Assembly (NCBI RefSeq): GCF_029962835.1
Contig: NC_080587.1
Location: 53,287,528 to 53,351,527 of the forward strand
Source: Magnolia sinica
Lineage: Eukaryota; Streptophyta; Magnoliopsida; Magnoliales; Magnoliaceae
Direction of reading: 5' to 3'
DNA: 64,000 nt
The notes below the pieces were generated by a model. That model saw only the letters and a program-made list of their open reading frames with translations. It had not been told where the DNA came from and searched no databases. Below are positions 1 to 64,000 of this stretch, one piece after another (the first letter of the stretch is position 1; every line of letters starts with the position of its first letter). The position numbers were made by a program, and so were the translations under genes.

Positions 1-94
1 CATTTCTCATATAGGTTGTGTATTGCTTCTTTGCTGTCTATCCGACAGTAGCCCCACCTTGAAAAATAGACACAAAATCAGGTAAGTCCAATCA

Positions 95-194
95 TTATAT
101 GGGCTATTAAGTGAATTTGGAGATTTTTGGGTGGCTCTTGATTGTTATATGGACTATTAAGTGAATTTGGAGATTTCTGGGTGGTTCTTGATTG
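95..194. repeat. two-copy tandem duplication, 50-bp unit
   Basis: Two adjacent 50-bp copies (95-144 and 145-194) both read ttatatgg.ctattaagtg and continue through gaatttggagattt.tgggt, with only a few substitutions. This is a simple local duplication in non-coding DNA next to the coding-like fragment at 207-497. Confidence 0.8.
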
Positions 195-206
195 TTTTCT
201 TTAGTG

Positions 207-497
207 TTATTGGATGGGCTTGAATTCGGACACCTCATCATCATGGTCTGGCACACTGGATGGCCATGTAGAGTCATCCATTAAGTAATTTATCAGTTGC
301 TGCAGCACTTCATCTATGTTTCCCTTGATGGAAATGTTAAAGAGTACTCTGGGATAGAATGATCCAAGCCATCTAATTGGTTGACCCTTGTAAACCCATG
401 ATTTTGGAGCAGTTGGGAGCGTGGGAATTGATATCAAGGATTTTAAAATAGGGTCAATGTTTGGCACTCCTAAGTCTTGGATTTCGTTTTCAACCAA
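207..497 (-). pseudogene. unrecognised coding-like fragment, probably a 3' terminal exon
   Basis: An open frame of about 96 codons on the minus strand ends in TAA at 207. Its composition is protein-like: it includes IDPILKSLISIPTLPTAPKS, WVYKGQPIRWLGSFYPRV and an acidic tail DHDDEVSEFKPIQ. There is no ATG at the 5' end. An in-frame TGA lies a few codons upstream, so if real this is an exon or fragment whose 5' partner is elsewhere. I see no transposon signature and could not assign a family. It could be the last exon of a host gene or a captured or pseudogenised piece. Confidence 0.35.
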
Positions 498-724
498 ATT
501 TCAAATCTTAGATTTTGGCCTCTTTTTAAAACTTAGAAAAAAATAGGCTGCAAAATTTATAATTTTCAATCATCAAACTAACATAATTAATATTTTATCC
601 TATCTTTAGCATATTTATACTTATTCACATCATTGGATATTTTCTCTTACATTAGCATTATGATGATGAGAGGCCACAAAAACCAAGGCTATACAAATAT
701 TATATAGGCTATATATATATATAT

Positions 725-1073
725 GAGGCATGCTCTCCTACGCACGTGCGTACCTTTCCACACGTGTCATGGGTGTCGAATCTGAACGGTCCATAAGATG
801 CGGAATCCCATGAAACCGTAGGGGGTGAATTTTCATCCTGATCTAAGATTTTGATGGGCCATAGTAAAGAGAAATTCAAATCAAGGGAAGAAACTGTTTG
901 CATTTTTATGGCCCACCAAAGTTTTGGTTCAAAGTAAAAATTGGTACCATGGGGTATCATGAGGTTCTGCTTCATGTGGACCGTTTAGATTTTTGAGAAT
1001 CATTAGATATGATGAGTTCTCAAAAAAGTGCGTAGGTAGTCCTTGCGAACTGGTTCGCAGGTGAGCGTTCCGC
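725..1073. mobile_element. MITE flanked on both sides by (TA)n
   Basis: The ends are inverted: the left end starts gaggcatgctctcctacgca and the right end read backwards starts gcggaacgctcacctgcgaa. (TA)n runs lie directly outside, at 708-724 and 1074-1088. There is no coding capacity. A target duplication cannot be told apart from the TA repeat. The internal text (gtggaccgtttagatttt, gatgggcc) is typical of the MITEs throughout this window. Confidence 0.6.
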
Positions 1074-2590
1074 ATATATATATATATAAGAGATGTTGTT
1101 TCACGTATAAAATTAATGATTCCACCTTTATAAGCATCCTAATATTTGAAATTACCTTATTTTTTGGCCAATATTCTTTGACAGTTGGTCTGTACAATAA
1201 TTATTTTACATGTGTACTATTTTACATGTGTACACACGTATGTCATGTTAGAATATTTTAGACTATTTAATTCTTCACATTCATTATTCAGTGAATGCAT
1301 AGAAAATGATTTCCAAAATTCCCATTGTCAAAATCCAACTACCAAGCAAAATTTTTGAAATCCAGAATTTTGAAAATCTATGCTCCCAAACACAACTAAA
1401 AATCCCAAATTTGAAATTCAGGGTTAGGAATTCAAGTTTTTAAATCATACTCATAAATAACTTACAAGGGAAATTGAAGGGAAGTAATGGATAGGCATTA
1501 TCTCATCGATTTCAACTTTCAAAACATGAGTCATCTATGGTGAGTCCCCTACAAAAGTCTTGATGGCTTTTCCTACCATGTTTGCACGTGGAGATGTGGT
1601 TGTACCTTACTTTGTTTCATCCGCTCCTGTTGTCTCGATCCATGGTAGAGTTTGGTACACAAGAAGACCTAGACATTTGAGTGGCCGTTTATAGTAGCAA
1701 AAATTCATTAATATTTTTTTGTCTATTACCCAAGTCTAGCAAAAATTCATTAATATTTTTGTCTATTACCCAAGTCTTACACTTTTGTTATATTTAGACA
1801 CACATGCTCCTGTTGTAATATATGGTAGAGCATTTGTGGCTTATATGTGTCAATGTATCATTGTCTATCCTTTGAACACTGCAAATGTGACAGGTTCAGT
1901 GTTCAATAATGCTCCTCAGGTACTGCATTTGTCACATCTGCTAGGCTATATTTGTGGCACATGTATTGTCAAGTGCTTCACGTGCCATGTATGTGAGTTA
2001 GTGTGCCTATACTTTATCTTACATATAAGTATAGGCGTATTATGGGAATATGCTTAAGGTATTGAACTTATTCAACACTTGCATTTGATGACCAATTTAA
2101 GTCTCTAAATTAGGAGATCCATTCTGCCTAGACTATAGACTTGTGTATATATACTAACTTCTCATTTGACATTTCTACACTGTTCTAATAAAAGCTACTG
2201 CAACAAGCCTTCTTTTTTTTCTTTTTTCTTTTTTTTGGTTCTAACTCTTATTTTAAATGAGTTCTTTTACTAAAATCATATTTTCAAAACTTAAAAAATA
2301 ACTCTTATTTAAAATAAGCACATTTGGTCAAATATTCAAATAAGAGTTTTTTTTTTAAGGGATAATTGTTATCATTTTTAAAGATTACAATAACTCCATT
2401 ATAAGAGCAACTGAGATGGTGTTTTGGTAGATCTCATCATAGATTGACCGTGCCCCAAATGGCAAATGAATAGATGGCTACAATCTGCATGTTGTAAGAC
2501 ATTTGGACTGTCCATTATATCAAATATTGGATGTGAATCGTCTATCATATGGAACCCACCTTTGGTGTGGATTGTCCATCCTATGAGCCA
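1074..2590. other. non-coding stretch, no gene seen
   Basis: AT-rich sequence with many stops in all frames. The only structure I see is a 44-bp tandem duplication at about 1696-1780 (agcaaaaattcattaatatt twice) and poly-T tracts near 2210-2360. Short open frames here have no protein-like composition. Confidence 0.6.
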
Positions 2591-3840
2591 AACCTTTAAA
2601 GTAGGCCATCCATCATGCAAGGCCCATCTTTGATGTGGACCATTTATCGTTAGGGGTTGACCTTTGATGTGAGCCATCCATTATGTGGGCCCACCTTGAT
2701 GTAGGTCATTCATAATGTGGGGACCACCATCAACGCTAATTGTCCTTTATGCGGGGCCCCTTAATGTCCACTACTCATCACATGGAATCCATATTTAGTG
2801 TATCCATCGTGTGGGCCCTCCCCTTCAAAGTGTTTTGTCCTTTATGTGGGGCCACTTTTGATGTCCACTATCCATCATGTGGGTGCACCTTCTATGTGAA
2901 TCATCTATTACATTAGACTTAGATGTGGACTATCCATTAGGTGGAGCCCACTTGATGTGGACTATCCGTCATGAGTAGCGACACTTTGATGTGGGTCATC
3001 CATCATGTGAGGCCCACTCCATCCATTATGTGGGCCATTCATTATGCAGGGGCCCACCTTTAATACGACTCAATCATCATGCGGGACCACCTTTAATGTC
3101 AATTGTCCATCACATGGGCCCACCTTTGATGTCATCATCCATCATATGGGTCCCACCTTTGATGCAGACTGTCCATCAAGTGGGACCCACTTAACGTGGA
3201 TGGTCCATCATATTGGGCCACACTTTGATGTGTGTCATCCATCAAGTGGGGCCCACCTTTGATGTGAACCCTGCATTATGTGGGTCCACCTTGATGTGGA
3301 CTATTCATCATGTGGGGGGCACCTTTAATATAAGTCTTTCATCATGCGGGCCCACATTTGGTGTCCACCATCCATCACATGGATCCCACCTTTGCTATGG
3401 ATTGTCCATCATGTAGGGCCCACTTGATGTGGATAGTCCATCATGTGAGCTACATTTTGAAGTGGGCCATCCATCATGTGGGATCCACCTTTGATGTTCA
3501 CATCCATCATGTGGGTCCAACCTTGGCTATGGACCATCCATTATGTGGGGCCAAACCTTCAATATGGTTGTTCATCATGTGGGCCTACCTTTAATGTCAA
3601 CCTTCCATCGTGTGGTCCCACCTTCATTGTCCACCATCCATTATGTGGGTCCCACCTTTGATGTGGACCATCCATTGTGGATCATCCATCATGTGGGGCC
3701 ACACTCTGATGTGGGGCATCCATCATGTGGGGCCCACCTTTGTTGTAAGGATGCATTATGTGGGCTTACCTTAATGTGGACTATTCATCATGTGGAGCCC
3801 CACCTTTAATATGGGTCATTCTTCATCTGGGCTCACCTTA
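2590..3840. repeat. degenerate minisatellite, about 33-37 bp period
   Basis: About 1.25 kb is built from repeats of the phrase catccatcatgtggg followed by cccacctttgatgtgga, with indels so that the period drifts between about 33 and 37 bp. More than 30 units are visible, with divergence highest at the edges. The unit closely matches the conserved phrase in the dispersed MITEs of this window. The array may therefore have arisen by amplifying a MITE subterminal segment, which is inference. Open frames across it are repeat artefacts. Confidence 0.85.
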
Positions 3841-4221
3841 AAGAGATTGTGAAGAGATGAAAAGATGGCAAAATGGGAATTACTTAAAAAAGTTTAATGA
3901 CAAATTTGTCCAAAATTTAGAAAACAATGCCTATTGCTCAACTGAGTAAGCTCTTAAAGAAAAAGTGACCTACGCATTTTTTATTTTTCAAGAATTTTTT
4001 TAGCAGTTTCTTTTTTAAAAAATGATAAATTTAGAGCTTTACTGGATATTTTAACTTATTTTTTTAGAACAAATAAGCTATTATTAGTAGAGAGGCCAAC
4101 CAGCCCTTAATCTTACTAATTTTTAAAACTAAGAACGTATAAAGAGTTTTAAGTTCTATATGCAATGTGTTTTGGCCAACTTCATGGAACTAATTACAGT
4201 GATTTGTATGTGGGTGTTACT

Positions 4222-4360
4222 ATATTATTATTATTATTAAACACAAACACTCACACTCACCCCTACACACTCACATATTGCATTCAGACCGTAAGGGATG
4301 CACAAACCTGTGACCTTCTATTGAAACTCCGGAGAGTCTATAACTAAGGCCCAGGAACAA
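4222..4360 (-). mobile_element. SINE-like element (same family as 23,069-23,233)
   Basis: Read on the minus strand it begins with a tRNA-like head (ccttagttatagactctccg, gagtttcaatagaagg), continues gtgagtgtgtaggggtgagt and ends in an (ATA)n tail at about 4228-4240. Head, GT-rich middle and simple-repeat tail follow the same order as the better preserved SINE at 23,069-23,233. The pol III A and B boxes are degenerate and I find no clear target duplication. Confidence 0.5.
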
Positions 4361-4559
4361 GTGCAATGTTCATGCATTAGGATATAGTTGGCGTCTATAT
4401 GATCTAACATGGATCTATTGGTTTCTTAAGGACATTGTTATGTTTAAGATATGGTAGATTAGACCATGTATCAAATAATTTTATTGGTACCAATATCTTA
4501 AAGGTTTTCAATAGTTTTACGAATGTTTTTTAATCATTGATATTTTATTTTAATTGTTG

Positions 4560-4915
4560 AATATTTTGGACAAAGTAACGTGATTATTGGATAAAGTAAC
4601 GGGGTTCAATTAGACAAAGTGACGATGTTCCACTAGATAAAGTTTAGGTTTACCAGACAAATTGATAAGGTTTTGCTTGATAAAATGTTGAGTTTTCTAA
4701 TAAAGTGACTTGGTTCCACTAGACAAAGTGACGATGTTACTGTGAAAAGTGAGACGATGTTACTATAAAAAGTGACACGATTTCACTAGATAAAGTAGTG
4801 GCTTATCAAATAAAATGACAGGGTTTCAATAGACAAAGTGACGAGTTCATTTGACAAAGTGATAGGGTTCCATTAGATAAAATGATAGAGTTTCATTAAA
4901 TAAACTAATGTATCC
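4560..4915. repeat. degenerate tandem repeat, about 25-27 bp period
   Basis: Repeating phrases of the form ccactagacaaagtgacgat appear about a dozen times with variants such as gataaagt, gacaaagt and gataaaat. The period is about 26 bp. The array is AT-rich and non-coding and is unrelated in sequence to the GC-richer minisatellite at 2590-3840. Confidence 0.75.
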
Positions 4916-6600
4916 ATTTTATATAATTATCTTCGTGGGTCCTATAAATTTTAAGGGTTGATATCTCTTTTCTAAATATTTTCTTTGGTGTGCCTCACAT
5001 GAATCTCGTGTTAACATAATTTTTTTGGATTTGAGCCTAAATGATTACACATCTAATTGTTAGAATGGATTCTGCATACATATCATAATGGGCCCCCGCC
5101 AAAAATTCAATTCTCCATACTTCTCCAATTGTAAAGAGAGGCAAGACTCTTGATTTTTTTCAAGGCTCGCTGTGATGTTTATGTAATATCAACTATAACC
5201 ATTGGCTATTAAGTCTCATATTGAACTTAGAGATACGCACTAAATGAAATAGTTGGGAGAAAGATGTCTACCTTTTATTTTAAAGGGTTAAACATTATAC
5301 TTACATCAAAATCCACTTCAACAACTAGATTATTAAAATAAAATAAAATAATTTTTTTTTTAAAAAAAAAAAAAGCATTTTGCCAAAAATCTTACCAATA
5401 TATGAATCACTTGGGCTAGACTAATGGAAACAATTTGAAAGGCGAGGATTGTCTATACACTGTTTACAATCATGTGATCAATCTGAATTATAGATAGAAC
5501 TAAGTTTTTTGGCCTATGGCCTAAATTAGGGTGACGTATCTTGTGGTCTAGGTTGATTTTTCAAAAAATATCATAGTCTGGCCCACCTAAGCCATTGACT
5601 ATTTGCTCATACAAGTGACTTTGACCAAAGGGACACTGGTAGCATATGCCACTAATTGCAGTATTGTGTGTTATTGGAAAAGCTATATTGGCTCCACCAT
5701 GATGTATGTATTTTATCTATGCCGTCCATCCATTTTTACATCTTTGTAGTTCATGAGCACAAAATTAAGGAAGATTCAAATCTCAAGTGGACCACACCAT
5801 AAGAAATATGGATGATTAGAATATTAAGAACTTATTGGGGGCTACAAAAGTTTTGGATCAAGCTGATATTTGTATTTTTTCTTCATTCATGTCTTTGTGA
5901 CGTTATTAGTTGGTTGGATGGAAAATAAACATTACATTGGGCTCTACGAAGTTTATAATGGTATGTGTTCAATCACCACTTTTCTTATTGTGTGGTCCAC
6001 TTGAGATATCAATCTATCTAGTTTTAGACTTATGCCCGATGTAAGTGGGCAAAATTGGATTAAAATAAACAACTATCATGGTTAGAGGTGGACATTGAGT
6101 TGATTCAAATCGAGTTAGGAGTGACCCGACTCAATTCGGTTGTGAAATAGGCCCAGCCCGTACTTGACCTGACTCGTTGTGTCCGATGGTGAAGGGGTCA
6201 ATATGTTCTATTGAAACCCCTCTATGATGTGTGTATGGCATATCCAATCCATCCATCAGATGGCCAGCATCATGTTGGCCATGCTCCAAAAATTTCAGGC
6301 AGATCAAAAAAAAAAAGAAAAAGAAAAAAGAAGTGGGCGGCACCATTGAAAACAGTGGTAATTAAACACCCACTGTTGAAACCTTCTTATTAATGAAAAC
6401 GTACAGCAGCAAGTGAAGTCCACCCTGATATACGTGTTCTAAATCGACACTGTCCGTAAGATGGCCCATACCAATTTATGCTAGTGGCCCAAAAATCAGG
6501 TAGGTCACACTATTTGGAAACAGTGGTGATTAAACACCCACGGTTAAACAAACCACACTACCAGACAAAGGCCACCGTTACATTTGGCATATAACACTAA
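4916..6600. other. non-coding stretch with MITE remnant
   Basis: There is no coding evidence. From about 5690 to 6060 the text matches the MITE family (ccaccatgatgtatgtattt, ccgtccatccatttttacat, then ttggatggaaaataaacatt), but the outer ends are not matched as inverted repeats, so this is probably a truncated copy. A smaller family-like stretch lies at about 6180-6580. Confidence 0.5.
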
Positions 6601-6609
6601 AGGGGAGGT

Positions 6610-7119
6610 GGGACGCGGATTGCATCCTACTAATCCGTCCCGACGGGGCTTCGTGGGGCCCAAAGTGATGTAATTGTTTTATCCACGCCGTTCATCGATT
6701 TTCTCGGATCATTTTACATTATCATCCAAAAATGAAGTAGGTCCACATCTCCAGTGGACTACACCAAAGGAAGCTGCAGTGATAATGACATCCACCGTTG
6801 AAACCTTTCTAAGGGCCACCGTGATGTTTTTTCACCATCCAAACTATTCATCAAGTCATGTAGGCGTGGATGAAGTGAAAACATAAATACTAGCTTGATC
6901 CGAAACTTCTCCAGCTCCCAAGAAGTTTTTAATGGTGGAAGTTCAATACCCACTTTGTGGTCCACTGCCCTTAACCTGCCTCATTTTTTGGCTAATGCCT
7001 TAAAATGATATGAGAAAAACGATGAACAGCTTGGATAAGACAATTAAATCACGGTGGCCCCACAGAGCCCTGCCCGGACGGATTACCGTCCGGCCGGGGG
7101 TAGGACGCAATCCGCGTCC
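6610..7119. mobile_element. Mutator-type MITE with 9-bp target duplication
   Basis: The left terminus gggacgcggattgcatccta is the inverse of the right terminus (reverse reading ggacgcggattgcgtcctac). Inverted similarity continues inward for over 100 bp, including the gtggggcccaaagtgatgta and cacggtggccccacag arms. Immediately outside lie aggggaggt (6601-6609) and aggggaggg (7120-7128). A 9-bp duplication with one mismatch is the usual size for MULEs. There is no coding capacity. Confidence 0.8.
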
Positions 7120-7129
7120 AGGGGAGGGG

Positions 7130-8370
7130 GGGAAGTGTCAACAACCCACGCTGCACCCCCACAGCGTGTGGGTTTACACGCTGCAAGGCAGGAGCGTGTG
7201 GCTTTTGTCCACCCTGTGGACCCCACCTTGATATATTTATTTTAAATCCTTGCCGTCCATTTGGATTTTCAGATCACAAAAGGGGCTGGGCCAAAAAATG
7301 AAACAAATGCAAAATCTTAATTGGGCCCACCGCTAGCAACCGTGAAGTTGACGCCTACTGTTGAAATTTTTCCTAGGTATCATTCAGGTGTTTATATACC
7401 ATCATACTCACGTCAGACCTGGACGAAGGGAATACACAAGTATCAGATTGATCCAAATTTTAATTGGGCCGTACTACGAGCCCAACGTGATGTAAGCTCA
7501 TATATCCACGTTTCTAACGTGTGGGCCCCACTCTGATTTAAGTGTTTTATACGCGCAGTCCATCCATTTTTGTACAGCCCAAATGGACCACCTTGTGACA
7601 TATGTTGTCTCTACACACCATTAGACCATTTATAGGTCCACTAGGATACATGTGACGTACGGTTCAGATTGTCCCTTGGTTTTGGCAGTCCATGTGGCCC
7701 ACTTTGATGTATGTATCCTGGGATTCACACTACAAATTACTTGTGTGGTGTGGCCTATTGCCAAGGCCTATTAGGCTTAATTAGAGCTATTTCAAGGCCC
7801 AAACATATCAGTTTTGTGGGCTAGAATGTGAACCTCATGTAGAATTCAAAACCAATGAAATTGTCATGAATTTTAAGGCCCAACAATTCCAAATGGGCAG
7901 CACATCTCTAATGCACATGATTTATGGTTTGATTGACGTGGGCATGGATTATATATGGTTGGTTTACATGTTTGAATCAGCCCATTAACAATAATGTAAT
8001 AAGCCCATAAGGGAATGTGATGCGTATGTGATGTAGATAGTGGTATATGTATGATGTAGGTAGCATGAGATGTATGGATGATATGGATGGCATGAGATAT
8101 ATGCATCATGTATATGATATGTGATGGATGCATGAGGAAGATGGCATGAGATACATTGCATGATGTAAGACATGATCGACATTGGACCGTGGGTTAGGCC
8201 CATTGCTTATGGGTACCAATGCCAAGACCCAGCCCGTATTTAGGTGAGATGAAGGGTTCGAATGGACTTCTCGTGAACAATGGGCTATCAGATAAGGACT
8301 ATGAAACTCATGGTATAAGTGATATAGTGGCCTTGTATTTTAAACTGACACCCGTATGTGACATTGTCAT
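7130..8370. other. non-coding stretch, MITE and LTR-like debris
   Basis: 7130-7560 has MITE-family phrases (gtggaccccaccttgatata). 7690-8300 is rich in ggcccaa and gggcct motifs and then in degenerate gatg/catgag repeats. It resembles internal parts of the long gypsy LTRs further right (for example 32,300-32,900). No ends or target duplications were found and no gene is seen. Confidence 0.4.
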
Positions 8371-8371
8371 G

Positions 8372-8770
8372 TAATAACTTACTCCTCTAGTAACTGCCTT
8401 AACTTAGATTGGTCAGCCATAGATACTTTCAGCTTAGTATGGTGAAACTGTATATGGAATTTTGCTTCCATCTCAGTCCATGTCTGGACCGAGTCAAGTA
8501 GATTAATGTGCTAAGTGAAGGCAGCCCCCGTTAGAGAATTTCCAAATAGCTTTAGCTTTAGAAAGTTATTCTAAGACACCTCATTGTATTGCATGGTGAA
8601 GCGGCCAATATCTTCTATAGTAGAGGTCTCGTTGTCTCCTGAAAACAGGGTGAACTCTAGGAACCTGAAACCTCTGAAAATTGAAAATTTTGATCAACCC
8701 ACTCAAGGTACAATTTCCTGTAAGTCAATTGAACAGTTCATCAACCATTTGATTGCACACCATACTCGTG
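8372..8770 (-). pseudogene. decayed Ty3/gypsy gag (Retrotrans_gag-like) fragment
   Basis: One minus-strand frame, interrupted by stops, reads as the conserved capsid core of plant gypsy Gag. Segments in order are FRFLEFTLFSGDNE, TIEDIGRFTMQYNE, a leucine-rich LKLKLFGNSLTGAAFT, a gap where a Trp codon is TAG, then HINLLDSVQTWTEMEAKFHI and VSMADQSKLRQLLEE. This is the usual order for this family: PEFxxFSG, IxRF, LRLFxxSLTGxAFTW, WxxMExxFHxxF, then VSMADL. No protease, RT or integrase is visible to the left, so the element is truncated. Its 5' LTR would lie to the right, but I could not define it. Confidence 0.7.
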
Positions 8771-8779
8771 AATAAGTCC

Positions 8780-11700
8780 AATAATATCGTCCTAGCCAAG
8801 CGGCCTTTGGGGGCCTAGCTGATTGAATTGGCCGGGAACTCTATGAGGTTGTTGTACATTTGGGTCTATATCTGCATTTGTAATGGACGTTGGGTAAGGT
8901 GCGACCAGGACTTGTCCCCGGGCATCTTACCCTTTGGTATCTGTTACGAGCGAGAGGCATGGTTGACGGCTGCACCCCGAGCCCCTTCATCCTAAGTTTC
9001 CTTGGTGAGGAAGAGTCATAATCGGAGGTTACCTCCTAGTGGCTCAGTCCTTGGGTAGCCATTGTGATTGGGATGCACAGTCAAAGGTTGCCCCTGAGCA
9101 CGTCCACCCTTTGATATGCAGCCGATGCTACTTAAGGTTGCCCCCTTTGGTAATCAAATGTCTGAGGTTTTATAATAATAGGTAGGGTCTCTTAGAGGTT
9201 GGACTCTAAATGGCTCGGCCATATAACCATATAATGACGGCTGGGTTGCCGGTCGCCACCCCCCCTCCCCCCCCCCCCCCCAAAAAAAAAGTTACTTAGG
9301 CTAGCTAATAACTTTGCTGATCAAGGTGATCCAGCTGATTATATACTCGACCATCTTATTCATTCCTTATTGCCAATGCAGATGGTAAAGGACAACCTTG
9401 TGGTTTCGATCTGACTGGCTATAGTTGGGAGCTTAATGGATTGTTCTTCCTCGTGTCTAATAGGATGGAGTAGAAAAGAACATTTATCCATGGCTTCGAG
9501 CCTCACAATGAGGCTTTGGGCAGATTTCTCGCTTGTGTCATATATGACCTGCATAAGTTGGTAACATGTTGCATACATCCAACGAAGTATTCAAAGAATG
9601 TAGCAAAGTTACCAAAAATCTGCTAGGAAGATGACCTTGCTTCAAACTCGATTATGGGCTCATGTTGCTCGACAGCTTGTTGCTCTTCCACAGCTTTGAC
9701 CATATAACTAACCTTTCTCAATTTAGAAAGCATCTTATTCTATTAAGAAATATAGTGAACATGGTTTGGATCCACCGAGCATGCCAGAAATAGTGTTGCC
9801 ACCAATTCAATTAAATTGGACCACTCATGTGATTGAGGGCCTGGATTGGGTTCTCGTGAGTGGGTAAAATGTGCGGGCATCCCAGAGCCTACTTGACTCA
9901 AAGTTTAACTGAACCACTAGTGTTCCCCCATGTTGAGCTAAACAGATTGGAGGCATGGATCAAAGATCCAGGGTCTACTCAACTATTAATACTTGCACTT
10001 CTGTTTAGGTAATTTGTGAAAGGGTAGGGATTAGTCCTTCTAAATGAGTTCTTTTTTCCTTGTAATAATAGATGTGAGTCTATGGACTTTCACCAGCACT
10101 CTCAGATCAAAATATTTCTAAATGAATAAGGATGCGCATGCAAATTAAAGAAGGAAAAATGTTGCCGATTTCATTAATATTTGGAAATGATGTTCATTAC
10201 AATCGAAAAGTTGCAAGACAACCAAATGAACATATGAATAGGGAAAAGATAAATACATGATGTTCTTATCAGAACAGTTGATCGAGGCGATCAATTAAAT
10301 CGGAACTTAGATGATCACGGTCCTACAACTTAAGGTTGCAAAAAATTACTTCTACTCTTAAGGTATTGTAGGTATTGTAGCGGGAGTCATTAGGCAATAG
10401 CTAAGTAAAACTAGGCTACGTTAGAAAAGATAAATGAAAGGTAATCTAAAAGATAGAATGATGTTTTTGGCGGAAGGCCTCGAGCTCTTATTCGATTACT
10501 CCTTTTATAGATTGTTGAGGCGATGAAACCCTTACTAAGGTTTCCTTATAACTTCTAGATCTTTCATGCTCACGTTGCAGTTTTGAATATGGAAATTCCC
10601 TTGATTGCTCTTGAACTGGTGACTTGGATTTATAAATAAATAAATAAATAAACTTAAGTAAGATCCGGACTCCCTGGATTCTAACCAAACCGTTTTTTTC
10701 TATCTCTTCTAACTTAGGCTCAAACCATGGCTAGGTTCACTTGGAAATCGATCCGACCTTCAGATCTTTGAAATCTTCTCAAACTCTGCAATTTCTTTGA
10801 ACATCTCTAGGAGGATCTCCCATTTTGGAAGGACTGTGAGAGATGGTCTCACCGAGAATATCATAGCCAGATTTGTGATAGACATGTTTTCTTGTCGAGT
10901 CTCTTATAGGCATGCTGGGTACGTTGCCTCATTAATGGGCACGATAAACGTGACCATGTGGCGTGTGTTAATTCATTCTTCTAAAAGTGGGCATAAGAGT
11001 TTATGACTTTGCATTTATAATCGAATGTGTATCATCAAGAAAGATCAAACGTCGATACTCTTGGATGAGAGTAGGTTTGACGCCAATTGCAATCATGTGA
11101 TGTCAACATGTAGGGGCATTTGATTGATCCACATCTTCAGGCACCAAAAATGAGTGTAAACATACCCAACATGGCACATTCCATCCTAGTGTTTCTATGG
11201 TGAGCGTCTCCACCCTCATATCCTTCATTGTTCCATTTGGTGACAGCCCCTTAATTATGGCTTGGCCTGGATTTTGGGCTAACATTGGAGGGCACTTCTA
11301 ATGGACAGGTTGGATTGTACTCTCACATCATGATTAGCCCCACACAGATTAGAAGTTTGGTAATTATCATGTGTAGGGAGCTGATTAGACACAGCCCGAC
11401 CTCACCTAAGACGATGACACCCTCACCGAAGGGCCCACCTTGATGTATAGCTTCATGTTAAGACATCCACACGAAACATCTAAAACCCAAGTGGCCATAG
11501 AATTAGAAAAGATGAGTTGCAGCTACTAGTATTTTTCTCTCTATATGTAGCACACACCTTTTTCTTTATCACTTTCTCATTTCTCTCCCATACTCTCTTA
11601 AATTACATTTGTATTGTTAATCATTTTCATTTTAATCATCACCAACTAACAATAGGATCACATCCAATCAATCATACATAGATCCAAAACATGTCCCATG

Positions 11701-11980
11701 AACTGCACAGTTTGGACAGGGGCACACATGTGCCATATATGGACAACATCTTTATGTCATCATGATCTGTCAAGGTGCATCAAATAACTCACCTTTTCAA
11801 TCAACTTAAGAACATAAAGGTTAAGCATGCAATAATAACCTAATTAAATATAAGATAGAAACGCCCAACCTATATAAGTTTAGGTACACAAGCATACCTA
11901 AAAGGAAGAAAGAAAACCCACATACACTCTTAACAACATCCCCTACAACCAGATGCAACATAATAGGAAGAGAGATTGTC
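8780..11980. other. non-coding stretch, probable gypsy 5' UTR/LTR debris, then aquaporin 3' flank
   Basis: No convincing gene. The position and orientation suit the 5' leader and LTR of the decayed gypsy element at 8372-8770, but no PBS or paired LTR was recognised. A run of about 14 C followed by 9 A lies at 9265-9291. An (AAAT)n run lies near 10,630-10,652. From about 11,500 to 11,980 the sequence is the 3' flank of the aquaporin remnant. Confidence 0.4.
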
Positions 11981-11981
11981 C

Positions 11982-12086
11982 TTAGAAAGCTTCTTCCTCT
12001 CTTAAGAGAGGAACATTAGTTTTTATGCTGAAGAAGTTCTCATAGATAAGGCTAGCAAGACCTCTCCACCAACGAGGGGCCTCACC
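11982..12086 (-). pseudogene. TIP4-like aquaporin pseudogene, C-terminal part of last exon
   Basis: The minus frame reads RGLASLIYENFFSIKTNVPL, then an acidic end LREEEAF and TAA at 11,982. This is the C-terminal tail of a tonoplast intrinsic protein after the last transmembrane helix. It is the continuation of 17,332-17,645, separated by the copia element. Just before this frame the expected GPLVGGG stretch is present in another phase (cccctcgttggtggagaggt has two extra bases), so there is a frameshift independent of the insertion. The TIP4 subgroup is inferred from LIYEN and the exon 2 motif. Confidence 0.75.
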
Positions 12087-12679
12087 TATTGGGATTTGGT
12101 CTGCAGAATCACACAGATCTAGATCTAGGATAGCAATCCAATGGCACCAAGTACACACAAGAGAACACAAAGATTTAATGTGGAAAACCCTTTTGGGAAA
12201 AAAAAAAAAACCACGGTACAAAGCGACAAAATTCCACTATGAAAGCATAAATTACAAAGAAAAAGGACTTACCCGATTCGAACAATCTTGAATCTCATCC
12301 TTGCTACACCATTTGATAACCTTAGAAGCTTTTATAACACCTTTAGGAAACCTTAGAATACCTTAGAATAGCCCTAAGGACCCCTATTTATAGTTTAGGA
12401 AACTCCACTTACGCACCTCCTTTGGAAAAGTCCAGAAACCGCCTCAAATATACGCAGTCTGTGCAGGATCTATGTAACCCTCGACTAGTCGAAGGAGGGC
12501 CTCGACTGGTCAAGCCATCCCCTTGATTGGTCAAGCGGCCCGGACACCAAAAAACATAGGTCGCTAGACTTTGAGTCGAGTAGGCCTCGACTAGTCCAGT
12601 GGCCCATTCGACCGGTTGAACTAGGCTCTCGACTGGTCGAGAGACCCAAAATCAAACAGATTTAAGGCATCTGTTAACA
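12087..12679 (-). repeat. 3' LTR of the copia element
   Basis: It matches 16,723-17,327 along its length (ttgggatttggtctgcagaa at one end, tttaaggcatctgttaaca at the other). The terminal TG has become TA here. About 12,480-12,650 holds several copies of the self-complementary phrase ctcgactagtcga and variants. Confidence 0.9.
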
Positions 12680-12689
12680 ATCTCCACCA

Positions 12690-14330
12690 TGCCTTCAATC
12701 TTCAACCGTGTATCTTACTTCCCTCTTCTCTTATCTCTGCATCATATCATAAATTCAATCAACGCTTCTCGTGCACACTCCGTCCTTCTTTTACTCCATC
12801 GCCAAGCCCAGAGAAGTTACACAGAACTTGAACTTCTTTATAGGAACAACCTTAGTGAGCATGCCTGCTGGATTATGAATCTTTTTCAGTGTTACGCCTC
12901 CTTCTTTAAGCACCTGTCGGATAAAGTAGTGACGAACATCAACGTGTTTAGTACATGAGTGATAAACAAAATTTTTAGCCAAATTAATAGCGTTCTCGCT
13001 ATCACAGTTAACAGATTTAAGGCATCTGTTAACAGTTAACCAAATTGATAGCCAAACTGATTTATCATGCCTCTAAGCTAAACACCTTCTTTAAATGCTC
13101 ATGTCACTGCCATATATTCTACTTCGGTCGTGGAAAGAGCCACAACGGACTGAAGCTTCGACATCCAACTGATTACTCTACCTGTTAATACAAACCAGTA
13201 TCCTGAAGTAGACTTCATGGAATCTATACTGCCTGCGTAATAGGAATCCACATACCCTAACAACTTTGTCCATGTCTTCTCAAAAGTTAAGACGTAGTCT
13301 TTCGTACCTCGAATGTATCAAAGTAGCCATTTCACCACTTTCCAATATTGTTTGCCGAGGTTTAACATGTATCTGCTCACAACACCGACTGCCTGTAAAA
13401 TATCTGGTCTCATACAGACTATGGCATACATTAAAATGTCAACCGCATTCGAATAAGGCACATGAGACATAACCTGCTTTTCCTCATTGGATTTAGGATA
13501 TTATTCTGAGGAAAGCTTAAAGTGAGCTGCGAGAGGAACGCTCACCGGCTTTGCCTGGTCCATCCCATACTTGATCAATACCTTTTCAAGGTATTCTACC
13601 TGTGATAACCAAAGCCTGCTCTTCTTCCTGTCTCTATGAATATCTATGCCGAGAACCCTCTTTGCAGCCCCCAGATCTTTCATCTCGAATGTCCCTGATA
13701 ACCGAGTCTTCAGTATGTTGATTTTAGACATATCATGACAGGCGATCAACATATCATCAACATACAATACTAAGATGATGGATCTGCAACCATTCAGTGT
13801 CTTGTAATAGACACAGTGATCGTATTCACTCCGAGTAAATTTTTGACTCACCATGAAAGAATCAAATTTCTTATACCACTGCATAGGCGACTGTGTTTAG
13901 GCCGTACAACGACCTCATTAACCTGTAAACTTTTTTCTCTTCCCCTTTAACTTCGTAGCACTCTGGTTGCTTCATGTAGATCTGCTCTTCCAACTCCTCA
14001 TGCAGAAATGCAGTCTTGACATCCATTTGTTCCAGCTCAAGATCATATTGGGCAACCAGTGCCACCACGAATATGATAAACACCTGCTTAACCACCGGCG
14101 CAAATATCTCTGTGAAGTCAATTTCTTCTCTCTAAGCGTAACCCTTCGCTGTCAATCTAGCTTTATATCTATCATGTTTCCTTTTGAATAACCACTTGCA
14201 TCCGATCACTTTTCGGCCCACAGGAAGCTTCACCAGCTCCCATGTGCGATTTTTATGCAACGAGTCCATCTCATCGTCCATAGCCACCTTCTACTTTTCT
14301 GCATCAGGCTCATCAAGAGCCTCCTGAATA
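12690..14330 (-). pseudogene. copia reverse transcriptase and RNase H, broken
   Basis: RT lies at about 14,095-13,501: QMDVKTAFLHEELEEQIYMK, RLMRSLYGLN, then QWYKKFDSFMVSQKFTRSEY and ILVLYVDDMLIACH, where YVDD holds two catalytic aspartates. MKDLGAAKRVLGIDI and LSQVEYLEKVLIKYGM follow. A frame break lies between LYGLN and QWYKKF. RNase H follows in broken frames down to about 12,690, with recognisable STSGYWFVLTGRVISWMSKL and VVALSTTEVEYMAV. It ends at the polypurine tract next to the left LTR. Confidence 0.88.
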
Positions 14331-15850
14331 GTATACGTGTCTCCCTCATCTGTAATGAGGGCACATGCAATATTAGAGTTGTTCCTGTATCTTGCCAGTA
14401 ACCTGCGATCATATGGTGGATTCCTTCTTAAGGGTGGTTATTCCACCTAATCCTGTACCTCTGTCTTCACATCTGTCTCTGCCTGAGTATCATCTGTGTC
14501 AATCTGGACGTCTACGATCACCCTTTCTGGTTCATCTTACTCCTCTTGATTATTCTTGCAAAATAGGGAGCTTTCATCGAATCTGACGTCACGACTAGTG
14601 ATGACCTTGCGTGTGACCTTTTTGAATAACCCATAACCTTTCACACCAATGCCAAAGCCAACAAAGATGTACTTTTTGGCTCTATGTCTAACTTATCTCT
14701 CTCAACTGACGGTACATGAGAGTAAGCCTCACAACAAAATATGTGTAGATCTGAGTAGTCGATTTTCTAATCACTCCATACTTCCTCTGAAATTTTACAT
14801 TCAATTGCTGTTGAAGGAGATTGGTTCACCAAATTATAAGCCGTGTTAACGGCCTTTGTCCATAGGTCCTTGCCCAATGCAACATTACTTAACATGCATC
14901 TGGTCCTCTCCAGGAGAGTCTGATTCATTCACTCAGCTACACCATTTTGCTCAGGTGTGTGGTGCACTGTGTTGTGCCTGATGATCCCTTCATCCTTGCA
15001 ATAATTATTAAACTCCGTGGAAGTAAATTCTCTACTATTGTCAGTTCTTAAAATTTTTATTTTTCGCATTCACTGTTTTTCCACCATTGGCTTCCATTGC
15101 TTGAATATGGTAAAAACTTCCGATTTACATTTCATAAAGTAAACCCAAACTTTCGTGAAGTACTCATCAATGAATGAAACAAACCGTGACGACCCCCCAA
15201 TGGAAACTTCTGGCGATGGCCCCCATACGTCAGAGTGCACGTAATCAAAAACTCCCTTACAAAAATGTTTTCTAGATTTAAAAGACAATGTAGATTGTTT
15301 ACCATATATACAATGCCGCATATATCTAAATCAGAATTTTTAAAAACTAAAATCAAACATCGATTAGAAAGTACCTTCATACCCCGCTTACTCATGTGGC
15401 CCAGACGAACATGCCACATACGTAGAGACGTGGAGTCTGAAATAGTTGTTGCCGCTCCACCTGATGGAGTGCTCCCAATTTACCTGTAAAGATTTTTATA
15501 CCTTTGTGCTCTCATAACCACAAGTGCTCCTTTTGAAACTTTAAGAACATCATTAATACCGATGAACTTACACCCTATAGCCTCAAGTGCACCGAGAGAA
15601 ATCAGACTTTTTTTCATATCAGGAACGTGCCTGACGTCAGTCAAGGTACACTTTATCACATCAAACATCTTGATGCTCACCATACTAATAGCCACAACAT
15701 TACAAGCATTCTCATTGCCCGTAAAAACTTGTCCACCGTCGCGTTTTCTGTAACTAGCGAACCAACTCCGATGAGGAATCATATGATATGATGCTCCTGT
15801 GTCGAGGATCTATTCATCTGCATGATTATCATACACATGTCCGATCATGG
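14330..15850 (-). pseudogene. copia protease and integrase, broken
   Basis: The protease motif ILDTGASYHM is at about 15,800-15,770. The codon just before it (expected Trp) is TAG at 15,810-15,812. The GAG-pre-integrase zinc segment has MWHVRLGHMSKRGM near 15,419-15,378. The integrase core holds DYVHSDVWGPSPEVS, IGGSSRFVSFIDEYFTKVWV and FKQWKPMVEKQ at about 15,285-15,070. The frame shifts between the pre-integrase and core parts. The later integrase and linker to the RT, down to about 14,330, is present only as fragments. Confidence 0.85.
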
Positions 15851-16667
15851 ATACAGACAGAACTTCACCACCACTTGTCTCTTCATCAGATGTGATAATA
15901 TTGGCCTCCTTAGAAGAAGCCGCTGAATTTTCTTTCTTTGCTTTAAAATTGGTACAATCCTTCTTCATGTGTCCAGACATCCCACAGTTCTAGCACTTTA
16001 GTTTTCCTTTGCCCTTACCCTTGGATTTGGATCTAAGTCTTGAAGATCTTGTATCTCACTCAGAATTCCTGCCCCTCATAATCAGTGCATCAGAAGATGT
16101 CCTTGTGTCGCTGTTAAGCTTTCTCATAGCCTTCCCTTGAAGGGCTGAAATAACAATGTCGACACTCATGGTTTTATTCGTGGAGCACATTGTGTCCTTG
16201 AATGACTCATATGGTGTCGGAAGAGAATTTAGCAACATACATGTTTGTTCCTCATCTTTCATTACTTCTTCCATATCCAACAATTTGCAAACCAATTTAT
16301 TAAAGTTGTTGATGTGGGCTTTCAGATCTCCACCCTCTACCATCTTAAATTTATACCACTGCCGCTTCAAGTGTTGGCGATTTTCTGAAGATTTTTTCGC
16401 GTAAATATCCTTTAACTTTACCGATAAACTAGCCGCAGTTTTCTCCCTCAAAAAATTATAGAGAACCTCATTCGCGAGACATAAGTAGATTTAGGATAAA
16501 GCTTTCTCATCAAGAGTATTTCATTCATCATTAGTCATACTAGACTTTCTCGCCTCAAGAGCACCATCCTCACCTTGCTTGGTTAAGAAACTGATCATCT
16601 TGATCTTCTATAACTCAAAATTATTTTTCCTTGTGTACGTCTCAATATCATACCTAGTACTTCCCAT
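15850..16667 (-). pseudogene. copia gag, broken
   Basis: The likely start ATG is at 16,665-16,667 (MGSTRYDIETY). An in-frame TAG replaces the expected Trp after NNFEL. The main block (16,451-16,056) has LSVKLKDIYAKKS, LKRQWYKFKMVEGGDLKAHI, LLNSLPTPYESFKD and later ALQGKAMRKLNSD, typical of UBN2-type plant copia Gag. A CCHC knuckle at about 15,995-15,950 reads C-stop-NCGMSGHMKKDC, again with TAG in place of Trp. Confidence 0.87.
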
Positions 16668-16722
16668 TATTTCTAATCCTGCAGATTTAGATCTGTACCC
16701 CAACGATTGCTCTGTTACCACT

Positions 16723-17327
16723 TGTTGGGATTTGGTCTGCAGAATCACACAGATCAAGATCTAGGATAGCAATCTAATGACACCAAGCACACATAAGAGA
16801 ACACAAAGATTTAACATGGAAAACTCTTTTGGAAAAAAAAAACCACGACACAAAGTAACAGAAATACACTATGAAAGCATAAATTACAAAAAGAGGACTT
16901 ACCCGATTCGTACAATTTCGAATTTCACCCTTGCTACACCCTTTGATAACCCTAGAACCCTTTAGAATACCTTTAAGAAACCTTAAAATATCTTAAAATA
17001 GTCCTAGGGACCCCTATTTATCGTTTAGGAAACTCCACTTACGCACTTCCTTTGGAAAAGTTCGAAAACCGCCTCAAATTTACGCAGTCCGCGCAGGATC
17101 TGCGTAACCCTCAACTAGTTGAAGGAGGGCCTCAACTAGAGAAACCCGCTTGACCGATCGAGCCATCCTTTCGACTGGTCGAGCGGCCCGGACACCAAAA
17201 AGCATAGGTCGCTAAACTTTGAGTCGAGCAGGCCTCGACTAGTCGAGCGGCTCACTCGATCAGTCAAGCCAGGCTCTCAACCAGTCGAGAGACCCAAAAT
17301 CAGATAGATTTAAGGCATTTGTCAACA
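16723..17327 (-). repeat. 5' LTR of the copia element
   Basis: It begins TGTTGGGATTTGG and ends GTCAACA on the plus strand. It is about 605 bp against 593 bp for its partner and is clearly diverged from it (several differences per 60-base line), so the insertion is old. It also contains the repeated tcgac/gtcga phrase (17,100-17,290). Confidence 0.9.
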
Positions 17328-17331
17328 CCAC

Positions 17332-17645
17332 CTAATAAACCCAATGGTCGGTCCAATCCCAGCTAGCCAAAGCAAGCCCAAATGACCTTGCAGGGTTCAT
17401 GGATGCCCCTGAGAAGGGCCCACTAGCTAAGATATTGGCCCCCACCACAAACCCAACAAGTATGGGGCCCAGCCCTACAAGAATCAGCTTTTTGGGTTCA
17501 ACCATCGTAGCATAGACAGTTAACAATGAAGAGAATGTGAGAACGATCTCCATCATAATTCCTTGGACAAAGCCCACCCCACTAGCGAGTGTGTGCACTG
17601 GAGTATCCTTCACACGTGTAAAGTAATGTATTTTCAATTAACAAG
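17332..17645 (-). pseudogene. TIP4-like aquaporin pseudogene, main part of last exon
   Basis: The minus frame reads [80 protein letters not shown], then VY and TAG at 17,332-17,334. TIPs are vacuolar-membrane water/solute channels with six helices and two NPA boxes. This exon keeps the second NPA (MNPARSFG). The stop replaces the Trp of DHWVYW. The copia element sits one base beyond, and the C-terminus continues at 12,086. The 5' boundary near 17,640 lacks a clean AG acceptor. TIP4 is my best subgroup guess. Confidence 0.88.
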
Positions 17646-19426
17646 GTGTTTAGGCCGTCCACGTGTACCAAAATGTCCACTATATAGTACGGGGTGTAGA
17701 GATGGGCCCATCTAAATTTCAGGCCTAGCTTACTTTGTCATATCCCAGACCCAATAGTCTTAGAATACCGCTATATCTATTGGATCTGGCACGCGACAAG
17801 CCGAACTCCGGGATTGGTACCCGATGCTCACACACTAAGCCCCAATCTCGGCGTCCGGCAGGGTAATGTAAAGGATAAATCTCACCATTCATTCTTCACA
17901 AAAGAAACATCAGAGATAAGATAAGTAACATCCGCATACAAGTAAACTAGGTACTACAAAATTCCAAAAGTACAACATCTGTCAATGCGATACATATATT
18001 CGTCATGTACAATTCAAAATTTTCAAAAGTCAAATCAGTTCCCTTGACGTGGCACCTAACTCGTAGTCGCTACTTGTTTTTCTTCTTTAGATCCTTTACC
18101 TAAGTGGTTAAAAGACAAGTAAGTCTTATAACTTAACAAGTGCAAAGCCTTCATGGTAAGTACGCAAGATAGGTTAACATAAAAGATATAATTGACAAAT
18201 ACAAAGTCCACATGATAAGTATGCAAGATAAGTTAACTTAAAAGATATAATGAAAGAACTACCAAAAGTAATAAACTGTGAAAAGCGATGTCTTAATGAA
18301 TGATGGAGCATGATCATCTGTGAAATGCATAACATAACTGTATGCTAACTGTAGAAACACCTGCCAATAGTCCTCTCACCACGGACTTGACAGCACTACT
18401 CATGAACATCATCATATCGACTATGATCAATATATTGTTGGAACTTAGGATCCACTGGGGTCGATGCCCATACGCCAGACACCAGCAATCAACCTCACTA
18501 CCCACCAATGGGGTTACAACCAATATTGTGTACACTAGTAGCGGACCTCGTTCGCGCTTCTCCTCACCGGCGGGTCAAACCAGTCCCCGTTTGCCACCTC
18601 AGCCCTAAGGCAGGTCGGACATACCCCTTCTCAACCTGGCCTCGTCAATGGGAGTCAAATCCATGGCTCATGTATCCACCCGGCCCAACGGTAAGGCATC
18701 CCAAGGTACCATTGGGGTTTAGGGTCTCTCAACCCAAGGGGCACATCATCCCCTACTATTTTCATATTTTCGGTGTTCATGATTAAATATCATCATCCTT
18801 ATCGTAATATGGTAAATCCGTGATGTTATAAAGAATTTAGTTACTATTTCTCATCATATATCATGCCATGGAATGCATAGTGATGATAATGACAAGTGAC
18901 TCAAAGATAAGTAGAACTCAATATATACCGATATGCAGGGTGCAAGATTATTAAAGAGCCACGTACCTAGGTAACCAATTCTTACATGATGCTATCAACT
19001 TGTGGCCTCGTAGCTTGATACTTTCGACTACAAAATACTTTTCTCTTCTTGTTTTAATCATGACTAGTTGAATTGTAGTCCTTATAATTTTTAAACTATG
19101 GTACTTGATCATAATTTTAGTTATGACTCATTTTTATAAATTAACATCCCTTCTTACGTATGAATATCCTACTAACAATCAAATTGCATACTCCACGATT
19201 TGATCATTGCATTGTATTGAATGATTTACATGCCTAGTATAACTATTTAAGATAATTATGAAATTGGGCCACAAATTCTTGTCATATAGGGTGACTTTAA
19301 GTCCAATCCACAACGAAGTATTCATGGTGGGCTTATATGGGCTTTGGATTGGGCTTTGATAAGGAGAATATATAGTTATTGAGAGGCCCAAAATTTAGTT
19401 TCACCATATATGTATTATGTATATAC

Positions 19427-19558
19427 ACCCTGATCCATAGCTCAGGTGGTAAACTGAGTGAAAGATACCTCATTCAACACTTAGGTCTTGGTATGGATCC
19501 CTAGTGGGGGTGGCTAACAGTGAAGTGTGGACTAATAGTGAGGTGTACTGACTAGCTA

Positions 19559-19560
<2 letters not shown>
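19427..19560 (+). mobile_element. SINE-like tRNA-derived unit
   Basis: A plausible pol III A box (tagctcaggtggtaaactg at 19,438-19,456) is followed about 35 bp later by a degenerate B box (ggtcttggtatggatccc). The non-tRNA body runs into a TA tract. The architecture fits a plant SINE. The head resembles but is not identical to the SINE at 23,069-23,233. No target duplication can be read because of the TA repeat. Confidence 0.45.

Positions 19561-19565
<5 letters not shown>

Positions 19566-19605
<40 letters not shown>
19566..19605. repeat. (TA)n microsatellite
   Basis: About 20 TA units. It ends exactly where the MITE at 19,606 begins. Confidence 0.97.
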
Positions 19606-19608
<3 letters not shown>

Positions 19609-20611
19609 AAAGGTTCTAAGTGGTCCAACACATGGGGACTTCCCATGAGGTTGAGCTGTTGTGGGCCCAACATGATCAAGCTGTGTGGGCCCATCATGAT
19701 GCGTGTTGAACGCTTGCCCCAACTGTGTGGACCCAATGTGATGCGTGTCGAACATCTGCACCATCAGTTAGATGCACCGTTACATGGTGGGCCTAGGTTT
19801 AAAAATCAAGTCCACCAATGACTTGTTTCAGGCACACCATATGCAAACTACGAGGGGGTCACCCTTCATTAAAACATTCTTAATCATTTATTGGGCCCAC
19901 CAAGGTGTGGTTCACGAATCCAGTCCATCCATTATGTGCGTCCCACTTGATTAAGAGTTCAGTCCAAGTTTCAGATGCATCCAAATTTCAGGTGGGGCCC
20001 AATGAGTGCTTTTATATGTTTTAACATGTCTTCACCTAATTTTAGATGGTGTGGGCCACCTGACTTCCATTAACGGCTGATTTTTGGGATGACCCAATTT
20101 TTAAAGGAGGCTCATCAAATGGACGGTGTAGATAGTCGACATACATCAAGGTGGGACCAGTGGTGGACCCACCCTTCCTCCAGCTTCCAGCGTCTGCTGT
20201 ATTGTTTTTTTTGTGATTTTTCAGTGGTGGGGCCTACATCAGGATGATCCAACCCATCTACTGGGTCCTCTGGCTCGAGACGGGTCCAATAGTCTAATAT
20301 TTAATATTTTTGAAGTGCAGAAATATTACAGTGGGCCCTAACAGACTTTAACCGTAATTATCACTATTTTCTATAATGTGGCCCGCCAGCGATTCGGATT
20401 GGCTTAATTTTCTAACTCAACGCCTAAAATGATGTGAAAAATAAGATGGACAGTGTGGATCAAATACACGAGTCATGTTGGGTGTGTTTTTGCCCACAAC
20501 CCCTTCTTCTTATTAAAGCAGTTTGGACACTGCTTCCTTCAGCGTCTCCTGGATGTTGTCATCACGCTCCTTCCTGCAGCATCTCATGGACGCTGTCAGC
20601 GTCCACTTCTC

Positions 20612-20613
<2 letters not shown>
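19606..20613. mobile_element. composite MITE I between (TA)n tracts
   Basis: The left end gaaaaaggttctaagtggtc and the first 480 bp are the inverse complement of the right half of MITE II (20,688-21,217), including the phrase catgaggttgagctg and the arms around gatgcaccgt and aaaacattcttaatcattta. The right part (about 20,170-20,613) is a different unit: cttccagcgtctgctg, an inverted tggacgctgtcagcgtcca, and text shared with the Tekay LTR at 48,990-49,300. It is therefore a nested or fused pair. Confidence 0.6.
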
Positions 20614-20676
<63 letters not shown>

Positions 20677-20687
20677 TATATATATAT
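20614..20687. repeat. (TA)n microsatellite
   Basis: About 37 units with one interrupting G. It separates MITE I from MITE II. Confidence 0.97.
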
Positions 20688-21215
20688 GACTCGACCTCAC
20701 GATAAGCTCCCATGAGGTCGAGCTGTGTGGGCCCCACCGTGATGCATGTCGACCATCAACACTGAATTTGATGGGTCCCCTCTAAATTATGGGATATCCC
20801 AAAAATCAGTCGTATACGGAACTCAGGTGGGCCATACCATCTAAAATCATGTGAAGACATGCCAAAAACATATAAAAGCACTTGGTGGGGCCCACCTAAG
20901 TTTTGAATGCTACTAAAACTTGGTTTGAACCCTCATCCAAGTGGAACACACATAATGGATGGGTTGGATTTGCAAACCACATCTCGGTGGGCCCAAAAAT
21001 GATTATGAATGTTTTAATGGTGCACGGCCCCTCCCCACTTCTGTATGTGGTGTGGCCCACACAAGTCATGGATTGACTTGATTTTTGACACCTAGGCCCA
21101 CGATGAAATGGTGCATCTGACTGATGGGGTAGATGTTTGAAACGCATCACAGTGGGGCCCACACAGCTCGACCTCATGGGACGGTCCCATCAGCTCGAGC
21201 GCATAGTACCTTTTC

Positions 21216-21217
<2 letters not shown>
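20688..21217. mobile_element. MITE II between (TA)n tracts
   Basis: It begins gactcgacctcacgataagc, and its reverse complement begins gggaaaaggtactatgcgct. The arms then align through tcccatgaggtcgagctgtg and ggggccccac(c/t)gtgatgc. TA tracts flank it directly on both sides. It is non-coding. The same terminal bases (gggaaaag) reappear after a TA tract at the right edge of the window. Confidence 0.7.

Positions 21218-21304
<87 letters not shown>
21218..21304. repeat. (TA)n microsatellite
   Basis: About 43 uninterrupted units directly abutting MITE II. A (TC)n run lies further right at about 21,740-21,776. Confidence 0.97.
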
Positions 21305-21308
<4 letters not shown>

Positions 21309-21739
21309 GTTTAGTTATTTATCTATTTATTTATTTTTATTTTTATTTCTAAATTTTTGTGTGGTGTATGAGGGATGTGTGTGTGAGTTTGGCCCCATAC
21401 ATAGATAGTTTGGATGGCATAGAAACATTTTGGTGGGGCCCACTGTCAGTGGGTCCCACATGAATTCCTTAACAATTTAATTTTGTAATTTTTTTCTATG
21501 CATCCACACCATTAATCACATCATCAGCATCATTACAATTATTCAGATCATCATCATCATCTCCACTATACATAAACAAAAAAATAGAATAAGACTAGTG
21601 AGGTGGGTGTACTTACCTCGATGGATTAAATGGATGGTTGAGATGGATGAAAGGGATGAAATTGATGGAAGGGATAGGATTGATGGAATGGATGGTTGAG
21701 ATGGATGGAAAGGATGGGATTGACGGCCCACCAAGATCA

Positions 21740-21779
<40 letters not shown>

Positions 21780-23068
21780 GTTGTAGAAAAAAAATGGTGA
21801 AAATGTCATGGGGTGGAGGGGTTTATGTAGAAAAATGGATAAGATTATGGTTAGATTAAGCTAATGTGATTAATCTTAGCTTAGGCTAAGATTATAGGAA
21901 TTTGTACATGATTAAGAATTAATGTGGATTAAAAGGGCATGGGATGGCATGGTGTGATGATGTCATGCATGAGAGAAGGTATTGAGAAGAGTTGACTTTG
22001 GGGTGTAAATGAGAGAGGGAGGGGTATAGGTGTGTGACATCACACACATGGGTAGAGATTCTCTCACCCATGTGTGGTATGGTACATATGTGGGAGCATG
22101 TGTTGTGCACATGTTATATAGCGCCTTGAGCACATGAGACACTGACGATTCTTCACGGTGTATCTTACTAACGGAGCGTCGCACAGATGCACGGGTGGTT
22201 ATTAATTTTTATCGAAGTAATGTCATCTCTACCTCCATAGATTATGGGAATCCATTCAGTCGGGTGTGTACTATGCACGGCCGATCTAGATCTGGCCAAA
22301 AGCATCGATCATCGTGCACATTGGTATAGAAAATGGTATGGAATGGTTAGGGTGGTCATCATGGTATCGGTTTCAGTTATTTATGGTCGCATTATAAGGG
22401 GTGCACTATAAGGGGTTCTTTTGAGTATTTAAATTGTGCATGTAGGTATTATTGAGTTTTATTTCGGAAGGTGAGTCTCACCTACTAACCAGTCAGTCGT
22501 ACTTATAAGATGGATCGGGTGTTATATACAAAACAGGGTCGGTACTGATTACATTGTTTAAGGCTGTCATGGAACTTGTTGACTTTCTGGCACAATATGA
22601 GGATGAGTTTTGCTAACAAGGATCTTCCCCGCCCTTCTCACCCTTTTGGCCCACCACCTGATGATCCGACCCGTTCATCTATGAGAACTCTAAAAGAACG
22701 GTTTAGATCATCACATGGGGAGTTAATTCACCATCACAGCAGATAGGCCCACTAGGCAAACTTCTTGAGCCGATGCGCCTATTTCTTAAAAGGGAGGTCC
22801 ATTAGTCAGTTATTCAGACAGCGGACCGAAGGATTTCTAGGAATCCATCAGATAAGAAGATCCTTGCCATCCGATACTTTTACTTGACCGCCCATTTTGT
22901 GGGCCACTGATCGAATGGTTAGGATCTTCCAACATAGGAAATTTTGGGGACACCCATGATCCACGGTATGTCCCAGAAAATCCACGATTTGGATCACCGA
23001 GCCACGGGCCCCATCTACACAGCTGAATTAACGAACGGTATTTTCTCATTGACTCACCAGCCCTCCAG

Positions 23069-23233
23069 TTAAAACTTTTTTTTTCATTATTTTATTTTAT
23101 TTTATTTTATTTTACGCACGCACGCACACCCCCACACACTCACGCTAGTGGAATTTCACCACCTATGTGTACTCGAACCCTTGACCAGGTGTTGAAACTC
23201 GTGAGAGTCTACCACCTAAGCAAGAGTAAGGAT
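23069..23233 (-). mobile_element. SINE inserted in aquaporin exon, 7-bp target duplication
   Basis: On the minus strand it has an A box-like ttgcttaggtggtagact, a B box-like gggttcgagtacac, a GT-rich body (gtgagtgtgtgggggtgtgc, ending in (GCGT)n) and a tail of (AAAAT)n with A-rich end. The direct repeat cctccag lies on both sides (23,062-23,068 and 23,234-23,240). Removing it joins aquaporin sequence to gtgagt, a normal splice donor. It is therefore a genuine retroposed tRNA-derived element, about 165 bp. Confidence 0.8.
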
Positions 23234-23440
23234 CCTCCAGGGTAGAGCCGAGAATCTGAGCGATCCGATAGAGAATGGATCGAAAGATGGTTATGTGGCC
23301 CCCAACGGCTAAGCCTAGCGTCCCCTGAAATGTGCAGACCCGCTGAGATCATCACAGCCACTAATAATGCGTGGGCCACAGCAACAGTAGTTAACCCCAT
23401 GATCGACTCAGCTCCTCTAAATCATCTTTGCTGTCAATGT
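23234..23440 (-). pseudogene. TIP4-like aquaporin pseudogene, internal exon lacking the first NPA
   Basis: The minus frame from 23,400 reads [20 protein letters not shown] then LHISG. At about 23,321 the frame changes and continues [20 protein letters not shown] and AQILGST. In TIPs a GHLNPAV stretch lies between these two segments, so about 20 bp holding the first NPA box have been lost, with a frameshift. The exon is followed by a SINE and then ggctg/gtgagt, a likely donor. An acagcaaag acceptor-like site lies near 23,425. The N-terminal exon was not found. The orientation matches the last exon at 17,332-17,645. Confidence 0.8.
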
Positions 23441-23599
23441 ATAAGAATAAGGAAAAATCATTTTAAAAGAAAACGAGAAATTAAAATAGTGGGCCCAACT
23501 GATGAACGGATTGGATCCCGTCCACGCATCACCGGTTAGCAAATAGTAGACGCGATTCAATGGGAAGCGGATTGGTTGGTGTACCACACACCACCGGCA

Positions 23600-24485
23600 T
23601 TGACCAAGTTCTGTGGGTCCCACTGTAAGATATGTGTTATATCCAAACCGTCTGTCCATTTTTGAGAGATCTTTGTAAAGCATGAGCGAAAAAGTAAGAT
23701 AGATCCAAAAATTAAGTGGACCACACTACAAAATTTAGTGGGGGATTGAACGTCCACCACTAAAACACTTCTTGGGGTCACAGAAGTTTTGGATCAATAC
23801 CATATTTTTTTCATCTTTGTCCACATCTGTGTGACCGTATGAATAGATTGGATGGAAAAAAAAAATGTTGTTGCGGGCCCTAGGAATGTTATAACGGTGA
23901 GAATCATTGTCCCACTGTTATTCGTGGCATAGTGCACTTTAGCTTTCGACGAGAGTCATTTTTGGATTCATGCTCTAAAATGATCTCCGGACGAACGAAC
24001 GGTGTACATATAATAAATACATCATTAGCTGGCGTACGTATTGATGTTAGCAAGTCTGGTGGGTCACATTATGAGATATGTGTTATATCCAAACCATCCA
24101 GCCATTTTGCAAGCTCGTCTTTAAGGGCTTGAGCCAAAAAATAAGGCAGATCTAAGGATCAAGTGGACCGCACTTCAAAAGGCAGCGGGAGATTGAACTT
24201 CTACAATTGAAACCCTTTTGGGCTTTCTGGAAGTTCTGGATTAATATGAAATTTATTTTTCCTTTTCATCCAGGTATTTTTGACATTATGAACAAATTGG
24301 ATGGAAAATAAATATTATGGTGGGGCCTAAGAATTTTTTAACGGTGAAAATCATTACCCGCTGCTATTTTTGGTGTGGTCCATTTGAGCTTTGGATATGA
24401 TTCAGTTTTTTCCTCATGCTCTAAAATGATCTAGAAAACTGAATGATCGGTGTGGATATAATAAATACATCATTGTGAGGCCCAT
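23600..24485. mobile_element. two diverged MITE copies in direct tandem
   Basis: Copy 1 (about 23,610-24,020) and copy 2 (about 24,055-24,485) run in the same order: agatatgtgttatatccaaa, aagtggaccacact, ggattgaac, aagttttggatcaata, ggatggaaaa, taacggtgagaatcatt, catgctctaaaatgatct, ataataaatacatcatt. They are clearly similar but with many substitutions. Each half resembles the arms of the window's other MITEs. There is no coding capacity. Confidence 0.65.
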
Positions 24486-24511
24486 GTAACTTTGATCTCC
24501 TTTGAACTGTT

Positions 24512-24720
24512 CGTCCAACTCAAAGCTCTCGGCGCTCATCTTCGCACGACCCGTGTTTACAGCAGCTATAAAGCTGATGTGTGGTACATCAGCCAATCCA
24601 CTTCCAGGAAGCTGATTGGCTGATGTGCAACACATTAGCTATATAGCACATCAGCTGTATAGCCGGTGTATGTACGTGTCGTGCAAAGACGAGCGCTGGC
24701 GCTCGTCGGACTCTATTGGC
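24512..24720. mobile_element. hairpin (foldback) MITE with nested palindromes
   Basis: The left arm ggcgctcatcttcgcacgac pairs with the right arm gtcgtgcaaagacgagcgc. Inner pairs include acagcagctataaagctgat with cagctgtatagccgg, and acatcagccaat with attggctgatgt around a short centre (ccacttccaggaagctg). Arms are about 85-90 bp with almost no loop. Transcription would give a long imperfect hairpin. No gene is seen. Confidence 0.65.
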
Positions 24721-25790
24721 TCATGGCTAAACATGAAAATGACATCCACTCCGACCATCATACATGCCCTCTGATGTTTAGCCAACAGTCAAAATATTAG
24801 ACTGATCCATGGCTGAAGTGAGCCACACAAGCGAGAAGAAACGAGAGGAGATAACTTTGATTTTCGTAGAAGGCTCACCCAAGTTTTAAAATGCCTGATT
24901 TTTAATATTAATGGATTTTAACCATGTTTGTACTTGGCAAGGGCTAGATTTGGGCCCAAAAATCAGTGGTAACCTTTGTTGTGAGATTAAGGGTGTAAGA
25001 ACACTCAATTAGCCTGATTTTTAGACCATGGCCCACGTGCTGTTACGCCTACATATGCGTGGCCTGGATCTTGTAAGTGTCAGCATTGTCCCTGTGGGAA
25101 CTCATCTGCAGATATGTGTACAGAAAAAGTGATGTATGTGCATTGCAGCTCACCAATTACCTTCTGACCTGTTGCACTCAAATTGGATACATGGAATTGA
25201 ATTCATCCCCTATAGAGTGGGCAGCCTAGCTCACTTTAACCCAGGTCTGGTCTGAGCGTGGTTGAACACAGGCCATTGAGCCAGACATCAGCTTGCACAT
25301 GCCTAAAGGCCTAGAGGTGCACCATCTCAGCCTACTTTATTTAAAATTGTTGATGGGTCAACCAGGACGGATCCCAATTACTCATCTCATGATCTGGGCC
25401 CACCCCAGTTGCAACTATGAGAATAGGGTTGCAATGGACAAGGATGTCCCCCTTGGGGTGGAACTGGGACTACTTTAGTAAGCCCATGGGCGGACCTGGG
25501 CCTAAAGTGGAAGACCATATGTTACTTGAGATGCCGTGGGCCTCAGTCATTTTGTCTTTTTGAGGCTATTTTTGTGATACATGATGCATGGTGGAGCACA
25601 ATGACTGAATAGCCTCGATCGTACATAAAAGAGGGTGGCACTCTGGCTCATGAAGGACACTTTAAAATTGTGACGCGACAGGGTCGAAGCCGTTTCTTTT
25701 GTCGCACGACAGGCCTAAGTTCGGGCTTAGGCTTGTACAAACCTCATCCTACTCCAAGCTCGGCCTATTGACAACCCTCTTTCATTATCA
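24721..25790. other. non-coding stretch, no gene seen
   Basis: Stop-rich in all frames, with scattered MITE-like words (tgggcccaaaaatcagt, gtggcctggatcttgtaagt). I see no inverted ends, tandem repeats or protein-like frames. Confidence 0.5.
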
Positions 25791-25800
25791 TTATAAAGAT

Positions 25801-28416
25801 GGGTCCAGAATACGCTGTTATTAGTTGAACAGAGAGTCCCTAATTGCTTGCTTTTTATTGGTCTACATCAATTGTTTACTCTTTGAAAAACTTAAAAGAA
25901 AAAATATCTGGACCTCAAAATATTATCAAAAAAAATTTAAAAATTTAAAATTTTAAAAAAAAAATGAGAAAAGAAAAAACTTAACTGAAATAGGAGTGTT
26001 TGGATCCTCAATTGAAAGAAATAGTTTCTGGAGCCCTGTTCACTCCCTGCTCTCCCTCTTCTCTCCCAAATTTTCCTATTCTCTCTTAAGATTTCTGTTA
26101 AGCCCAGATTCCGTGAAAGATTCAGATTTTAGATACATGAAAAATGTTTATATTTATCTGGACCGTGATAACATAGTAGTTAGAATTTACAAACAACTCA
26201 ATTTGCTTGAGACGGCTAAACACCCAAGTTTTTATTTTATTCATATAATTTGGTTTTGATTTTATTTGTTCGATGGGATATCTTGATTGTTTATCAGACT
26301 TCTTAGACTTTTTTATGCACTTTTAATGAAAATTTCGTACCATCCTTGGGAAGTGGTCTATTTATTCTAGAAGATGAGCATTCTCCTAAAAAAAAGTGCA
26401 CAAGAAGAATCACCCAAAGTGAAAATACTCTCAAGTGACTATCAAAGACCAATGCAAGTGATGGTTTGAGTTTTTTTTTTTTTTCCTAGTAGGAAGCACC
26501 ACAAAAGTGGAAATGGTATAATTTTGTGACTTGAACATAAACCATCTGCATTTGCATTTAGAGGCATGTTGAAAACATGAACCTGATTAAACATTATTTT
26601 GTTTTTGCATGCTTTCATGGCTTCAAATCACAAGGCCGAATGGATAATTTATTATCTATCATAGGTATTATCCATCATAGGTAAACATAATCTATGGATA
26701 ATTATACTTATAACATATCCATTTTCATTTCTATCAGATTCCACTATTTACTAGAACAATGTCATTTTAGGAATAATGTAGCTTTTCATATCATTGTCAG
26801 TGTCTAATAGGAACTCTTTCATTTTTCCAAAATGATTGTTTGGTTATAAGCTTCATTCTATCCATCTGGGTTAGACAATGTGTTGCTACTTTCTGAATCC
26901 AGTTTTTCCATGCATGAGAACCAAAACATGGATCACTTTTCTCCCAACCGTCCACTCTTTTTTTCGGGTGTTATATAGGATTACTTTTTCCTTTTAAAAA
27001 AGGTGTAAAAATTGTCCAAACTTGAAGAGCTCAAGAGCTAGATTGTGGTGTTTTTTTATATACATATTGGGATCTAGTCCGTAATCATTTCTACTAATTC
27101 ATAGATGTCTCAACTTTTCGCTATGGCTCTAGTTTGTAGCCACTGCTTCAATAGCAATGGCAATGGTACCAATGCTTGCGGCCCCACTATGGATTAAAAC
27201 CATAGTGATAAACTAATAGCTTTTTTTTTAGTTCGTAGTCGTTGCTCATTTTTCTAGTAGTGCTTGGTTTTTTTTTTTTTTTTTTTTTCAAAATGGGAGA
27301 AGAGGGGTTAGTTCTATAAGGGGGAATAACATTGCATCTTGTGTGGATTTTTTGTACTATTTTTTTCCTTTTTAATAATAGTTATACTTCCTTTTTTTCC
27401 CTTTTCGTAGAATCTATGGCTGACATTAGCAAGGATGACATGGACCAATAAATATGTAACAAATAAACACTCCATGTTTTGCTACAAACAGGGGATCCAA
27501 ACTCTTTTCAAATATACTTGTAAAATGAGGTAAAATAAAATATTGTCATTATATTTTCACTTTTTAAAAATCACTATTTTTATAGTGATTACAGGGTGAA
27601 ACAATGTAGTAAAATCATCATCATACTCAAATGTAAGTGACATGAGTAAATTGTCATAACTTATTTACAATCATTTACCATTATCGATTGGGAAACCAAA
27701 TAAGCCCATGTATCTCAAAAAATGTATGAAATACGAAACCACACCACACAAAATAGTGGTGGTTAAACACCCACTATTAAAACTTTTTAAGGTCCACTAT
27801 AGTGTTTTTTCTACCATCTAACCTATTGATAACGTTACAAAGACCTGGATGAAGGGAAAACAATATATAGCAAGTTTATTTCATGGCATGAGCATAAATT
27901 GAAGAATGGCCAGCTGAAGGTAGACCACACCACAGGAAACAGTGGGATAATCGAAACTTTTGTGGCTTGTAACAAGCATTTAACAATGATCATAGATGAT
28001 TGCATCACTTAATGAATGCGCAAAATCACACATACATGTTCCATATTAGCATTCATCCATAACCGCATAGATAACCTCGTCATTGCATGAGTTTAGACCT
28101 AACAGAAATCTTAAGAGAGAATAGGAAAAGCTAGGAGAGAAGGTGAGAGAGAAGAGGCAAAGAAGAGGGAGAGCAGGGAGTGAAGAGGGCTCCAGGAACT
28201 ATTTCTTTCAGTTGAGGATCTGAATACTCTTCTTTCAGTTGGGTTTTTTCTTTTCTCATTTTCTCATTTTTTTTATTTTTCTCTTTTTTTTTATAATATT
28301 TTGGAGTCCGATTGTTTTTTCTTTTAGTTTTTTTAAAAAGTAAACAAGTGACGTGGACCAATGAAAAACAAGCAATCAGGGACTCCCTGTTTGACTAATG
28401 CAGAGGATCCAGACTC
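25801..28416. mobile_element. long-TIR Mutator-like element without transposase
   Basis: The left arm (25,801-26,107) and right arm (28,087-28,416) are inverted copies over about 300 bp: cagagagtccctaattgctt against caatcagggactccctg, and gaaatagtttctggagccct against agggctccaggaactatttc, ending in cttaagatttctgtta. Flanks are tataaagat (25,792-25,800) and tacagagat (28,417-28,425), a 9-bp duplication with two mismatches. The interior of about 2 kb has no recognisable gene. It holds poly-T tracts, a CACTA-like end (tttttctagtagtg, near 27,250-27,263) and MITE-like sequence at about 27,720-27,980. Confidence 0.75.
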
Positions 28417-28460
28417 TACAGAGATTCTTTCTATGGTATTTGGAAATGTTGTTGTAACAT

Positions 28461-28990
28461 GGAACAGATTAGGTGAGACCCCAGCCTCACCCCAGACGGT
28501 GTGGCCCTTACTGTGGGCCCACCTTGATGCATGTATTATGTATCCACGTCGTCCATTGGTTTTTCCAGATCATTTTGGGGCACTATCCCAAAAATGAAGT
28601 AGATCTAATTATTAGGTGGACCATAACATAGGAAACAATGGTGATTGTATGCCTTGCCATTGAAAGCTTCTTATAAGGTGCAACTCACTGTTTCCATAGT
28701 GTTTATTGTCATCTAGTTTGTTGATAAGATCACATAAGCCTGGATGAAGGGGAAAAACAAATATGAGCTTGATTCAGAACTTTTGTGGCCCATTCATGGC
28801 CAATCACCACTATTTCCTATAGTATAGTCTACTTGATAATTGGATTTGCTTCATTTTTTTGGTATAAGGCCTTGGAATGATCTAAAAAATTGGATGAACA
28901 ACATCGATACAAAATACATACATCAAGATGGGCCCCACAGTGAGGGCCGCACTATCTAGGGTGAGTCTGGGATCTCACCTAATCTGCTCC
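28461..28990. mobile_element. MITE with extended inverted repeats
   Basis: The left end ggaacagattaggtgagacc matches the reverse of the right end (ggagcagattaggtgagatc). Inward pairing includes tcaccccagacggtgtggcc against ggccgcactatctagggtga, and gggcccaccttgatgcatgt against acatacatcaagatgggccc. It is about 530 bp and non-coding. I found no convincing target duplication. Confidence 0.7.
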
Positions 28991-29164
28991 TATTATAGCA
29001 AAACTTGGTAATCTCAACAAAGTGTAAATTAATTTAGGTATATTTTTTCAAGATGAGCCCTCTTGATGGGACAATTTAAACATTTTTTCAACATGTGTAA
29101 GCCTTAGTAATCTTAACATTGATACTAAGAGGATTATTTAATATGTGGCATGCACCATAGAATA

Positions 29165-29640
29165 TGGCTTACGGTACCCATTTGATTCGTTGATTACGAG
29201 GGTGGGAATATTGACAACGAGAAATCCACAAGCAGTGGTTGCGTTTATATAGGGAACTTCTTAGTAGCTTGGCATAGCAAGAACCAGAACTCGATTTCAT
29301 TATCTAACGTTAAAGCTAAACATCGTACTCGGTAGTTGCTTCCCTCAATTATTATGGATGAAGCATATGTTGTCAGATTATGGGATTATGGAGGAGATTA
29401 TGATTTTATTATGTGATAATGAAAGTGCAATCAATATCTCTAAAAATTCTGTCCAACATTCTCGGATAAAACACAATGATATCCGACATCATTTTATTTG
29501 AGAGCTTACTAAAGAGAAAGTTATTTCGTTGGAATGTGTCAATTGAGAGACAATTTGTTGATATCTTGAGGAAATCGTACGATGCAAATAGGTTTGAAGA
29601 TTTTAGGAAATCCATCAAAGTATGTGTGATATAGATTGGC
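29165..29640 (+). pseudogene. SIRE/Maximus-like copia RNase H, C-terminal end of pol
   Basis: Plus-strand frames, with stops and a shift, read GGNIDNEKSTSSGCVYIGNF, LVAWHSKNQNSISLSNVKAK, then DNESAINISKNSVQHSRIKH and NDIRHHFI, followed by ELTKEKVISLECVN. These are the standard end-of-polyprotein motifs of copia RNase H. Everything upstream (integrase, RT) is missing, so the element is truncated at about 29,165. The env-like region and LTR on the same strand after 34,457 make SIRE the likely lineage. Confidence 0.8.
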
Positions 29641-29935
29641 TGACAATTTGATGGTTTTGCAAAATATTTGAGGATCTAAGCCTCATAATCTTTTTGTACA
29701 TACATGTTGTGACCTAAAAGTTTCCTAATTTTGGTGTGTCGGGACCATACAGTCCCATTTCTAGTGTGTCAGGGCAATAATGCCCTATGTTATCTGCTCG
29801 ATCAATTCCTGATCAATCTATGCACTTTCATTTGGTCTCGATCGATCGATAGGGTTGTATCAATTGATCGACGACGCATATTTTTGGACAAATGGCTTTT
29901 TAAACCTAGCGTGCTTAGTTTTAGTTGTCATACCC

Positions 29936-32900
29936 TTAACCTGGTATCCGTTTTATTCCATTAGGTCCCGTGGTCCTTACGGTCGAATTCCGACAACCCG
30001 CGACCTGTAGGTTACATTTGCAATGATTCTTAAGTTTCGTCCTGTAAACCCGAACCGATTCGACCCAAAACCTATGCCTTTGCGACCCTATCGTCACTGC
30101 ATTCCAACACTGCGTCTCGTGTGTTAATCCGATTTGTAAATCAAAAGTTGTATGTTGCGCATCATTTGGACCGTTGATCGTGATTGTGAGACCCGTCTAT
30201 TGCATGTACACGTTTCCCTAGGTGATGACATCATCCTATTCCATCATGACCTAGCCTAGCCTATAGCCTACCCTACTATAGCCTAGCCTAGCTAGCAAGC
30301 TCATGATGGCTTTTTTCTTCTCAAAATAATCATTGTTCTACCTATCCCATGTGCCATGATAGCTTTTCTTCCCAAGACCCATGAGTATCTTACAAACTCA
30401 AGATGAGTTTGCTACAACTCCCCATCTCTCTCTCTTTCTCCCTCATTCCTCTCTCTCCCTCCATTTGCAAGGACTTGGGATGTCCCACCATTCTCAGATT
30501 TTCCATCCCCTCTCTCTCTCATTTCCCAACCATCTAGCCCTTGCAATCTCATCTTCACCATTGAAACAACTCCATAGAGCAAGAAGGACCTAGTGTTGAA
30601 GAAAGGAGGAGGATCTAAGAGGTGGGTGTGCATTCTAGGCCAATTTTCTGATTTTTCTTCTTACATTCCATTCTTGGAAGCTTGTAGGACCCACCAATCG
30701 ATGGTGGAGGTCCTCCTTGACTTCCTAGGTGTGGCCAATGGCCCACCTTGTGTATGCATGAGCCATGATGGGGCCATTCTCCATGGACCCCATCATGATG
30801 ATTTTCCTTGATCCATAGTTTGATTGGGTCATCTAGACCCTAGATCCATGGTGGGGATGGTATCCCCACCTCAGATTTTTTATTTTTGGGGCCATACATG
30901 TATAGATCCATGTGTTATCTTGATGAAATATTATGATGTGTGGTTGTGATTGATGGAGAAGGACTCAATAATGGCGGAGCCCTTCTCCTATGGCCGTGAT
31001 CATCTCTCTCTCTCTCTTATTATTTCCCTGATGTGTGTGGCCACCTGGTGTGCCTAGGACGTCCAGACCGTCCAGCAAGGTGGGATGCCCTTACTGTCCA
31101 TTTTCTGGACGTTGGGTGTCCCACTTGCTGTCCATTTGTGACATGCAAGGAGACTTGATGTGGTGTCTTAGTTTGGGGGTTTGTGGGGCCCACTAAGTTA
31201 GGCAACATCATGGTTTATTGGGGGTATTTCCCTTTATCTAGCAAGTTATGGACTGATATGTCCAGAAATATGTTGCTGTTTAGATATTTCTGGGCCATTG
31301 ATTGCTGATTTTTGGTATAGGATTTAACCTTGCATGTAGCCTCTTTTTTTTTTTTCTCCCTATTGAGGGGTGTTTCTTGGAGGTGTGGACTTTGAACCTC
31401 CTAGCAGCCAGCCCTTGGTGGATGCCCTGGGATGGGCCTAAGGTGGGCTGGATGGTCCAAATTTATGGACCGTCCAGTAGCATTATTGAAGGAAAACATA
31501 AATGTTAGCCAGATTTTTGGGATGGTGGGCCACTCGTGTGGACCCCACCTTGTAGTACAATTAAGAGTGCATGCCGTACGCCCATTTTTTCCTGATTTAG
31601 CCAACCCTAGGCTCACTCTAGGGGAAGAATCCAGCAGGACCAGCAACATTCTTTTTCAGCACCTTGTTGTCTAGAATTTGTAATTGTTATTGCAGGTGTT
31701 TATGGACCCCCAACTCACCTCCATTGTGGTCCACCTTGTTGGGATGCACCTTAGGTGCATGTGGACCATCCAAACCATCCATTTTTGGGGCTACCAAAGC
31801 TGGGCCAGCAGCCCACCTGCTGGACGTTCTAGCTAGGCTGACGTCCAGCAAGGGCTGGCCGTCCCTAGCTCTGCTGGCCCACCTTGATGTTTATTTTATA
31901 TCCACGTTGTCCTTCCTCTGTGTGGCCCACTTGGACGTGGTCCACCCCCTGGTGGACATCCACAAGTGGGGCCCACCTTGTATGTTTATATAGCCAGCCG
32001 ACCAGGCCATTAGGGATGCCCAGGCCCACTGGGGACGTCCAGATTTTTGGGATGTTGTTGGACTTGTAGTCCAGCAGTAGCCCCACCTTGTTTTATGTGT
32101 TATGTACACACTTCCCATCTAGTAAGGCCTACTGTAATAATTATGGGCCAGTAGGAAATATTTGTGCACTCAGTTTTACCATCTGTTGGACCTTAGCAGG
32201 CCTAGGAAGTTAGGTGGGCTGGATGTCCAGCAAGGGCCTTAAAATATTCTGTATATAGCTGAAAGTTATGAGGTTGTGAGGCCCACCAGATTGTGAGATT
32301 ATGTACATACACCATGCTTGTATTTCTGAGATTTGGGCTTAATTAATGCCTTATGAGGCCCACCTTTGGGTTGATTTTTGAGGACCATAGTAGGCCAGAT
32401 TTTTAGGATGTCCAGCAAGCCCAAATAATATTGGACGACCACTCTTGAGCCCAGTTTGGTACATGGATTGTTTTCACCTTATGCTGGACCTCGTGGGCTG
32501 AAAATCGGATCTTTGTTACCCATCTATCTTAACCAGTTTTGGGCTAAATTGTAAGGCTTAACTTGGTAAATATTGGATATGCCTTACCTATGTATTTGGG
32601 CTTATGGGCTGCCTATTAGGTTTATCATAATGCATGAATTCGATGGTCATTGTACTTGGGCCATGATTTACCCCTTTTGGGTCTATGTTAATGTATGTAG
32701 GCTTTGGGCCGTTTTCTCAAGGCCCATCATGTGATATAAGATGTATGCATTGCTGCCTATTTCATTTACATGGTTGTATTCGGGCAATGGGCCTTGTCTT
32801 AGCTAAACTCTTTGATGGGTTGCCTTCTTGGGGACAATGGTGGTTGAATGTCCACATTGTTTACCCCCTTAGGCCCCTTTGTTAGGTCCATTCTCATCTA

Positions 32901-34456
32901 TTGATGGTTGAATGTCCACCTTAGACCTTGATTGGGCCCATTCTCACCCATTAGGCACATAGTATTACTTACTTAGGCTTTGTGGGTTACCCCAAATCGT
33001 TGGGCCCCCACTACTATTTATGCTTCCCCGGCCCCATATCTTGAGGAATTGCCTAATTACTTAGACCCAACCTTAGTAAGAGAAGAGTACAACTTCACCG
33101 CATGTTATGTTGTCTTTATGATTCATCCCCATGTGCACCATGTGCCTAGATGCGACTTTGTCATGAGGAGAGTACATTATTGTCGCATGTTATACTTAGA
33201 TACTTTCATAACTCATTCCCATGTGCATCATATGTGTGCTTGAGGAGTGATTGGTCATGGTATATGTCATTGGGCAGGTTGTTATGGGACTCCCTGAGTG
33301 ATGGAGTTGCCCCACATGAGCTCGCTGTATGCACATGGACTGATGTAGGGTTGATTGGTTGATTCGTGCATCCCGCATTTGCATGGCACAGTTATTATTC
33401 GCCCTAGCTTCATCAGGGCCGTAGTCTCCACAGGCACATCGTGGATGGCCAGATTTAGACACCAGAAATGTTTAGTTCTAGCACTGTGGGCATGTAGGAT
33501 GTCCATGGATGAAAGGCTCAGAACCTTTATGGTACCAGGAAATGCTCCAATGTCGAGACCGAGTGGAAAATATGAGCGCTAGTGCCGTTACCATTAGGCC
33601 ACGTTTCTCACTTTATCGTGGTTGGTTGGAAGGGGGTGTGGCCTTTTCCGCCCAAGTGAGGGGGCTATAAGTTAGGCTGAGTTTGACTAGCTCGCAAATG
33701 GTTCCGCTACCGGCGATCCTTGTAGGTGTTGGCTAACCACAGGCAGGTAGTGAGGTCTCTTCTACTCGCTGGGCTGCGCGACTAGGGAGACGACAGTCAG
33801 TGTGGAGTGTATTTGACCCCGGTGATTTTTCAGAGAGGAACTATACTGATACGTGGACATGATATGAAGATGAGCATGATTGCATTGCACATTGCATATG
33901 CCATTTAGCTATATAGGCCCCGCATTGCCTGGCCTTAGGATGACTGATGGCACTCCTGCATGGTATTACATAGCCTTGTTACGGCTGTTGGTATTCATGG
34001 TCTTACCAGCATTTTTCACATAATCTGATATTGCATACTTGGTACCTGTCCCACACACACTTACACCACCCTCTAAGCTTTCAATAAGCTTATGCATGAT
34101 TAATGCGTGTAGGTGATTCTAGGCCGTAGCAGGAGCAAGAGCGTGCTGCGGATCTTCTGGAGTTTTTTCTTTTATAGCCATTGTTTCTTTTCCTTTTGCG
34201 CCTTGTATTGTAAAAGTTTTTATTATTAGTAGATTTTGTGATGATGCTCCTATGGTTATTATCTGTGGTTTATGATCTTGGTTATGCTGATTATGGAGCA
34301 GACTTGTGATTTAGAAATCCTCCTTTGTAGGATCCCAGGATCGGAACCTGGTGAATGGGTGCCAAGAGCCGAGAATGGGGTACTACGGAGAACGTCGGTG
34401 TCGAATTCAGCGATCGAGAATTTTATGAGCCTGATTTTTGAGTTTGGGGCGTGACA
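29936..34456 (+). mobile_element. gypsy (Tekay/Del-type) solo LTR, 4.5 kb
   Basis: It begins TGTCATACCCTTAACC and ends GGGGCGTGACA. Its last 150 bp (gatcccaggatcggaacctg, gagaatggggtactacggag) are the reverse complement of the start of the Tekay LTR at 46,491. Its first 80 bp (gtcgaattccgacaacccgc) match the reverse complement of that LTR's end. Flanks are ttagt (29,931-29,935) and ttagc (34,457-34,461), a 5-bp duplication with one mismatch. No internal domain is present. It splits the SIRE-like element between RNase H and env-like sequence. Confidence 0.82.
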
Positions 34457-34689
34457 TTAGCTTTTATCATTTTGTTTTCTTCTTCTTTTCCCCTCTCGAT
34501 TGCTCGACTCCATCCATCGTCCAACTTCGATTGACCATTGATTTCCTTCATCAAAATTTCGATTCCTTCATTCCATCGACGATTCTTCTCTTCTTCATCA
34601 TCGATTTGGGAATTTTTGTATAGGTAGGTTCCTCTCCATTCTTTCTTCATTTCTTGCATTTTTTGTGTATCATTTTGGTATTTGTTTTG

Positions 34690-36040
34690 AGTAACATGAG
34701 GAGTTTTAGATCATCTCATCAAGAGGGTCGCCCATCAAAAGCCCATATTGAATATGGGTTTTCCTGCCTTACATGAAGCAAAACTATGGCTACACAAGGG
34801 CGTTCCCGCGCACAAACCCATGCTCCTTCCACACCACAGGAGTCCTCCTCGCACTTTGACTCTCTAGTTCTCCTTTAGATGGTGAAACAGTGTCTAAGGT
34901 CGATGTCACGATTAAATTTGTCAGTCACATTGTGATGTGTGAACAGAAAGTGGATTTAGGTTGCATTAGGGGGTATGGTATATATGAGCTACTTCTTGAA
35001 ATAGGTTGGGTTCCCATTTTATTATTTAATGAGCTAGTTCATGAAAGTCTAGTCCATACCTTCTTTTTCGTGTGCTCGAATTCTATCAAGTTCCCTCCAA
35101 GTTTCAATGTTAAATGTAATGGGTTGAGTATTCATGTCAATGTTAATCGTATTGCATGTCTTATTGGGAAATTTGAGTCTAACTATAGGATTAAAGAGTT
35201 TAGCTTGTCACTTAAAGCAAAGCACATAGTCTAAGACCTAAGCTTTATGCAATGGTCACAATGTACCCTAGCATAAGGGTGATGCGCTTAAGGTGAAACA
35301 CATGTCGATTGGTTCCGTCTCCTTCACTTGATTTTAATGACTAATGTCTATCCTCAAAAAGGTAATCAAGTTAATTTGTTATCACAAATGGTAGAGACCT
35401 TGTATCATGTCAGGGACATAGACTGTGCCTTCCGACCTTGATCATGCATCAGCTCACATCAGCCATGTCAGCCAGTTGTGGTTTTGTTCTACCTTTTAGG
35501 TATCTCGTCTATGTACTTACCCGAGAATGTGGATTTTAGACTCCTCTAGGCTCTCCTGTCATCTCTAGTGAAATCAATTGGTCGACCCTAAAGAAGATGA
35601 AGCTGCCACGACCAGATAAAGAGCCAATAGCAAAGAAAGAGGCATAAGTAGACCATCTAGCCTAACACCCACACCAAGCCCATCTCAGCATCGAGAGACA
35701 GCTTTGCAGGATACAACGGATCATCAGGCCAAGACACCCATGTGATTTTATACTCGTTGTCATTCTATGACTTCTGGAGCTCCACCGAGCACATCACATG
35801 CATCCGGATCTTCTCAACCAGACGTGTTGTGTAGACTTTTAGAGTAGCAATCACATCTTATAGCCGATCAAGCCCAACTACGTGAGGATCTCGTTCATCA
35901 TGGAGAACGTCTATTTCGTTTGGAGCATATGGTTCAATTGATCCAACACATAGTTCAGGATATCGCACCATTCTTGACTTGCAAGCGCAATGATGTGATG
36001 ACCCTTGATCCTTTCAGTAAAATCATTTGTGCACATTAGA
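34690..36040 (+). pseudogene. env-like region of SIRE-type copia (plant transposon protein domain), broken
   Basis: The best frame (34,890-35,234) reads FVSHIVMCEQKVDLGCIRGY, GIYELLLEIGWVPILLFNEL, then VHESLVHTFFFVC and NGLSIHVNVNRIACLIGKFE. This matches the general pattern of the putative plant transposon / env-like protein found downstream of pol in SIRE-type elements: K-x-x-L-x-x-x-L-x-x-x-G-W, then L-V-x-x-F-F, then a G-x-x-I-x-V-x-x-x-x-I-A-x-x-I-G motif. Upstream (34,690-34,880) and downstream (to about 36,040; EINWSTLKKMKLPRPDKEPI) continue in broken frames. No signal peptide or fusion function can be argued from this. Confidence 0.65.
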
Positions 36041-36211
36041 GACAATGTTGTTGTTGTTGTTATTGCATGTGTGTGTGTGTTTTTTTTTTTTAATCATCTG
36101 GTTCATTAAGCTACAAGAGTATATGTGAACCTTGAGATGTTGTGTATTATTGTCTTTTGTGGAGGATGTGTATTATTCCTTCCTATAGGTGATGATTTGG
36201 TTCCCTATGGA

Positions 36212-36301
<90 letters not shown>

Positions 36302-36758
36302 GGCTATTCAGCTATATACAACTTTGGGAATTACTTGTGTATATTGATTCTCTATCTTTATGTGTTGTTGCATTTGTTTCCCCTTGTGCATTGATGTTTT
36401 TTATTATGTCTTGCCATCTTTAACATATTTTCTGCGCTTATTAGTATATCCTTAAATGTTATTTATGTTACACATGCTATATCATTTAATTCTTTGTCAA
36501 TCACTAACAAAAAAGAAGAGAATACACTCCCATCGAAAAGTCAATATATCTTTTTGTAGGCTTTCTTTGGTGCAAGGATTTAGGGGAAGTAATGAAGTCA
36601 AGATTGTATGTCTATTGTTGTACATGTCATATTTTCTAATTCATCATTGCAAATCATGTATATAGTGAGATGTTTTGACTTTATATTTTGAGTAGTCATT
36701 GGTATGGACCATGATAAGTTTAGGCTAGGTTTTGTCACGCAATTGACAAAGGAGGGAT
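36041..36758 (+). other. SIRE 3' untranslated region with (TA)43 tract
   Basis: A non-coding link between the env-like region and the LTR. It contains a (TA)n tract at 36,214-36,299 and GT repeats at 36,068-36,080. It ends in a polypurine-like acaaaggaggga next to the LTR start. Confidence 0.6.
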
Positions 36759-38465
36759 TATAAGTGTATATGTTTATCAATCGCTGTGTCTAGTCAAGTT
36801 CGATGAGCTATATTGATAGATGAAGACAAGAAGATTCGAAGAACTGCGTTAACAAGCTTGATGGAACAAGTAAATAGTGTGGTACCTTAGTTTGCCAAAA
36901 CCTTAAGCATTAGAATTTTTGTGAATCCCAAAACCCAATTCTCTAGATGGGTTGACCCTAGTAAGAAATTCATAACCTTGTTTAATCTAGAGGAGAAGTC
37001 TAAAAGAACAACTTAGACTTGTCCCATCTTGTTGCAAAATGCCGAAAATTGTTAAATCTTCTTTATGCTTATGCCCTGGCTCAATTGATCGATGGCAGCA
37101 AAAAATGCCCAGTAGGTTTCTGCTAGAAATCCATCCTAGATCAATCAATCAATGCCTTGGCTCAATCAATCTATAGCTTGGATCGATCAATCGATGCCTT
37201 GACTCGATCAATCGAAGGTAATGAAAAACATCCAGCAAGTTTCTACCTAAAATCCTTTTTGGACGATCGATCAACATACCTAGTTCAATAGATCGATGAC
37301 ACTCAAAAGTGTCCAGAGAGTTTTTTTTATTTGGTTGAAAATTAATTTAGCTCGATCGATCGATCGATCAAACTAGTTATTTTCTGGCCATTTTTAAGAT
37401 GTTATAAACACATTTATTTATACATTGGCTTGGGCAGTTGGGCATTTTGGATGGTATTTAATAGAGCTTCTCCAATTTATTTGTCTTCTTTAAATCCTTC
37501 TCCCTTAGCTCTAACCCATTAAGTTCATCATTCAATCATTGTGATTTAGCACATTGAGCATTCAAAGCTTGGATTAAATCATGAACTCAAGCATTCGTTA
37601 ATAGCTCTGATCTTAATCTTAATAGACAAATCACTTGTCTTAAAAAGGCTGTTGAATGTTAACTTTGGTGAACCATAAAATATACTCTATAGATCCTCAA
37701 TCTTGTTGTTAGGTTCATCAGCCCATCTCCCAACGTTGGCACTACATTAGCACATCCAAACAAGGTGTTGTTTGTGGGAGCTGAAGAGAGGTTGATTCAT
37801 GCAAGAAGAAGCATCTTGGACATGGTGCTATCATGGAGCTCATTCGGCTAAGTCTTAGTGTTAGAGTCCATTGTTAGAAACAATTTTTTTATTTATTTAT
37901 TATTATTATTTTTTTTGTAGATTGGGTTTCAAGAGTTTAAAGGCTCAAACTCAATAAGACCTTGTGTAGGCCTCTAGTGGGAGTATACGCGATTAGTCCA
38001 TGTGTAGGAGAGAATCAAGAGTTTGCAATCCAAACTTGCCAAGACCTTGTGTAGGCCACCGATGGGTGCAAAACGTGTAAAACCTTGTGTAGGTTATACA
38101 AGTTTATGGTAAACCCAATTTAAAAGTATTATGACAGTGAAATTTGGTACACTTATAAAGAGTGCGTTTGCTAGGAGTTGAGTAAGCAAGTAGCCAAACC
38201 ACTATACATTGCATGCAATGGGGTGAATGAATTTTATTTACAATTGTTTCAAATTGTTGAATGTCTATGAATGAATAGATAAATTACTTATATGTTGTTT
38301 ACTATCTTTTATTATAGACTTTAGCTGAACTTGGTACATCTATTAGTCTATTAGATTGTGTCCCTAGGTGATTGGTGGTGCCTTATAGTGCTTTAAAGTA
38401 TAAAATTTTAAAAAGTCCTATTCACTCCTCTCCTAAAACTTAGCCACTATTTCATGATCCTATCA
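36759..38465 (+). repeat. 3' LTR of the SIRE-like copia element
   Basis: It follows the polypurine tract (ggaggga) with tataagtgtatatgtttatc and runs to about ctcctctcctaaaacttagc and catgatcctatca. The body contains atccatcctagatcaatcaa and several gatcgatcaatcgatgcc-type repeats (37,080-37,380), plus three ccttgtgtagg phrases (37,960-38,095) common in SIRE LTRs. The first bases are TA, not TG. The 5' LTR is missing, so the ends are approximate. Confidence 0.6.
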
Positions 38466-39225
38466 TAGTGTTACTTGAACTTAAAACACAATTTTAGATG
38501 AAAACCTGAAGGCCAAGATCTGATGGCTCACTTCTGATTAGCATGTGATATGATAATTAGTGAATACATTATGAAAATAGAGGAATTGAATCATGAGTAT
38601 ATCTATGAATGATACGAATTGATGGGCTTCCTTTATAGTAGGTTTACCAAAGTCCGTGGGGTGGCAGAGCACCATACTGAATACACCAATGAAACCATAA
38701 CCTCTCCTTATATGATCATCATATCCTAAAGAAGAGAAAGAGCTAGCCCTGCATGTCCTCTTATGGAATGTGTGAGTGTGAGGAAAATGAGATAAATTTT
38801 GAGAAAGAGCAGAGATTCACTTCATCAAATTCTATTATCCTCACATGTTGTCCCCTTGTGTGGATGGTATACGTCTTTATCGTCTCTTATCAGATGATTA
38901 GATGTTAGGTTATCTTGATTTTTTGGTATTGAGATAAATTAGGGAGAGACTCCTTGGCCTGGAAAATTGACATCGATGGATCAATATCACAAACATATCT
39001 TTCATGCACATCGTGTGTATGTATAATCTCCACCATTTATATATATTATTGTATTGTAAAAATTTGATGTTATTGTAAACGAGGATTATTGGAATGGGTC
39101 CCATGATTAAATTGCATTGTATTATATTTTGTTACATTTGTATGCCAGGGATGCAATGTTGCAGTTATAGGGTAGCACACTGCCTATAAGTGCAGTAAAA
39201 GGAGGGGAATTTTATCAATAAAAGG
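38466..39225. other. non-coding stretch, no gene seen
   Basis: AT-rich sequence without a protein-like frame, inverted ends or tandem repeats that I can recognise. Confidence 0.5.
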
Positions 39226-39762
39226 GCGGTGATTGGGTACTACCCCTGCTAAGACCTAGCTTTAGACAGGCAATCCTATCAGGGGCTATATGGGGCCCAT
39301 CGTGATGTATGTGTTTTATCCACGCAATCCATCAATTTTAATAGGTGATAAGCCAAAAAATGAAGCAGATTGAATGTTCAAGTGGACCACACCACATGAA
39401 ATAACATGGAGGATTGAATGCCTAGCTGAAATCCTCTTGGGGACCATGAAAGTTTTGGATCAAGTTAATATTTATGTTAACCCTTCATCTAAGTTTATGT
39501 GATCTCGTGAACAAGTTGGATGGCAAATAAACATCACGATGGCCCTAGGAAGGTTTAAACAGTGGGTGGTCATTGTCACCACTACTTCCTGTGGTGTGGA
39601 TCACTCGAGTTTTTGATCTACCTCCTTTTTGGGCTCATGCCCTGAAATGATTTTTCAAAATGGATAGATGGCTTGGATAAAACACATATATTACCATGGG
39701 CCTCAAAAGAACCCTTGACAAGACCGTCCGTCTCCAGCTACGTCCTGGTGGGGTAGTACCAA
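39226..39762. mobile_element. MITE, right terminus displaced to 43,041-43,051
   Basis: The left end gggcggtgattgggtactac is inverted at the right end (ggggtagtaccaa, then tcgccc after the solo LTR at 43,046-43,051). Internal arms pair ggcccatcgtgatgtatgtg with cacatatattaccatgggcc. The solo LTR at 39,763-43,040 landed inside the last bases of its right TIR. Candidate target sites tcaataaaa and taatacaaa agree only with an indel. Confidence 0.65.
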
Positions 39763-41486
39763 TGTAATATCCCGAATTTTCACGGCTAGAGTTCGTACTT
39801 ATGTTTGAGGAAACTGGGTGTTAATGATATATAATTTGGATGCTTTGAAAAATCGCACCTTATTTTTTTTCATTTGGATCACATCCAGATACATTTATGA
39901 AGGTAACATTCACAAGAATAAAATCAACTATATTGATTATATTTCATCAAAGTAAAAAGAATAATCAAATGCCCTCTCAATGGAATCTTATTATATTTAT
40001 CGAGTTCGGAGCAGAAGTATAAAACTAAGTCACAAATTGTCTTCTTAATCTTTCAACATAATCTTCTTTAGGGAGATCGTTCACTACTTCTTTAATCTGT
40101 GCGTCACCTGCATAATCTGTACGGTTAGGAGAGAGTCAATGCCCTACTCATAGTGATGGTTATCCTTTAAGATTAACATTAATTCAAGATATTCATACAA
40201 GTAATGTAAGGGTTTTGATATGTCCCATAGTCCATTAATATGATAATATCAGAATGCGCTAACAACCTACATGAGATGCATGCCTAACAAAGTATGTGGG
40301 GCTCATCATACATAGTGATCATCACAATGTGGAATACGATTTATAGAAAACCGGCTCGACCCGCACTCTCACTATACGAATATTCTCTGGCATGGCCAAC
40401 GCTATCATGGATTTACGTGAACTCCTCAAGGCGCACAACACATGAGCTAGGTGAATTACGTGACACAACTTGATCATGGAGCGATTATTTGCGACATCCA
40501 ATCTCGAAAATAATGTGACACTACATTTACGAATTACACACATCGACTTGTGCACTACTACCCAAAGGCTCATGAAATTACGTGAACCAAGAGGGTCTCT
40601 ACCCAAAGCGCATTACGTCCATGATAAAATATTTGAATCACTAATTGTGATACATCTTACACATCATTTGCACTTATAGAGATAAATTGAATCATAAAGA
40701 ATATAACAGAATTTGAATCATGAAGAATATAAATTGAATTATGGAGGTTCTGGAATAGCAAGACACATGCCCAAGCCGTAAAGATAGACGGCACGAGGCC
40801 AATATAATTTTTTAAAAAAAAAGAGCAACAAGTGTCAACTCAACATAAGTGGCAAGGCCAATTATAATAAGAGAAAAGTGATAATGGTCAACTCTATCAT
40901 ACGGAGAGTGGCAAGGCCAACCTAATAATAAGAAGAGTGACAAGGGCCAGCTCAATTAATTTGATAAGGCAGGACAAGGCTCGTATCCATGGCCTCACAT
41001 AAATTCAAAGAAATCACTTGCATTTGACATCATGTCGTAAACCCAAAGGGCTAGTAGTGGTAAGGATATTAACCACCTCAATTGATAGGATAATTATCAA
41101 AAAAATATAAACATGGAAGGCGGAATAATTACCATCATTAAAGGTATGAAAATGCATGATAATTCACATCGTAAAAGGCATGAAAGAGGCCATAATTGAT
41201 GGTGAAACATATAATAGTATGGGAGATTCAAAGTGATATGTAAAAGGCCAGATAAAATACATGTAAAGGCAAGATCAAATTCATAAAGGAATGTATAAAA
41301 GCAGAATGAATTTAGCGGGTTAAATTAATGTAAGCTCAAAGGATAAAACCCTCACCTTTGGTTATCTATCTACCCACTGTTAAGGTTAGATGTTCCGTAG
41401 AGCACTAAATCTTGTCCTAAACCAAACTCGGGGCAGCATTATAGCAAGCCCCAGCCGAGTTGACTTGATTTAACTTGACCCCAGGT

Positions 41487-41522
<36 letters not shown>

Positions 41523-41727
41523 TCTTTCTCTCTCTTCCTATTCTTTTCTTTTCTTTCCTTTCTCTTTTCTTTTTCCCTTCCTCTCTTTCTTTCTCTTTCT
41601 CTTTCTTTCTTTCTCCTTCTCCTTTCTTTTCTTTCTTTCTTTCTTTCCTTCTCTCTTTCTTTTCTTCTTCTCTTTTCCTTCTTTTCTTCCTCCCCTGCTG
41701 GATGGCAGCAGGCCTGGCTGACTGCAC

Positions 41728-41782
<55 letters not shown>

Positions 41783-43040
41783 CCACATTTTTTACTCTTA
41801 TTCTTGCGGCAATAGAGCCCTTTTATAGACTGTCTGAAGTCCAGAAACTTCTCTGCGTAAGTCTATTTATGCAGCCAAGAAAAATAGAGCACTTAACTCC
41901 CACATTCTTGCAAACCGGCGTGACACTAGGTCTTGTTTGAATTTTCCATCCCTACAGGATGGACGACACAGATTTGCTATCACCTCTAAGATAGAGGCCC
42001 ACAATGATCTGCAATAACCGATGCCTGACCCAATCACGAATTGCGCAAACAGAGTTTACGGGATTTGCGGTGCGAATAGGCTTTCATCCTTGTTGACACG
42101 GACTGTAAGAGGGCTGATGTCCGGTCGGTTTTTCCTTCTGATCAAGATGGATGGACTGGATCATCTTAAGGGGTCTTATGGGTGGCCCACCAGGCCTTTA
42201 AACAGACCTGGTCCGTTTAAATCATGGACGCGGGAAGTTTCAGTTGCGAATCGTTGGGAGAGTTGAAATTTGGGAGAGAAGCTAGGGTCTGGTCGAAAAT
42301 GGGGTTCATACGTGATGGACGGCTTGGATTGTCCATCCAGATGGTGATGGTGGGCCATCAATCGTCCCAGCGGATGTCAGAGAGGAGGAAGAATCCTCTC
42401 ATGTACAGTGCACCGCGAGTGCACCCCTGTGGTGCGTGCGCAACACTCGTGTGGGGCCCATAGTGATATCTTTGCTTCGATCTTCACCGTCCATTCGCTT
42501 ATCCACTTTCTTTAAGGGGTTGAGCTCAATATTGAAACATATCCAAGGGTCAGATGGGCCCCAAAATCGATGTTTATTGGATGATCTATCCACAGGGCCC
42601 TTTCTACAATGATCTAAGGGCTAAATTTCAACATGAACGGCTAATTTATGATCCCTAAGCATGGTATAACTTTTCTCATTAAATGGATCGTGAAAACTAC
42701 GTGATCTAGAATTCAAGGGTCTAGGTTAGTGGCATTATCGTAATTATTGATAATCTAAGAATTTTGTGACATCTAAGGGGTCTATATGGTAGTAGGAACG
42801 TTTCCAAGTAAATTTTATAAAATAATGTACATCTAAATCATTACGGATAGGGGGTTATTTTGTCGATTTAGTCAAAGGAAGGTACATATATCAACCTACA
42901 TGATCAACAGTCGGAGGAGTTAATTCTTGGATGAAGATCGTTCTCAATCAGTCAGACTCACGTGTAATTATTATGCTACTTTTCACGGCAATGCTTGAGG
43001 ACTTTTGATTCTCGAGTATCAAAAAGTTCAGGGCATTACA
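39763..43040. mobile_element. gypsy-type solo LTR, 3.28 kb, perfect 5-bp duplication
   Basis: It starts TGTAATATCCCGAA and ends TTCAGGGCATTACA, an inverted TG...CA pair. ACCAA is present at both 39,758-39,762 and 43,041-43,045. There is no coding region. It contains a polypyrimidine (CT)n block at 41,491-41,785 and MITE-like text near 42,430-42,600. The family differs from the Tekay LTR at 46,491. Its termini resemble chromovirus LTR ends. Confidence 0.85.
41491..41785. repeat. CT-rich microsatellite block
   Basis: (CT)n at both ends with an interrupted TTTCT-rich middle. Long open frames in all phases (Ser-Leu or Glu-Arg runs) are artefacts of the repeat. Confidence 0.95.
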
Positions 43041-43494
43041 ACCAATCGCCCTAATACAAAAATACAAAAGCTCATTTGTTAATTAACAATAAGAATTTTA
43101 ATTGCAAGTGGTGAAAATTATAGACAAATTTTGGAAAATAATTTAAAAGTGAGAGGTTTTTAGTCCATAGCTAAAATTACATTAGTTTATTATTAGCATA
43201 TGCTCATTTACTCTTCTAAGTATACGATCTCCGGTCTCCGTGGTTAATTTGTAAATAACATTGATGAAAAAACAACAAAAAAAGGAAATACATTTGAAAA
43301 CTTCTCTCCCTAGGAGAGGCTATATCCTCTACAATGTTTATAGAAATTATAAATATTTCTGATGAGGCCACACATTTAACTTGTCCATACACCTGACCAT
43401 AAAACACCCCAAAATTTAGCATAATCAACCATCATGTGGGCCACCCTACGAATTAGAAGGTTTTTAGATGGTTGTCAATGGTTTTGTATGTAGT

Positions 43495-43590
43495 TGTCCA
43501 TCTTTTTATTTTATTTACACACTCACACACCCACCCACATTACATGGGCACTTGAACCCATGAACCCATGATTTTAATGTTGAAACAGAG
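43495..43590 (-). mobile_element. 5'-truncated SINE fragment
   Basis: On the minus strand the sequence is gtttcaacattaaaatcatg, gggttcaagtgcccatg, gtgggtgggtgtgtgagtgt, then a TAAATAAAATAAAA tail. It keeps the B-box region, GT-rich body and tail of the family at 23,069-23,233 but lacks the A-box head. Confidence 0.5.
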
Positions 43591-43706
43591 TGGGATCACA
43601 TAAAAACAACATAGCCATATAATAAAAAACAATGAACAACCTACTAAAACCTCTAATTTTCATGATTACCCATGAATGGTTAGATTGGCTTGATTCCTGA
43701 GGAGTC

Positions 43707-43716
43707 TCAATTTCAG
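43707..43716. repeat. target-site duplication of the MULE, left copy
   Basis: tcaatttcag here and ttaatttcag at 63,778-63,787 differ by one base in ten. 8-11 bp is the usual size for Mutator-like elements. Confidence 0.85.
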
Positions 43717-43873
43717 GAGAGTGGATTGGATACTGAACACTTCAGTAGCCTTTTGGCTACTGAAGTGATGTGGCAAATTGTGGTTGGTGGAATACCAATA
43801 AGTTGTTCTGTAATGAATGCTCCTGCACGTCACTTCCGTTAGCCTCCGTTTCCGCCGTGAACAGGTAAACCCC
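43717..43873 (+). repeat. left TIR of the MULE
   Basis: It pairs with 63,621-63,777. It contains cacttcagtagcc-tttt-ggctactgaagtg (43,737-43,766), a 13-bp stem with a four-T loop. The rest (gtggcaaattgtggttggtg, acttccgttagcctccgttt) matches its partner almost base for base. Confidence 0.9.
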
Positions 43874-44867
43874 ATTTTTAGTTTTTTTTTCTTCACTCTG
43901 TCTCAAATTTAAAAGGGTGAGAGCATCGCAGGACATATTCCAATGTGCCACTAACCAGGTAAGTTTCACTGTCAACATTCCATCAATTGGATCGAGGTTT
44001 TGTGCTAAGAATCTCTAAACGAGAAGATCCAACGGTACATATGCAATAATTTTTTTTAAAAAAAACATGGCCTTTATTTTGAGTTTACCAAAACGACTTT
44101 GATTATTATGAATTGTAAATGATTTTTGTATATTGTGAATGGTCAGGATATATCACAGTTATTCTATGTTAGCATGTGGGGTGCGATGGTAATTCTCCAT
44201 TCACACTAGTGGGTGTAATAGCTATTCTCAGAGTAGAAGTAGAGAGCGTCATGACCTGTGACCGCATCATCTTCACCCTTTAACTGCTCTAGCGACACTT
44301 CAAAGAAGAACCAACAAGCATGGTATTGTGTGTTTACCACACGTAATAGTCGCAGCAACTCATAGAACGCCAATCAAACTGATGTTTAATGGGACTTTTA
44401 TCTCTTGCTTTAACTAAGAATTATCAGCTCAAAAATTCAATATTAAATAAATTACAAACCCAGCAGCTACCACACACATGGCCATTTTGGAGGTCGGTCA
44501 ATTCACCGCATATGCCAAAACCTCCATGTAAAAGTAGCAACTACGGTGAAAACGCTCGGAGCCATTCTTATCCCATCGTTAGAATTGGAGAAGGGCCACG
44601 TACATAATGTAGTTCCGACCATCCAAGCCGCCCCAATCCATTCAATACGAATATCCTTGGCCACACAAACAAACCATTAATTGACTGGATTTAGTCATGT
44701 TTAGCTTGCAAACATCTGCCCCACCACAAACTCAAAAATTCTGCTTATCTATATGTATACTTCAAATATGCAATTACTCACATTAAAAGTGTCGATCTAC
44801 CATCGCCTCTTAGATAAATTGTAATCACGAACATGCACCCCAAACACCAATGGATTTGCAGCAGTTG

Positions 44868-45092
44868 CTATTGAAGTCTACGAAGAAAAGGGGATCTATC
44901 TTTTCTCTTGCTTGTCACGACTGAAGTCTTGTCACCAAGAAGTTGAGATGTAAGAAGTTGATCAGATGCAGTCAAGAAGTTCTGCATATCATTCTCTGCA
45001 ACAATGGTACCACAATCAACTGTTTGGATGGATAAAGTGATTAAGCCATTTAAATTAGCATCCAAACTGATAGGAATTTCACCCGGACCATC
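44868..45092 (-). pseudogene. unrecognised exon-like frame inside the MULE
   Basis: The minus frame runs from just after an acceptor-like ataaacag (about 45,095) to TAG at 44,868. It includes RKTDGPGEIPISLDANLNGL, ITLSIQTVDCGTIVAENDMQ, NFLTASDQLLTSQLLGDKTS and a basic end KRKDRSPFLRRLQ. It is protein-like, antisense to the transposase gene and near the left TIR, where MULEs often hold captured host fragments. A plus-strand frame of about 81 codons (45,004-45,249) overlaps it, and I cannot say which is real. Family not recognised. Confidence 0.35.
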
Positions 45093-45805
45093 TGTTTTCC
45101 GCCTGTTTATACAAAGTCAAGTCCTCAATTCCTCACTGCCACATTCTCCTTCCATGGGAATGTGCCATGATCCTTTCTCTGACTCTTGGATGACTGTGGA
45201 ATATGAGGGCGGCCATCTGAAGTTTCAAATCACCGTAAACCGAACTTGATGGCGCTCTTTCCACTTAAGAAAAAAGATGTTGCCTAAGAGTTCGAAAATG
45301 TGATATGTTATGGTAGTGTCTTAGGACTTTATGCTAAGCTTAGAATAAGTGGGCCATGGCTTTCATGATGTAAGCACAGCCTTGCATTTTATTGACCATG
45401 TCCCTCAATCTTCATCATTGGGGTTGTTGTTTATTGTCCTATCCGTTTTTTAGCATCTTCTGTGTAAAAAATAAAAAATAAAAAAATAAACCCACACTAG
45501 TCCTTGGGCCAAGTTTAGGGGCTAAATCCTAGATGTACGACCTATTGCCGGCCTTAGCACATTGATCAACATGCCTGTCACTTCACTTCATGGTCAAGAC
45601 ATTTTTTTCCTTTATTTCTTTATCCAAAAACCTACACAACAATGATATCTTGCATTTGCATTAGCCTTGTAACTATGAATATTCATCTCTTGAAATTTAA
45701 CCAACTGAAGGTTCGATAAATCTAAAAAAATATGATTTCCATTTCTTTGGGTTAGCATTTGAATGATTCTGACTTTACTCTATTTTGTGATTTTTACTTT
45801 TGTAG

Positions 45806-46490
45806 GTAGTGAAATGGATGATAACGCTTTTGAAAGTCAATCATTTTTTCAACCATGTCAGAGGTTGAAATTTGATGTTGAAATATATAATCAAGAAGCA
45901 AGCAAACAAATAGAGGATCAAGAAGCAAGCCAACAAATAGAGGATCAAGAAGAAAACAAGATGTACTAGTCAATGCATATGAAAAGTTTGATGAACAACC
46001 AAAAGTCAGAATGGAGTTCACTTCTGATGAGAGTGCATATAAGTATTACAATAGTTATGCTGAGAAGATAGGATTCAGTGTTCAAAAAGATTGGATAAGC
46101 AAATCAGATGGGGTCATACTTCAAAGAAGATTTTGTTGTTCTAAAGAAGGTCGAAAATATGAAAAGAAACAAATCAATCAACCGAAGTTTAATCGTCCAA
46201 TTACAAGAACTGAATGTCAAGCAAGCATGAGTTTGAAGCTTCAAGAAAATGGAAAATATTGTGTAACCGGCCTTGTGGCGGAGCATAACCATGAGGTTGT
46301 TTCACCATCAAAGGTATATATATTAAGATCACAAAGAGGCTTGACTAATGTTCAAAAAGCTGAAGTGGATATGGCAAATGATTCAGGAATAACACCTAAA
46401 GCAACCGTAGATTATCTAAGTAAGCAATATGGTGGTCGAAAAAATCTGGGTTTCCTACCCATTGATTATAAAAATTACTTACGAAAGAAG
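45806..46490 (+). pseudogene. FAR1-type MULE transposase, 5' part (DNA-binding domain)
   Basis: An acceptor-like tttacttttgtag lies just before 45,806 and the first ATG is at 45,814 (MDDNAFESQSF). A short imperfect repeat gives QEASKQIEDQEASQQIEDQE. A frameshift near 45,960 hands over to the frame LVNAYEKFDEQP, MEFTSDESAYKYYNSYAEKI, GFSVQKDW. The FAR1 zinc module follows: FCCSKEGRKYEKK, RTECQASMSLKLQENGKYCV, then AEHNHEVVSP, with Cys, Cys and the HNH ligands all kept. It continues NVQKAEVDM, TVDYLSKQYGGRKNLGFLPI, DYKNYLRKK, where the gypsy element is inserted. Translation resumes in phase at 59,486. Confidence 0.88.
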
Positions 46491-49400
46491 TGTCACGCCC
46501 CAAACTCAGAAAACGGGCTCACAAAATTTTCGATCGCCGAATCCAGCGCCGACAGCCTCCGTAGTACCCCATTCTCGGATTCCGACACTTACATGCCAGA
46601 TTCCGATCCTGGGATCCTACAAGGAGGATTTTCAGTATGAATTTTTTTTTGTAATGGAGCATAACCACAAGCATAACCAAGTCACAAAACAACATCACCA
46701 CATATCCACTATATCAAAAACTTTTAAGTACAATGGGGAAAGGGAAATACAAGGTGATAAAAAACTTCAAAATGATCAGATGCGCGCTCCTGCCTCAACG
46801 CTACTGCTGTTCAACGGCACCTGCACGCAACGGTCGTGCATAAGCTTACAAAAGCTTAAAGGGTGGTGTAAGTGTGTGCGCAAGGTAAGTGCCAAGTGTG
46901 CAATATCAGAGTAATGAAAAAAATATGCAGTAAGTCTATGAATGCTATCAGTTGTACCAAAATTATGTAATGCAAGACATGAATGCTATCGACCATACTA
47001 AGGCCATGCGATGCGAGGCCTATGTAGCCAAATGTCATATGCGAGATGCAAAGCAAGCGTGCCAGTACTCATCAAGTACACATATCAGTACAGTTCCTCT
47101 GGATATCACCGGGGTCTAATACACCTCACACTGACTGTCTCCTCCCTAGCTGCACAGTCAAGTAAGTGGAAGAGACCACACTATCCGCTTGACCAGTAGT
47201 CTGCCAATACCTACCCGGCTCGTCGATAGCGGACTCATTTGCGAGCTGGTCAAACTCAGCCTAGCTTATAGCCCCCTCACTTGGACGGATAAAGCCACAC
47301 CCCCTTCCAACCGACCACGACACAGTGGGAGACGCGGCCTACTGGTATTCAGCACTCAGGCGCTCATGTATCCACTCGGTCTAGACGTTGGAGCATCTCC
47401 TGGTACCAAAAGCTTTTGGGATTTTCACCCAAGGACATCCTAAGTGCCCACCATACTAAAGCCAATATTTTCAGTATTCAATACGACCATCCACGATGTG
47501 CCTATGAAGGCCATGACCCTGATGTCGCTAGGGCGTGTAGTGAATCACGACACACAATGCGAAATGCATGAGTCACATCGTCAGTCATGCAGCAATCTCG
47601 CGCATACCACGCGCTCATGTGGGGTACTCCATCTCATAAGGAGTCCCGTAAATGTCTCAGCCCAACGGCTTGTGCAATGATCAAACATTCCTCATATCAA
47701 GCATACATATGATGCGTATGGGCATGAATCACGGAGATATACTAAACATGTTACAAAGTGATGAACCCTCAACAAGTATGGGCCCACCAATGGGCCCTAA
47801 GGAGAGTTATAATGCAGACATTTAACCAACATTATTCTTACAACGTGGACGTCAAACCAACATTGCTCCTAAGGCATGGCCAACCATAAAATATCATTAC
47901 CTAAACCATAGGGAATCACACATTGTAATGGACCTATATACTTCTTATTGGGCCTCGACCCATATGCCTTAGATACATCAAATGGGCCACCTCATATGGG
48001 CCTTATATAAATCAAGTGGCCGCATCAGTGTGCACATTGCAATGGGCCATAACCCATGGGCCTTGAATACAGCACAATGGGCCTTATAACATGGGCCTTA
48101 TATTCATATCAAGGTGGGCCTCAACAACGGTCACAAATACATTGAATGGGCCTAATCACATGGGCCTTATGTACATCAGATGGGCCACACCAATTGGGCC
48201 CCATGTCTATACTCAAGTGGGCCCCAACAATGGGCCATAATACAGCGAGATGGGCCTAATCCTATGGCCTTATTTTATACCAAAGTGGGGTCCACTTGGA
48301 CTATAGATCTGTCTTATTTTTAGTCTCAAGCCTTTAAAAAGAGCTTTCAAAATGGTTGGATAGTTGCATGTGACACAAGCATCATGGTGAGGGGTCCACA
48401 TGAAGGCCCACCATCATATATATATTATGTATAATATAATATATAATTTATATAAAGTATATATGTACAATATTATATATAATATAATTATGTATATATA
48501 TATATATATATGGATATATATATATATATATACACATACAAATACACATGCACACACGCGCACACACACACCGTCCCGATAGAAAACGTAAGGGGGGGTT
48601 TCACCGTCCACCGTCAGTGGACGGTGAGAATGAAACATGTACATCACTGTGGGTCCCATGAGGGGCCCACCACCATGTCTATATGCCATCTAATCCGTTA
48701 ATAAGGACACACGTACCTGGCTGAAAGGGAAAAACAAATTTCATCTTGATCCAAAACTTCTGTGGACCCAAAAATGGGTTTCAATGGCAAACAGTTCAAC
48801 CCCACTGTTTCCTCTGATGTGGGCCACCTGAGTCTTGGATGTAGCTGAAATTTGGAGGGGGCCCACTGATGGAGGTGGCCCACCATATGAATGGGTTGGA
48901 TGGCAAATATACATCAGGGTGGGGCCCACAGATGGAGCGGTGGGTCCCTGCCTACACGGTAGCCCGCCTCCACGCGGTAAGCGATGCCTGCGCCTCTGGC
49001 AGCAGCAGTGTCTGCTGCCTATTTACTATTTTTTTTTAGAAAAATCGATTTTTCTGAGGTTTTTCACGTGTGGGGCTGGCATCAAGCGAATCCACCCCAC
49101 CCACTGGTTCTCATAGCTCAAGACAAGCCAAACAAGCCCAATATCAGATATTTTTCGGTGTAAAGAAACGACAGGGTGGTTTTTCAACGATAGAAATCAC
49201 TTTTTTATGCAGTATAGCCTGCTAGAAGATCGGATGGACTTCATTTTTCGGCTCAACGTCTAAAACGAGCTGAGGAAAGAAATGGACGGTGTGGATTGAA
49301 TAAATACATCAAGGTGGGGCTGCATGAGCAGTACACCCCAAATCCCCTTTTTGTCTGGACGTTAGTACACCCACTGTCAACTCACACTTCACACTTCACT

Positions 49401-50687
49401 GTGTATCCCGTCCAGTGTCCAGGGACGCTGGACGGCCGCATCTAACCCATTTAAGGTGGGCCCCACCCACAGAAGTGCTACTAGGGTGGGCCACCAAATG
49501 TTTGGATGGGGTACATGAGACCCACATCAAGGTGAGGTCCCTTTGATGAACGGTTTGGACAACTCACAACTCCTTGAGTGGGCCACACAATCATACCCTC
49601 ACACACAAAACAAATGAAAAAGATAGGGAGAGAGAGAGACACACGTGCATGGAGGGCTCTGTCACTATGAGCCCTCCCTTCCATACATCCAATCATACAT
49701 CAAGTGGGTCCCATTACATGTGAGCCCACCAAATCAAAAAAAATCAATGGTAGAGATTACTTCTCCACTAAAATGAAAGGTCTAGATGACCTCTATCCTT
49801 GCAAATAAAATAAACATCATGATGGGGTCCATGGAGAATGGCCTCACCATGGAATGATCATAAGGATTAAGGTGGGCCATCGGCCACACCTAGGGTCCAA
49901 AATGAGATCCATACCATCAATCGGTAGGCCTCACTTAGCCCATCATCAAAATATGAAAAATCTAGCCTAATGAGCACCCACCGTCGATCTTCTTGGTCCG
50001 TTAGAAAGCCGATCTCCTTGTGCTTCACTTTGATGGAGGGAGATGAGAAGTGGATGGCTTGGATGAAGGATTTTTAGGATGGGAAGTGGGACGCCAAATC
50101 ACATTTTTCTCTCCATGGGAAGGCTTGGACGTGGAATTTTCCTTGCTTGGGAATGTGGGTTTGAGAAATGAGAGAGAGAAAGAGAGTTGTAAAGAGAGAG
50201 AGAGTAGCTTAAGTAGGCCGTGATTACTTGTAAGGGATGGTGACTAGTAATAAATGTTTGTAAGAAGGCTAGGGGGTAGGGTGGCTATAGCTAGGGTACG
50301 GTGGCTATAGCTAAGGTAGGGTGGCTATAGCTAGGGTACGGTGGCTATAACTAAGATAGGGTGGCTATAGCTAGGGTGATGTCATCCATCACCCTCATGA
50401 TTACCTAGAGATTGGTGCCACATGGGATGGGTGGGTCCCGCAATATGCGGTCCACGGCCATTATAATACATGGTCCACATCTTATGATATAAGCGTTGGG
50501 TTGGCGCACGAGACGCGGCCACGGTGCGGTCGCAATGGTACATGGCTCGGATTAAGCTGACTCAAATCTATAGGATATGGCTTAGGATCGCGCGCAAACG
50601 TCGATTATAGGTCGCAGGTTGCCGGAATTCGACGGGAAGGATTGCGGCAGTCGACGGAATAGTACGGACTAGGATACGGGTCTTACA
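46491..50687 (-). repeat. 3' LTR of the Tekay element (4,197 bp)
   Basis: It begins TGTCACGCCCC and ends GGGTCTTACA. It is collinear with 55,565-59,480 with a few mismatches per 60-base line, except 49,305-50,196, which is replaced there by a different 579-bp segment. It contains TA/CA microsatellites at 48,418-48,570, MITE-like sequence at about 48,575-49,400 and a 20-bp tandem repeat at 50,277-50,376. Confidence 0.92.
50277..50376. repeat. 20-bp tandem repeat inside the LTR (5 units)
   Basis: Units gggtggctatagctagggta and variants (aaggta, acggtggctata). The partner array is in the other LTR at about 59,058-59,155 and has the same number of units in a different variant order. Confidence 0.9.
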
Positions 50688-50809
50688 GCTCTCCTCACCT
50701 AATAAAAATTTTATCCTCAAAATTTGCACTACCATTGTAGCTAACCGTAACTCATAAGGAAATAGAAAACATAACATCATATATAATCAAAACACAGTAC
50801 AACATATAA

Positions 50810-52200
50810 TCAAATATCGAAAAGATGGGGATAGCGCTCGCGAATCTCCGCCTCGCGTTCCCAAGACGCCTCATCCACACTATGATGGCCCCACTGCACC
50901 TTTATCAAGGGCACCTTGGTCCGCAGGACCTGCTCCTTTCGATCGAGGATATGAACTGGCTGTTCAACGTAAGAAGCGTCCTCACGAACCTCCAACGGCT
51001 GCCAATCAATAACAGGCACGATGTCTGACCCACACTTCCTCAACATAGAGACGTGAAAAATGTTGTGGATGCCAGACAACTGAGATGGTAAGGCAAGCTG
51101 ATAGGCCACAGCGCTAACGCGCTCGGTGATCTCGAAAGGTCCTATAAATCTCCGGGCAAGCTTGCCCTTCACTCCAAAACGAACCACACCCTTCATGGGT
51201 GAGACCTTGAGATACACATGGTCCCCAACGGTAAATTCTAAGGGACGACGCTGACACTCAACAAAACTCTTTTGCCGGCTCTGAGCTGTGCGCATCCTTT
51301 GCCTGATGATGTCAATAGTCTCTGACGTCTGCAGCACAAGCTCGGGACCTAGGAGACTCCGCTCTCCAACTTCGGCCCAACAACTCAGAGATCTACAAGG
51401 TCTATCGTATAATGCCTCAAAAGGAGTCATGCCAATGGTCGCCTGATAACTGTTGTTGTACACGAACTCAGCCAATCGCAGGTGCTCGTCCCAACCACCC
51501 GAGAAATCAATCGCGCAAGCCCGAAGCATATCCTCAAGGATCTGGTTGACCCTCTCGGTCTAGCCATCGATCTGCGGATGATATGCAGTGCTAAGCTGCA
51601 AATCGGTGCCCATCGCTCTCTAGAAGCTCCTCCAAAACTGAGACGTGAACCTCGGGTCTCGGTTTGAAATGATCGAGACAGGAACGCTGTGTAGTCTCAC
51701 GATCTCATCAACAAACATCTTGTCGAGCCGGTCTGTATGCCAAGTCTCACGAATCGTAAGAAAATGTGCCGACTATGTCAGACGGTCCACAACAACCCAA
51801 ATGGCGTCATGATCACGCTGTGTCCTCGACAAACTCATGATAAAATTGGTAGATATGTGCTCCCACTTCCACATCGGGACACTCAACGGCTGCAATAGAC
51901 TAGGGAGTCTTTGATGATTGGCCTTAACACGCTGGTACGTGTCACACTCGGCCACAAAACTGACATCTGGCGCTTCATCCCCGACCAAAAATACTAATGC
52001 CTCATATCGTGATACATCTTCGTCGAGCCAGGGTGGATAGAAAATCGCGATCGATGTGCCTCAGTCATAAGATCTCGGCGTAACTCAGGAATATTTGGAA
52101 CACATAATCGGCCTCTGAAGTGAAGTCCACCATCAGAACCAATCTATCAATCTGTCTGATTCTCAGATGCTGCCTCTGCTTGGTAATCTTGTAACGACTT
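50810..52200 (-). pseudogene. Tekay integrase and chromodomain-like end, broken
   Basis: The integrase core lies at about 51,988-51,530: PMWKWEHISTNFIMSLSRTQ, DHDAIWVVVDRLT (first Asp), then in a shared frame with stops VSIISNRDPRFTSQFWRSF (second Asp) and TERVNQILEDMLRA (Glu). The Gln codon before TERV is TAG at 51,560-51,562. The last 239 codons (51,529-50,810) are open: RLAEFVYNNSYQATIGMTPF, EALYDRPCRS, GDHVYLKVSPMKGVVRFG, GPFEITERVSAVAYQLALP, then LRTKVPLIKVQWGHHSVDEA and SWEREAEIRERYPHLFDI, the chromodomain-like tail used in chromatin targeting. An H2C2-like part lies just upstream in broken frames. Confidence 0.9.
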
Positions 52201-52263
52201 GTCTGTCTGCTGAGCCTCGATCACCCTTACGACAAGAGAGAGTTGAATCGACAGACTCGATAA

Positions 52264-53048
52264 CTAAACGATAGAAGACTGCAGACCAAACTCGAAGTCG
52301 TACTCTGTTATATCCTCGAGCATCCTCCACTCCTGAATCATCATGTGTGCCACCAGGCCTCGTGGCTGACGGCTGAGGACATCTGCCACCACGTTCGCCT
52401 TGCTTAGGTGGTACTGAAGATCAAAATCATAGTCTTTCAAGAGCTCCATCCAACGCCTCTGCCTCATGTTCAGCTCGGACTGAGAGAACAGATACTTCAA
52501 GCTCTTGTGGTCGGAGAAGAGCTCGAACCTCACCCCATAAAGATAGTGCCTTCACACCTTTAGTGCAAAGACCACTGCCGCCAGTTCAAATCATGCGTGG
52601 GGTAGTTCAGCTCATGGACCTTGAGCTGACGAGACGCATAAGCCACCGGCTTCCCGTGCTGCATCAGGACAACACCCAAGTCGACTCGTGAGGCATCGGT
52701 AAATACAATAAATCCATCATTCCCAGAAGGAAGAGTGAGGACAGGAGCGGACGTGAGGCAGTCCTTTAGCTCCATAAATGCCCACTCACAATCGCCGCTC
52801 CACACGAACTCGGCACCCTTTTGGGTCAACCTGGTCAACGGGGCTGCAATACGAGAGAATCCCTCAATAAAACATCAGTAGTAGCCCGCTAAACCAAGAA
52901 AACTGCGGATCTCAGACGCGTTCGTGGGCTGGCCCCACTGACGCACGGCATCAATCTTCGAGGGGTCCACGGCGACACCCTGCCTCATCACCACAAGACC
53001 GAAGAACTTCAACTCCTCCTGCCAGAACTCGCACTTCTCCAGCTTCGC
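52264..53048 (-). pseudogene. Tekay RT thumb and RNase H, broken
   Basis: After the RT stop the frame continues AKLEKCEFWQEELKFFG, AVDPSKIDAVRQW, SEIRSFLGLAGYY, then [20 protein letters not shown] and [20 protein letters not shown] with [20 protein letters not shown] (RNase H with the first Asp in FTDAS). A frame break near 52,555 leads to [40 protein letters not shown] and [13 protein letters not shown]. The YHxxKANxVADxLSR end is standard for gypsy RNase H. Confidence 0.88.
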
Positions 53049-54130
53049 CTAAAGCTGGTGTGCACGGAGGGTCTGCAATGTAATCTTTAGATGCCGCTCA
53101 TGCTCCTCATGGGTCCTTAAATAGATCAGAATGTCGTCGATGAACACTACAAAAAACTGGTCGAGATACGGACGGAAGACCTCGTTCATCAACTGTATGA
53201 ACACTGCAGGCGCATTGGTCAGTCCAAAAGACATAACCTGGAACTCAAAATAACCGTAGCGAGTCCTGAAGGCTATCTTCGGGATATCTTCATCTCGAAC
53301 CCGAACCTGATGATAACCGGACCGCAAGTCTATCTTCAAAAAGAACTTCGCCTCTTGCAGCTGATCAAACAAATCATCGATCCTCGGAAGCGAGTACTTG
53401 TTCTTGATTGTGACCTTGTTAAGCTCGCGGTAATCTACGCAAAGCCTTAACAAGTCATCTTTCTTCTTCATGAAGAGTACCGGCGCTCTCCATGGCGAAC
53501 TACTCAGATGGATAAAGCCCAACTCGCGCAACTCGTCCAACTGCTTCTGCAGTTCCTGTAACTCTAACGGTGCCATACGATACGGGGCCTTCGAAATAAG
53601 CGCGGTACTGGGCATGAGATCAATCTGGAACTCAGTGTGCCGACGCGGTGGTAACCCTTGAATCTCCTGGAACACATCGGGAAAACCACAAACGACCGGC
53701 AGTTGGTCGATACACAAAGCAACTGACTCCTCAATGGTGCACGATAACAGGCAAGAGAGTTGTTCTCCTCTGGGCTTGACAACAAACTGGAACTCTGGCA
53801 TGCCGGGTATACAGAACGTGACTGTCCTTGCGGAGCAGTCTAATATGGCATGGTACTCGGAGAGCCAATCCATGCCCAAGACAACATCAAACTCGGACAT
53901 CGGTAATACGAATAGGTCGACAGGCAAGAAGATATCCCCAATCAAAACGGGGCAAGATGCATAAAATTGGTATAATACTGCAGTCTTCCCTAAGGGCGTC
54001 GATACTGACAAACCCTCGCGAGCAGACTCCATCGACAAACTGGTCGATCGACAGAAATCAGCGGCCACAAAGGAATGCGATGCACCAAAGTCAAACAATA
54101 CATGTGCAATGCATGCAGAAATAGGGAGAG
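53049..54130 (-). pseudogene. Tekay protease and reverse transcriptase
   Basis: The longest intact piece of the element (349 codons open). The protease active-site region reads [15 protein letters not shown]. The usual Ser/Thr after the catalytic Asp is Phe, which would probably disable it. RT follows: [98 protein letters not shown], then [19 protein letters not shown] with the FIDD catalytic pair. The frame stops at 53,049 just before the RT thumb. Confidence 0.92.
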
Positions 54131-54169
54131 TACCCTCGACAACCCCTCTTGATGACTGAGGGTCCTGTT

Positions 54170-55381
54170 GTGCGGCATAAAATCTTCCCCTGCTGGGGAG
54201 GTGCAGGTCCCCTCTAAGATCTCTGCTGATGCTGTTGCCGCTGTGGCGGCCTGATCTACTGCCTCTGCTATTGTGGGGGAGGCCCTGGAGGCTGGTGCTG
54301 TGGTTGCTGTTGCTGCTGTGGTGGCTGTGGTGGGGGCTGATGTGATGCCCTCAGCTACTGCCGCTGTGGATGGGGACACTCGTGCACGCGATGTCCTGTC
54401 CTACAGCACCCAAAGCAAGTACCTGCGAACGGTCCCGGAGGTGGTGCTGGGGGTACTGCTGGTGCTCGAAATGCTGGATGGGTCATGCGTCGCTGCTGTG
54501 AACGATGCTGCTGCTGCTGGAAACTACCAGAGGGCGCCTTCCTTTTCTGATCTCCTCTCTGGTCACAGGCTCTCTGCAAACTGGCCCAATCTGACTCATA
54601 AATCTATGCCCTCTCCATGATCTGCTCAAATGTCGGAAGCAGGTGTCCGATCACACAACTCCTGAGGGGAGGACGTAAACCGTTCTCAAAACGGCGGGCC
54701 TTTCGCCCCTCATCATCAATAAGATACGTCGTGAAGCTCAATAGTGCGACGAAATGTGCCTCATACTGGGACACAGTTATGTCTCCCTGGACTAAAGTCT
54801 CAAACTCTAATGCGCTGCTGTTGCACATGCTCAGAAAAGAACTTTCGGTCAAACCAGTTCACAAAGTCCTCCCAGGTCCACTCAAAATCGGCCGCTACCA
54901 ATCGGGTTACAGATGCCCAACAATGCTGAGCCTCATCCTGGAGAAGGAATACAGCCAATGGGAATCGCTGCTGGGTCGTACATCTCATGGTGTCAAATAT
55001 CTTCTCCACCTCGGAGCATCATATCTCTGCTGCAGTAGGGTCAGGCTCGCCCCGAAAATGCGGAGGATCGTGCTGTCGGAAGTCCTTGAGAAGGGCACTT
55101 GCACGCTCCTGCTCGGCCTCAGCTGGTGTAACAGTGGGACGCCTACTCTGCCCCTGAAGAATAACGGTCATCACCTGAAGCATCTGCTACACCTGGGTGG
55201 CACTCACGGGTACGGTCGGATCCGCACCGGTCTCAGGTAAGGGAGTGGCATCCTCGGGATAGAAAGCAGCGATATCCAGTGGCAGAGCGGGAGTCGCAGG
55301 TGGTAAAGCGAGAGTAGTGGGTGGTGGAGCGGGAGTCGCAGGTGGTGGAGCGGGATTCACTCAGGTCGATCTTCTAGCCAT
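54170..55381 (-). pseudogene. Tekay gag with zinc knuckle, broken
   Basis: ATG at 55,379-55,381 starts MARRST, then TGA (likely from Arg CGA), then a Pro/Ala-rich stretch with repeated VNPAPPPATPAPPPTT-like text. The capsid part includes HCWASVTRLVAADFEWTWED, FVNWFDRKFFSEHVQQQRIR (55,009-54,800), then in another frame FETLVQGDITVSQYEAHFVA, LLSFTTYLIDDEGRKARRFE, NGLRPPLRSCV. A Gln-rich linker precedes the knuckle CFGCCRTGHRVHEC (about 54,400), a CCHC box. A low-complexity Ala/Thr-rich region runs on to the protease. At least two frameshifts. Confidence 0.87.
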
Positions 55382-55544
55382 TATGTACTATAAGAAGAAA
55401 CAAGGGCCTATCAACCTTGAGAATTCTCGAAGGCATAAACGTTAAGGGTCTATGTTAAAAAAATTGCTAAGTTATTCAGACTCAGAACCTTTTCACACAA
55501 AGTTCATAGAAGATATGTGATGTGATCCTTAGGTATTCCCAAGG

Positions 55545-55564
55545 TAAGCTCTGATACTAATTTC
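55545..55564 (-). promoter_or_regulatory. primer binding site of the Tekay element
   Basis: On the minus strand, five bases after the LTR end: tagtatcagagcttacc. It matches the initiator-Met tRNA primer site tggtatcagagc with one mismatch. Confidence 0.8.
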
Positions 55565-58500
55565 TGTCACGCCCCAAACTCGAAAAACGGGCTGACAAAA
55601 TTTCCGATCGCCGAATCCAGCGCCGACAGCCTCCGTAGTACCCCATTCTCGGATTCCGACACTTACACGCCAGATTCCGATCCTGGGATCCTACAAAGAG
55701 GATTTTCAGTATGAATTTTTTTTTGTAATGGAGCATAACCAAGTCACAAAACAACATCACCACATATCCACTACATCAAAAACTTTTAAGTACAATGGGG
55801 AAAGGGAAATACAAGGTGATAAAAAACTCCAAAATAATCAGATGGCGCTCCTACCTCAACGCTGCTGCTGTCCGACGGCACCTGCACGCAACGGTCGTGC
55901 ATAAGCTTACAAAAGCTTAGAGGGTGGTGTAAGTGTGTGCGCAAGGCAAGCGCTAAGTGTGCAATATCAGAGTAATGAAAAAAATATGCGGTAAGTCCAT
56001 GAATGCTATCAGCTGTACCAAAACTATGTAATGCAAGGCATGAATGTTATCGACCATACTAAGGCCATGCGATGCGAGGCCTATGTAGCCAAATGTCATA
56101 TGCGAGATGCAAAGTAAGCGTGTCAGTACTCATCAAGTATACATATCAGTACAGTTCCTCTCTGGATATCACCGGGGTCTAATACACCTCACACTGACTG
56201 CCTCCTCCCTAGATGCACAGTCAAGCAAGTGGAAGAGACCACACTATCCACTTGACCAGTAGTCTGCCAATACCTACCCGGCTCGTCGATAGCGGACTCA
56301 TTTGCGAGCTGGTCAAACTCAACCTAGCTTATAGCCCCCTCACTCGGGTGGATGAGGCCACACCCCCTTCCAACCGACCACGACACAGTGGGAGACGAGG
56401 CATACTGGTATTCGGCACTCGGGCGCTCGTGTATCCACTCGGTCTAGACGTTGGAGCATCTTCTGGTACCAAAAGGTTCAGGAATTTTCACCCAAGGACA
56501 TCCTAAGTGCCCACAATGCTAAAGCCAATATTTTCGATATCCGATACGACTATCCACGATGTGCCTGTGAAGGCCATGGCCCTGATGTCGCTAGGGCGTG
56601 CAGTGAATCACGACACACAATACGAAATGCATGAGTCACATCGTCAGTCATACAGCAATCTCGCGCGTACCACGCGCTCATGTGGGGCACTCCATCTCAT
56701 AAGGAGTCCCGTAAATGTCTCAGCCCAACGGCTTGTGCAATGATCAAATATTCCTCATATCAAGCATACATATGATGCGTATGGGTATGAATCATGGAGA
56801 TATACTAAGCATGTTACAAAGTGATGAACCATCAACAAGTATGGGCCCACCAATGGGCCCTAGGGAGAGTTATAATGCGGACATTTAACCAACATTATTC
56901 TTACAACGTGGACGTCAAACCAACATTGCTCCCAAGGCATGACCCACCATAAAATATCATTACCTAAACCATAGGGAATCACACATTGCAATGGACCTAT
57001 ATACTTCTTATTGGGCCTCGACCCATATGCCTTAGATACATCAAATGGGCCGCCTCATATGGGCCTTATATAAATCAAGTGGGCCGCATCAGTGTGCACA
57101 TTGCAATGGGCCATAACCTATGGGCCTTGAATACAGCACAATGGGCCTTATAACATGGGCCTTATATTCATATCAAGGTGGGCCTCAACAACGGTCACAA
57201 ATACATTGAATGGGCCTAATCACATAGGCCTTATGTACATCAGATGGGCCACACCAATTGGGCCCCATGTCTATACTCAAGTGGGCCCCAACAACAGGCC
57301 ATAATACATCGAGATGGGCCTAATCCTATGGCCTTATATTTATACCAAAGTGGGGTCCACTTGGACTATAGATCTGTCTTATTTTTAGTCTCAAGCCTTT
57401 AAAAAGAGCTTTCAAAATGGTTGGATAGTTGCATGCGACACAAGCATCATAGTGAGGGGTCCACATGAAGGCCCACCATCATATATATATTATGTATAAT
57501 ATAATATATAATTTATATAAAGTATATATGTACAATATTATATATAATATAATTATGTATATATATGGATATATATATATATATATATACATACATACAC
57601 ACACGCACACATACATGCACACACGCGCACGCGCGCACACACACACACACACCGTCCCTGGACGGTGTGGATAGAACACGTAAGGGGGGGTTTCACCGTC
57701 CACCGTCAGTGGACGGTGAGAATGAAACATGTACATCACTGTGGGTCCCACGTGGGGCCCACCACCATGTCTATATGCCATCTAATCCGTTAATAAGGTC
57801 ACACATACCTGGCTGAAAGGGAAAAATAAATTTCATCTTGATCCAAAACTTCTGTGGACCCAAAAATGGGTTTCAATGGCAAACAATTCAACCCCACTGT
57901 TTCCTCTGATGTGGGCCACCTGAGTCTTGGATGTAGCTGAAATTTGGAGGGGGCCCACTGATGGAGGTGGTCCACCATATGAACGGGTTGGATGGCAAAT
58001 ATACATCAGGGTGGGGCCCACAGATGGAGTCGTGGGTCCCTGCCTACACGGCCACTGCCTCCACGCGGCAGGCGCTGCCTGCGCCTCTGGCAGCAGCAGC
58101 GTCTGCTGCCTATTTACTATTTTTTTTAAGAAAAATTGATTTTTTCGAGGTTTTTCACGTGTGGGGCCGGCATCAGGCGAATCCACCCCACCCACTGGTT
58201 CCTATAACTCAAGACAAGCCAAACAAGCCCAATATCGGATATTTTTCGGTGTAAAGAAATGACAGGGTGGTTTTTCAACGGTAGAAACCACTGTTTTATG
58301 CACTATGGCCCGCTAGAAGATCGGATGGACTTCATTTTTCGGCTCAACGTCTAAAATGAGCTGAGGAAAGAAACGGACGGTGTGGATTGAATAAAACCTT
58401 CAAATTCATGTAGTGGCCCACTCCATCCATCAACTTTAATGGTGGGCCCATCTTGATGAACATGTTAAATGCCATCCACACACCATGGTGGGCCCCATCC

Positions 58501-58951
58501 ACATCATAACAACTTATTCAACGAGGACTTGCCATGAACTTCACTGGCCTCCTACAACGGTAAGCAAATTAATCAACAACTCCAAGTGGGCCCAATTCAT
58601 TCCCCACCAAAAAAATAAAAAGGGGGAGAACCCCACCAAATGGAGGGTCAATGACCCTCTTTTCCATAAAATAAACATCAAGTGGGGTCCCATTAAATTG
58701 GGCCCCACCAAATAAAATCAAGGTGGGATTACCTACCAAATGGAATCCTAATGGACCTCCTTCCCTCAAAAAAATAAAAATCTAGGGTCCTAAATGGCCC
58801 CACCTGGAATTTCTTGGTTGGTTGGGCCATTCCGGCCACATAGGGGTAAAATGGATCCTTATAAGGTTTGGTAATGGGCCCACCAAAATAAAAATTTTCT
58901 TCCCTAAGGCCCACCGTGGGATTTTCCTTGGCCTTGGGAAAAGGATTTGGA

Positions 58952-58983
<32 letters not shown>

Positions 58984-59480
58984 TAGCTTAGGTAGGCCAT
59001 GATTACTTGTAAGGGATGGTGACTAGTAATAAATGTTTGTAAGAAGGCTAGGGGGTAGGGTGACTATAGCTAGGGTAGGGTGGCTATAACTAAGGTAAGG
59101 TGGCTATAGGTAGGGTACGGTGGCTATAGCTAAGGTAGGGTGGCTATAGTTAGGCAGATGTCATCCATCACCCTCATGATTACCTAGAGATTGGTGCCAC
59201 ATGGGATGGGTGGGTCCCGCAATATGCGGTCCATGGCCATTATAATGCACGGTCCACATCTTATGATCTAAGCGTTGGGTTGGCACACGAGACGTGGCGT
59301 TGGAACCGCGACAACGGTGCGGTCGCAATGGTACATGGCTTGGATTAAGCTAACTCAAATATACAGGATATGGCTTAGGATCGCGCGTAAACATCGATTC
59401 TAGGTCGCAGGTTGCCGAAATTCGACGGGAAGGATTACAGCAATCGACGGAACAGTACGGACTATGATATGAGTCTTATA
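55565..59480 (-). repeat. 5' LTR of the Tekay element (3,916 bp)
   Basis: It begins TGTCACGCCCC and ends GAGTCTTATA (terminal CA changed to TA). It is collinear with the other LTR except 58,396-58,974. It carries the matching TA/CA microsatellites (57,480-57,650), a (GA)n run at 58,957-58,983 and five 20-bp units at 59,058-59,155. Confidence 0.92.
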
Positions 59481-59485
59481 AGAAG

Positions 59486-61236
59486 CGAATGAAAATAATG
59501 GAAAAGGATGATGCAGGAGCTGTTCTAGAATACTTTCAAAAAATGCAAGTAGAGGATCCATCTTTCTTTTACACAATTCAAGTAGATGAAGATGATCAGA
59601 TTACGAATATGTTCTGGCCAGATGCAAAGTCAATAATGGACTATGGCATTTTTGGAGATGTGGTTTGCTTTGATACCACATATAGAGTAAATAGTTATGG
59701 GCGGCCATTTGCCCTATTTATTGGGGTAAATCATCATAAGCAAACTATAATATTTTGTACAGCCTTACTATACGATGAAACGATTGAATCTTTCAAATAG
59801 TTGTTTCAATTATTTTTAAGTGCGATGTCTGGAAAACAATCAATAACAATTCTAACAGATCAAGATGCTGCAATGGCTAATGCGATAGCTTCAGTAATGC
59901 TAGAATCATATCATCGTTTGTGTATATGACATATTTACTAAAATGCTGCCAAGCCCATAACCATTTATTTAAAGGTTCAAAAGGTTTTGAAATTGATTTC
60001 AGTATGTGTGTATATGATTGTGAGAGGGAGGAAGATTTTATGACTGCATGGAATGTTATGCTTGAGAAGTATGATTTAGTGCAAAACAAGTGGCTACATG
60101 ATTTGTTTAAAGTAAGAGAAAAATGGGCTTTGGTTTATAGACGAAATACATTTTATGCTGATATGAAGAGCACTCAACGAAGTGAGAGCATGAATAGTTT
60201 ATTAAAAAAAATATTTAAAATCTAAACACAATCTCTTGCGTTTCTTTACTCAATACAAATGGGTGGTGGCTGATCGACGATACCAGGAATCCATGGCTGA
60301 TTTTAGAATGAGGCAAAGTACCCCTGTAATGTTTGTTGATGCAAATATGTTAAAGGAAGCAGCAAAAGTGTACACTCCAGAAGTATTTGAGATATTTCAA
60401 AATGAGTATAAGAAAATTCTTAATGCTGCAGTTTATAAATGTGATGAGTTTAAAACAGTTACGGAGTTCCAAGTTATTTATAACAACAAAAATGAAGGAT
60501 GGACTATTAGATTTGATTCATTAGACAGTTCAGTGACATGTAGTTGTAAGAAGTTTGAGTTCGTGGGAATCTTATGTAGTCATGCATTGAAAGTTTTAGA
60601 TTATTATAATATAGAGGTGCTTCATCCCTATGTTTTGAAGATATGGCAAAGAGATGCAAAGGTAGGTGTTGCTAGAGATCATAATGGTTCAAGAATACAA
60701 GTCGAGTCCAATATTACTTTAGGCAAGCAGTACCAATATTTATCTCGCAAGTTTCTTAAAATTGCAGCAATGGTTGGGAAACATGACGAGGTTTTCAAAG
60801 TGACTGATAGATATACAGATAAATTTCATGATGTAGTGATAGAATGTATGAAAGGGATAAGGAACCTCCACTAAGGTTGTCTCAATTTATTGATGAAAGT
60901 GTAGATACTAAATGTGCATACCTTTAACCGACTGAATCTCTACATAATAAGCATGCATGCCATGAGCCGATGGAAAAAGAGATTACTTTTGTTGATAGTC
61001 TGAGTTCACAAACCGTAAGTGGAATTAAAGTAAAGCCTAGAGTTGGGGGCAACTCTCGTGTGTATAAAAATCTGCTAGATAAATTAAAGAAAAAAAGACC
61101 CCGACATGAATCTATGCAACTACAAGAAAATCGAGAGAGACGAGAAATGACTCAAACATCAAACATCATGCACAATTTTTCGTTCCGACCTTCACATTAT
61201 ACATTTACAATCCCCCAATTGCATTATTTCAATCAG
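59486..61236 (+). pseudogene. FAR1-type MULE transposase, catalytic core and SWIM domain
   Basis: It resumes the frame lost at 46,490: [60 protein letters not shown] (first catalytic Asp), [21 protein letters not shown] Trp codon is TAG at 59,798-59,800. Then ITILTDQDAAMANAIASVML (second Asp), another Trp lost to TGA after RLCI, a frameshift, NHLFKGSKGFEIDFSMCVYD and ADMKSTQRSESMNSLL (Glu). A one-base slip in an A-run at about 60,205 leads to RFFTQYKWVVADRRYQESMA. SWIM finger: CSCKKFEFVGILCSHALKVL (CxC...CxH intact). A frameshift at about 60,873 and a TAA follow, then a basic tail up to a donor at 61,236/61,237. Confidence 0.9.
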
Positions 61237-61324
61237 GTATTATAGAAAAAATATTTACTAAAGCTTGTTATATCATATGTTATTGTTGTTTAAATTTCTT
61301 ATTCTTTTTTTTTCCCTTTATTAG

Positions 61325-61477
61325 GGATCACATGTTTCGGTGGCGAGTCCTTTTGAATTACCAAGTGGATCCCATGCAGGACACGGTCATAATACGGTGG
61401 TAGGCTACACTTAATGTGGGTACCAACCACCTCGTGTTAGCATGTTTCAACATAACCCTTTAACAATTGGAAATCAG
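61325..61477 (+). pseudogene. FAR1-type gene, downstream exon
   Basis: Bounded by ttattag/G at 61,324 and aaatcag/gt at 61,477. It reads GSHVSVASPFELPSGSHAGH and GHNTVVGYT, a TAA in frame, then CGYQPPRVSMFQHNPLTIGN. Preceded by a pyrimidine-rich tract (ttctttttttttccc). No domain recognised. The composition (Gly, Pro, Asn, Gln, Ser) suits the low-complexity tail of FRS proteins. Confidence 0.6.
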
Positions 61478-61578
61478 GTAAACATGAGTTTTAATGTAGT
61501 TGACTTGCTATATTACATTTAGCATTCGTATCACTTATGCTTATTGGAACTTCCATTATTATGTTTTTACTTTACTAG

Positions 61579-61758
61579 AGTTCGAATGTTACCGAATTCA
61601 AAATACCTGAGAGTGGCCCTAGTGGATTCATGAATGTTCCTTTGGTTACTTCTGGCTACCAACCAAACATCAACTTATACCAACAAATTCACTTAAGCAA
61701 CCTGCAATTATTACATTTATGTCAAGACTCATCTCAAGGAAACATCGTGGTTAGTAAG
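61579..61758 (+). pseudogene. FAR1-type gene, downstream exon
   Basis: Acceptor tttactag before 61,579, donor agtaag/gtaaaa at 61,758. Frame SSNVTEFKIPESGPSGFMNV, PLVTSGYQPNINLYQQIHLS, NLQLLHLCQDSSQGNIVVSK is open throughout. Shared phrases (GYQP) with the preceding exon support a common reading. A further acceptor ttatgcag/GACAATGAC at 61,858 may start a last exon ending within a few codons. Confidence 0.6.
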
Positions 61759-61858
61759 GTAAAATTGAAATTTTCTAACTCCCATAATATTGAATAAAGT
61801 TTATCAATTTAGATATTGCAAAATATCTTATTCATTTAAGTGTGAATTTGTTATGCAG

Positions 61859-63620
61859 GACAATGACATTCATTCATGAGCAATATATAAGGAACTTCCG
61901 TTGCCCCAGTTTTTTTATTGGCGCCCATCGAAACCGTTGGATGGATGACTCTTTTTGTGCAGTTTTTTTTTTTTGGATATATATGATAGGTGTGGCTCTT
62001 TTTTTTTTTTACCTAAATAATTGGATTGATGGTTCATTTTGGGTAATTTCTTCAATTATATTATTTGGTGGGTCCACATGCTAAAATGGCATGAAAAAAC
62101 AAGTATCCATAAGCCCATGTGGCAGTTACTTGCATGTAGATTTCTCTCTAGTCATTAGGCAAGTGGAGAGATTGTCCACTCTGGTGCTTTGAAAAATGTG
62201 AACAATCAAATCAGCCATCCAGACAGTATTAAAATCACTTTTGCATGGGCTATCATGAAAAATACACTACTAGAAGACTCTATAGAAGATGTGATCTTAG
62301 AACACTGAATCGCTTCTCTAGAGCTCTCAGAATGCGGTGAAACTTCAATTTCTCATTTTTCATTAGGTCACTTATTTGCTACACAAACTGTGGATGCATA
62401 TGTACAAGATGTGGGGCATTGAATAAGTTGGATGGACGGTGAGTGTTCCTTTGTCCAAAAAGGTTTGGCAGCTTAACTAAGTGGACCACCCATTCAAGTT
62501 GACAAACACTGCACACCCAGTCAAAAGATAGACAATTTCACAATACGCGCTTTATATAATATTCAGCTCAAGGAATACCCAACTCCGACACATGAAACAA
62601 ACAACTGAATTTGAGCATATCAATGTTAAAATATGGCCTATGGCCAATGTCTAGCTAATCAGTTCTTAGCAATAAATTCAACCTAGCAGCAATATGTTAA
62701 TAGTCATTGGTAGCAATAAAAGTTGACTACACAATTAAGTTTTTTCTTATATAGGCCTTGCCTATGCCTTGTTATATGTTAGGTATCATGGTCCTAAAAA
62801 AAATATACACATTCTTGATTATTCCGGCCAGTAAAACTAGAGTCATCCTAGTCTCATTTACTTGATGAGAATAGCTTGAATAGGATAATTTCACTTGCAA
62901 CAGACCATTGGTGTGAATTCAATCCGCTCCCTTGTAGAATAAGCTTATTCTACAAACGTTGCAGAGAAAGCTTAAAAATTAATTAAAAAACTTTGATAAA
63001 CTAGCGGAGTACGATGATCCATACTCCTACATGTAGAAATTGTTATCACAAGCCACATAAGTAGCTCATCAAAATCCGTCTAATTAGTGGGTCCCACAAT
63101 AGATGGGCCATAACCCAAATCAGATACTAAATAAAGGATTCTAACTAGATCATTGGTGTGAATTTAAAAGATAGTTGAAAAACAAAAGCAATCAATTTTT
63201 TCATGTGTAAAATGGGTCCACAATCTGGGGTTTAATTTCAAAAACAGGTATGGCACGAGCACCATGTCTCACTGTTTATCAGAAAAAAACAACCATCGCC
63301 TGGGTCATCCGGTCACTCTCCTTGGGTAAATGTGGGGCCGACACTTTTTCTCTAGACCATTGATCAAAAGTTACGGATCTTCCAATCATGAAGATTTTCA
63401 AACCAGAGACCATCAGTTATGTATCTACTTAGATCAACAGTCCAAATCGCCGATCACGAGGCCATATCAAAGTAACATATTTCATCCGTCTGTAGATTGG
63501 AGCATATCTCAGCCGTGAAAGGCGACACGATTTAGGTGGGCCCCACATCTAAGAAAGCAAACCAAATTGAGTCAGGATACAAGTTTGAAAATGTCAGCCA
63601 AAATTCTCTCTGGCCGTTAA
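61859..63620. other. MULE 3' interior, non-coding
   Basis: Apart from a possible short terminal exon at 61,859-61,880 I see no coding frame. The stretch contains poly-T tracts (61,961-61,972; 62,000-62,011), a CACTA-like terminus cactactagaaga (about 62,267-62,280) and scattered MITE words. A plus-strand frame at 63,330-63,518 is not protein-like. Confidence 0.5.
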
Positions 63621-63777
63621 AATTAAACACATCACCTGTCCACGGCGGAAACGGAGGCTAACGGAAGTGACGTGGAGGAGCATTCATTACGGGAACAGCC
63701 TATTGGTATTCCACCAACCACAATTTGCCACATCACTTCAGTAGCGCTACTGAAGTGTTCAGTAGCCAATCCGCTCC
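63621..63777 (-). repeat. right TIR of the MULE
   Basis: Inverted copy of 43,717-43,873. It contains a perfect 24-bp palindrome, cacttcagtagc plus gctactgaagtg, at 63,734-63,757, where the left TIR has a TTTT-centred stem. It ends ccaatccgctcc, followed by the duplication ttaatttcag (63,778-63,787). Confidence 0.9.
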
Positions 63778-63948
63778 TTAATTTCAGATAGTAAGCCCAC
63801 ACAAAAAAGGAAAAACTGCGTGAACTCATCACCTACGGTCGCCTAAACAATAACTGATCATACCGGCTTATCTTTCCTACCAACATGCCACTTGTGGAGG
63901 ACAACCTAGCCGTTCAAAACTTTGGTCCCACCATGAAGATAGCCCATC

Positions 63949-63954
<6 letters not shown>

Positions 63955-63992
<38 letters not shown>
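63955..63992. repeat. (TA)n microsatellite at window edge
   Basis: About 19 TA units followed by gggaaaag, the terminal bases of MITE II (20,688-21,217). Another TA-flanked copy probably starts here and continues outside the window. Confidence 0.8.
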
Positions 63993-63995
<3 letters not shown>

Positions 63996-64000
63996 AAAAG

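Follow-up and report, generated by a model that had tools for sequence, protein, structure and literature searches.

Plant FAR1/FHY3/FRS transcription factors are domesticated MULE transposases and are usually found without terminal inverted repeats (TIRs). The locus described here holds a FAR1/FHY3-type gene between such repeats, which raises the question whether this gene belongs to the host or to a mobile element. Domesticated FRS host genes have no TIRs or target duplications, are usually single copy and keep an intact frame under selection; MULEs are recognised by TIRs often over 100 bp long, a target duplication of 8-11 bp and a MULE domain with a D-D-E core. The window, i.e. the whole stretch of DNA that was analysed, comprises 64,000 nucleotides of the Magnolia sinica assembly (C15:53287528-53351527). 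The ends of the element lie at the following positions:

43707..43716 (9-bp reading 43707-43715), no strand: left target-site duplication, tcaatttcag
43717..43866, + strand: left TIR, 90.6% identical to the right TIR, with a 12-bp inverted repeat inside
63634..63777, - strand: right TIR, holding a perfect 24-bp palindrome at 63734-63757
63778..63787 (9-bp reading 63778-63786), no strand: right target-site duplication, ttaatttcag

The whole element measures 20,061 bp, or 7,066 bp after subtraction of a nested insert and one copy of the insert's duplication, in agreement with the pre-insertion size of about 7.07 kb proposed in a preliminary description of this DNA. Alignment of the left TIR with the reverse complement of the right TIR gave 90.6% identity over 149 columns, and the local score of this pair (229) is far above the maximum of 68 reached among 1975 pairs of that size drawn at random from the window. 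The inverted ends of about 157 bp claimed earlier are thus real, but their length is nearer 150 bp, where the likeness runs out. A 12-bp inverted repeat is present within the left TIR (CACTTCAGTAGC at 43738-43749 and GCTACTGAAGTG at 43756-43767, with 6 bp between the arms); in the right TIR the same arms abut and form the palindrome. Both arms are confined to the TIRs and have no other occurrence in the 64-kb window. The motif CACGCGC, described as a FAR1-binding site in the part of the source consulted (PMC8599713), was rejected as a TIR motif, being present in the window and absent from the TIRs.

The flanking 10-bp duplication, also part of the preliminary description, is 9/10 identical, a degree of identity reached or exceeded by 23 of 200,000 random 10-mer pairs. 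Read as 9 bp it is 8/9 identical; both element ends then start with GGAG, and this reading is the better fit to the sister copies. With TIRs of about 150 bp, a 9/10 or 8/9 duplication and a MULE transposase domain, the element shows the hallmarks of a MULE.

The closest protein to the gene is P0001 of M. sinica, a protein of 631 aa with an open frame that is about 90% identical and is named 'FAR1-RELATED SEQUENCE 5-like' by NCBI; the encoded enzyme is thereby akin to light-signalling proteins of plants. The gene and the insert that splits it are composed as follows:

45814..46490, + strand: first part of the transposase gene (start codon, FAR1 domain), located by tblastn with P0001; FAR1 E=8.3e-26
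46486..46490, no strand: AGAAG, left copy of the retrotransposon's target duplication
46491..59480, - strand: Ty3-type LTR retrotransposon, LTRs at 46491-50687 and 55565-59480
59481..59485, no strand: AGAAG, right copy of the retrotransposon's target duplication
59486..61236, + strand: main exon of the transposase past the insert (core, SWIM finger, basic stretch)
61325..61477, + strand: 3' exon 2 of the tail, GT-AG, one stop at 61412
61579..61758, + strand: 3' exon 3 of the tail, GT-AG, in phase, with likeness to the M. sinica proteins P0121/P0122
61859..61879, + strand: 3' exon 4, GT-AG, in phase, final TGA at 61877, without homology support of its own

The first part of the gene matches residues 1-46 and 48-226 of P0001 with 89-90% identity (tblastn). 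As had been read from the letters alone, a FAR1 zinc module, a D-D-E core and a SWIM finger lie on one strand: FAR1 (PF03101, E=8.3e-26), MULE (PF10551, E=1.8e-10) and SWIM (PF04434, E=8.6e-8) domains were all matched on the + strand. FAR1 is N-terminal and SWIM C-terminal within a single gene, the arrangement that marks the Jittery group. On P0001 the MULE domain is matched with E=6.4e-32; a comparison of the P0001 sequence with the PDB gave nothing at E<=0.01. D289 and D351 are conserved and E460 is nearly invariant among 44 proteins, E460 not being among the >90% columns of a larger protein set; we take these residues to be the D-D-E triad. A separate protein considered at 45004-45249 within the element matches no Pfam family and was discarded.

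The gene copy in the window is dead, as it contains five stops (59798, 59927, 59939, 60925, 61412) and four frame changes (near 45952, 59945, 60217 and 60865) in addition to the insert. Damage to the frame outside the insert had not been mentioned in the preliminary description. The insert is 12,990 bp long, and its two LTRs measure 4,197 and 3,916 bp. Encoded on the - strand are a protease, a reverse transcriptase, an RNase H and an integrase-end domain, the last with a weak match to a chromodomain. The insert entered 3' of the FAR1 domain and separates two codons that adjoin each other in P0001. Divergence between the LTRs (K=0.106, 3868 aligned sites) and between the TIRs (K=0.101, 150 sites) gives no order of events, which is taken from the nesting.

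GT-AG borders are present at all three 3' introns, and the flanking exons are in phase with one another. The splice junction 61236/61325 has an exact match in P0121 and P0122, which bears out the spliced 3' exons proposed earlier; for junctions two and three the support is approximate only. The tail is indeed rich in Gly, Pro, Asn and Gln, as stated before, but Ser, which had been omitted, is abundant as well. A search with the tail found two M. sinica proteins out of 324 candidates, and the tail is common to five proteins of this species (P0121-P0125). The fetched non-Magnolia proteins show weak likeness to its first part only, basic stretch included. The gene model of P0001 is without the tail and may therefore be incomplete.

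Whether the gene travels with the TIRs can be read from the rest of the genome. P0001 and P0002 have 100% matches in M. sinica, and the genome contains at least 42 matches to the left TIR, at least 41 to the right TIR and at least 72 to P0001; since the window itself is absent from the P0001 matches, the last count is a lower bound. The P0001 locus lies on another chromosome than the window, and its gene is boxed by the same TIRs (about 84% like the left TIR of the window, 85% to each other) and by a perfect 9-bp duplication, with TTCCTCTCA on both sides. A sister copy on C11 (97%) has both ends and is flanked on either side by GGTTGGGCC; this duplication was scored as 8/8 and its ninth base was read from the letters. 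Thus the less damaged copy sought in the preliminary description exists, at least one sister copy (P0001) has been annotated as an FRS gene, and sister copies with the same gene, TIRs and 9-bp duplications identify a mobile element rather than a host gene.

Protein matches of >=79% have a correctly oriented TIR within 10 kb in 10 of 19 cases and none within that distance in the other 9, among the matches listed; one of the 19 is the second fragment of a 73% match. None of 17 chosen protein matches at 66-76% has a window-type TIR within 10 kb among the matches listed. A duplication of at least 8/9 flanks nine of the 13 TIR pairs whose both ends were read, the window included (window, C12:4.93M, C11:8.07M, C17:66.84M, C17:27.43M, C18:56.47M, C12:81.56M, C16:7.77M, C13:29.95M). 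No such duplication was found at C18:55.68M, C3:111.35M, C13:25.17M and C1:127.26M; at C13:25.17M and C1:127.26M the TIR match is short of one outer end. The pairs C17:27.43M and C16:7.77M span 6.5-7.1 kb, and none of the gene matches listed falls within them. TIR identity at random level, or FAR1 relatives consistently lacking these TIRs while the TIRs flank unrelated sequence, had been named earlier as findings that would refute this reading; neither was encountered.

Some copies are short. Two of about 0.8 kb, at C18:56.47M and C1:127.26M on different chromosomes, are composed of the left and right ends of the element fused together. Both have the same deletion junction (window 44175/63463, with matching junction letters), which indicates that one deletion derivative multiplied. 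The copy at C13:29.95M, about 1.15 kb long, is of another type.

A sister subfamily, whose protein is about 71-72% identical, has other ends. Its C12 copy (L013) has 155-bp inverted repeats that are 99% alike, and in the copy at C15:24.14M the repeats are about 180 bp long and 86% alike; the two elements have their ends and 6.7 kb in common at 95%. These ends show no significant likeness to the window TIR, and the idea that the 155-bp repeat of L013 is the window TIR was accordingly dropped: it is the sister subfamily's own. A C19 copy, in which a TIR was looked for and none was found, has just 3.7 kb in common with the C12 and C15 copies. That the subfamily lacks TIRs altogether, as the 3.7 kb shared by the C12 and C19 copies without TIR or duplication had suggested, is ruled out by the TIRs of the C15 copy, which are also present in the C12 copy.

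The tree is built on 47 proteins picked from 209, a set that does not include FHY3, FAR1 or Jittery; P0121 was left out because it is without the core. A single clade (100/100) unites the window with ten M. sinica proteins and is adjoined by six eudicot proteins (FRS5-like or unnamed) at a fork with 95/95. Two further M. sinica proteins (P0065, P0104) group with a Cinnamomum protein outside this clade. The end branch of the window is longer than that of P0001 (0.083 vs 0.017), as expected of a decayed copy.

We are confident that the locus is a Mutator-like element of the FAR1-SWIM (Jittery-like) kind that was once autonomous and of the cut-and-paste type, was interrupted by a Ty3-type retrotransposon and then decayed. 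The anatomy, the duplications, the domains, the decay, the sister copies on several chromosomes and the deleted short copies are best explained in this way. From what is known of related families, TIR binding would fall to the FAR1 zinc module, and cleavage and joining of the element ends to the RNase H-like D-D-E core, with 9 bp of target being duplicated on insertion; the short copies were probably moved by enzyme supplied in trans. The Ty3-type retrotransposon later entered the transposase gene 3' of the FAR1 domain, and the gene decayed. Three observations count against this reading: nine of the 19 close gene matches have no TIR among the matches listed, two TIR pairs of 6.5-7.1 kb have no gene among them, and a duplication is missing from four of the 13 pairs. 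A decayed host FRS transcription-factor gene lying by chance between another element's TIRs could account for the closest named proteins, all of which bear the name FAR1-RELATED SEQUENCE 5-like, and for the nine close gene matches without a TIR among the matches listed. Nevertheless, such a coincidence is extremely improbable, as the same gene recurs in the same TIRs at other loci (P0001, C11) with duplications of their own, and as the window clade is multi-copy in M. sinica, with P0065/P0104 and Cinnamomum elsewhere in the tree. Here TIRs and a duplication are present, the gene is multi-copy and its frame is broken, all unlike a domesticated FRS gene.

It is likewise very unlikely that the locus is a Pack-MULE, in which a FAR1-type host gene would have been captured by a non-autonomous element dependent on another transposase for its movement. 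MULEs do carry host gene fragments according to the portion of the literature consulted (PMC6446971), and TIR pairs without a gene among the matches listed exist. In this case, however, the cargo is itself a transposase that has kept its core and zinc residues, it recurs in full-length copies, and both 0.8-kb copies derive from a window-type element by deletion.

Under the Mutator-like element reading, the annotated P0001 belongs to an element that is boxed by TIRs and flanked by a perfect duplication, and loci of this kind should not count as host transcription factors. The reading also provides, for a magnoliid genome, a defined set that comprises open-frame and decayed copies as well as short derivatives. 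More tentatively, the M. sinica FAR1-type MULE clade, with open-frame copies annotated as FRS5-like, might have moved recently and might still move. As two unrelated TIR sequences enclose transposases of about 72% identity, enzyme and ends might even have been re-paired within one plant lineage. If this were true, one genome would suffice to test how a mobile FAR1 transposase becomes a transcription factor.

A literature search on FAR1/Mutator transposable elements in the Magnolia genome found nothing, and neither did one on autonomous Mutator elements with TIRs and FAR1 and SWIM domains. FAR1 genes form very large plant families (PMC8599713), and FAR1-SWIM MULEs with TIRs are an already described group (PMC6446971, PMC5826256, PMC2528002; all consulted in part), a point missing from the preliminary description. 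In the table consulted (PMC6446971, Table 1), the Jittery group (group 36) is listed with an N-terminal FAR1 domain, a C-terminal SWIM finger and TIRs that are 39-292 bp long. Our element resembles it in its N-terminal FAR1 and C-terminal SWIM domains, its one gene, its TIRs and its flowering-plant host. It differs in a new TIR sequence and in the spliced 3'-exon tail, which is Magnolia-only as far as the search of 324 candidates shows. The Magnolia copies are best fitted by a 9-bp duplication, whereas that table gives 8 bp or does not indicate a length. A maize MULE in a ys3 allele, as excerpted, has 130-bp TIRs and 8-bp direct repeats, and its TIRs match Far1-related sequence 5 loci (PMC5826256). 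Long TIRs, short repeats and an FRS5-annotated locus, where a transposase was mistaken for a host gene, are common to both cases; the likeness is one of description, and the maize element was caught as a new insertion whereas the window copy is dead. For grapevine, the sections consulted describe multi-copy Jittery-like MULE families beside single-copy FAR1/FHY3-type genes (Jithouse) without TIRs or duplications (PMC2528002). Multi-copy Jittery-like families in one genome are thus shared, but the host is another one and the window has a nested retrotransposon, of which none is described there for grapevine. Among coding-MULEs, 36% in maize and 41% in rice carry nested insertions, all clades counted, and clade IV takes in Jittery and FAR1 (PMC3903597, in part); a transposase gene split by a nested LTR retrotransposon is found there as here, in other hosts. 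Our knowledge of FAR1-SWIM MULEs as a kind is unchanged by the window element, which is a new, well-delimited member of this described group.

Two short internal-deletion derivatives of the 7,066-bp FAR1-SWIM Mutator-like element, and two other short pairs of its TIRs, were found on four contigs of the M. sinica genome assembly (G000).

C18, 56468944-56469728 (locus L039): internal-deletion derivative, 0.8 kb
C1, 127257010-127257804 (locus L044): internal-deletion derivative, 0.8 kb
C13, 29946456-29947608 (locus L051): short TIR pair, ~1.15-1.26 kb
C8, 85159517-85160772: short TIR pair, ~1.15-1.26 kb

The deletion junction is identical in the two 0.8-kb copies. The short TIR pair on C13 has a target duplication (9/9) and retains a segment resembling window positions 62997-63285. 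In the M. sinica protein P0121 (582 aa), which shares the spliced C-terminal tail of the window's transposase gene, the FAR1 domain leads straight into the post-SWIM-finger region and the tail, with no transposase core between them; P0121 may represent either a deletion copy or a gene-model artefact.

Further retrotransposon sequence is present in the window. The stretch 33192-34456 shows ~73% likeness, in opposite orientation, to the first 1.27 kb of the LTR of the nested Ty3-type element, and is an LTR related to it. Pieces of a Copia-type reverse transcriptase and gag lie on the minus strand at 13501-16451. Near the window start, 2527-3839 contains diverged direct repeats (66-73% alike) with overlapping registers.

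Loci L013 (C12:50.39M) and L054 (C15:24.14M) belong to the sister subfamily, which has its own TIRs, unrelated to those of the window element. Within a 13.7-kb inverted repeat (94%) on C12, two sister-subfamily copies are arranged tail to tail. The flanks of the C15:24.14M element (L054 plus L056) carry a direct repeat of ~37 bp, as judged by eye, which far exceeds a MULE target duplication in length.
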